In this document: in pieces, positions 1 through 34,246 of the stretch
How positions within the stretch are numbered: position 1 is the stretch's first letter
How the letters are laid out: every line of letters starts with the position of its first letter
The notes under the pieces: generated by a model
Databases searched by the model: none
Told to the model about the DNA's origin: nothing
Seen by the model: the letters and a program-made list of their open reading frames with translations, nothing else
Position numbers and translations under genes: made by a program
Assembly (NCBI GenBank): GCA_026389845.1
Contig: JAPLHB010000076.1
Coordinates: 1-34,246, forward strand
Source: Chloroflexota bacterium
GTDB taxonomy: Bacteria; Chloroflexota; Anaerolineae; CG2-30-64-16
DNA: 34,246 nt
Direction: 5' to 3'

Positions 1-1
1 C

Positions 2-577
2 CCCGGCACGGTGCTGGCGGGCTATCTGCTCTACAAGCTGGGCGTGGACATCGAGTTCAAGATTTCGGTGTTCATGGGCAACGACAACCCCTACGCCACG
101 CTCTGGACGCTGATCGGCGCCAAGCTCTTCTCCCGCGACGACGGCACGTGCCCGCTGATTGGCTTCAACCTGAGCAACTCGGTGAACAACCAAACCATCG
201 AAATCACCGCGGAGGTGCGCAGGGCGCTCGGATTCGAGGACGTGGTGCGAATCGAGCATCACATCACCGAGACGTACCGGAGCATCGTCCTCCAGCCCTA
301 CAACCGGCGGGATGAGCTGCTGCAGCTCGCGGATCACGTCGCCAACATCTCGGCCAAGCACGAGGGCGGCGATCCCGACGTGGACGCAGCCCGACCCCGC
401 CCGTCCGACATCCTGGACTACTTCCGGGCGAAGGAAGATATCGAGGCCGCGGGCGACATGCCCCATCTGCTGCGCAACTATTTGGACAAGCACGACGCGG
501 TCAACCGGACCGCGCGGGCGCTGACGGAGCAGGGGTTGAGCTTTGTCGCGGCGCGGGAGCTGCATCATCGGAAGTGA
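2..577 (+). CDS. Unrecognised protein, C-terminal part (5' end outside window)
   Basis: The frame is open from the first bases of the window, so the visible 191 or so residues are probably the C-terminal part of a longer protein; the GTG at 11 has no convincing ribosome binding site and is unlikely to be the start. I do not recognise the family. The chain looks soluble and alpha/beta, with a conserved-looking stretch around 'GFNLSNSVNNQTIEI' and a later 'NISAKHEGGDP'. The last 60 residues are helical and charged. No membrane segment or metal-binding Cys cluster is visible. An octamer repeat array starts within a few bases of its stop. Its frame and codon use match the surrounding GC-rich genes, so it is very likely a real gene, but no function can be assigned. 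Confidence 0.6.
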   Translation, partial: PGTVLAGYLLYKLGVDIEFKISVFMGNDNPYATLWTLIGAKLFSRDDGTCPLIGFNLSNSVNNQTIEITAEVRRALGFEDVVRIEHHITETYRSIVLQPYNRRDELLQLADHVANISAKHEGGDPDVDAARPRPSDILDYFRAKEDIEAAGDMPHLLRNYLDKHDAVNRTARALTEQGLSFVAARELHHRK

Positions 578-580
578 CGG

Positions 581-628
581 GTGACACGGTGACACGGGGA
601 GGTGGTGAAAGGGTGACAGGGTGGGTGA
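581..628 (+). repeat. Octamer tandem array, GTGACACG type
   Basis: Six 8-bp units in strict phase start at 581, 589, 597, 605, 613 and 621. The sequences run GTGACACG, GTGACACG, GGGAGGTG, GTGAAAGG, GTGACAGG, GTGGGTGA. The array begins 3 bp after the stop of the preceding gene. A related array in the opposite orientation lies at 1681-1720, so the two bracket the toxin-antitoxin region. Confidence 0.7.
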
Positions 629-676
629 GGTTATCGCTCACCCTGTTGTCTTTGCGACACCTGCTTTGAGCAACCC

Positions 677-705
677 TTTACAAATCCTGCAACGACTGGT
701 AGAAT
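677..705 (+). promoter_or_regulatory. Predicted sigma70-type promoter of the toxin-antitoxin operon
   Basis: TTTACA (677-682) and TAGAAT (700-705) are separated by 17 bp, and a TGG extension precedes the -10 (TG at 697-698). Transcription would begin near 712, about 30 nt before the antitoxin ATG at 744. This is a match by eye to the consensus. Confidence 0.55.
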
Positions 706-743
706 CCCAGGCGAAGAAAGAACGTGCGGGGGAGGACAGCGCA

Positions 744-986
744 ATGCAAACAATTACACTGGAAGTGCCCGAGGCGCAAATCATCCGGTGGGTGGGTCAA
801 CTTTCGCCCGTGGCTAAACGCGACGTGTTGAAGCTACTTGTCCCCAGGCTGGATGAAGCCGAATCATTGGTAGATTACGGCGAGCAACGCATGCGCGAGC
901 TATCTGCCCGGCGTGGGCTGAACTGGGATCGTCTGCCAGAAGATGAACGCGAACAGTTGGTTGACGCCCTGCTTCACGAGGCTTAA
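744..986 (+). CDS. Putative antitoxin of a PIN-domain toxin-antitoxin pair
   Basis: An 80-residue acidic, helix-rich protein immediately upstream of a PIN toxin. I chose the ATG at 744 because GGAGG (731-735) lies 8 bp before it; the frame stays open further upstream, but no comparable signal precedes an earlier start there. The first residues (MQTITLEVPEAQIIRWVGQL) look like a short beta strand plus helix. The rest (VAKRDVLKLLVP, then a charged tail with RMRELSARRGLNWDRLPEDE) resembles the unstructured, toxin-wrapping tails of small antitoxins. No classical DNA-binding family could be named with certainty. The role is inferred mainly from the gene pair: the stop is 2 bp before the toxin GTG, so the two are probably translationally coupled. 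Confidence 0.65.
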   Translation: MQTITLEVPEAQIIRWVGQLSPVAKRDVLKLLVPRLDEAESLVDYGEQRMRELSARRGLNWDRLPEDEREQLVDALLHEA

Positions 987-988
987 CC

Positions 989-1393
989 GTGCCGGAACGC
1001 GTCGTCTTCGACACCAACATCTGGATCTCCGGCCTCCTCTGGCGGGGAAAACCGTACCGGTGCCTGCTACTCGCGCGCGGCAAAGTGGTCGAGGCAGTAT
1101 ACTGCCAGCCGATGGCAGGTGAGCTTTCACAGAAGCTTCGAACCACCTTCGAGTTCTCGGAAAACCGCATCGAAGCCGTCATGTATGACTTGCGCCGGAC
1201 GTGTACCCAGGTCAAGATCAGCGGCGAATTGCACGTGGTGGCCGATGATCCAGACGATGACAAATTCGTTGAGTGCGCAGTGGTCGCCGGCGCCAAGCTG
1301 ATTGTCTCCGGCGACGGCCATCTGCTCAAACTCGGTCAGTACAGGGAGATCCAGATCGTCAGCGCATCCCAATTTCTGGAACGCATGAGATGA
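989..1393 (+). CDS. PIN-domain ribonuclease toxin
   Basis: A 134-residue protein that is essentially one PIN domain of the 'putative toxin component, PIN family' group, a Mg-dependent endoribonuclease fold. The four acidic residues expected at the metal site are visible: D8 (in VVFDTNIWISGLL), E45 (in MAGELSQKL), D91 (in DPDDDKFVECA) and D109 (in IVSGDGHLL). The start is GTG at 989, 2 bp after the antitoxin stop, so coupled translation is likely. The last codons overlap the next gene in an ATGA arrangement. PIN toxins cleave specific RNAs when released from their antitoxin. The intact acidic quartet suggests the enzyme is active, though the target cannot be read from the sequence. Confidence 0.85.
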   Translation: MPERVVFDTNIWISGLLWRGKPYRCLLLARGKVVEAVYCQPMAGELSQKLRTTFEFSENRIEAVMYDLRRTCTQVKISGELHVVADDPDDDKFVECAVVAGAKLIVSGDGHLLKLGQYREIQIVSASQFLERMR

Positions 1394-1635
1394 ATGTGAT
1401 GTACGGATACCATTGCGAGTATTGTGATGGTATCGTGCGAGAACGCGTCGTAGAACGCGAGGCCTTCAAGCATCGCACGGGCTTCGTCATTCTGGAAAAC
1501 GTACCGGTCGGCGTGTGCGATACGTGCGGCTACCGGTACTACCACGCCAGCCTGCTGCGACAGGTAGAAGAAATCGCGGCCCGAAGAAGGCTGCCGGAGC
1601 GGATGGAATTGGTCCCAGTTGCCGTGTTTGCATAA
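1390..1635 (+). CDS. YgiT-type zinc-finger protein
   Basis: 81 residues starting at the ATG of an ATGA overlap with the PIN gene stop. Two CxxC pairs (HCEYCDG near residue 9, and VCDTCGYRYY near residue 40) form the zinc site typical of the YgiT/MqsA N-terminal family. After the second pair comes a helix with 'RQVEEIAARRRLPERMELVPV', the usual C-terminal end in stand-alone YgiT proteins. Such proteins are often found beside small toxins. The helix-turn-helix half of MqsA is absent, so DNA binding is uncertain. Its tight coupling to the PIN toxin makes it either a third component of that module or half of a second pair whose partner is missing. Confidence 0.8.
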   Translation: MNVMYGYHCEYCDGIVRERVVEREAFKHRTGFVILENVPVGVCDTCGYRYYHASLLRQVEEIAARRRLPERMELVPVAVFA

Positions 1636-1680
1636 ACCACCGACCTGCAGCTATCCGGTTTTGTGACATGTCGCCCAGTT

Positions 1681-1720
1681 ACCTTGTCACCTTGTCACCT
1701 TGTCACCTTGTCACCGTGAC
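1681..1720 (+). repeat. Octamer tandem array, ACCTTGTC type
   Basis: Four perfect ACCTTGTC units (1681-1712) and a variant ACCGTGAC (1713-1720) occupy the space directly before the methyltransferase ATG at 1723. No Shine-Dalgarno sequence is visible for that gene. The reverse complement (GTGACAAG) is close to the units at 581-628. Confidence 0.8.
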
Positions 1721-1722
1721 CC

Positions 1723-4700
1723 ATGCCCGACCCCATCAAAGCCTACCTCAAACAAATCGAGACTGCCCGCGCGGCCGGCAATGCGACCGAGCACACGCAT
1801 CGGCCGGCGCTGAAGGCGCTGATTGAGGCGTTGGTCCCCGGCGTCACCGCGATCAACGAGCCGCAGCGCATCGCGTGCGGCGCGCCCGATTTCGTCATCC
1901 AGCGCACAGACCTGACAGGTTTCGGAAACCTGTCAGGTCTCTTCACCATCGGCTACGTCGAGGCAAAGGACGTCGGCAAGTCGCTGGACGAGGCGGAGCG
2001 CTCCGAGCAGTTGACCAGTTATCGCCGCGCCCTGCCGAATCTGATCCTCACCGATTATCTGGAATTCCGCTGGTACGTGGACGGCGAGCGCCGCGCGGTC
2101 GCCCGGCTGGCTTCCCCACGCAAAGACCTTCGAGGTCTCGGAGACCTGTCAGGTCTGTTGAGCGATTTTCTCGCCCACCAGCCCGCGCCGATCGCCAGCC
2201 CGCAACTCCTGGCCGTGCGTATGGCCCGGCTGGCGCACCTGATCCGCGACATCATCGCGGCCGCATTCGAGGGGGGCCGCGCATCCAACCTGTTGACCGG
2301 TTGGCGACAAGCGTTCGCCCAGACGCTCATCGCCGACCTGGATCAGCCGGAGAAGACCGGCGAGTTTGCTGATATGCTGGCCCAAACGCTGGCCTATGGG
2401 CTGTTCGCCGCCCGCGTGATGGACACTTCTGCGGGTTTCACCCGCCAGGAAGCGCAACACCTGATCCCCAAGACCAACCCGTTCCTGCGCGACTTCTTCT
2501 ACCAGGTGACCGGGCCGCAAATGGACGATGAGCCGTTCGCCGGTTTCGTGGACGACCTGGCCGCGCTGCTGGCCGCCGCGGACATGAATACGATCCTGGC
2601 CGACTTCGGCAAGCGCACCGGGCAGGAAGACCCGGTGATGCACTTCTACGAGACCTTCCTGGCCGCCTACGATCCGAAGCTGCGCGAGACGCGGGGCGTC
2701 TACTACACGCCGACGCCGGTCGCCTCGTACATCGTTCGCTCGGTGGACGCCCTGCTGCGGACGCGCTTCAAGTGTCCGCAGGGGTTGGCCGACAGCACGC
2801 AGGTCGAGATAGACAACCCCGCGCCCGCGCCGCCGGGCAAGGGCGGGGTCAAGCCGCCGAAGAAGATCAAAGTCCACAAGGTGCTGCTGCTCGATCCGGC
2901 AACCGGCACCGCCACCTTCCCCTACGCGGTGGTTGACCACATCCGCGCCGGCTTCATGCAAAGCGGGAACGCGGGCCTTTGGTCGAGCTACGTGCGCGAG
3001 CATCTGCTGCCGCGGCTCTTCGGCTTCGAGCTGCTGATGGCCCCCTACGCGGTGGCGCATTTCAAGCTGGGGCTGCAACTGGCCGCCCTGGATCTGCCGG
3101 ACGGCCAGCGGAAGGCCTGGGCCTACGACTTCGTCGGCGACGAGCGGATCGGTGTCTATCTGACGAACACGCTGGAAGGGCCGCACGAGCACACCGGCCT
3201 GCCGCTCTTCACGCAATTCCTGGCGCGCGAGACCGACGCGGCCAACCGCATCAAACAAGACCTGCCCGTCCTGGTGATCCTGGGCAACCCGCCCTATTCC
3301 GGCCAGTCGGCCAACAAGGGCCCGTGGATTGACGGGCTGCTCAAGGGCCAACTGCCCGACGGCACGAAGACACCGAGCTATTATGAGCTGGACGGCCAGC
3401 CGTTGGGCGAACGACAACCGAAGTGGCTTCAGGACGATTACGTCAAGTTCATCCGCTGGGCGCAGTGGCGCATCGAGCGCACCGGGTCGGGCGTGTTGGC
3501 GTTCATCACCAACCACTCCTACCTGGACAACCCGACCTTCCGCGGGATGCGCCGGGCGTTGATGAACGCATTTACCGACATCTACATCCTCGATCTGCAC
3601 GGCAACGCCAAAAAACGAGAAGTTGCGCCCGACGGCGGCAAAGACGAGAACGTCTTCGACATTCAGCAGGGCGTGGCGATCGGCATTTTCGTCAAAGAGC
3701 CAGGCAAAGCGGGACCGGCGCAAGTCCACCATGCCGAGTTGTGGGGCACGCGAGAGGCGAAGTACACGCAACTGTTGACCGACGACGTAGAGACGACGCC
3801 GTGGCAGGAGCTTGCGCCGCAGGCGCCGTTCTATCTGTTCGTGCCGCAGAACACCGATTTGCTGGCGGAGTATCAACGGGGCTGGAAGGTGACGGACATC
3901 TTTCCGGTGAACTCCGTGGGCATCGTAACTGCCCGCGACGGCCTGACTATTCGGTGGAGCGCGGAAGATGTGTGGGATACGGTGCGCGACTTTACCAAGG
4001 TGTCCGCTGAGGAGGCGCGGCAAAGATACGCTTTGGGCGAGGACGCCCAAAGCTGGAAAGTCCACCTCGCTCAAGATGACATCCGCTTGAACGGCCCTGA
4101 CCAGAACAAGGTCGTTTCGATTCTGTACCGGCCTTTTGACACTCGTTTCACCTACTACACGGGACGTTCAAAGGGATTCATGGCGAGGCCACTTGCAGAA
4201 ACGATGCGCCACATGCTGGACGGGGAGAACCTGGGCTTGGTCATGCCCCGACGAGTTGAGGTGGTTGGCCCTTGGACACACGCGCTAGTAGCCAATCACA
4301 TGATCGATCATGTTGCTCTCTCACTCAAGACGATTGACTCATTGTTCGCCCTATACCTCCACTCTATTGAAGGCAGTGAAACCGGCGACCAGGCATCCTG
4401 GCTGAACACTGCGTCCTGGCCGCCCGACGCCCGCGGCCGTGTGCCCAACCTGGCGCCAGCGTTCGTCGCGGAGGTGGAGGCGCGGCTGGGGATGAAGTTT
4501 CAACCTTCTCAGACCTTCGAGGTCTCGGAGACCTCGAAGGTCTTGCCGGCGGCCTTCACCCCCGAAGACCTCTTCGGCTACATCTACGCCGTCTTCCACG
4601 CGCCCACCTACCGCAGCCGCTACGCCGAATTCCTCAAGATGGACTTCCCGCGCGTCCCGCTGACCGCGGATCGGGCGCTCTTCTGGCAATTGGCCGCGCT

Positions 4701-5088
4701 GGGCCGCGAGCTGGTCGCCCTGCACCTGCTCGATGCCGATGCCGCGCCGACCCTGCTCAGGCCGATCACGCGCTTCCCGGTGGCGGGCGATGGCACAGTG
4801 GAGAAGGGCCATCCGCGCTACGCCGAAGCGACCCGTCGCATCTACATCAGCCAGGATAACGTCAAAACCGGCAAACAAGGCCAATACGTCGCGGACGTGC
4901 CGCCGGAGGTGTGGGACTTCCAGGTCGGCGGCTACCAGGTGTGCCAAAAATGGCTCAAGGATCGTGCCGGCCGCCAGCTCACCTACGACGACCTGACGCA
5001 CTACAGCCGCATCGTGGTCAGCCTCAAGGAGACGCTTCGACTGATGGGAGAGATTGACGCGGCGATACCGGCGTGGCCGCTCGGCTAA
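1723..5088 (+). CDS. PD-(D/E)xK nuclease-N6-adenine DNA methyltransferase, type ISP/IIG-like
   Basis: A 1121-residue single-chain restriction-modification protein. The N-terminus carries a PD-(D/E)xK site: D56 (APDFVIQ) and E80-A-K82 (GYVEAKDVG). The central methyltransferase has motif I at about 387-395 (LLLDPATGT, D391) and motif IV N522-P-P-Y525, which indicates amino-methylation of adenine. The C-terminal half, with 'KVVSILYRPFDTRFTYYTG' and 'EVWDFQVGGYQVCQKWLKDR', matches the specificity region of type ISP enzymes such as LlaBIII. Type ISP proteins usually have a helicase between nuclease and methylase; no room or Walker motif for one is seen, so the layout resembles type IIG. Three 33-bp palindromic elements lie inside the frame and keep it open. 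No separate specificity subunit is nearby. Function is well supported; the cleavage mode is inferred. Confidence 0.88.
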   Translation: MPDPIKAYLKQIETARAAGNATEHTHRPALKALIEALVPGVTAINEPQRIACGAPDFVIQRTDLTGFGNLSGLFTIGYVEAKDVGKSLDEAERSEQLTSYRRALPNLILTDYLEFRWYVDGERRAVARLASPRKDLRGLGDLSGLLSDFLAHQPAPIASPQLLAVRMARLAHLIRDIIAAAFEGGRASNLLTGWRQAFAQTLIADLDQPEKTGEFADMLAQTLAYGLFAARVMDTSAGFTRQEAQHLIPKTNPFLRDFFYQVTGPQMDDEPFAGFVDDLAALLAAADMNTILADFGKRTGQEDPVMHFYETFLAAYDPKLRETRGVYYTPTPVASYIVRSVDALLRTRFKCPQGLADSTQVEIDNPAPAPPGKGGVKPPKKIKVHKVLLLDPATGTATFPYAVVDHIRAGFMQSGNAGLWSSYVREHLLPRLFGFELLMAPYAVAHFKLGLQLAALDLPDGQRKAWAYDFVGDERIGVYLTNTLEGPHEHTGLPLFTQFLARETDAANRIKQDLPVLVILGNPPYSGQSANKGPWIDGLLKGQLPDGTKTPSYYELDGQPLGERQPKWLQDDYVKFIRWAQWRIERTGSGVLAFITNHSYLDNPTFRGMRRALMNAFTDIYILDLHGNAKKREVAPDGGKDENVFDIQQGVAIGIFVKEPGKAGPAQVHHAELWGTREAKYTQLLTDDVETTPWQELAPQAPFYLFVPQNTDLLAEYQRGWKVTDIFPVNSVGIVTARDGLTIRWSAEDVWDTVRDFTKVSAEEARQRYALGEDAQSWKVHLAQDDIRLNGPDQNKVVSILYRPFDTRFTYYTGRSKGFMARPLAETMRHMLDGENLGLVMPRRVEVVGPWTHALVANHMIDHVALSLKTIDSLFALYLHSIEGSETGDQASWLNTASWPPDARGRVPNLAPAFVAEVEARLGMKFQPSQTFEVSETSKVLPAAFTPEDLFGYIYAVFHAPTYRSRYAEFLKMDFPRVPLTADRALFWQLAALGRELVALHLLDADAAPTLLRPITRFPVAGDGTVEKGHPRYAEATRRIYISQDNVKTGKQGQYVADVPPEVWDFQVGGYQVCQKWLKDRAGRQLTYDDLTHYSRIVVSLKETLRLMGEIDAAIPAWPLG
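1908..1940 (+). repeat. 33-bp palindromic element in coding sequence, copy A
   Basis: Perfect 15-bp inverted arms (AGACCTGACAGGTTT at 1908-1922 and its complement at 1926-1940) around a CGG centre. It lies inside the methyltransferase gene between nuclease residues D56 and E80 and adds roughly residues 62-73 (DLTGFGNLSGL). Its length is a multiple of three, so the frame is kept. Confidence 0.85.
2124..2156 (+). repeat. 33-bp palindromic element in coding sequence, copy B (hybrid)
   Basis: Same 15+CGG+15 layout. The left arm AGACCTTCGAGGTCT matches copy C, while the right arm AGACCTGTCAGGTCT resembles copy A, so the two arms mismatch only at their three central bases. It is read in the same frame as copy A and encodes KDLRGLGDLSGL. 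Confidence 0.8.
4511..4543 (+). repeat. 33-bp palindromic element in coding sequence, copy C
   Basis: Perfect 15-bp arms (AGACCTTCGAGGTCT at 4511-4525 and its complement at 4529-4543) around CGG. It is read in a different frame from copies A and B, giving TFEVSETSKVL, and still introduces no stop. Confidence 0.85.
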
Positions 5089-5095
5089 CTTGTGT

Positions 5096-5131
5096 CACGT
5101 GCCAGGCACTTTCCGAAGTGCCTGGCACGTG
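5096..5131 (+). repeat. Intergenic palindrome, GTGCCAGGCAC type, copy 1
   Basis: Sixteen-base perfect arms (5096-5111 and 5116-5131) with a 4-nt TCCG loop, starting 8 bp after the methyltransferase stop. The same core recurs at 23550-23582. As RNA it would form a very stable hairpin; no T-run follows, so a terminator function is uncertain. Confidence 0.8.
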
Positions 5132-5154
5132 CGATCACTTATCAGGAGTTCTTC

Positions 5155-6300
5155 TTGATCCGCAACCACAAAACCATCACCGCCTCGTCCTTCGGCGCCA
5201 TGTTTTTCCTGGGCGTGGGCGCGTCGCTCATCGGCGCGGCCGCGCGCAACCTCGGGCTGACCGCGTCGCAGATCGGCCTGCTGATCGCCGCGCAAAACGT
5301 GGGGTTCATGCTCTCCGTTTTCGTAGCCGGCGCGCTCGCGGATACGCACTCGAAGCCGCGGATTCTGTGCATCGGCAGCCTGATTCTTGCAGGCTCATTC
5401 TTCACCTTCTACCTCAGCCCGGCGTTCGGGGTCAACCTGGCCGTCATGTTCCTCTCGGGCGCCGGCATCGGGACTTACGAAGGGGTGGCGGATGCGCTGC
5501 TGCTCGACCTGCACGAGGCACGCGCCGGGCTCTTCATCAACGTCAATCACTTCTTCGTCACGATCGGCGGGCTACTGATCTCCCTCTACCTGATCTTCCT
5601 GGCGCTGAACTGGCGCACGTCGGTCGTTCAGTCGGGGATCGTCGTCCTGCTGCTGGCGGTCATCTTCGGGCTGACGCGGCTGCCGAAGGCGGCGCGGTCA
5701 CAAGCCAGTTATCAGGAGAAGCTGCGCATCCTGGCAAGCGAAAAGATCGTCGCGCTGCTCTTCATCGTCGCGGTGCTGATCGTCGGGGTCGAGATGGGTT
5801 CGATCGGCATCCTCTCCACCTTCCTGGCCGAGGTGCGCGGATTCGGGGCCACCGCAGCCAAGCTCGGGCTGGTCGTCTTCCTCGGCGGGATGGCCGCGGG
5901 CCGGCTGGTCATCGGGTTCCTCGTTACCCTCAAGCAGGTCTTGCGCTACATCACGGCGTTGCTGGGGCTGGCCGTGCCGTGTTTCGCCGTGTTTTTCTTC
6001 GTTGACCTCGGCGTCTTCAGCTACATCGCCGCGTTCCTGGCCGGCATGACCCTCTCGGCGCTGCTCCCGCTCGTGCTGACCTTCGCCGGCTCACTCTACA
6101 AGGAGATGTCGGGCACGGTCTTGGGCACGATCAAGGTCGCTATTCCGCTGGGCGGCATCGTGACGCCGCTCGCCCTGTCGCTGCTCGCCGGAGGCCTCTC
6201 GTTGCAGGCGTCGCTGGCCGTGTTCCCGCTGTCGTTCCTGGCGGGCTTTCTGATCTTGCTGTGGGTGATGCGGCTGGCGGACGCCAGGGAACGAGCCTGA
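5155..6300 (+). CDS. MFS transporter
   Basis: A 381-residue major facilitator protein with about twelve hydrophobic segments. I place the start at TTG 5155 because AGGAG (5144-5148) lies 6 bp upstream. The frame is open back to GTG 5092, but that extension would translate the palindrome at 5096-5131 and has no ribosome binding site. After TM1, the stretch 'GAAARNLGLTASQIGLLIAAQNVGFMLSVFVAGALADTHSKPR' contains the family's TM2-TM3 loop signature in the form GALADTHSKPR. Substrate cannot be told. It stands alone between the restriction gene and the sensor kinase; its stop is inside the first of two 51-bp repeats. A role as exporter or sugar permease is equally possible. Confidence 0.8.
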   Translation: MIRNHKTITASSFGAMFFLGVGASLIGAAARNLGLTASQIGLLIAAQNVGFMLSVFVAGALADTHSKPRILCIGSLILAGSFFTFYLSPAFGVNLAVMFLSGAGIGTYEGVADALLLDLHEARAGLFINVNHFFVTIGGLLISLYLIFLALNWRTSVVQSGIVVLLLAVIFGLTRLPKAARSQASYQEKLRILASEKIVALLFIVAVLIVGVEMGSIGILSTFLAEVRGFGATAAKLGLVVFLGGMAAGRLVIGFLVTLKQVLRYITALLGLAVPCFAVFFFVDLGVFSYIAAFLAGMTLSALLPLVLTFAGSLYKEMSGTVLGTIKVAIPLGGIVTPLALSLLAGGLSLQASLAVFPLSFLAGFLILLWVMRLADARERA

Positions 6301-6397
6301 AGGGGTAACGCAAGCTGGCAGCTTGCGCCACATTAGCATCCTGAGGCCTGAAGGGGTAACGCAAGCTGCCAGCTTGCGCCACATTAGCAGCCTGAGG
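6296..6397 (+). repeat. Two tandem 51-bp repeats, each with a perfect palindrome
   Basis: Copies at 6296-6346 and 6347-6397 are nearly identical. Each holds a palindrome with 8-bp arms, GCAAGCTG and CAGCTTGC, around one base (6310-6326 with G, 6361-6377 with C). The first copy includes the MFS stop codon, and the second ends 5 bp before the kinase ATG, so together they form the whole intergenic region. Confidence 0.85.
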
Positions 6398-6402
6398 GAA
6401 AC

Positions 6403-9400
6403 ATGGAACCACCCACCCTGGCCCCTGAAGCAGAACAACTGATTGAGAGGCAGACGCAGCTTCTGCATCAGGCCAATCTCAAGCTCGACCGCCGCGCGCT
6501 CCAGCTTCAAGCCGCCGCCGAGGTCTCACGCGCCACTGGCAGCATCCTCGAACCCGACGAACTGATCCACCAGGTCGTCGAGTTGACGCGCGAGCGGTTC
6601 GGTTTGTACTACGTGGGCCTCTACCTGGTGGACCGGACCGATGACACGCGCGAATGGGCCGTGCTGCGGGCGGGCACGGGGGAGGCCGGGCGGCAGATGG
6701 AGGCGCAGGCGCGCAGAATTCGGGTGGGCGGCGACTCGATGGTCGGCTGGTGCATCGCCAATAGACAATACCGCCTGGCGGAGAACGTGAGCGCGGAGGC
6801 CGCCCTGCTGAAGAACTCCCTGCTGCCGGGGACCCGCTCCAAGCTGGCGCTGCCGCTCATCAGTCGCGGGCAAGCCATCGGAGCGATGACCTTCCAGTCG
6901 GCTCAACCGGCCGCGTTTGCCGAAGAGGACATCACGATACTCCAGACGATGGCCGACCAACTCGCCAACGCGATCGAAAACGCCCGTCTCTTTGCGGAAC
7001 ACAAGCAGGCCGAAGAGAAACTGGCGAGACATGCCAGGCAACTGGAGGAGACGACGACGTTCTTGAACTTGGTGGTCGAGAACATCCCCATCATGTTCTT
7101 TGTCAAGGAGGCCAAAGACCTACATTGGGTGCGCTGGAACAAGGCCGGCGCAGAAACCATCGGCCTGTCCCGCGAAGAGCTGATCGGCAAGACCGACTAT
7201 GACGTCTTCCCAAAGGAAGAAGCCGATTTCTTCACCGCCAAAGACCGCGAGGCGCTGACCAGCGGCAAGCTGGTAGATACGCCGGAAGAGCCGGTTCATA
7301 CGCGGCACAAAGGCGTCAGGCTGCTTCACACGCTCAAGGTGCCGATCCTGGACGCCGAGGGCCGGCCGCAGTATTTGGTGGGCATCTCCGAAGACATCAC
7401 CGAGCGCAAACGCGCCGAGGAGGAGGCCAGCCGCACGCGGGCCTTTCTGGATTCGGTCGTCGAAAACATCCCGATCATGATTTTTGTGAAGAAGGCCCAG
7501 GACCTGAAGTGGGTGCTCTGGAACAGGGCCGGCGAAGAAACCGTGGGCTATGCCCGCGAGGAAATGATCGGCAAGACCGATTATGACTTCTTCACGAAGA
7601 ATGAAGCCGACTTCTTCCACGCCCGAGACCGCGAGGCATTGACAAGTGGGCGCCTGGTGGATATTTCAGAAGAGCCAATTCACACCCGCCACAAAGGCGT
7701 CAGAATACTGCACACGCTCAAGGTGCCGATCCTGGATGCGGAGGGCAAGCCGCAGTATCTGATGGGCATCTCCGAAGACATCACGGAACGTAAACGCGCC
7801 GAAGAAGAAGCCAAACGCACCCAGGCCTTCCTGGATTCCGTGGTTGAAAACATCCCCATCATGATCTTCGTCAAAGATGCCAAAGACCTCAGATTCGTGC
7901 GCTGGAACAAAGTCGGCGCGGAGTTGGTTGGTTTTTCCAATGAAGAGATGATCGGCAACAGCGACTATGACCTTTTCCCGACGGAACAGGCTGATTACTT
8001 TGTCGCCCAGGATCGCCAGGTCCTGGCTGAAAGGAAACTGATAGACTTTCCAGAGGAGCCAATTCAGACCCGGCACAGAGGTGTCCGCATCCTCCACACA
8101 CTCAAGGTGCCGATTCTGGATACGGACGGCCGACCACAATACCTGTTGGGCATCTCGGAAGACATCACCGAACGCAAGCGCGCCGAAGAAGCCCTTCGTC
8201 GAGCACACGACGAGCTGGAGATGCGCGTCCAGGAGCGAACTGCCGAGCTGCTCAGCGCCAACCAGGCTTTGCAGGCCGAGATCGCTGAACGCAGGCGAGC
8301 AGAAGAAGAGAGCCAACGCCGCAGTCAAGACCTGGCTGCTCTCAACATGATCGCAACGACCATCGGGCAATCCATCGGCCTGGATCAAATCCTGACGGCG
8401 ACGCTGGATCGCGCGATGAAGGTCATGGACCTGGATGGGGGCTGGGTACAACTGCTGGATGACGATGGTCACACGCTGACCCTGGTTGCTCAACGCGGCA
8501 TCCCGGAGCCGGCCGTCGAGAAGATCCAACACATCAAACTCACCCAGGGGGCGGGCAAGAAAGCAGAGACGGCGCAAGTTTTGGGAATAGATAGCATCCT
8601 GGAGACCGTCGGTCACAGAATGAAGACCTCCCAACCGGAGATGACGTTTACGCTCACGGGAGTCCCCATCCAAGCAAAGGATAAGGTGTTGGGGGTACTG
8701 GGCAGTATCAGACACAGTCCGCAAGCCCTGAGTCCGCACCGGGTGCAGTTACTCACGACCATCGGGCATCAGATCGGCATTGCCGTGGAAAATGCGCGGC
8801 TGGCGCAACAGGCGGCCGAAGTGAAGATCCTGCGCGAGGTTGACCGGTTGCGGTCAGAATTGATCGCCAATGTCTCGCACGAGCTGCGGACGCCCCTGGG
8901 GCTGATCAAGATCTCTTCATCTTCCTTGTTGATGGATGATGCCGATTTTGACCATGCAACCCAGCAGAAATTCCTGCACAGCATCAGCGAGGAGACTACC
9001 AAGCTCGAAAGAATCGTGGAACACCTGTTGGACCTGGGGCGCATCGAAAGTGGACGGTTGCGCCTGGACAAGCAGCCTACCGATCTGGGGCAGCTTGTCA
9101 GGAGCACCATCAAGACCATGGAGGCCCTTTCGGACCGGCATTGTCTGACGAGTGATTTGCGGGCCGAGCCACTGGTGGCGACAGTGGACGCCAAACGCAT
9201 CGAACAGGTGCTGCGCAATCTCCTGGACAATGCGATCAAGTACTCGCCCGATGGCGGGACCATCACGGTGCAGGTCTATGGGGACAGCCAGCAGATCCTG
9301 CTCGCGGTCAGCGATGAAGGCATCGGGATTCCGGCGGAGGAATGGGCCAGGATCTTCGAGCGCTTCCATCGCGTCGAAAACGAGATCACCAGGCGCCTGA

Positions 9401-9536
9401 GAGGGGCGGGGTTGGGGTTGGCTGTCTGCCGGGGAATCGTAGAGGCGCATGGCGGCCGCATTTGGGTCGAGAGCCAGCCCGGCGCGGGCAGCACGTTTTG
9501 CTTCACCTTGCCGGTGTGTGTCGGCGAGGAGGCACG

Positions 9537-9540
<4 letters not shown>
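6403..9540 (+). CDS. Soluble hybrid-domain sensor histidine kinase (GAF-PAS-PAS-PAS-GAF-HisKA-HATPase)
   Basis: 1045 residues with no membrane segment, so it is likely a cytoplasmic sensor. Order: GAF about 40-190; three PAS domains with exactly 128-residue spacing (ENIPIM at 226, 354 and 482), each ending in GISEDITERKRAEE; a coiled coil about 600-640; a second GAF about 646-800; HisKA with the phospho-acceptor H826 in NVSHELRTP; HATPase with N box NLLDNAIKYS (about 937), DEGIGIP (about 971) and GAGLGL (about 1003). It autophosphorylates on H826 and should pass the phosphate to the response regulator whose ATG overlaps its stop. No receiver domain is attached. The weak GAGGG at 6394-6398 precedes the ATG. 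The signal is unknown; its position before a sugar importer suggests a metabolic or redox cue. Confidence 0.9.
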
Positions 9541-10235
<695 letters not shown>

Positions 10236-10253
10236 CGCCATCTTCCCCCTTTG

Positions 10254-10303
10254 TTGGAACGTTTTTGGAACATCTTCGCGCTGCTTTGTGACGCGTTTGG
10301 AAT
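10254..10303 (+). promoter_or_regulatory. Phased TTGGAAC direct repeats, probable response-regulator operator
   Basis: Four 7-bp half-sites: TTGGAAC 10254-10260, TTGGAAC 10265-10271, TTGTGAC 10286-10292, TTGGAAT 10297-10303. Starts are separated by 11, 21 and 11 bp, so all sit on one helix face. The last half-site ends 10 bp before a -10 element, the geometry known for PhoB-activated promoters where the box replaces the -35. Binding by the adjacent regulator is inferred. Confidence 0.6.
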
Positions 10304-10311
10304 ACCGAAGT

Positions 10312-10319
10312 GGTATGAT
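10312..10319 (+). promoter_or_regulatory. Extended -10 element of the importer operon promoter
   Basis: TGG followed by TATGAT (10314-10319) is an extended -10. No good -35 is present at 17 bp, consistent with activator dependence through the repeats just upstream. Transcription would start near 10326. Confidence 0.5.
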
Positions 10320-10381
10320 ATGGGTGTCCTACCTGTAATTATCCTCCCTACCTAACGCGCGAAGCGCAGCACATCTTGACG

Positions 10382-10789
10382 ATGACGACAGACGTGATGA
10401 GTAAGCAAATCCCCGTCCTCTGTGACTATGACGCCCTCTACGCGGCCATTGAGTTAAAGCTCAGTACCCTGCCGCACGTGCGTGTGATCCGGTTCGAGTC
10501 GAACCCGGTTCACCGGCCGGAAAGCCGACGCCTCCCAGGGGAGCCAGACTTGATCATTGTCGCCCCTGTGCCACCGATCCACGATCCCATGTCCATTCTT
10601 GCCAAGGCCGCGCTGCTCAATCACGTGGGGCAGGTGCCAATGCTGATCATTTCCGAGCAACCCTCCCGACCGGAATCCGACGACAAGATCACCTACTTGA
10701 ACTTTCCGTTCGACATGGATGATTTGACCGACACAGTGGCAGACATCCTGGAAAGACGCCGCTGTTCAGCCCCGGAGCGTGCTGGCTGA
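10382..10789 (+). CDS. Hypothetical protein, possible degenerate receiver domain
   Basis: 135 residues from ATG 10382; a TTG at 10376 and an ATG at 10397 are alternatives, and none has a clear ribosome binding site. No family is recognised with confidence. The strand pattern resembles a CheY-like fold: 'PDLIIVAPVPP' at the place of strand 3, 'VPMLIISEQP' as strand 4, and 'ITYLNFPFDMDDLTDTV' as strand 5 plus helix 5. The residues a working receiver needs are missing: Ala stands where the phospho-Asp would be, and the Lys before Pro is replaced (NFPF). If the reading is right it is a pseudo-receiver. It is the first gene after the putative operator and promoter and precedes the sugar-binding lipoprotein, so it is probably co-transcribed with the importer. 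Confidence 0.6.
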   Translation: MTTDVMSKQIPVLCDYDALYAAIELKLSTLPHVRVIRFESNPVHRPESRRLPGEPDLIIVAPVPPIHDPMSILAKAALLNHVGQVPMLIISEQPSRPESDDKITYLNFPFDMDDLTDTVADILERRRCSAPERAG

Positions 10790-10796
10790 AAGCACG
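10778..10796 (+). other. RNA hairpin overlapping a stop codon
   Basis: CGTGCT (10778-10783) pairs with AGCACG (10791-10796) around a 7-nt loop that includes the stop codon of the preceding gene. No T-run follows. It may be a processing boundary before the binding-protein leader. Confidence 0.4.
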
Positions 10797-10814
10797 GGAG
10801 CCTGTTTCATCTGG

Positions 10815-10824
10815 AAGGAGGTGA
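10815..10824 (+). promoter_or_regulatory. Perfect Shine-Dalgarno-like sequence without a gene
   Basis: AAGGAGGTGA is fully complementary to the 3' end of 16S rRNA, but the only start nearby is a GTG followed one codon later by TAG. The true start of the binding protein is 99 nt downstream and has its own ribosome binding site. An identical decamer lies 97 nt before the lipoprotein at 33573. Confidence 0.6.
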
Positions 10825-10913
10825 GATAGTCAGGCCGTATTCAGTGTGTCGAATCCACAGATCGCTTCTATTTGTTGCATATCCACACCACTCAGAGAGG
10901 AGAAAGCTTCACC

Positions 10914-12338
10914 ATGTCCAAGCATCTTTTCCTATACGTGGCGATCATCCTGGCGATGGTCCTCACATCCTGCGCTGCTCCCGCGGCGCCCACCGCGGCC
11001 CCGGCCGCACCGAAGGCCGCCGAGCCGACCAAGGCCCCGGCCGCGCCTGAACCGACCAAGGCTCCGGCCGCCCCGGCCGCGGGCGCCGTCAAGGAACTCA
11101 AGATCCTGTGGGCCCAATGGGACCCCGCCGACTACCTGCAGCAGGTCGGCAAGATGTACGAAAAAGAGACCGGCATCAAGGTGACCATCGTGCAGGAGCC
11201 GTGGGGCTCCTTCGGTGATCGGTTCTCCGTCGAAATGGCGGCCAAGGGCACGGCCTGGGACATGGTCGTCGGCGACAGCCAATGGCTGGGCCAGGGCGCG
11301 ATCCAGGGTCACTACCTCGAACTGACCGACTTCATGAAGAGCAACGGCATTGACAAATCGGTGACCAAAGCCACGCTGACCTACTACGGCGAGTACCCGG
11401 CCAACTCCGGCAAGTATTGGGGCTATCCGACTGAAGGCGACGCCGATGGCTGGGCCTACCGCAAGGACCTCTTCACCGACCCGAAGGAGAAGGACGCTTT
11501 CAAGGCCAAGTACGGCTACGATCTGGCCGTGCCCAAAACCTACAAGGAACTGATGGACATCGCCAAGTTCTTCACCCGTAAGGATCAGGGCCTCTACGGC
11601 GTGGCGATCTACACCCAGAAAGATTACGATGCCATCACGATGGGTGTGGAAAACACCTTCTTCTCCTGGGGCGCCACCTGGCAAGATGCGAACAACAATG
11701 TCAAGGGCGTCGTGAACTCCAAGAAGGCCGCCGAGGCGCTACAGTACTACAAGGACCTCTACGACTGCTGCCAGGTGCCCGGCCTGAGCAACGCCTTCTA
11801 CACCGAGACCAACGACGCGTTCATCGGCGGCAAGGCCGCGATGATCATGAACTACTTCGCGTTCTTCCCGGCGCTGGTGAACTCCGGCACCGACAAGAAC
11901 TACTTCGACAAGGTAGGGTTCTTCGCTAACCCGGCCGGCACCTACGGCGATCGCGCCTCGGCCCTCGGTGGTCAAGGCCTAAGCGTCGTCAAATACATCA
12001 ACGCGGACCGCCAGAAGGCATCGCTGGACTTCATCAAGTGGTTCGCACAGGATACTATCCAGCAGGCCTGGGCCGACTTGGGTGGCTACACTTGCAATGC
12101 CAACGTGCTGAAGGGCGACAAGTTCCTGAAGACCACCCCGTTCAACCCCGCGTTCGCCGAGACGATGACCTTCGTCAAGGACTTCTGGAACATTCCGGAA
12201 TACGCCCAGTTGCTGACTGTGACGCAGAGCGAACTGCACAAGTTCGTGATCGGGGGCGAGGGCACTGCGCAAGGGGCGCTGGACAACATCGCCAACGAGC
12301 ATGACAAGATCTTGAAGGCGGCCGGCTACATCAAGTAG
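10914..12338 (+). CDS. Carbohydrate ABC transporter substrate-binding lipoprotein (family 1)
   Basis: 474 residues. ATG 10914 is preceded by AGAGGAG (10896-10902). An N-terminal signal ends in the lipobox LTSC with C20, followed by an Ala/Pro/Thr/Lys linker to about residue 58 that tethers the domain outside the membrane. The mature part (LKILWAQWDPADYLQQVGKMYEKETGIKVTIV, later WDMVVGDSQWLGQGA and FIGGKAAMIMNYFAFF) is typical of MalE/UgpB-type solute-binding proteins for oligosaccharides, polyols or glycerol phosphate. It would deliver ligand to the two permeases encoded next. A strong hairpin separates it from them, which commonly lets the binding protein be made in excess. The ligand cannot be read, although the downstream GH4 gene suggests a glycoside. 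Confidence 0.92.
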   Translation: MSKHLFLYVAIILAMVLTSCAAPAAPTAAPAAPKAAEPTKAPAAPEPTKAPAAPAAGAVKELKILWAQWDPADYLQQVGKMYEKETGIKVTIVQEPWGSFGDRFSVEMAAKGTAWDMVVGDSQWLGQGAIQGHYLELTDFMKSNGIDKSVTKATLTYYGEYPANSGKYWGYPTEGDADGWAYRKDLFTDPKEKDAFKAKYGYDLAVPKTYKELMDIAKFFTRKDQGLYGVAIYTQKDYDAITMGVENTFFSWGATWQDANNNVKGVVNSKKAAEALQYYKDLYDCCQVPGLSNAFYTETNDAFIGGKAAMIMNYFAFFPALVNSGTDKNYFDKVGFFANPAGTYGDRASALGGQGLSVVKYINADRQKASLDFIKWFAQDTIQQAWADLGGYTCNANVLKGDKFLKTTPFNPAFAETMTFVKDFWNIPEYAQLLTVTQSELHKFVIGGEGTAQGALDNIANEHDKILKAAGYIK

Positions 12339-12372
12339 TCGCGTGGCAGCAAAACGTAGCGAAGCAAGCCCC

Positions 12373-12411
12373 CTGAGCGGAGACCCGCCTATCCCGCGGG
12401 CCTCCGCTCAG
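12373..12411 (+). other. Strong hairpin between binding-protein and permease genes
   Basis: CTGAGCGGAG (12373-12382) pairs perfectly with CTCCGCTCAG (12402-12411). An inner stem CCCGC/GCGGG (12384-12388 with 12396-12400) extends it. No T-run follows, so it more likely protects the upstream mRNA or gives partial termination than stops transcription fully. Confidence 0.65.
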
Positions 12412-12454
12412 GATGCCTGGCTAGATATTGAACCATACAGAAGAGAGACAACTT

Positions 12455-13420
12455 ATGACCACAGCCAAGGCGCCCTCTGCTGGTCTACAACCGTCAACCG
12501 AAGGGAAGGCCCGCCGGCGGCAGATGAGCGACAACGCCATCATGAACCTGTTCGTATGGCCGACGCTGGCGCTCCTGATCGCGATCAACGTCTTCCCGTT
12601 GCTCTACAGCCTGTACCTCAGCTTCACCAACTATTCGGCCATTGCGGGCAAGGCGCCGGTCTGGGTGGGCTTTGCGAACTTTGCGGACATTCTAAACAGC
12701 CCGCAGCTCTGGAAATACTTCGCGACCACCGGCCGCTACGCGCTGATGTCGGTGAGCTTGCAGACGGTGCTCGGGTTCTCCCTGGCGATGCTGGTCCGGC
12801 AAAAATTCCGGGGCAGCGGCCTTGTCACCACGCTGATCCTGGTCCCCATGATGATCTCGCCCGTAGTCGTCGGGCTGTTTTGGAAGCTGATGTACAACCC
12901 AACCTTCGGATTCTTCAACTACTTCTTGGGCTTCACCGATCCGGCAAATAGCCTCGACGTGATTGCCAGCCGCTTTGCGGGTCAACCCATGCCGGGGCTG
13001 GCCCTGTGGGGCGTGGTTTTGGTGGACGTGTGGATGTGGAGCCCCTTCGTGATGTTGCTTGTGCTGTCGGGCTTGAACGCCATCCCCGATTATCTATATG
13101 AAGCGGCCGCGATTGACCGGGCCAGCTCCTGGTTCCAGTTCTGGCGCATTACGCTGCCACAAGTGGCGCCGCTGTTGCTGATCGCCGTCCTGTTCCGCAC
13201 CATCGAAGCTTTCAAGTCGTTCGATCTGATCATGGGCATGACGGGAGGTGGGCCGGGCGACCAAACCGAGGTGATCGCGGTGAGCCTCTACCGGATGGCC
13301 TTCCTCGGCCAGTTCCGCAGCGGGTATTCCAGCGCGCTGGCCTACATCATCCTCATCATTATCATTGCCGTCAGTAACCTGTACATCCGGTATCTGAACA
13401 AGGCCAAAGGAGAGCAGTAA
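12455..13420 (+). CDS. Sugar ABC transporter permease, MalF/UgpA type
   Basis: 321 residues from ATG 12455 (AGAGAG at 12442-12447); an in-frame TTG at 12428 is less likely. After a polar N-terminus, about six transmembrane helices are visible, starting with NLFVWPTLALLIAINVFPLLYSLYLSFTN. The cytoplasmic coupling loop that contacts the ATPase is present as YEAAAIDRASSWFQFWRITLP near residue 217. The FKSFDLIMGMTGGGPGDQTEV segment is characteristic of the MalF-type subunit of carbohydrate uptake family 1 importers. It pairs with the following MalG-type subunit. Confidence 0.93.
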   Translation: MTTAKAPSAGLQPSTEGKARRRQMSDNAIMNLFVWPTLALLIAINVFPLLYSLYLSFTNYSAIAGKAPVWVGFANFADILNSPQLWKYFATTGRYALMSVSLQTVLGFSLAMLVRQKFRGSGLVTTLILVPMMISPVVVGLFWKLMYNPTFGFFNYFLGFTDPANSLDVIASRFAGQPMPGLALWGVVLVDVWMWSPFVMLLVLSGLNAIPDYLYEAAAIDRASSWFQFWRITLPQVAPLLLIAVLFRTIEAFKSFDLIMGMTGGGPGDQTEVIAVSLYRMAFLGQFRSGYSSALAYIILIIIIAVSNLYIRYLNKAKGEQ

Positions 13421-13423
13421 GCC

Positions 13424-14428
13424 ATGGCTAATTTTGAGGAAGTCGGCCCGCGCACTCCGGTAGTCGAGTCCATCCGAGTAGACCGGCTCAATCCACGCGC
13501 GCGCCTGTTCGGCGGCGTGCGCGCGTTTGTCGTGGTGGCGCTGGCCTTGCTGCTCCTGATTCCGGTCTACGTCATGGGCATCACCGCATTCAAGAACCGC
13601 ACCGACATCGTCGCCAGCCCGCCGAAGGTCTTCTTCAAGCCCACCCTGGAAGGCTTCGTCTATCTGTTCACCGATCGCGCGGTTGTGGCCGCCTCGCGCA
13701 TGCCCGAGTTCCAGCAACGGGCGCAAACCGGGCAAATGAGCATTTTCGAGCGCGCCGCATTCGACACCGGTCAGGAGATCACCGGGCCTAGCCCCTACGT
13801 GTTCCGCTTGCGCAACTCGTTGATCATCGCCGGGCTCTCTACGATCATCTCAGTCATCCTGGGGCTATTTGCCGCTTATGGCTTCAGCCGCTTCAAAGTC
13901 GTGGGCAAAAATGACTTGCTGTTCTTTATCCTCAGCACCCGCATGTTGCCCGCGGTGGTGGTGACCATCCCGATCTTCTTGATGTATCGCCAATTGTCGC
14001 TCAACGACACCCACTTCGGGATGATCCTGCTCTATACGGCCTTCAACCTGTCGTTCTCGGTCTGGCTGATGAAGGGCTTTATTGACGAGATTCCGCGCGA
14101 ATACGAAGATGCGGCGCTCGTGGACGGGTACACCCGGCTGCAAGCGTTCTTCAAGATCGTCTTACCGCAGGCTGTCACCGGCATCGCCGCCACCGCCGTC
14201 TTCTGCCTGATCTTTGCCTGGAACGAATATGCCTTCGCGTTGATGCTCACCAGCGAGAACGCCCGCACCGCGCCCCCCGGCATCGCCACCATGCAAGGCC
14301 GCGGCGGCATCGAGTGGGCCGCCATCGCCGCCGGCGCGCTCGGCTTCCTGATTCCGGTGGTCATCGTGACCTTCGCCCTGCGCAAGTATCTGCTGCGCGG
14401 CATCACCTTCGGAGCCATCCGCCAGTAG
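13424..14428 (+). CDS. Sugar ABC transporter permease, MalG/UgpE type
   Basis: 334 residues. ATG 13424 follows AAAGGAG at 13406-13412 and lies 3 bp after the preceding stop. TM1 (VFVVVALALLLLIPVYVMGITAF) is followed by an extracytoplasmic stretch of some 70 residues, longer than in most MalG proteins, before the main domain begins at RLRNSLIIAGLSTIISVILG. The ATPase-contact loop is YEDAALVDGYTRLQAFFKIVLPQ. 'IFAWNEYAFALMLTS' is a family hallmark. It forms the translocation pore with the MalF-type partner. The long loop could contact the binding lipoprotein. Confidence 0.93.
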   Translation: MANFEEVGPRTPVVESIRVDRLNPRARLFGGVRAFVVVALALLLLIPVYVMGITAFKNRTDIVASPPKVFFKPTLEGFVYLFTDRAVVAASRMPEFQQRAQTGQMSIFERAAFDTGQEITGPSPYVFRLRNSLIIAGLSTIISVILGLFAAYGFSRFKVVGKNDLLFFILSTRMLPAVVVTIPIFLMYRQLSLNDTHFGMILLYTAFNLSFSVWLMKGFIDEIPREYEDAALVDGYTRLQAFFKIVLPQAVTGIAATAVFCLIFAWNEYAFALMLTSENARTAPPGIATMQGRGGIEWAAIAAGALGFLIPVVIVTFALRKYLLRGITFGAIRQ

Positions 14429-14456
14429 GCGCAGATCCGACGTTATTGGAGTGAGC

Positions 14457-15554
14457 ATGGCTACTATCGAACTTCGCCAGGTAGAAAAGAAATTCGGCGA
14501 CCAGTATGCAGTCAAGCCGATGGATCTGACGATCCACGACGGGGAGTTTGTGGTCCTGCTGGGCCCGTCGGGCTGCGGTAAGACGACAACTTTGCGCATG
14601 ATCTCGGGTCTGGAGGCGGTCACGACCGGCCACATTTTGCTGAACGGCCGCGACGTGACCTGGCGTCACCCAAGTGATCGAGATATTGCGTTCGTGTTCC
14701 AGTTTTACGCGCTCTACCCGCACATCACGGTGCGCGAAAACATCGCGTTTCCGCTGCAAGCGCAGCACGAATCGAACGAAACCATCCAGAAACGGTTGGA
14801 CGAGGTTGTGGATCTGCTCAAGATCCGCCACCTGCTGACGACGCGACCCGGCAAGCTGAGCGGCGGCGACCAGCAGCGCGTGGCCCTGGCGCGAGCGCTC
14901 GTGCGGCGGCCCGCGGCCTTCCTGATGGACGAGCCGTTGGGCGCGCTCGATGCGGACCTGCGCGAAACCATGCGCGCCGAGATCAAGCGCCTGCACATCG
15001 CCCAGCACGCCACCACGGTCTACGTGACGCACGACCAGATCGAGGCCATGGCCATGGGCGACCGCATCGTGGTGATGTCCGCGGCCGAGGTGCAGCAGGT
15101 GGGCGCGCCGGCCGAAGTGTACTACAACCCCGCGAACCTGTTCGTCGCCAACTTCATCGGCAGCCCCGGCATGAACCTCCTCAAAGGCAGGTACGCCGAC
15201 GGCGCGGTACACATGAAGGGCGCGGCCAGCACCTATCCCGTATCGGCCGCCTGGCGCAAGCCGCTGGCCGAAGCGTTGACCGGGCAGGAAGAGGTCGTGA
15301 TGGGCTTCCGCCCCGAATCCGGCCTGCTGAATCCCCAGGGCGCACTGGCGGGCGAGGTCTACGCGGTGGACATGCACGGCGGCTACACGCTGCTCCACAT
15401 CAACACGAACGAGAGCGACATCATCCACATCCGCAGCGACCGGCAGACCACATACCCCATCGGCGCGCAAATCCGCTTCGATGTGGATCCGCAGATGGTG
15501 CGCTTCTTCAATTCTAAGACCGCCAAGGCCGTGCGCCGCGAGGTGAGTGCATGA
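14457..15554 (+). CDS. Sugar ABC transporter ATPase 1 (UgpC/MalK/MsmX type)
   Basis: 365 residues. ATG 14457 is chosen over the in-frame GTG 14451, because GGAG (14448-14451) is 5 bp from the ATG and overlaps the GTG. Walker A GPSGCGKTT with K42, Q loop FVFQFYALYPH, signature LSGGDQQRVALARAL, Walker B FLMDEPLGALD and switch His in VYVTHDQIEAM are all intact. The C-terminal 120 residues are the regulatory OB-fold extension of MalK-type ATPases (VMGFRPESGLL). It powers the importer from the cytoplasmic side. Its stop overlaps the start of a second, distinct ATPase. Confidence 0.94.
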   Translation: MATIELRQVEKKFGDQYAVKPMDLTIHDGEFVVLLGPSGCGKTTTLRMISGLEAVTTGHILLNGRDVTWRHPSDRDIAFVFQFYALYPHITVRENIAFPLQAQHESNETIQKRLDEVVDLLKIRHLLTTRPGKLSGGDQQRVALARALVRRPAAFLMDEPLGALDADLRETMRAEIKRLHIAQHATTVYVTHDQIEAMAMGDRIVVMSAAEVQQVGAPAEVYYNPANLFVANFIGSPGMNLLKGRYADGAVHMKGAASTYPVSAAWRKPLAEALTGQEEVVMGFRPESGLLNPQGALAGEVYAVDMHGGYTLLHINTNESDIIHIRSDRQTTYPIGAQIRFDVDPQMVRFFNSKTAKAVRREVSA

Positions 15555-16612
15555 GCAACGTCGAGTTACGCCACATCACGAAGCAGTTCCCGACGGTCAC
15601 CGCGCTCGATGACGTGTCGTTTTCCATCCAGGATGGCGAGTTCTTCGTCTTGCTTGGCCCCACGGGCGCGGGCAAGACCACAACCCTGCGCATGATCGCG
15701 GGGCTGGAGCGCCAGACCGCGGGCAGCATCCTCTTCGACGGCAAGTTCGTGGACGAGTTGACGCCCGCCGATCGCGACATCGCGTTCGTGTTCCAGCAAT
15801 ACTCGCTCTACCCGACGCTCACGGTCTACGACAATCTGGCCTTCCCGCTGCGTTCGCCGCTCCGCCGCGTCCCAGAGCAGGAGATCAAGCGCCAGGTGGA
15901 GGTCGCAGCCGAAAAACTGCGCATCACGCATCTGCTGCCGCGCAAGACCGCGCGCCTCTCCGGCGGCGAGATGCAACGCGTGGCAATCGGCCGGGCCATC
16001 GTGCGGAACCCGCGCGTGTTCCTGATGGACGAGCCACTCTCGAACCTGGATGCCAAGCTGCGCGAGGCGCTGCGGGTCGAGCTGAAGCACCTGCAAAAAA
16101 CCCAGGTCAGCACGACGCTCTTCGTGACGCACGACCAGACCGAGGCGCTGACGATGGCTGATCGCATCGGCGTGCTCGACCGGGGGCGGCTGATCCAGAT
16201 CGGTACCCCCGACGACATCTACGACCGGCCTGCGACCACCTTTGTCGCGCAACTGGTCGGCTCGCCGCGCATCAATCTCCTGGAAGCCAGCTTGACAAAC
16301 GGGACAGTGCGCGTCAAGAACAGCGAGCTACAATTGCCTGCGCCCAATCTACCCCTGCCGGCCGATTTCCTGTTGGGCATCCGCCCCGAGGACATCAAAC
16401 CGGCGCCGGATGGACAGTTCGCGGGCGAGGTCCTTCTGACGGAGCCGCTGGGCGTGGAAACCATCGTCCACATCCGGTCGGGCCAGCAAGCCGTGCTCAG
16501 CCTGGTGCCGGGCATGACAGCCCTGCGCATCGGCGAGCCGGTCCGGTTCAACATCTCCCGCGAGAAGCTGCACTGCTTCGGCACGGACCACCAGCGCATC
16601 GCGGCGCGCTAA
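15551..16612 (+). CDS. Sugar ABC transporter ATPase 2 (UgpC/MalK type)
   Basis: 353 residues, starting in an ATGA overlap with ATPase 1. Walker A GPTGAGKTT (K42), Q loop FVFQQYSLYPTLTVYDN, signature LSGGEMQRVAIGRAI, Walker B FLMDEPLSNLD and LFVTHDQTEALTMADRI are intact, and the MalK-type C-terminal extension is present (LLGIRPEDIKPAPDG). Most importers of this class use a homodimer of one ATPase; two different complete ATPases in one operon suggest a heterodimer, as proposed for the rhizobial glycerol transporter GlpSTPQV. Neither copy shows decay. Confidence 0.94.
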   Translation: MSNVELRHITKQFPTVTALDDVSFSIQDGEFFVLLGPTGAGKTTTLRMIAGLERQTAGSILFDGKFVDELTPADRDIAFVFQQYSLYPTLTVYDNLAFPLRSPLRRVPEQEIKRQVEVAAEKLRITHLLPRKTARLSGGEMQRVAIGRAIVRNPRVFLMDEPLSNLDAKLREALRVELKHLQKTQVSTTLFVTHDQTEALTMADRIGVLDRGRLIQIGTPDDIYDRPATTFVAQLVGSPRINLLEASLTNGTVRVKNSELQLPAPNLPLPADFLLGIRPEDIKPAPDGQFAGEVLLTEPLGVETIVHIRSGQQAVLSLVPGMTALRIGEPVRFNISREKLHCFGTDHQRIAAR

Positions 16613-16637
16613 TGCGCCATCGTACTGAGGAGCAACC

Positions 16638-17036
16638 ATGTTGTCACGCATCCCTGTCAAATTACTGATCGTGGCCGCGGCGCTGTTGGTGCTCGGCCTC
16701 GTTGCCGTGCAGGTCATTCCGATGCTCGTCGCGGGGACGGCTGCTGCGCAAAACGTGCTGCTGAATGCGGTTCCCTTTATCCTGATCTTCGTGGCGATCC
16801 TGTTGACCTTCATCGGACTGATCGTATTCGTGACCCGGTCATTGAACAACAACGTATCCGAGCGCATCTTCCGCCCGGTCGAGGCGATCCTCATCGCAGG
16901 CATCGTGCTGGGCGTCGTCGGCATGTTCCAGCCGTGGCTATTTATCCTATTCCAGATCGGCTTCTACGTGCTGTTCTTCTCGCTCCTCGGTTACATGATC
17001 TGGAGCCACGTCCTCCCGAAACGCGTGCAGCGGTAG
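16638..17036 (+). CDS. Small membrane protein, probable importer accessory
   Basis: 132 residues, about four hydrophobic helices: LLIVAAALLVLGLVAVQVIP, VPFILIFVAILLTFIGLIVF, EAILIAGIVLGVVGMF and LFILFQIGFYVLFFSLLGYM, with a short basic C-terminal tail. GAGGAG (16627-16632) lies 5 bp before ATG 16638. I do not recognise a family. It sits between the second ATPase and the GH4 gene in the same direction and is likely co-transcribed. A small membrane protein also accompanies the rhizobial two-ATPase glycerol importer (GlpU), but I cannot show homology. Confidence 0.8.
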   Translation: MLSRIPVKLLIVAAALLVLGLVAVQVIPMLVAGTAAAQNVLLNAVPFILIFVAILLTFIGLIVFVTRSLNNNVSERIFRPVEAILIAGIVLGVVGMFQPWLFILFQIGFYVLFFSLLGYMIWSHVLPKRVQR

Positions 17037-17087
17037 GAAACTCATCGCACTCTGTCATAATCTCATCTTTCCAACGGAGGCATCACC

Positions 17088-18500
17088 ATGGCAAAGGTTG
17101 CCATCATCGGCGCAGGCAGCATCGTGTTCTGCCAGACTTTGATCCTGGACATCCTGGGCACGCCCGGCCTGGAGGACACTGAGTTTGCCCTCATGGCGCC
17201 CAGCACCACCCGCACCTCGCAGATCGAGGCGTTCGTCAACCGGGTGATCGCGGAGAACAAGCTCCGGGCGAAGGTCTGGATCACCACCGACCGCCGCGAA
17301 GCCCTGAAGGGCGCCAAATACGTCATCTCCACCTTCCAGGTGGGCGGCGTCAGGGCGTTCGAGGCCGACTACAAGCTCCCGCTCAAACACGGCGTGGATC
17401 AGTGCATCGGCGACACGATGGGGCCGGGCGGCATCTTCCGCGCCCTGCGCAGCATCCCGGTCACCGTGGACCTGGTGAACGACATCAAGGAGCTGTGCCC
17501 GGACGCGCTGGTGCTCAATTACGTCAACCCGATGGCGATGATCTGCTGGGCGCTCGGCACCACCGGCGTCCAGTTCGTCGGGCTGTGCCACGGCGTGCAG
17601 ACCACGCTCGATCTGATCGCCGGCTACGTGGGCGTACCCAAAACCGAGATTGATTACCTGTGCGCAGGGATCAACCACATGGGCTGGTTCCTCAAGATCG
17701 AGCACCGAGGCGAAGACCTTTACCCGCTTCTGCGCGCCCGCTTCGAGCTGCCCGAGTATTACGTCAACGAGAAGGTGCGCGGCGAGGCGTTCCGCCACTT
17801 CGGCTACTTCATGACCGAATCCACCGGCCATCTCTCCGAGTATCTCCCCTACTTCCGCAAGAATCAGAAGGCGCTCGGCCTCTACTGCGACGAGCCAGGG
17901 TTCGGCGGCGAGACCGGCGCGTACTACAATTGGTGCAAGTACGTCGCTGAGAAGTACGACGGCCAGCAGATCCTCGCCGGCCAGCAGACCACCTTGCCGC
18001 TCCGCAGCGTCGAGTACGGCTCATACATCATCGAGGCGATGGAGACCGGCCGGACGTTCAAGCTGAACGGCAACGTCATCAACAACGGCATGATCAGCAA
18101 CCTGCCGGCCGACTGCTGCGCCGAGTATCTGATTTACGTGGATCGCACCGGCCTCCACAAGACCTTCGTGGGCGCCTTGCCGTCGCAGTGCGCCGCGCTG
18201 AACATGACCAACGTCAACGTCCAGCGGCTGACCGTCGAGGCGGCGTTGACCGGTGACACGGAGAAGATCGTCCAGGCGTGCGCGCTCGACCCGCTCACCT
18301 CGGCCGTGCTCACGCTGAAGGAAATCCGCGACATGGCGGCCGACATGCTGGAAGCCGAGCGGGAGTGGCTGCCGCAGTTCGCCGGCAAGGTCATCCGGCC
18401 GACGCCGACCATCGTGATCCCGAAGGACGTGAAACCGGCCCGGGCGCCGATTGACCCGGCACTGGCGATCTACGCCCGGTTTGGGGCGTTGGGGCAGTAG
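17088..18500 (+). CDS. GH4 family glycosidase (alpha-galactosidase/alpha-glucuronidase-like)
   Basis: 470 residues. GGAGG (17076-17080) is 7 bp before ATG 17088. The N-terminal Rossmann motif VAIIGAGSI binds NAD. C167-H168 in GLCHGVQ and H197 in GINHMGW are the expected metal ligands; the CHG-type motif is that of GH4 enzymes acting on non-phosphorylated alpha-glycosides such as MelA and AglA rather than the 6-phospho-beta-glucosidases. GH4 enzymes use NAD and Mn to oxidise C3 of the sugar transiently, then eliminate the aglycone. It should act in the cytoplasm on the glycoside delivered by the importer just upstream. Exact sugar specificity is not decided by these residues. Confidence 0.92.
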   Translation: MAKVAIIGAGSIVFCQTLILDILGTPGLEDTEFALMAPSTTRTSQIEAFVNRVIAENKLRAKVWITTDRREALKGAKYVISTFQVGGVRAFEADYKLPLKHGVDQCIGDTMGPGGIFRALRSIPVTVDLVNDIKELCPDALVLNYVNPMAMICWALGTTGVQFVGLCHGVQTTLDLIAGYVGVPKTEIDYLCAGINHMGWFLKIEHRGEDLYPLLRARFELPEYYVNEKVRGEAFRHFGYFMTESTGHLSEYLPYFRKNQKALGLYCDEPGFGGETGAYYNWCKYVAEKYDGQQILAGQQTTLPLRSVEYGSYIIEAMETGRTFKLNGNVINNGMISNLPADCCAEYLIYVDRTGLHKTFVGALPSQCAALNMTNVNVQRLTVEAALTGDTEKIVQACALDPLTSAVLTLKEIRDMAADMLEAEREWLPQFAGKVIRPTPTIVIPKDVKPARAPIDPALAIYARFGALGQ

Positions 18501-18509
18501 GGGCTCGCG

Positions 18510-18652
18510 GATGGCAGATGGCAGATGGCAGGTGGCGGATAGCGGATAGCGGATAGCGGATAGCGGGTTGCGGATGGCGGATGGCACAGGGCGTGTTCCA
18601 TGACACACAGTCCACCACGCAGTACGCAGTACGCAATACGCAATACGGGATA
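18510..18652 (+). repeat. Heptamer arrays in intergenic region (GATAGCG and CGCAATA types)
   Basis: Eleven 7-bp units in exact phase at 18510-18586 (GATGGCA x3, GGTGGCG, GATAGCG x4, GGTTGCG, GATGGCG, GATGGCA), then about 30 bp of other sequence, then five units at 18618-18652 (CGCAGTA x2, CGCAATA x2, CGGGATA). The second array is a partial reverse complement of the first and ends 3 bp before GGAGG of the next gene. Confidence 0.85.
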
Positions 18653-18669
18653 CCTGGAGGCGCAACGAA

Positions 18670-19869
18670 ATGGCTGCTAGTACGAAACACAACATCGTCG
18701 AAAACGCCCTGGACAGGGGCAACGGCATCCTCCGCCTGGAACCGGCCTGGGTGGCGCGGGACTTCCTGCCGCCGGGGCGACGGCTCGGGTTGCCCGAGGC
18801 CGCATACGAAGTCGGCGAGCGGGGCTGGATCTCCGAACGCTGGATCGGCTCCACCACCAAGGCCGACAACCGCGTCGGCCCGCCTGACGAGGGGCTGAGC
18901 CACCTGGGTATCGAGGGCGAACGGATGACCCTCAAGGAGGCTATCGAAGTCGCGGGCGCGGCGGTCATGGGCCAGGCGTACGCCAAGACGCACAAGGGGC
19001 TTGGCCGGCTGGCGAAGATCTACGATTTCGGTGCGCGCATCCCCTTCCACATCCACCAGATGGAGAAGGACGCCAGACTGGTCGGCGCAAATTCTAAAGA
19101 AGAAGCCTACTACTTCCCGGAGGACGTGGATCTAGGTCCGCACCCGGAGACCTTCTTCGGGGTACACCCCTACATCGTCGAACAGGGCAAACAAGACATC
19201 CTCCTGAAGTATCTGGTGGAATGGAAAGATGACCTGATCCTACAGCACTCGCGGGCGTATCTGAACGTGCGCGGGGAGGGGTTCCACCTGCCATCGGGCG
19301 TGTTGCATGCGCCCGGCACCGCGCTGACCATCGAGCTGCAAGAAGATTCGGACGTCTTCGCCATGCTCCAGGCGCTGAACGCGGGCAAGATCATCTCCAA
19401 GGATCTGCTGTTCAAAGACGTGCGGCCTGAAGACCGGGCGGCGCGGGGGGAAAAAGTCATCCTGGATCAGATTGACTGGAAGATCAGCGGCGATCCCTAC
19501 TTCTACGAGAACCGTCACAGCCCGCCCGTCCCGATCACGGAGACCCGGCAGCCCGGCGGCGAGGAATCCTGGATCTACTACAACACCACCAAGTTCAGCG
19601 GCAAGCGGCTGGTGGTGAAGCCCGGCGGCCAGTTCCGCTGCGTCGAGAAGGGCGTCTACAACATCCTGGTCTGGCGCGGGGTGGGGATCTTCGGCGGCTA
19701 CGACGTTGAGGGCCTCAACTTCGGACATGACGAGCTTTTGATTTCGCACGCCGCGGCCACCAGGCCGATCCTGGTGGAGAACACGGGCGGCGCCGACCTG
19801 ATCATCTTCAAGTTCTTCGGCCCGGACATCAATCTGGACGTGCCGATGATTCCGCCGTATGGACGGTAA
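18670..19869 (+). CDS. Mannose-6-phosphate isomerase-like cupin protein
   Basis: 399 residues; GGAGG (18656-18660) is 9 bp before ATG 18670. The chain shows the class I phosphomannose isomerase/cupin pattern, with likely metal ligands H127 and H129 (IPFHIHQ), E144 or E145 (SKEEAYYFPE) and H213 (HLPSGVLHAPG), and a second cupin-like half from about 300 (KRLVVKPGGQFRC). Known relatives interconvert aldose and ketose phosphates with zinc. The first 90 residues are unlike ManA and the Lys/Arg phosphate site is not obvious, so the substrate may be a free or oxidised sugar. It lies between GH4 and a TIM-barrel isomerase in the catabolic run. Confidence 0.72.
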   Translation: MAASTKHNIVENALDRGNGILRLEPAWVARDFLPPGRRLGLPEAAYEVGERGWISERWIGSTTKADNRVGPPDEGLSHLGIEGERMTLKEAIEVAGAAVMGQAYAKTHKGLGRLAKIYDFGARIPFHIHQMEKDARLVGANSKEEAYYFPEDVDLGPHPETFFGVHPYIVEQGKQDILLKYLVEWKDDLILQHSRAYLNVRGEGFHLPSGVLHAPGTALTIELQEDSDVFAMLQALNAGKIISKDLLFKDVRPEDRAARGEKVILDQIDWKISGDPYFYENRHSPPVPITETRQPGGEESWIYYNTTKFSGKRLVVKPGGQFRCVEKGVYNILVWRGVGIFGGYDVEGLNFGHDELLISHAAATRPILVENTGGADLIIFKFFGPDINLDVPMIPPYGR

Positions 19870-19874
19870 CGCCA

Positions 19875-19907
19875 AGAGACCAGGTTTCTGTGAACAACTT
19901 GGTTTCT
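19875..19907 (+). repeat. Imperfect 33-nt palindrome
   Basis: The stretch begins AGAGACCAGGTTTCT and ends ACTTGGTTTCTC, with decayed arms. The length matches the 33-bp elements found in the methyltransferase gene and at 23550. It could be a degraded member of that class; support is weak. Confidence 0.35.
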
Positions 19908-19954
19908 CCTCAGCCACTATCTAATATCCTATATCTAACCAATGGAGGTTTTTC

Positions 19955-20854
19955 ATGGCTAAGAAGAAGATTTCCGTAGGCACCTGGGCGTACATCTGGG
20001 GCGGCTATGCGGACAAGCCGATCGACTTGCCCGTAGTAGCCAAGAAGCTGCAAGATTATAAGTTTGACGGCGTCGAACTGGGCATTTTCGCCCCGCACCT
20101 CTCGCTCGACGACGCCAGGGATCTGAACAAGGTCCGCGCGGTCAAGAAAATCCTGGACGACCACGGCCTTGGCGTGTCGGGCATCGCTGCCGACTTCGGC
20201 AAGGTGCCGCCACCTTACGCTAGCCTGCCGGACTACATCGACGTTGTCTTGAGGCATGTGGAGATATGCCAGGTTCTCGGTACGAACAAGATTCGCACCG
20301 ACTTGATCATCGACGTCGACAAGATCCCACTCGGCGAATATGAGATCGCTTTCTGGCGCAGCGCGCACTTGTTCCGCATCGCCTCGGACGTAGCCGGCAA
20401 GCACGGCGTCAAGTTCATCTGGGAATTTGAGCCGGAGTTCTTCGTCAACAAGCCCAGCCAGATCGTTCGCATGTGTCACGCAGTCGGCCACCCGAACTTC
20501 GGCGTGCTCTTCGACTCCTGCCATGCGCACATGGTGGGCGTAGTCGGCGCGCGACAGCGGGGTGAGAAGGAGACGCTGCCCGGCGGTGTCGTGCAGTTCG
20601 CACATATGCTGACGGGTTGGATCAAGCACGTACACTTCATCGACAGCGATCAGACGCTGCACGATGACCGAACTTCGACCCACGCCCCATTCGGCCAGGG
20701 CGTCCTCGACTTTCCGTCGATCATCCAGGCGTTGAACGATGCCGGGTACAAGGATGAGTGGTGGCCGATGGACCTGTGCTACTGGCCGGGAGCTCTGGAA
20801 GCCACCGGCCCGGCCAAGAAGTTCATGGATGAGTTGGTCGCGAAGTACGGGTGA
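19955..20854 (+). CDS. Sugar phosphate isomerase/epimerase-type TIM barrel 1
   Basis: 299 residues from ATG 19955 (GGAGG at 19944-19948, 6 bp upstream). An AP-endonuclease-2-like TIM barrel: KISVGTWAYIWGG as strand 1, FIWEFEPEFF with a metal-site Glu, GVLFDSCHAHM with Asp and His, KHVHFIDSD with His. The usual last Glu on strand 8 appears as Asp (WWPMDLCYW), an atypical ligand. These barrels catalyse metal-dependent isomerisation, epimerisation or elimination on sugars and inositols; the specific reaction is unknown. It is transcribed with the surrounding dehydrogenases. The gene is followed immediately by a long heptamer array starting at its stop codon. Confidence 0.82.
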   Translation: MAKKKISVGTWAYIWGGYADKPIDLPVVAKKLQDYKFDGVELGIFAPHLSLDDARDLNKVRAVKKILDDHGLGVSGIAADFGKVPPPYASLPDYIDVVLRHVEICQVLGTNKIRTDLIIDVDKIPLGEYEIAFWRSAHLFRIASDVAGKHGVKFIWEFEPEFFVNKPSQIVRMCHAVGHPNFGVLFDSCHAHMVGVVGARQRGEKETLPGGVVQFAHMLTGWIKHVHFIDSDQTLHDDRTSTHAPFGQGVLDFPSIIQALNDAGYKDEWWPMDLCYWPGALEATGPAKKFMDELVAKYG

Positions 20855-21177
20855 TGCGTGGTGCGCGGTACGTGGTACGTGGTGCGTGGTGCGTGGTGCG
20901 TGGTACGTGGTACGTGGTGCGTGGTACGTGGTGCGTGGTGCGTGGTGCGTGGTACGTGGTGCGTGGTGCGTGGTCCGTGGTACGTGGTACGTGGTACGTG
21001 GTACGTGATGCGTGGTGCGTGGTACGTGGTACGTGGTACGTGGTACGTGAGTGCCGCATTGGCAGGTGAGCTTGTCACCGAGAGAAAACGGAACACGCAA
21101 CACGCAACACGCAACACGCAACACGCAACACGCAACACGCAACACGCAACACGCAACACGCAACACGCAACACGCAA
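20855..21177 (+). repeat. Large inverted pair of heptamer arrays
   Basis: This fills most of a 358-bp gap without a gene. Array 1 (20855-21050) has 28 units of 7 bp in unbroken phase, mostly TGCGTGG or TACGTGG, beginning directly after a stop codon. Array 2 (21094-21177) has 12 perfect CACGCAA units. The reverse complement of array 2 in register (TGCGTGT) differs from TGCGTGG at one base in seven, so the transcript could fold into a long imperfect stem around the 43-nt spacer. Between 21178 and 21212 are a decayed unit and the ribosome binding site AAGGAG. Confidence 0.9.
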
Positions 21178-21212
21178 CACGAACCACGTGATCTCCAAGG
21201 AGTAAGAACACA

Positions 21213-22277
21213 ATGTCAAACACGATGAAAGCCCAAGTCTTCTCCGCTGCCGAGAAGATGGAGATGGCGGAGCTACCGATTCCGCAGGTGGGTGACGCCG
21301 ACGTGCTGGTGCGCGTCAAGAACTGCGGCATCTGCGGCTCGGATATTTCCTACTACTTCGGCCTCAGCCCGACGGGCAAGATGCCCATCGTGCTGGGCCA
21401 TGAGTTCACCGGCGAGGTGGTCGAGGTCGGCGCGATCCCCAAGTCCATGGGGCTGTTCAAGCCGGGCGACCGGGTAGTCGTCAACCCGGTGCAGCACTGC
21501 AACGCCTGCTACGCCTGCGCCAGTGGTCACACCAACCTGTGCGCCAACCTCTACGTGCCGGGTGTGAACGCCGACGGCGCCATGGCCGAATACGCGCTCT
21601 CCCGCTACACCGGTCTCTTCAAGCTGGACGACACGGTCAGCTACGCGGCGGGCGCGTTTATCGAGCCGCTGGCCTGCGCGGTCTATGGCATGAAAAAACT
21701 GGCGATCGAGCCGGGCCAGTTCGTGGCCATCTTCGGCCCCGGCCCCATCGGCATCATGATGGTGCAGATCGCCAAGGCCGTCGGCGCGGGCAAGGTGGCG
21801 ATGGTCGGTACCCGCGACTACCGCCTGGAAGAAGCCAAAAAGTGGGGCGCGGACTACATCTTCAACACCAAGGATGCAAAGTCTCCCTATTTCGTCAAGG
21901 ACTTGAAGGCCGCGATCGCGGATGTATCGCATGGCCTCCTGGCCGAGCGCGCCATCGTCCCGACCAGCTCCAACGACGCGTTCGAGCAGGCGATTGATAT
22001 CACCGGGGGCGCGGCGATCATCGTGCACTTCGGCCTGCCGGACGCTGGCGACGTGATTCACGTGCCCGCGTTGGTCACGCACACCGCCGACAAGGAGATC
22101 CGCTTCTCCTGGCTGGCGCCGGGCGTCTGGCCGACCACCATCGCCATGATCGCCAACGGGTTGCTCAACCTGGAACCGCTGGTCAGCCGGGCCGTGCCGC
22201 TCTCCGAGGCCGCAACCGCTATCGTCAACCTGCGGGCACGCAAGGATGACCCGATCAAGGTGCAGATCACGCCATGA
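21213..22277 (+). CDS. Zinc-dependent MDR-family sugar/polyol dehydrogenase
   Basis: 354 residues; AAGGAG at 21198-21203 precedes ATG 21213. A medium-chain dehydrogenase with the catalytic zinc site C38 (NCGICGSD) and H63-E64 (VLGHEFTG), the structural zinc cysteines C96, C99, C102 and C110, and the NAD(P)-binding motif GPGPIG near residue 172. It matches the threonine/sorbitol dehydrogenase branch, which oxidises secondary alcohols. An insertion with several charged residues around 225-265 (SPYFVKDLKAAIADVSHGLLAERA) is longer than usual. In this cluster it probably oxidises a sugar or polyol intermediate. Confidence 0.9.
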   Translation: MSNTMKAQVFSAAEKMEMAELPIPQVGDADVLVRVKNCGICGSDISYYFGLSPTGKMPIVLGHEFTGEVVEVGAIPKSMGLFKPGDRVVVNPVQHCNACYACASGHTNLCANLYVPGVNADGAMAEYALSRYTGLFKLDDTVSYAAGAFIEPLACAVYGMKKLAIEPGQFVAIFGPGPIGIMMVQIAKAVGAGKVAMVGTRDYRLEEAKKWGADYIFNTKDAKSPYFVKDLKAAIADVSHGLLAERAIVPTSSNDAFEQAIDITGGAAIIVHFGLPDAGDVIHVPALVTHTADKEIRFSWLAPGVWPTTIAMIANGLLNLEPLVSRAVPLSEAATAIVNLRARKDDPIKVQITP

Positions 22278-22283
22278 TTGCTG

Positions 22284-22352
22284 GGGACTAGGAGCTAGGG
22301 ACTAGGAATTGGAAATACCTCAGACCTAGTCCCCAGTTCCTAGTCCCCCAAT
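22284..22352 (+). repeat. Inverted heptamer arrays (GGGACTA / CCTAGTC)
   Basis: Left half 22284-22311: GGGACTA, GGAGCTA, GGGACTA, GGAATTG. Right half 22325-22352: CCTAGTC, CCCAGTT, CCTAGTC, CCCCAAT. The halves are near reverse complements around a 13-nt loop, and the structure begins 6 bp after a stop codon and ends 18 bp before the next ribosome binding site. Confidence 0.85.
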
Positions 22353-22383
22353 CCTCTACGCTCAATCCACAAGGAGCTGACAC

Positions 22384-23232
22384 GTGATTCAATACGGCAT
22401 CAACACCTTCCTCTGGTCCTCGCCCTTCCAGACCAAGGATTTGCACTTCCTGGACAAGGCCAAGGCGATGGGATTCGACCTGCTGGAAATCCCCATCGAA
22501 AGCGAGGGCGATGTTGACTACGGCGCGGCGGCGGAAGCGTATGCGCGCACCGGACTGGCGTGCAGCACGTGCGCGGTGATGGGCGCGGGCCGCGATCCAT
22601 CCCACCCGGACGAGAAGATCCAGCAAGCGGGCATCGCATACCTCAAGCACTGCATTGATGGGACCGCCCGCATGGGCGGCAAGCTGGTCGTCGGCCCGCT
22701 CTACGCGGCCGTGGGACGCCAGTGGCAGCAGACGCCGGCGCAGCGGGTGGCCGATCTGGCGCTGGCCGCGAAAAACCTGCGCGTCGCGGCCGAATACGCC
22801 GAGCAGAAGGGCATCCGCCTGGCGCTGGAGCCGCTCAACCGGTTCGAGACCAGCTTCATCAACCTGACGGAGCAAGCCCTGGAGCTGATGCACCTGATCA
22901 ACAGCCCCGCGGCCGGCCTGATGATGGACACCTTCCACGCCAACATCGAGGAGAAGCACTTGGGCCAGGCCCTCGAAATGGCCGGCGCGAAGCTGTGGCA
23001 CGTTCACGCCAATGAGAATGACCGCGGCACCCCCGGCACCGGCCACGTGGCGTGGACCGAGATCGCAGCCGCGCTGAAGAAGATCGGCTTCAGCGGCGCG
23101 CTGGTCATCGAGTCCTTCAGCACCGAGGTGAAGGAGATCGCGCGCGCCGCGGCCGTCTGGCGCCCCCTGGCCCCCACCGCCGACGGCCTGGCCGTGGACG
23201 GCATGGCGTTCCTCAAGAAGCTGATGGCGTAG
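22384..23232 (+). CDS. Ketose 3-epimerase-like TIM barrel 2
   Basis: 282 residues, GTG start at 22384 with AAGGAG (22371-22376) 7 bp upstream. Strong resemblance to D-tagatose/D-psicose 3-epimerases: QYGINTFLWSSPF at the N-terminus, LALEPLNRFETSFIN (first catalytic Glu), MMDTFHANIEEKHL (Asp), HVHANENDRGTPGTGHV (His and the conserved loop) and ALVIESFS (second catalytic Glu). Family members move a proton at C3 of free ketoses using Mn or Mg. That chemistry fits a pathway with C3 oxidation or C3 epimers. The next gene begins 2 bp after its stop, suggesting coupling. Confidence 0.88.
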   Translation: MIQYGINTFLWSSPFQTKDLHFLDKAKAMGFDLLEIPIESEGDVDYGAAAEAYARTGLACSTCAVMGAGRDPSHPDEKIQQAGIAYLKHCIDGTARMGGKLVVGPLYAAVGRQWQQTPAQRVADLALAAKNLRVAAEYAEQKGIRLALEPLNRFETSFINLTEQALELMHLINSPAAGLMMDTFHANIEEKHLGQALEMAGAKLWHVHANENDRGTPGTGHVAWTEIAAALKKIGFSGALVIESFSTEVKEIARAAAVWRPLAPTADGLAVDGMAFLKKLMA

Positions 23233-23234
23233 AG

Positions 23235-23540
23235 ATGATCGCACACAACGTCTACTTCACCCTGATTGACAACTCCGAGGCCGCCGTGCAGATGCTGCTC
23301 GCTGCCTGCCAGAAGTACCTCGTGGATCATCCAGGCATCGCGTCGTTTGCCTGCGGCCCCCTGGCCATTGACCACGCCCGCGATGTAAACGACCGCGACT
23401 GGGACGTTGGGCTGCACATTGTCTTCACCGATAAGGCCGCGCACGATCGGTACCAGGACGCGCCCCTGCATCAGCAGTTCATAGCTGAATCCAAGCTAAA
23501 CTGGAAACGGGTGCGAGTGTTCGACACGGTACTGGCCTGA
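23235..23540 (+). CDS. Dabb (stress-responsive A/B barrel) domain protein
   Basis: 101 residues beginning at ATG 23235, 2 bp after the preceding stop. The start MIAHNVYFTLID, the middle FACGPLAIDHARDVNDRDWDVGLHIVFTDKAAHDRYQDAPLHQQFI and the end VRVFDTVLA are the pattern of dimeric alpha/beta-barrel Dabb proteins. Such proteins accompany many sugar-catabolic Gfo/Idh/TIM-barrel clusters, usually without a proven role. It is probably cytoplasmic. Confidence 0.87.
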   Translation: MIAHNVYFTLIDNSEAAVQMLLAACQKYLVDHPGIASFACGPLAIDHARDVNDRDWDVGLHIVFTDKAAHDRYQDAPLHQQFIAESKLNWKRVRVFDTVLA

Positions 23541-23549
23541 AGATTCTAA

Positions 23550-23582
23550 ACGTGCCAGGCACCTCGCAGGTGCCTGGCACGT
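23550..23582 (+). repeat. Intergenic palindrome, GTGCCAGGCAC type, copy 2
   Basis: Perfect 15-bp arms (ACGTGCCAGGCACCT at 23550-23564, complement at 23568-23582) around CGC, total 33 bp. It starts 10 bp after a stop and shares its core with the copy at 5096-5131. Confidence 0.85.
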
Positions 23583-23600
23583 GGGCAAGGAGCTACCTCC

Positions 23601-24713
23601 ATGACACGCAAAATCAACGTCGCGATCGTCGGCATGGGGTTCGGCGCGGAGTTCATCCCGATCTACCAGCGCCACCCGCACACGGTCATGTACGCCATCT
23701 GCCAGCGGAACAAGGCGCACCTGGACGAGGTGGGCGACAAATTCGGCGTTGCGAAACGCTACACCGATTTCGCTGAGCTGCTCGCCGATCCGAACGTGGA
23801 TGCGGTACATATCAACTCGCCCATTGATGACCACGCCTGGATGAGCATTGATGCCCTCAAGGCGGGTAAGCACGTGGCATCCACCGTCCCCATGGCGCGC
23901 ACGATCGAGGAGTGCCGGCAGGTGGTGGAGGCGCAGCGGGCTTCCGGCAAGAAGTACACCATGATGGAGACCACGGTCTTCACCCGCGAGTACCTCTTTG
24001 TCAAAGAGTTGTACGAAAAGGGTGCGCTGGGCCGCATCCAGTTCGTGCGCGCGGCGCACCACCAGGAGATGGCAGCCGGCACCTGGCCGAAGTACTGGCC
24101 CGGCATGCCGCCGATGCACTACGCCACCCACTGCGTCGGCCCGTGCCTGGGCCTGACCGGGAAGCGGGCCGAGTGGGTCTCATGCCTCGGCTCCGGCCGC
24201 GTGGACGACAAATACGCCCGGCGTTATGGCTCGCCCTTCGCCATCGAGTCCACGCACATCAAGCTAAAGGACTCGGACGTCCACGCCGAGATCACACGCT
24301 CGCTCTATAACACGGCGCGCGAATACATCGAGAGCTTCGATGTCTACGGCAGCCTGCGGAGCTTCGAATGGCAACAACTCGCCGCCGACGAACCGGTGAT
24401 CTTCACCGGCGAGGACGGCAAGCGCGTGCCGGTGCCCGACTACGCCAGGCTGTTGCCCGAGCCGATCCAGCGCTTCACCACCAAGGGCGTGTACGACCTG
24501 GAGAGTGAGACCCACATGTCGTTCATCCAGGGCGCCGGTCACGGTGGCTCGCATCCGCACCTGGTCAACGAGTTCATCACGAGCATCGTAGAGGATCGCG
24601 ACCCGTTCCCGAACGCGGCGCAATCGGCCAATTGGACCTGCGTCGGCATCTGCGCGCACGATTCGGCCCTGCGCGGCGGCGAGATCGTCCGGCTGCCGGA
24701 GTTTACGTTATAG
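23601..24713 (+). CDS. Gfo/Idh/MocA-family oxidoreductase 1 (non-canonical EKP motif)
   Basis: 370 residues; AAGGAG (23587-23592) is 8 bp before ATG 23601. Rossmann start [18 protein letters not shown], then [43 protein letters not shown]. In most family members the stretch after GKHV reads CEKP, whose Lys helps catalysis; here it reads STVP, so that Lys is absent. The C-terminal domain has [14 protein letters not shown] where the usual substrate-facing His lies. It is NAD(P)-dependent by family. The substitution defines a distinct subgroup whose chemistry may differ from simple dehydrogenation. It is followed by another TIM-barrel/oxidoreductase pair. Confidence 0.88.
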
Positions 24714-24753
24714 ACGGATAGACCAGGAAACAGGGAAACAAGGAGACAAGGGT

Positions 24754-24788
24754 CGCAACACGCACCACGCAATACGCAGTACGCAATA
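24754..24788 (+). repeat. Heptamer array before a ribosome binding site
   Basis: Five units in phase: CGCAACA, CGCACCA, CGCAATA, CGCAGTA, CGCAATA. The array ends 2 bp before AGGAGG (24791-24796) of the next gene, the same arrangement as at 18618-18652. No matching inverted array is seen upstream in this gap. Confidence 0.8.
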
Positions 24789-24801
24789 TCAGGAGGCACA
24801 C

Positions 24802-25803
24802 ATGTCTCGACCAGTCACTCTCTTCACCGGCCAATGGGCCGATCTGACCTTCGATACGGTCTGCGCCAAGGCCAAGTCATTCGGCTACGATGGCGTCGAG
24901 ATCGCCTGCTGGGGCGATCATTTCGAGGTGGACAAGGCGCTGGAAAGCGACAAGTACATCCAGGGCCGCTGGGACATCCTGAACAAGCACGGCCTCAAGT
25001 GCTTCGCGATCAGCGCGCACCTGGTGGGTCAGGCCGTGTGCGACCGCATTGACGAGCGCCACGCAAGCATCTTGCCCCCGCGCATCTTCGGCGACGGCAA
25101 AGAGGACGGCGTGCGCGCCCGCGCGGCCGAGGAAATGAAGAACACCGCCCGTGCCGCGGCCAAAATGGGCCTCAAGGTCGTGCCCGGCTTCACCGGCTCG
25201 CCCATCTGGCACATGGTCTATTCCTTCCCGCCCAATCCGGCCGACTACCTGGCGAAAGGCCTCAAGCTCTTCGCCGATATGTGGCTGCCGATCCTGAATG
25301 TCTTCGAGCAGGTCGGCGTCAAGTTCGCGCTGGAGGTCCACCCCACGGAGATCGCCTTCGACATCGCCAGTGCGGAGAACGCGCTGAACGCGGTGGGAGG
25401 CCACAAGGCGTTCGGCTTCAACTATGATCCCAGCCACTTCGGCTATCAGGGCGTGGACTATGTGGCGTTCATCCGCAAGTTCGCCAGCCGCATCTTCCAC
25501 GTCCACATGAAGGACGTGTGGTGGTCATCGAAGCCGATGGAGGCCGGTGTCTTCGGCGGGCATCTCAACTTCGGCGATGCACGGCGCTTCTGGGACTTCC
25601 GTTCGCTGGGCCGCGGCTCGATCAACTTCGAGGATATCATCCGCGCGCTGAACGACATCGGCTACGCCGGCCCGCTGTCGGTCGAATGGGAAGACGGCAA
25701 GATGGATCGCGAGCATGGGGCAACCGAGTCGGCCGCGTTTGTCAAGCGGCTGGACTTCGCGCCATCGGCCGTCGCGTTCGACGCAGCGTTCGAGAGGAAG
25801 TGA
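24802..25803 (+). CDS. Sugar phosphate isomerase/epimerase-type TIM barrel 3
   Basis: 333 residues; AGGAGG 24791-24796 precedes ATG 24802. A canonical AP-endonuclease-2-like barrel with all four metal ligands in view: [12 protein letters not shown] (Glu), [11 protein letters not shown] (Asp, His), [10 protein letters not shown] (His) and [11 protein letters not shown] (Glu). The ligand set and the '[29 protein letters not shown]' ending are typical of enzymes paired with Gfo/Idh/MocA dehydrogenases in inositol and keto-sugar pathways. Its stop overlaps the next start in TGATG, so it is probably made in a fixed ratio with that dehydrogenase. Confidence 0.88.
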
Positions 25804-26999
25804 TGACCATGGGCGAACAATCCTTCACCGCGATGGCCGACCCGAAGGCCGCGGGAACGGCGCCGGAAGTCGGCATCGGCATGTTGGGCTACGCCTTCAT
25901 GGGCAAGGCGCACACCAACGCCTACAAGAAGATTCCTTACATGATGTACCCGCCGCCCGCAATCCCGCGGCTGGTCGCCATCTGCGGCCGCAACGTCGAG
26001 GCGGCCCAAGAGGCGGCGCGGCGCTATGGCTACGAAAAGGTCTACGGCGACTGGCGCGAGATGCTTGCGGACCCGGCCGTGCAGCTCTTCGACAACGGCG
26101 GCCCCAACAACGCGCACGCGGAGCCGTGCATCGCGGCCGCGCGGGCCGGCAAGCACGTCTTCTGCGAGAAGCCATTGGCCCGCAACGCCGAAGAGGCGAA
26201 GACGATGCTCGACGCAGTCACCAAAGCCGGCGTCAAGCATCAGGTCGCGTTCAACTACCGTTTCGTGCCCGCGATCCGCCAGGCCTACGAGCTGATCCAG
26301 AGCGGCAAGCTCGGCCGCATCTACCACTTCCGCGCGATCTACCTGCAAGAGTGGATCATGCCGCACTACAACACGCCGATGATCTGGCGGCTGGACAAGA
26401 AGGCGGCGGGCAGCGGCGCGCTGGGCGATCTCGGCGCACACATCATTGACCTGGGCCGTTTCCTGGTCGGCGAGATGAAGAGCGTCTCGGCCATGACCAA
26501 GACCTTCATCACCGAGCGGCCGCAGGGCGACGGCACGATGGGCAAGGTGGAAGTGGACGACGCGTTCGTCTCGTGCGTGGAGTTCGCCAACGGCGCCATC
26601 GGCACGCTGGAAGCCACCCGTTTCGCTGCCGGTCGCAAGAACTACGAGGTGCTGGAGATCAACGGCGAAAAGGGCAGCATCCGCTTCGATCTGCATCGGA
26701 TGAACGAGCTGGAGGTCTTCTGGATTGACGACGAACCCAAGGAGACCCAGGGCTTCCACCAGGTGCTCATCAGCGAAGGGTATCACCCGTTCTGGTCGAA
26801 CTGGTGGCCGCACGGGCACATCATCGGCTGGGAGCACAGCTTCGTCCACGAACTGACCCACTTTCTCGACTGCATCGTCAACGACAAGCCGGTCGCGCCC
26901 TTGGCCGCCTCCTTCGAGGATGGCTATCGCACGGCGTGCGTGTGTGACGCGATCCTGGCGTCGGCGGCGGGGAAACGACAGGTGGATATTAGATATTAG
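25803..26999 (+). CDS. Gfo/Idh/MocA-family oxidoreductase 2
   Basis: 398 residues from ATG 25803 (TGATG overlap); ATG 25809 is possible. Rossmann domain begins at VGIGMLGYAFMGKAHTNAY, the canonical GKHVFCEKPLA motif is intact, and GALGDLGAHIIDLGRFL carries the catalytic Asp/His pair. The C-terminal domain is a full-length substrate-binding beta sheet. It is a sugar or polyol dehydrogenase using NAD(P). Coupling with the TIM barrel upstream suggests that one makes the substrate of the other, for example oxidation to a keto sugar followed by isomerisation or elimination. Confidence 0.9.
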   Translation: MTMGEQSFTAMADPKAAGTAPEVGIGMLGYAFMGKAHTNAYKKIPYMMYPPPAIPRLVAICGRNVEAAQEAARRYGYEKVYGDWREMLADPAVQLFDNGGPNNAHAEPCIAAARAGKHVFCEKPLARNAEEAKTMLDAVTKAGVKHQVAFNYRFVPAIRQAYELIQSGKLGRIYHFRAIYLQEWIMPHYNTPMIWRLDKKAAGSGALGDLGAHIIDLGRFLVGEMKSVSAMTKTFITERPQGDGTMGKVEVDDAFVSCVEFANGAIGTLEATRFAAGRKNYEVLEINGEKGSIRFDLHRMNELEVFWIDDEPKETQGFHQVLISEGYHPFWSNWWPHGHIIGWEHSFVHELTHFLDCIVNDKPVAPLAASFEDGYRTACVCDAILASAAGKRQVDIRY

Positions 27000-27258
27000 G
27001 CAATACCGCAAAACTCGCTATTGTCACCCTGAGCGGGTCGGCCCCGTGAAGTGCGTTGCGGCGAGAATCCAGCGAAGAGCCTGCCCTGAGCGCAGTCGAA
27101 GGGGTCTCGTTGCGGCAAGGAGAACTTGTTCCTTCACTGTGTTCAGGACAGGCTCTGAGCGCAGCGAACTGATGCGCAAAACGAAAAATGAAAAGGAGCA
27201 TCCCCTTGCGATCTTCCGTTTTTCGTTTTGCGTTTTCAGCTTTGCGGAAGGAATCCCC
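27000..27258 (+). repeat. Repeat-rich intergenic region with inverted heptamers
   Basis: Contains several CCCTGAGCG-type dispersed motifs (around 27027, 27085 and 27160) and, at 27175-27188, CGCAAAACGAAAAA, which is matched exactly by its reverse complement at 27219-27232. That 14-bp inverted repeat is two heptamers (CGCAAAA, CGAAAAA) on each side of a 30-nt loop. No gene is seen. The next ribosome binding site, GGAAGGA, is at 27245-27251. Confidence 0.75.
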
Positions 27259-28293
27259 ATGAACAAATACGGTTACCGCTTCTCATTCGGCCCCTGGAAC
27301 ATCCACGAAGGGGCCGATCCTTTTGGTCCGGCGGTGCGGCCGGCGCTGAGCTTCGAGACCAAGCTGCCGATCTACAAAGAGTTGGGCTTCGACGCGGTGC
27401 AGTTCCACGACGACGACGCGGTGCCGGACCTGGACGGTCTCGCCGCGGCGCAGATCGCGGCCCGTGCGCGAGCAGTCCGGCAGATGCTCGATGATCACGG
27501 CCTGATCGCGGAGTTCGTCGCGCCACGGCTGTGGGAACACCCCAAGACGATTGACGGCGGCTACACCTCGAACAACGCGTCCGAGCGCGCGTATGCGATC
27601 GAGCGCTCCAAAAAGGCGGCGGACATCGCCCGCGAGCTGGGGTGCGATCTGATGGTGCTCTGGCTGGCGCGCGAGGGGTCGTACATGCGCGAGGCGAAGG
27701 ACGCCGGGCGGGCCGCGCGGCAACTGCTCGATGCGATCAACACGCTACTGAATTATGACAAGTCCATCCGCATCGCGATCGAGCCGAAGCCGAACGAGCC
27801 GATGGATCTGGCGTACATCCCGACCATGGGTCACGCCCTGGCCCTGGGATTCCAGGCGGCCGATCCGAAACGTGTAGGAGTGCTGATGGAGTCGGCGCAC
27901 TCGATCCTGGCCGGCCTCGATCCTTCCGACGAGATCGGCTTCGCGATGGCGTTCGGCAAGCTGTGGAGCGTCCACCTGAACGATCAGAACGGTCTCAAGT
28001 TCGACCAAGACCGTTCCTTCGGCGCGGTGGACTTACGGCGAGCGTTCAACCAGGTGCGTGTGCTGGACGCCAACCGCTTCTGGGAGATCGGCATCGTCGG
28101 CCTGGACGTGAAGGCCATCCGCACCCAGCCGGCCGAGTTGGCGACAAAACACCTTCGTAACTCCCTGCAGATGTTCACCCGGCTGGTGGAGCTAGTGCGC
28201 TCGCTGGACGAGGGGCGAATCGCCGGACTGATCGCGACCAGGGACTATGAGGAGTTGGACTGGCTGATCTTGAGCCATCTGATGGGGCGGTAG
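27259..28293 (+). CDS. Xylose isomerase-related TIM barrel 4
   Basis: 344 residues from ATG 27259. Motifs of actinobacterial-type xylose isomerase are plain: RFSFGPWNIHEGADPFGPAVRPALS, AVQFHDDDAVPD, IEPKPNEP (metal Glu at 175), an E-x-x-H pair in LMESAHSILAGL, and NDQNGLKFDQDRSFGAVD with the Asp ligands. It is some 40 residues or more shorter than classical XylA and divergent in the barrel centre, for example HLNDQ in place of HIDLN. It may isomerise a hexose, a deoxysugar or an uncommon pentose rather than xylose. The frame extends upstream through repeats, but there is a good start and ribosome site here. It ends the catabolic run. Confidence 0.87.
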   Translation: MNKYGYRFSFGPWNIHEGADPFGPAVRPALSFETKLPIYKELGFDAVQFHDDDAVPDLDGLAAAQIAARARAVRQMLDDHGLIAEFVAPRLWEHPKTIDGGYTSNNASERAYAIERSKKAADIARELGCDLMVLWLAREGSYMREAKDAGRAARQLLDAINTLLNYDKSIRIAIEPKPNEPMDLAYIPTMGHALALGFQAADPKRVGVLMESAHSILAGLDPSDEIGFAMAFGKLWSVHLNDQNGLKFDQDRSFGAVDLRRAFNQVRVLDANRFWEIGIVGLDVKAIRTQPAELATKHLRNSLQMFTRLVELVRSLDEGRIAGLIATRDYEELDWLILSHLMGR

Positions 28294-28299
28294 CTCAGA

Positions 28300-29337
28300 T
28301 CATTGTGACGGGCGTGCCAGGGGCGGTGTCCAACCCCGCGTAGTCCACTCGTGGGGGATGCCCCTGGCATCGAGGGCCGCCTCGTAGTCCTTCAGCGTGG
28401 CGGACGTGATGATATCCACGCCAGTAGTGACGATGCCGTTCATAGCCCCCATCTCGTTCAAGGCCGGCTCTACTCCCTTCTCGGCCATCAGCTTGATGAT
28501 CTGCACCGACTTGTAGCCCATGTCATACTCGCGCTGGGCTACCGTGGCGTCAATTACCCCCTCCTTGATGCCATTGATGGTGTCGGTGGTGGTGTCGAAG
28601 CAGACGACCTTAATTTTGCCGACGGCTTTCGCCTCCTTGATGGCCGTGGCCCAGGCCGGCCCATTGTAAGCGTAAACCCCAAAAGCGCCGGCCAGATCGG
28701 GATTGGCTGAAATCACCGAGTTGGAGAGCTGCAGCGCCGCAGCCGCATCTTCTTGATCGTTCATAGGCGTCAGGGGCTTGATGCCCGTGCCCGTGACCGC
28801 GGCCAGGAAACCCTCGGTGCGCTGCAAGGCATTGAGCGCCGTGTCGGAGCCGCGCACGATGCCCACCTTGCCGCCGTTGGGCAGGAGTGTGGTCAGCGTT
28901 TGCCCCGCGATCTGACCGGCGCCGTAGTTATCGGTGCCGATGTAGACCTTGGCGGCGCTGCCTTCCACCGGGGGCGTATCCAGCGTGGTCACGAAAATCC
29001 CTGCGCCGGCTGCCTTTTTCATCACCCGTTCCAGGGCCTGCGGGTTCGAAGGCGCGATGGCGATGCCGGTGACTCCCTGGGCGATGTAGGTCTCCATGGT
29101 CTGGATTTGGGCCGCCACGTCCTCCTTGGGGGGCACGAAGAATACCGTTTTGATGCCCAGATCCTTGCCGGCGGCCTCGACGCCTTTCTCGACATTGGAC
29201 CAATACGGATTCACCGATTTGCCGATGACGACGATGATCGTCTCTGGCGGCGCGCCGGCTTCGCGCACCGGAACGCAGGCCGTCATTACCAGCGAGAGAA
29301 AAAACAGGAATCCCAAGTGCGCCAACCGAAGTTTCAT
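28300..29337 (-). CDS. LacI-type sugar-binding lipoprotein of an ABC system
   Basis: 345 residues on the minus strand; GGGAGG lies 7 nt before the ATG. Signal peptide ends in the lipobox MTAC with C21. The rest is a type I periplasmic binding protein of the ribose/galactose class: [72 protein letters not shown] and [33 protein letters not shown]. It captures a sugar outside the cell. It is transcribed divergently from the REC-HTH-REC regulator and shares an intergenic operator with it. No permease or ATPase follows it on its own strand (the next gene is convergent), so it most likely serves the permease/ATPase-kinase encoded on the other side. Confidence 0.93.
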
Positions 29338-29353
29338 CGTCTTGCCTCCCAGG

Positions 29354-29408
29354 CCGCCGTGGGTTGAAATCCACGGCTCAGCCAGCCGCTGATTTCAATC
29401 GGCGGCGT
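29354..29408 (-). other. Two hairpins in the leader of the divergent binding-protein mRNA
   Basis: On the minus-strand transcript, one stem pairs GCCGTGG with CCACGGC just before the ribosome site, and another pairs bases around a second ATTGAAATC stretch. TTGAAATC (29364-29371) and GATTTCAA (29391-29398) are also mutually complementary, so alternative folds are possible. It may equally be a dispersed repeat. Confidence 0.45.
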
Positions 29409-29427
29409 GACGGGCTGAACGGCGATG

Positions 29428-29456
29428 AATATACTACGGTTGGCGATTCTCCACAA
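29428..29456 (-). promoter_or_regulatory. Predicted promoter of the divergent binding-protein gene
   Basis: On the minus strand, TTGTGG (29456-29451), 17 bp, then TATATT (29433-29428). Transcription would begin near 29421, about 85 nt before the ATG. The 16-bp operator centre is 81.5 bp from the -10 end. Confidence 0.55.
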
Positions 29457-29501
29457 GAACGAGTGGCACGCCTGCCGCCTGCCGTCTGACTTCAAGCCAT
29501 G

Positions 29502-29517
29502 TAGGGGGAATCCCCTA
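29502..29517 (+). promoter_or_regulatory. Operator-like near-palindrome between divergent genes
   Basis: TAGGGGGAATCCCCTA. Its exact reverse complement is at 33299-33314. It lies between the promoters of the divergent binding protein and the response regulator, at nearly equal distance from each. Confidence 0.7.
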
Positions 29518-29560
29518 TCGTGCCCGTGGGTATTGCCCCATCTTCCCGCGATGATTTCCA

Positions 29561-29589
29561 TTGGCAACGGGCGGCAATGATGCTATAAT
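29561..29589 (+). promoter_or_regulatory. Near-consensus promoter of the response regulator, leaderless
   Basis: TTGGCA (29561-29566), 17 bp, TATAAT (29584-29589). A start 7 nt after the -10 falls at 29596, which is the A of the ATG, and no ribosome binding site precedes that ATG. Confidence 0.75.
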
Positions 29590-29595
29590 GCCCGT

Positions 29596-30642
29596 ATGGG
29601 CAAAGTACGCGTTCTACTGGCAGACGACCATGCCGTGGTGCGATCAGGCATCCGCCACGCCTTGCAAGACCTACCGGACCTGGAGATCGTGAGCGAAGTG
29701 GGCGACGGGCCGTCGCTCGTGACGGCCCTGGAAGAGTCGCGGCCCGATCTGCTGGTGATTGACGTGACGATGCCGGACTTCGAGCCGGTGACTACCATCC
29801 GCCAGATTCGGGCGCGTTATCCGGCGATGAAGGTCCTGGTCGTCAGCGCGTATGACGATGACGCTTACGTCCAGGGCTTGCTCGGCGTCGGCGTGAATGG
29901 CTATCACCTGAAGGATCAACCCCTCAGCGACCTGAAGCTGGCTGTGCAGCGGGTGCTGGCCGGCGAACGGTGGATCTCCAGCACCCTAATCAGCAAACTG
30001 CTCAGCTACGCCGAATTCTGTGCGCCGTCATCGGGCCTGACCGACCGCCAGCGCGAGATCTTGCGCCTCTTGCTCCTGGGTTATGACAACCAAAGCCTGG
30101 CCCGCGAGACCGGCCTGAGCGTCAAGACCATCGAAAACCACCTGACTCGCATCTACCGCCAGCTCAACGTGCAAAGCCGGCTGGAGGCAGTCCACTACGT
30201 GACCGAGCATCCCGAAGTGCTCAACTCGCCCGGCCCCGCGACTGCCGCCATCCTGCCCGAGCTACTCCCCCAGAACCGATTCACCACGCTGCTGGTGGAC
30301 GACAATGCCCGGTATCGCAGCCAATTGCGGCGGATGGTCAGTCGGGTGTACCCGCAGGCCACCATCTACGAAGCCGAGAACACGAACGAAGCCGTGCGCC
30401 TGGTCGAGCAGATGTTGCCTCAATTAGTGCTCGTGGACGTGATCCTGGGCGACGAGGACGGCATCCGGTGCGTCCGGCGCATCAAAACCTTGCAGCCGCA
30501 ATCCCGCGTCATTCTGATCAGCGCGTATCCCGACCGCGAGTTCCGCCGGCTCGGCATGGAAGCAGGGGCGGCGGCCTTCGTGGACAAGAAAGACCTGGAT
30601 GCGGCGACCATGCGCCAGATGATTGATGACGTCTTAGCCTGA
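29596..30642 (+). CDS. Response regulator with REC-LuxR/NarL HTH-REC architecture
   Basis: 348 residues. The N-terminal receiver (D10, D11, phospho-acceptor D56 in LLVIDVTMPD) is followed by a NarL/LuxR helix-turn-helix at about 145-205 (LTDRQREILRLLLLGYDNQSLARETGLSVKTIENHLTRIYRQLNV). An ordinary regulator would end there; instead a second complete receiver spans about 230-348, with LLVDDNARYRSQLRRMV, phospho-acceptor D281 (LVLVDVILGDEDG), VILISAYP and K in FVDKKDLD. The D56 receiver has HLKDQP at its switch Lys. It likely takes phosphate from the HisKA_3-type kinase fused to the ATPase two genes downstream. Two receivers could integrate two kinases or act as phosphate source and sink. It probably binds the 16-bp operators at 29502 and 33299. 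Confidence 0.92.
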   Translation: MGKVRVLLADDHAVVRSGIRHALQDLPDLEIVSEVGDGPSLVTALEESRPDLLVIDVTMPDFEPVTTIRQIRARYPAMKVLVVSAYDDDAYVQGLLGVGVNGYHLKDQPLSDLKLAVQRVLAGERWISSTLISKLLSYAEFCAPSSGLTDRQREILRLLLLGYDNQSLARETGLSVKTIENHLTRIYRQLNVQSRLEAVHYVTEHPEVLNSPGPATAAILPELLPQNRFTTLLVDDNARYRSQLRRMVSRVYPQATIYEAENTNEAVRLVEQMLPQLVLVDVILGDEDGIRCVRRIKTLQPQSRVILISAYPDREFRRLGMEAGAAAFVDKKDLDAATMRQMIDDVLA

Positions 30643-30655
30643 AGAGGGTACCCCC

Positions 30656-31681
30656 GTGGCGGATGATAAGACGGGCGGGGCGCTACACGCCCCCAAGACC
30701 TATACCCTCCCTGCATCGCCCAGGCGGATCTGGAACAACCTGATCAACGGCCAGGTTTTTGTCGTCCTGATCATGTTTCTCGCCCTCCTCGCTTTTCTAA
30801 GCCTGAAGACGCATACCTTTCTCAGCTACAACAATCTAGCCAGCCTCTCCAGGAACTTCTCGTGGCTTGCCATCGTATCATTTGGCCAGAGCATGGTCAT
30901 CATCATCGGCGGCATTGACCTGTCGGTGGGCGCGACGATGGCCCTGGCCGGACTGGTGGCCGCGCGCTGCATGCAGGTCGGCGTTCCTGTGCCCCTCGCC
31001 ATCGCCGTCGGCCTGCTGGTCGGGGTGATCGTGGGATGGCTCAACGGCACGATGGTGGCGCGCGTCCGGCTGCCGCCGTTCATCGTTACGTTGGGGACCA
31101 TGAGCATCGCCCGCGGTTTTGCCTACAGTCTGACCAAAGGCTGGTCGGTGACGAATCTGCCCGAAGCATTCCTGCAGTTGGGCCAATCCGACGTCGCCAT
31201 CGGCCCCTGGTCGGTGCCGCTGCCCTTCCTGATCGCCCTGGGCGTGGCCCTGTTGGTCAGGCTGTTGTTGAACCACACGGTGATCGGGAGCGACATCTAC
31301 GCCATGAGCAGCGGCGAACGGGCGTTGCTCGTCTCGGGCGTCAATGTCATCGGCCTGAAGGTGGTGGTTTATACCCTTTGCGGGCTGTTGGCGGCCATCG
31401 GCGGCATGATGATTGCCGCGCGCCTGGGGGTGGCGGCGCCGGCCGCGGCCATCGGCTATGAGGTGGACGTGGTCGCAGCCGCCGTGATCGGGGGAACCAG
31501 CTTGTTCGGCGGCATCGGCAGCACGCTGGGGGTCTTGCTGGGCGCGGCCGTCACGCAGATGCTCTACAATGGGCTGGTGCTGCTCGGCTATCCCTCCTAT
31601 TGGCAAACGGCAGCCATCGGCACGATGATCCTGCTGGTCATTCTGCTGGATTACTGGCGACGACAGCGGCGGGGGGAGTAG
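30656..31681 (+). CDS. Sugar ABC transporter permease, RbsC/XylH type
   Basis: 341 residues from GTG 30656, 13 bp after the regulator stop. A hydrophilic N-terminus of about 30 residues leads into eight to ten hydrophobic helices. Family signatures: VIIIGGIDLSVGATMALAGLVAARCM, LNGTMVARVRLPPFIVTLGTMSIARGFAYSLTKG and AAVIGGTSLFGGIGSTLGVLLGA. These mark permeases of ribose/xylose/galactose-type importers, which normally work as homodimers with a double-NBD ATPase like RbsA. Here the following gene encodes only a single NBD fused to a kinase, so the pair may transport poorly or serve as a sensor. Confidence 0.93.
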   Translation: MADDKTGGALHAPKTYTLPASPRRIWNNLINGQVFVVLIMFLALLAFLSLKTHTFLSYNNLASLSRNFSWLAIVSFGQSMVIIIGGIDLSVGATMALAGLVAARCMQVGVPVPLAIAVGLLVGVIVGWLNGTMVARVRLPPFIVTLGTMSIARGFAYSLTKGWSVTNLPEAFLQLGQSDVAIGPWSVPLPFLIALGVALLVRLLLNHTVIGSDIYAMSSGERALLVSGVNVIGLKVVVYTLCGLLAAIGGMMIAARLGVAAPAAAIGYEVDVVAAAVIGGTSLFGGIGSTLGVLLGAAVTQMLYNGLVLLGYPSYWQTAAIGTMILLVILLDYWRRQRRGE

Positions 31682-31684
31682 CGC

Positions 31685-33301
31685 ATGGAGCCGTTGCTGC
31701 GAGCCATCAACCTCTCCCAGAGCCTGGGCACCCTCTCGCTGATCCGCCAGGTGAGCCTGGAGATCCAGAGCGGTGAAGTGGTGGGTCTGGCCGGGCAAAG
31801 CGGCGCGGGCAAGTCGGCCCTGGCGATGGTGCTGGCGGGCGTCTATGTGCCCAATTCAGGGGACCTCTATTTTGCCGGCCAACGGCTGAGCTGGCCGTTT
31901 CGAGCCAGGACGCTGGGCATCGAGGTGATTCATCAACAGCCCGAGATGGCCGAAGAACTGGACATCAGTCGCAACGTCTTTTTGGGCAGCGAGATCGGCT
32001 GGCCGCGGGGCAACCGCTGGCTGAGAATCCCCAACCGCCGGCGGATGGATGAGGAAGCGGGGCGCATCCTCGCTCGGCTGGGGATGCATTACACGTCGCT
32101 GCGCGAGAGCGTGACCAATCTCTCGGGCGAACAGCGCCAGTTGATCGCCATTGCCCGGGCGATGACCCACCCGGCCCGGCTCATCATCATAGACGATCCG
32201 AGCCTGCTCTTGAGCTATCCCTACCAGCAGAAACTCCTGGCGTTCATCCAGGAGTGGCAGGGTGGAGGCGCCGCGGTGCTCTTCGGCAGCGACAACGTGG
32301 ATCACCTGATGGCCGTGACCGATCGCATCGTCGTATTGCGTCATGGTCGCGTCATCGCCGAACACCGCACCGACACCACCGACCGCGAAACGATCCTGGC
32401 TGCGATGGTGGGCGCCGCCGACCAGCAACAGCTCACGCCGTTCATCTGGGCGTTGGACAGCTACTACCGCGCCCGAGAACAAGCGGAGCAGCTGCACCAC
32501 CGGCAATCGCTCCTGGAGCGCAAGCTGGAGACCCACGACGGGCTGAACTATCAGATCATTGACCAACTGGCCGATCAGATCAACGCCCTCGACCAGGCCA
32601 ATGTCGCCTTGCAGGATGCGCAACGGCGGCTCTTGACCGAGCTGGAACAGGAACGCAAACGGCTGGCCCGCGAAATCCACGACCAGGTGATCCAAGACCT
32701 GCTGGGCGTGGGCTATCGGCTGGAGGAAATCGAAGCTGGCGCCGAAGTGACCCCAGCGCTGGAAGCGGAGCTGCAGGATGTCCGGGGCAGCGTGCGTGAC
32801 CTGGTAGGCGACCTCCGCCACATCTGCGGCACCCTCCGGCCGCCGACCATTGACAGCCTGGGACTGGGTTCCGCGCTGCAATCCTATACGCACGAGTGGA
32901 GCAAGCGCACGGGCATCCGCGTGAGTCTCACCCTGGACCCCAACCTGGGGCGGCTGCCGGAGGCCACCGAACTGTCCATTTTCCGCATCGTGCAGGAAGG
33001 ATTGAACAACGTGCGCAAGCACGCGGCGGCCGGCGCGGTCGAGATCCGCCTGGAGCACACCTCGCCGCGGCGGCTGATGCTCGCCATCGCCGACGACGGC
33101 CGCGGATTGGCCGCGGACTTCGATCTGGCGAGCCTGTCAGCCGAGGGACACTATGGCGTGTTGGGCATCACTGAACGCGTGGCGCTGTTGGGCGGACAGT
33201 GGCGGTTCCAGAACCGCCCCGAAGGCGGCGCGCTCATCCAGGTCGAGATTCCGCATCCCCGTGTCGAACAGGCCGACGGGGATGGAAAGGCGCACCTTTA
33301 G
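31685..33301 (+). CDS. ABC transporter ATPase-histidine kinase fusion protein
   Basis: 538 residues in one uninterrupted frame, 3 bp after the permease. Residues 1-235 are a RbsA-like nucleotide-binding domain: Walker A GQSGAGKS (K43), signature LSGEQ (146-150), Walker B LIIIDDP (D170, D171). The usual catalytic Glu is Asp (D171), the D-loop is unrecognisable, and the switch His is D203 (GSDN). Residues about 255-330 form a coiled coil. Then comes a NarL-type kinase: HisKA_3 with phospho-acceptor H332 (LAREIHDQVIQDLLGVGYRL), CGTLRPPTIDSLGLGSAL, HATPase N box FRIVQEGLNNVRKHA (about 432), ADDGRGL and GVLGITERVALLGG. The total length is close to RbsA, as if the second NBD were replaced by a kinase. 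Likely partners are the upstream permease and the REC-HTH-REC regulator. The stop codon overlaps an operator. Confidence 0.92.
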   Translation: MEPLLRAINLSQSLGTLSLIRQVSLEIQSGEVVGLAGQSGAGKSALAMVLAGVYVPNSGDLYFAGQRLSWPFRARTLGIEVIHQQPEMAEELDISRNVFLGSEIGWPRGNRWLRIPNRRRMDEEAGRILARLGMHYTSLRESVTNLSGEQRQLIAIARAMTHPARLIIIDDPSLLLSYPYQQKLLAFIQEWQGGGAAVLFGSDNVDHLMAVTDRIVVLRHGRVIAEHRTDTTDRETILAAMVGAADQQQLTPFIWALDSYYRAREQAEQLHHRQSLLERKLETHDGLNYQIIDQLADQINALDQANVALQDAQRRLLTELEQERKRLAREIHDQVIQDLLGVGYRLEEIEAGAEVTPALEAELQDVRGSVRDLVGDLRHICGTLRPPTIDSLGLGSALQSYTHEWSKRTGIRVSLTLDPNLGRLPEATELSIFRIVQEGLNNVRKHAAAGAVEIRLEHTSPRRLMLAIADDGRGLAADFDLASLSAEGHYGVLGITERVALLGGQWRFQNRPEGGALIQVEIPHPRVEQADGDGKAHL

Positions 33302-33314
33302 GGGATTCCCCCTA
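33299..33314 (+). promoter_or_regulatory. Operator-like near-palindrome upstream of the last binding-protein gene
   Basis: TAGGGGATTCCCCCTA, the exact reverse complement of 29502-29517; its first three bases and the next form part of the fusion gene's stop. Two GGGAAATC repeats follow at 33325-33332 and 33346-33353, 21 bp apart. Its centre is 80.5 bp from the end of the downstream -10. Confidence 0.7.
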
Positions 33315-33358
33315 TTGGCAACGAGGGAAATCCGATGACCAAACGGGGAAATCAAGGG

Positions 33359-33387
33359 TACACAGAAGGCGTAGATTGTGGTATACT
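33359..33387 (+). promoter_or_regulatory. Predicted promoter of the XylF/ChvE-like binding protein
   Basis: TACACA (33359-33364), 17 bp, then TATACT (33382-33387) with TGG extension at 33379-33381. Transcription would start near 33394, giving a leader of about 180 nt. Confidence 0.6.
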
Positions 33388-33475
33388 GCTCAAGATTGAG
33401 TTGCCGGTTTGGCTTTCAACGCAACACGACCCAGCCGCAACCCGCCCTTCTCGGCGCCAACATCCAGGCACACAC

Positions 33476-33485
33476 AAGGAGGTGA
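33476..33485 (+). promoter_or_regulatory. Perfect Shine-Dalgarno-like sequence without a gene
   Basis: AAGGAGGTGA, followed only by GTG ACC ATC TGA. The true start at 33573 has its own GGAGG (33561-33565). The same decamer occurs at 10815-10824 at almost the same distance from a binding-protein start. Confidence 0.6.
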
Positions 33486-33572
33486 CCATCTGACCCCAAA
33501 CAAGAGCCGTTTCCTACAGAGTCACAGTCAAGAAACCCTTTCACTCACATTCACTCAAGAGGAGGATCACAG

Positions 33573-34246
33573 ATGAGATCCAAGCTAATGCGTTTCGTCA
33601 TGCTTGCCGTTGCCTTGATGATGATTTCGACTGCCTTGTTTGGCTGCGCGACGCCCGCCCAGCCCACGGCCGCACCCGCCAAGCCGACAGCCGCCCCGGC
33701 TGCTGCCCAGCCCACGGCCGCACCCGCCGCCGCGCAACCCACGGCTGCACCCGCCGCCACCGGCAAGGTGAAGGTCGGTCTCTCCTTCTCGGACTTTGCG
33801 ACCGAGCGCTGGAAGCCAGAACAAGTGCTGATGACAAAGCTCTTGAATGACAAGGGCTACGATGTGATTTGGCAGGAAGCGAACCATGATGTCAAGCTGC
33901 AGAACGACCAGATTGACAACATGGTGACGCAGGGCGTCAAGGCCCTCATCGTCATCGCGGAAGACGGCGATGCGGCGGTGACGGCGGTGGACAAGGCGGC
34001 CAAAGCAGGTGTGAAGGTCATCGCGTATGACCGCCTGATCAAGTCCCCCAACATTGGGGCGTACATCTCCTTCAACAACACCGAAGTCGGTCGCCAGGAG
34101 GCGGCGGGCGTGGTCAAGGCGTTGAACATGGACGGCGGCAAGTGGACGACGGCCAACCCCGTCAAGCTCATGAAGATGGGCGGCAGTCCCACCGACAACA
34201 ACGCCATCCTGGTCCGCCAGGGACAGGACGAGGTTCTCAAGCCGTA
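33573..34246 (+). CDS. XylF/ChvE-like sugar-binding lipoprotein (3' end outside window)
   Basis: 224 residues visible; the frame runs off the window. ATG 33573 has GGAGG at 33561-33565. Lipobox ALFGC with C25, then a repetitive Pro/Thr/Ala linker to about residue 62. The mature part (KVGLSFSDFATERWKPEQVLMTKLLNDKGYDVIWQEANHDVKLQNDQIDNMVTQGVKALIVIAEDGDA and GVKVIAYDRLI) matches the xylose/multiple-monosaccharide binding protein class (XylF, ChvE). It is controlled by its own predicted promoter and operator. An ordinary double-NBD ATPase and another permease are expected just beyond the window; that is a prediction, not seen. Confidence 0.93.
   Translation, partial: MRSKLMRFVMLAVALMMISTALFGCATPAQPTAAPAKPTAAPAAAQPTAAPAAAQPTAAPAATGKVKVGLSFSDFATERWKPEQVLMTKLLNDKGYDVIWQEANHDVKLQNDQIDNMVTQGVKALIVIAEDGDAAVTAVDKAAKAGVKVIAYDRLIKSPNIGAYISFNNTEVGRQEAAGVVKALNMDGGKWTTANPVKLMKMGGSPTDNNAILVRQGQDEVLKP

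What the first reader, a model, noticed from the sequence alone, without database searches (positions are those of the whole stretch)
30656..33301. Transport ATPase fused to a histidine kinase: a possible transporter-as-sensor system
One protein joins a RbsA-like ABC nucleotide-binding domain to a NarL-type histidine kinase through a coiled coil, in the place where RbsA has its second ATPase domain. It is directly behind a RbsC-type permease and in the same run as a response regulator, with two sugar-binding lipoproteins flanking. Established parallels have separate proteins: ChvE-sugar acting on VirA, and BceAB acting on BceS. Here sensing and signalling would be one polypeptide: binding protein and sugar change the permease, the NBD and coiled coil move, and H332 is phosphorylated. 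I know of no described system with this fusion.
Basis: partly seen in the sequence, partly recalled or inferred. Interest (0 to 1): 0.93.

Follow-up and report, generated by a model that had tools for sequence, protein, structure and literature searches.

The report
Sugar importer rebuilt as kinase receptor
In Chloroflexota bacteria, a large protein family joins a sugar-importer ATPase that has lost key catalytic residues to a signalling kinase whose motifs are intact, and together with a modified importer permease it would likely act as a sugar receptor that switches on sugar-uptake genes, a design for which our limited paper searches found no description.

Summary
The fusion is real: ORF 31685-33301 is ABC NBD, 85-residue linker, HisKA_3/HATPase_c. 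It is no assembly artefact: 27 of 400 phylum genomes carry it, and the 240 homologues listed all have NBD plus HisKA_3. Three additions. (1) The NBD is a conserved pseudo-ATPase: P-loop, Q-loop and the segment after it are mostly kept, but the second Gly of LSGGQ is Glu in 231 of 240 and the H-loop His is absent in 240 of 240. (2) In 18 of 86 loci, the window included, a distinct permease precedes it with no other ATPase within 600 bp; its predicted coupling helix is changed (Leu224 in 120 of 120 relatives, Ala in 73 of 75 transporter permeases), and in two loci it is fused to a binding protein. (3) The REC-HTH-REC regulator is in all 27 fusion genomes and 28 of 400 overall, and a palindrome TAGGGG-N4-CCCCTA sits before regulator and binding-protein genes. 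Best reading: an importer turned receptor, its ATPase subunit turned kinase. Sugar, direction, and contact with the permease are untested.

The parts
31685..33301 (+). Pseudo-ATPase/histidine kinase fusion, 538 aa (NBD about 1-245, linker 247-331, HisKA_3 + HATPase_c 323-525)
32129..32131 (+). Codon of E149: second Gly of the ABC signature replaced by Glu (LSGEQ)
   Evidence: Glu in 84 of 85 and 231 of 240
32195..32197 (+). Codon of D171: position of the catalytic Glu, Asp here
   Evidence: E 38, D 35, N 6 of 85; D 195, E 30, N 14, G 1 of 240
32291..32293 (+). Codon of D203: position of the H-loop His, Asp here
   Evidence: His in 0 of 85 and 0 of 240; His in 14 of 14 single NBDs
32423..32677 (+). 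Linker, residues 247-331, predicted helical, nearly constant length
   Evidence: 85 aa in 86 of 86, 235 of 240; helices 247-281 and 288-351 in the model, low pLDDT for 250-310
32678..32680 (+). Codon of H332, predicted phospho-acceptor
   Evidence: 86 of 86, 240 of 240
30656..31681 (+). Receptor-type permease (RbsC-like, BPD_transp_2), predicted partner of the fusion
31307..31342 (+). Altered segment, permease residues 218-229 (SSGERALLVSGV), predicted coupling helix
   Evidence: short helix 221-226 in the model
29596..30642 (+). Response regulator REC-LuxR HTH-REC, predicted cognate partner
   Evidence: both receiver Asp (D56, D281) 57 of 57
29502..29517 (.). Predicted regulator operator 1, TAGGGGGAATCCCCTA, between binding protein 1 (-) and regulator (+)
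29561..29589 (+). Predicted promoter of the regulator operon, TTGGCA-17-TATAAT with TG, 11 of 12
33299..33314 (.). Predicted operator 2, TAGGGGATTCCCCCTA, reverse complement of operator 1, before binding protein 2 (overlaps the stop codon of the fusion)
33359..33387 (+). Predicted promoter of binding protein 2, 9 of 12, about as far from its operator as promoter 1
28300..29337 (-). Sugar-binding lipoprotein 1 (Peripla_BP_4), divergent, palindrome 173 bp upstream
33573..34244 (+). Sugar-binding lipoprotein 2 (XylF/ChvE-like N-terminal part), cut by the contig end

Best explanation
The operon encodes the parts of what is likely a sugar receptor made from an ABC importer: a permease that would take the signal from a sugar-binding protein, and a fusion of an importer ATPase lacking key catalytic residues with a histidine kinase of intact motifs that would dock on the permease and phosphorylate the neighbouring response regulator. 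Proposed working: two fusion chains sit under the permease dimer where an importer would carry its two NBDs. ATP could still bind in most members (Walker A kept), but hydrolysis and transport are predicted to be lost, so the NBD would report permease conformation instead of driving it. The movement would pass through a helical linker of nearly constant length to the H332 dimerisation helices and set kinase or phosphatase state. The regulator, phosphorylated on one or both of its two receiver domains, would bind TAGGGG-N4-CCCCTA, about 64 or 88 bp upstream of predicted start sites, and activate its own operon and the binding-protein/transporter operons. Shown by calls: fusion, motif losses and retentions, linker length, regulator co-occurrence, lack of another ATPase beside this permease type, its altered segment, palindrome enrichment. 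Inferred: docking, binding-protein input, phosphotransfer, operator binding, activation. Unknown: the sugar, and whether it turns the kinase on or off. In relatives without this permease the fusion may dock on the neighbouring importer's permease; that step is the weakest.
For: Pseudo-ATPase under selection: K43 239/240, Q84 239/240, E103 240/240; E149 231/240; H-loop His 0/240; H332 and N442 240/240. In the more diverse locus set of 85: E149 84, His 0, K43 79, Q84 75. G-to-D at the second signature Gly is reported to affect hydrolysis, not ATP binding, in ABC proteins (PMC4459825, passages). The LGxE segment after the Q-loop is kept in fusions (E103 85/85) as in single NBDs (14/14) and RbsA NBD1 (38/39), not in RbsA NBD2 (0/39). 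Permease pairing: in 18 of 86 loci the RbsC-like permease precedes the fusion with no other NBD within 600 bp on its strand, while 50 of 53 importer permeases of the XylH-like type have one; L149 has the same arrangement with that other type; L002 and L003 carry permease-binding protein fusions; 10 of the 18 have a binding-protein gene between permease and fusion. Permease position 224 is Ala in 73/75 transporter permeases, 0/18 here, the most divergent of 322 columns; Leu224 and Glu221 in 120/120 nearest database relatives. Permease divergence tracks the NBD (partial r 0.68), not the kinase (0.02), over 18 loci. In G024 permease and fusion are both remnants while the regulator has an open frame. 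Regulator: all 27 fusion genomes are among its 28 of 400, also where unlinked. Palindrome: with up to 1 mismatch 28 hits in the 49,786 bp upstream of regulator/binding-protein genes, 4 in the other 1.2 Mb; three control patterns 0 upstream, 2, 5 and 7 elsewhere. With up to 2: 51 and 23; controls 7, 3, 3 upstream and 50, 50, 74 elsewhere. The only exact sites in the 6.84-Mb own assembly are the two in this window.
Against: 67 of 86 loci lack a dedicated permease upstream (7 of the 28 without permease or regulator directly upstream have under 1.5 kb of upstream DNA), and in six f36 genomes no permease, regulator or binding-protein gene of this kind was detected around the fusion. On a quick tree the dedicated permease comes or goes 7-8 times, at least 4 on well supported branches. 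Five of 85 locus proteins lack the Walker A Lys (a sixth is truncated), so ATP binding may be lost in some; Q84 is absent in 10 of 85. Glu stands at the catalytic position in 38/85 and 30/240 and the signature Gly in 4/240, so residual activity is not excluded. The 240 are the top 120 of two searches, hence near the window and Chloroflexus. The partial correlations rest on 18 related loci without phylogenetic correction. The model is weak where it matters (pTM 0.51, pLDDT 47-65 for 241-320), and no complex was modelled. In the window no binding-protein gene lies between permease and fusion, so its input protein is unclear. The palindrome was first seen by eye in the window, then tested; 24 of 67 loci with an upstream stretch have none within 2 mismatches. 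The promoter spacing classes were chosen after seeing the data. No wet evidence.
Confidence: 0.67

Rival explanations
1. The fusion is a soluble nucleotide or energy-charge sensor kinase: the pseudo-NBD binds ATP or ADP and sets kinase activity, and permease genes are neighbours only because they are regulated.
For: Walker A Lys kept in 239 of 240 and 79 of 85; no transmembrane-like stretch; 67 of 86 loci have no dedicated permease upstream; in six f36 genomes the fusion stands apart from these genes.
Against: The segment after the Q-loop is near invariant; a permease type with its own ERAL segment and no other ATPase nearby accompanies 18 fusions; permease divergence follows the NBD; permease/binding-protein fusions in L002 and L003 point to outside input.
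Confidence: 0.15
2. The fusion is a regulatory NBD inside a working importer: it pairs with a catalytic NBD on the same permease, so one complex transports and signals (a true transceptor).
For: In 21 of 86 loci the fusion lies directly behind an importer permease. Beside that permease type the ATPase is a single-domain protein in 15 of 42 loci without a dedicated permease (L148 cut by a contig end), against 0 of 6 with one.
Against: The aligned single NBDs keep P-loop Lys, signature second Gly, catalytic Glu and H-loop His (14 of 14 each), so they could form a homodimer by themselves; 27 of 42 such importers have the double RbsA type; in the window and 17 other loci the dedicated permease has no catalytic NBD within 600 bp.
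Confidence: 0.12
3. One reading: an active ABC importer whose ATP hydrolysis cycle drives the fused kinase.
For: Walker A Lys 239 and Walker B Asp 240 of 240; operon order.
Against: Signature Glu in 231 of 240 and H-loop His lost in 240 of 240; altered permease segment.
Confidence: 0.05
4. Neutral decay: the NBD is a leftover domain on an ordinary kinase.
For: Catalytic position variable, Walker A Lys lost in five of 85.
Against: Glu149 in 84 of 85, Walker B Asp in 83 of 85 and E103 in 85 of 85, among proteins down to 42% identity to the window; nearly constant linker length.
Confidence: 0.01

Closest known systems
Ks-Amt5, Amt ammonium transporter fused to a histidine kinase (PMC5764959: abstract, section 7 and discussion read)
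   Same: Importer family member turned receptor that binds but does not efficiently translocate its substrate, coupled to a histidine kinase without HAMP.
   Different: There one membrane protein is fused to the kinase; here the kinase is fused to the soluble ATPase-type subunit and the permease is separate.
UhpABC hexose-phosphate system (PMC4790336 passages; kinship of UhpC to transporters recalled)
   Same: Membrane receptor UhpC activates the kinase UhpB, regulator UhpA controls a transporter gene; the kinase half of the fusion matches the UhpB model.
   Different: UhpC is MFS-like and UhpB itself membrane bound (recalled); here an ABC permease and a pseudo-ATPase adaptor.
BceAB-BceS modules (PMC10314905 abstract)
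   Same: ABC transporter in complex with a histidine kinase; nucleotide binding primes the complex.
   Different: Separate membrane kinase and a peptide-resistance transporter; no fusion.
PstSCAB-PhoU-PhoR (PMC5775613 abstract)
   Same: Importer conformation read out by a kinase; PstB variants without transport still signal.
   Different: Importer with transport function, separate PhoR and PhoU, no fusion.
SLC5/STAC kinases CbrA, CrbS, RpuS (PMC13022988 abstract; PMC9100948 search listing)
   Same: Transporter domain and histidine kinase joined; MctS is the best kinase-family match here.
   Different: Secondary transporter in the same chain, STAC domain between.
RbsABC/XylFGH/ChvE-GguAB importers (CUT2)
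   Same: Related to NBD, permease and binding proteins.
   Different: ATPase catalytic, permease with GGN-x-EAA segment, no kinase.

Membership tests
Catalytic ABC importer ATPase (RbsA/XylG type) | Walker A GxxGxGKS/T | tested here: met
   GQSGAGKS in the window; K43 239 of 240, 79 of 85
Catalytic ABC importer ATPase (RbsA/XylG type) | Signature LSGGQ with second Gly | tested here: not met
   LSGEQ in the window; Glu 84 of 85 and 231 of 240. RbsA NBD1 also departs from LSGGQ but keeps this Gly in 35 of 39
Catalytic ABC importer ATPase (RbsA/XylG type) | Catalytic Glu after Walker B | tested here: not met
   Asp171 in the window; in the family Glu in 30 of 240 and 38 of 85
Catalytic ABC importer ATPase (RbsA/XylG type) | H-loop His | tested here: not met
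   Asp203; His 0 of 240, 0 of 85
HisKA_3 (NarL/UhpB-type) histidine kinase | H-box His plus N and G boxes | tested here: met
   HisKA_3 and HATPase_c above cut-off; H332 240, N442 240, D470 240, G472 240, G474 239 of 240
HisKA_3 (NarL/UhpB-type) histidine kinase | Autophosphorylation and dimer | not testable with these tools
   needs protein
NarL/FixJ response regulator | REC with phospho-Asp plus LuxR-type HTH | tested here: met
   Response_reg and GerE; D56 57/57; extra C-terminal REC with D281 57/57
CUT2 transport permease (RbsC) | BPD_transp_2 domain and type II importer fold | tested here: met
CUT2 transport permease (RbsC) | GGN-x-EAA segment before SGI | tested here: not met
   A224 73/75 in transporter permeases against 0/18 here; N220 73/75 against 2/18
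Transporter-kinase single-chain transceptor (Ks-Amt5, CbrA) | Membrane transporter domain in the kinase chain | tested here: not met
   no transmembrane-like stretch, highest mean hydropathy over 19 residues 1.18
Bce module | BceAB transporter with separate membrane-bound BceS | tested here: not met
   permease is BPD_transp_2, kinase soluble and fused
UhpABC | MFS-type receptor UhpC (recalled) | tested here: not met
   permease is BPD_transp_2

The most novel reading that the evidence does not exclude
Chloroflexota turned the whole ABC sugar importer into a receptor: the ATPase subunit became a non-hydrolysing pseudo-ATPase fused to a histidine kinase, the permease acquired an orthogonal coupling helix reserved for it, and the complex (in its fullest form binding protein fused to permease, plus pseudo-ATPase kinase) signals through one REC-HTH-REC regulator to one operator that controls the real importer. 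To our knowledge it would be the first signalling family in which an ABC ATPase is the input domain of a kinase.
Probability: 0.61. Interest if true: 0.92.

Novelty: new variant of a known kind. Interest (0 to 1): 0.86.

Why it matters
How ABC importers such as PstSCAB report their state to kinases is hard to dissect because transport and signalling share one machine and the contact is indirect. Here the contact would be covalent, the ATPase disabled by evolution, the linker of nearly fixed length, and regulator and operator predicted, in a group that includes culturable Chloroflexus (members named Chloroflexus sp.). That would make the question of how an ABC transporter's conformation becomes a phosphorylation signal directly testable, offer a modular chassis for sugar sensors, and give a function to a large family (1518 database hits at E <= 1e-60, the 120 listed all fused) whose named members are called only 'ATP-binding cassette domain-containing protein' or 'histidine kinase'.

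Tried and rejected
Assembly artefact: rejected by many independent homologues. Fusion as replacement of RbsA's second NBD: not favoured; the fused NBD resembles single-domain CUT2 NBDs most (35% mean identity, against 29% RbsA NBD1 and 24% NBD2). A second such fusion in the own genome: no other match covers both halves among the 132; the 405-residue open frame on C6 is an ordinary single NBD with LSGGQ and His. Plasmid-borne copies: none at 1e-40 in 72,556 plasmid records. Solved structure of a permease relative by sequence: none at E 0.001. NBD columns that separate loci with and without the dedicated permease: largest in 84-145 (R118 17/18 against 9/68), suggestive only, confounded by kinship. 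G309 holds 155 palindromes with up to one mismatch, those listed being GC-centred, so the operator is not informative genome-wide there; in the other 15 genomes searched most one-mismatch sites lie away from this system and may be chance, and in G216 the one match (C5) lies on another contig than the system. Promoter candidates are consensus matches only. The counts of single against double ATPases were inflated by unrelated NBDs; I use the recount.
Full report
Observation. The AlphaFold2 model (mean pLDDT 78.7, pTM 0.51) gives an ordinary ABC fold for the first 245 residues (PDB matches such as CbiO and MalK), then long helices 247-281 and 288-351 and the kinase core; the linker is poorly resolved (pLDDT 47-65).

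It is a family. At E <= 1e-65 the fusion occurs in 27 of 400 genomes sampled over the phylum, 61 of 396 of the class and 2 of 10 of the family (own genome included each time); the 240 listed database homologues all carry ABC_tran and HisKA_3. Named full-length members are Anaerolineae, Anaerolineales, Thermoflexia, Chloroflexus and unclassified Chloroflexota. I mapped gene context in 91 loci, 86 unique.

The NBD is a pseudo-ATPase. In 85 aligned locus proteins Walker A Lys (79), Q-loop Gln (75) and Walker B Asp (83) are mostly kept, but the second signature Gly is Glu in 84 and none keeps the H-loop His; 14 of 14 neighbouring single NBDs keep both, and 39 of 39 RbsA NBD1 keep the His. Five of the 85 lack the Walker A Lys and one is truncated there. 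240 database proteins agree: E149 231, Gly 4; His 0; catalytic-position Glu 30, Asp 195. In other ABC proteins exchange of that Gly for Asp is reported to affect hydrolysis, not binding (PMC4459825 passages). The kinase motifs are intact (H332, N442, D470 240/240). The stretch from NBD end to H332 is 85 residues in 86 of 86 and 235 of 240; mean column conservation is 0.58 in the NBD, 0.70 in the linker and 0.68 in the kinase.

Where the dedicated permease is missing, the fusion often stands with a XylF/ChvE-like importer or the regulator (21 loci directly behind an importer permease, 18 directly behind the regulator, 28 neither, 7 of these with under 1.5 kb of upstream DNA); 63 of 86 loci have some such permease gene in the stretch. 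On a quick tree the dedicated permease changes 7-8 times. Whether the fusion then uses the importer's own permease is open.

The partner regulator. The REC-HTH-REC regulator (E <= 1e-75) is in 28 of the 400 genomes, one match each, and these include all 27 with the fusion. The 28th, G024, has the decayed copy. Coupling holds when the genes are far apart: in six f36 genomes the regulator sits divergent to a binding protein-NBD-permease set while the fusion is elsewhere.

The operator. The window has TAGGGGGAATCCCCTA at 29502 between binding protein 1 and regulator, and its reverse complement at 33299 before binding protein 2. These are the only exact TAGGGG-N4-CCCCTA sites in the 6.84-Mb assembly; four more sites there have one mismatch, one of them in the window at 19157. 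Over 86 loci, sites with up to one mismatch fall 28 times in the 49,786 bp upstream of regulator and binding-protein genes and 4 times elsewhere in 1.25 Mb (two of the four, in L104 and L145, lie 267 bp before a weakly scored binding-protein gene and at the start of a regulator ORF); three control patterns fall 0 times upstream and 2, 5 and 7 times elsewhere. With up to two mismatches it is 51 upstream and 23 elsewhere, controls 7, 3 and 3 upstream and 50, 50 and 74 elsewhere; 43 of 67 loci with such a stretch have a site, 24 do not. Among 43 promoter candidates 10 lie 56-61 bp and 11 lie 79-83 bp from the palindrome centre; by tens, 13 and 10 of 43 fall in 50-59 and 80-89, against 12 and 7 of 104 in shuffles (classes chosen afterwards). 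In the window both promoters are about 80 bp away. This position would suit an activator (inference).

Mechanism and known systems. The parts amount to an importer turned receptor. It would work like Ks-Amt5 (binding kept, translocation lost; PMC5764959, parts read), UhpABC (membrane receptor, UhpB-type kinase, regulator, transporter output; PMC4790336 passages) and PstSCAB-PhoR (PstB variants without transport still signal; PMC5775613 abstract), but it is a member of none: defining features fail (membership table). Eight searches aimed at an ABC ATPase-histidine kinase fusion listed no paper that describes one; I saw listings, those were cut at 20 of 54, 12 of 28 and 12 of 78 papers, and the library lacks most subscription journals.

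What remains open: the sugar (neighbouring genes resemble levoglucosan dehydrogenase and xylose isomerase, below cut-off, and alpha-galactosidase), the binding protein used in the window, direction of signalling, role of the second receiver domain, and physical contact of NBD and permease.

Noticed in passing
L002:5859-7991, L003:2748-4865: Permease fused at its C-terminus to a periplasmic sugar-binding domain (710 and 705 aa), directly before the kinase fusion.
   Followed up: partly
L181:6155-7307 (G024:C472): Remnants of the receptor-type permease and of the kinase behind an importer; regulator with an open frame on another contig.
   Followed up: partly
G309, many contigs: 155 operator-like palindromes with up to one mismatch; those listed are exact, GC-centred copies such as TAGGGGCTGGCCCCTA; looks like a dispersed repeat.
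   Followed up: no
33648-33761: Binding protein 2 has a repetitive Ala/Pro/Thr-rich stretch (QPTAAPAAA repeats) right after its lipobox-like Cys.
   Followed up: no
12428-28293: Sugar genes upstream: alpha-galactosidase-type protein above its NCBIfam cut-off (17088-18500); levoglucosan-dehydrogenase-like (25815-26999), xylose-isomerase-like (27250-28293) and UgpA/UgpC-like ABC genes (12428-13420, 14451-15554) below cut-off.
   Followed up: partly
29584-29598: The predicted -10 box ends only 6 bp before the regulator ATG, so the transcript may be leaderless.
   Followed up: no
L117:2616-2656, L182:7830-7869, L184:9226-9264: Tandem palindromes 23-25 bp apart upstream of regulator or binding protein in Chloroflexus-like and f36 genomes.
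   Followed up: partly
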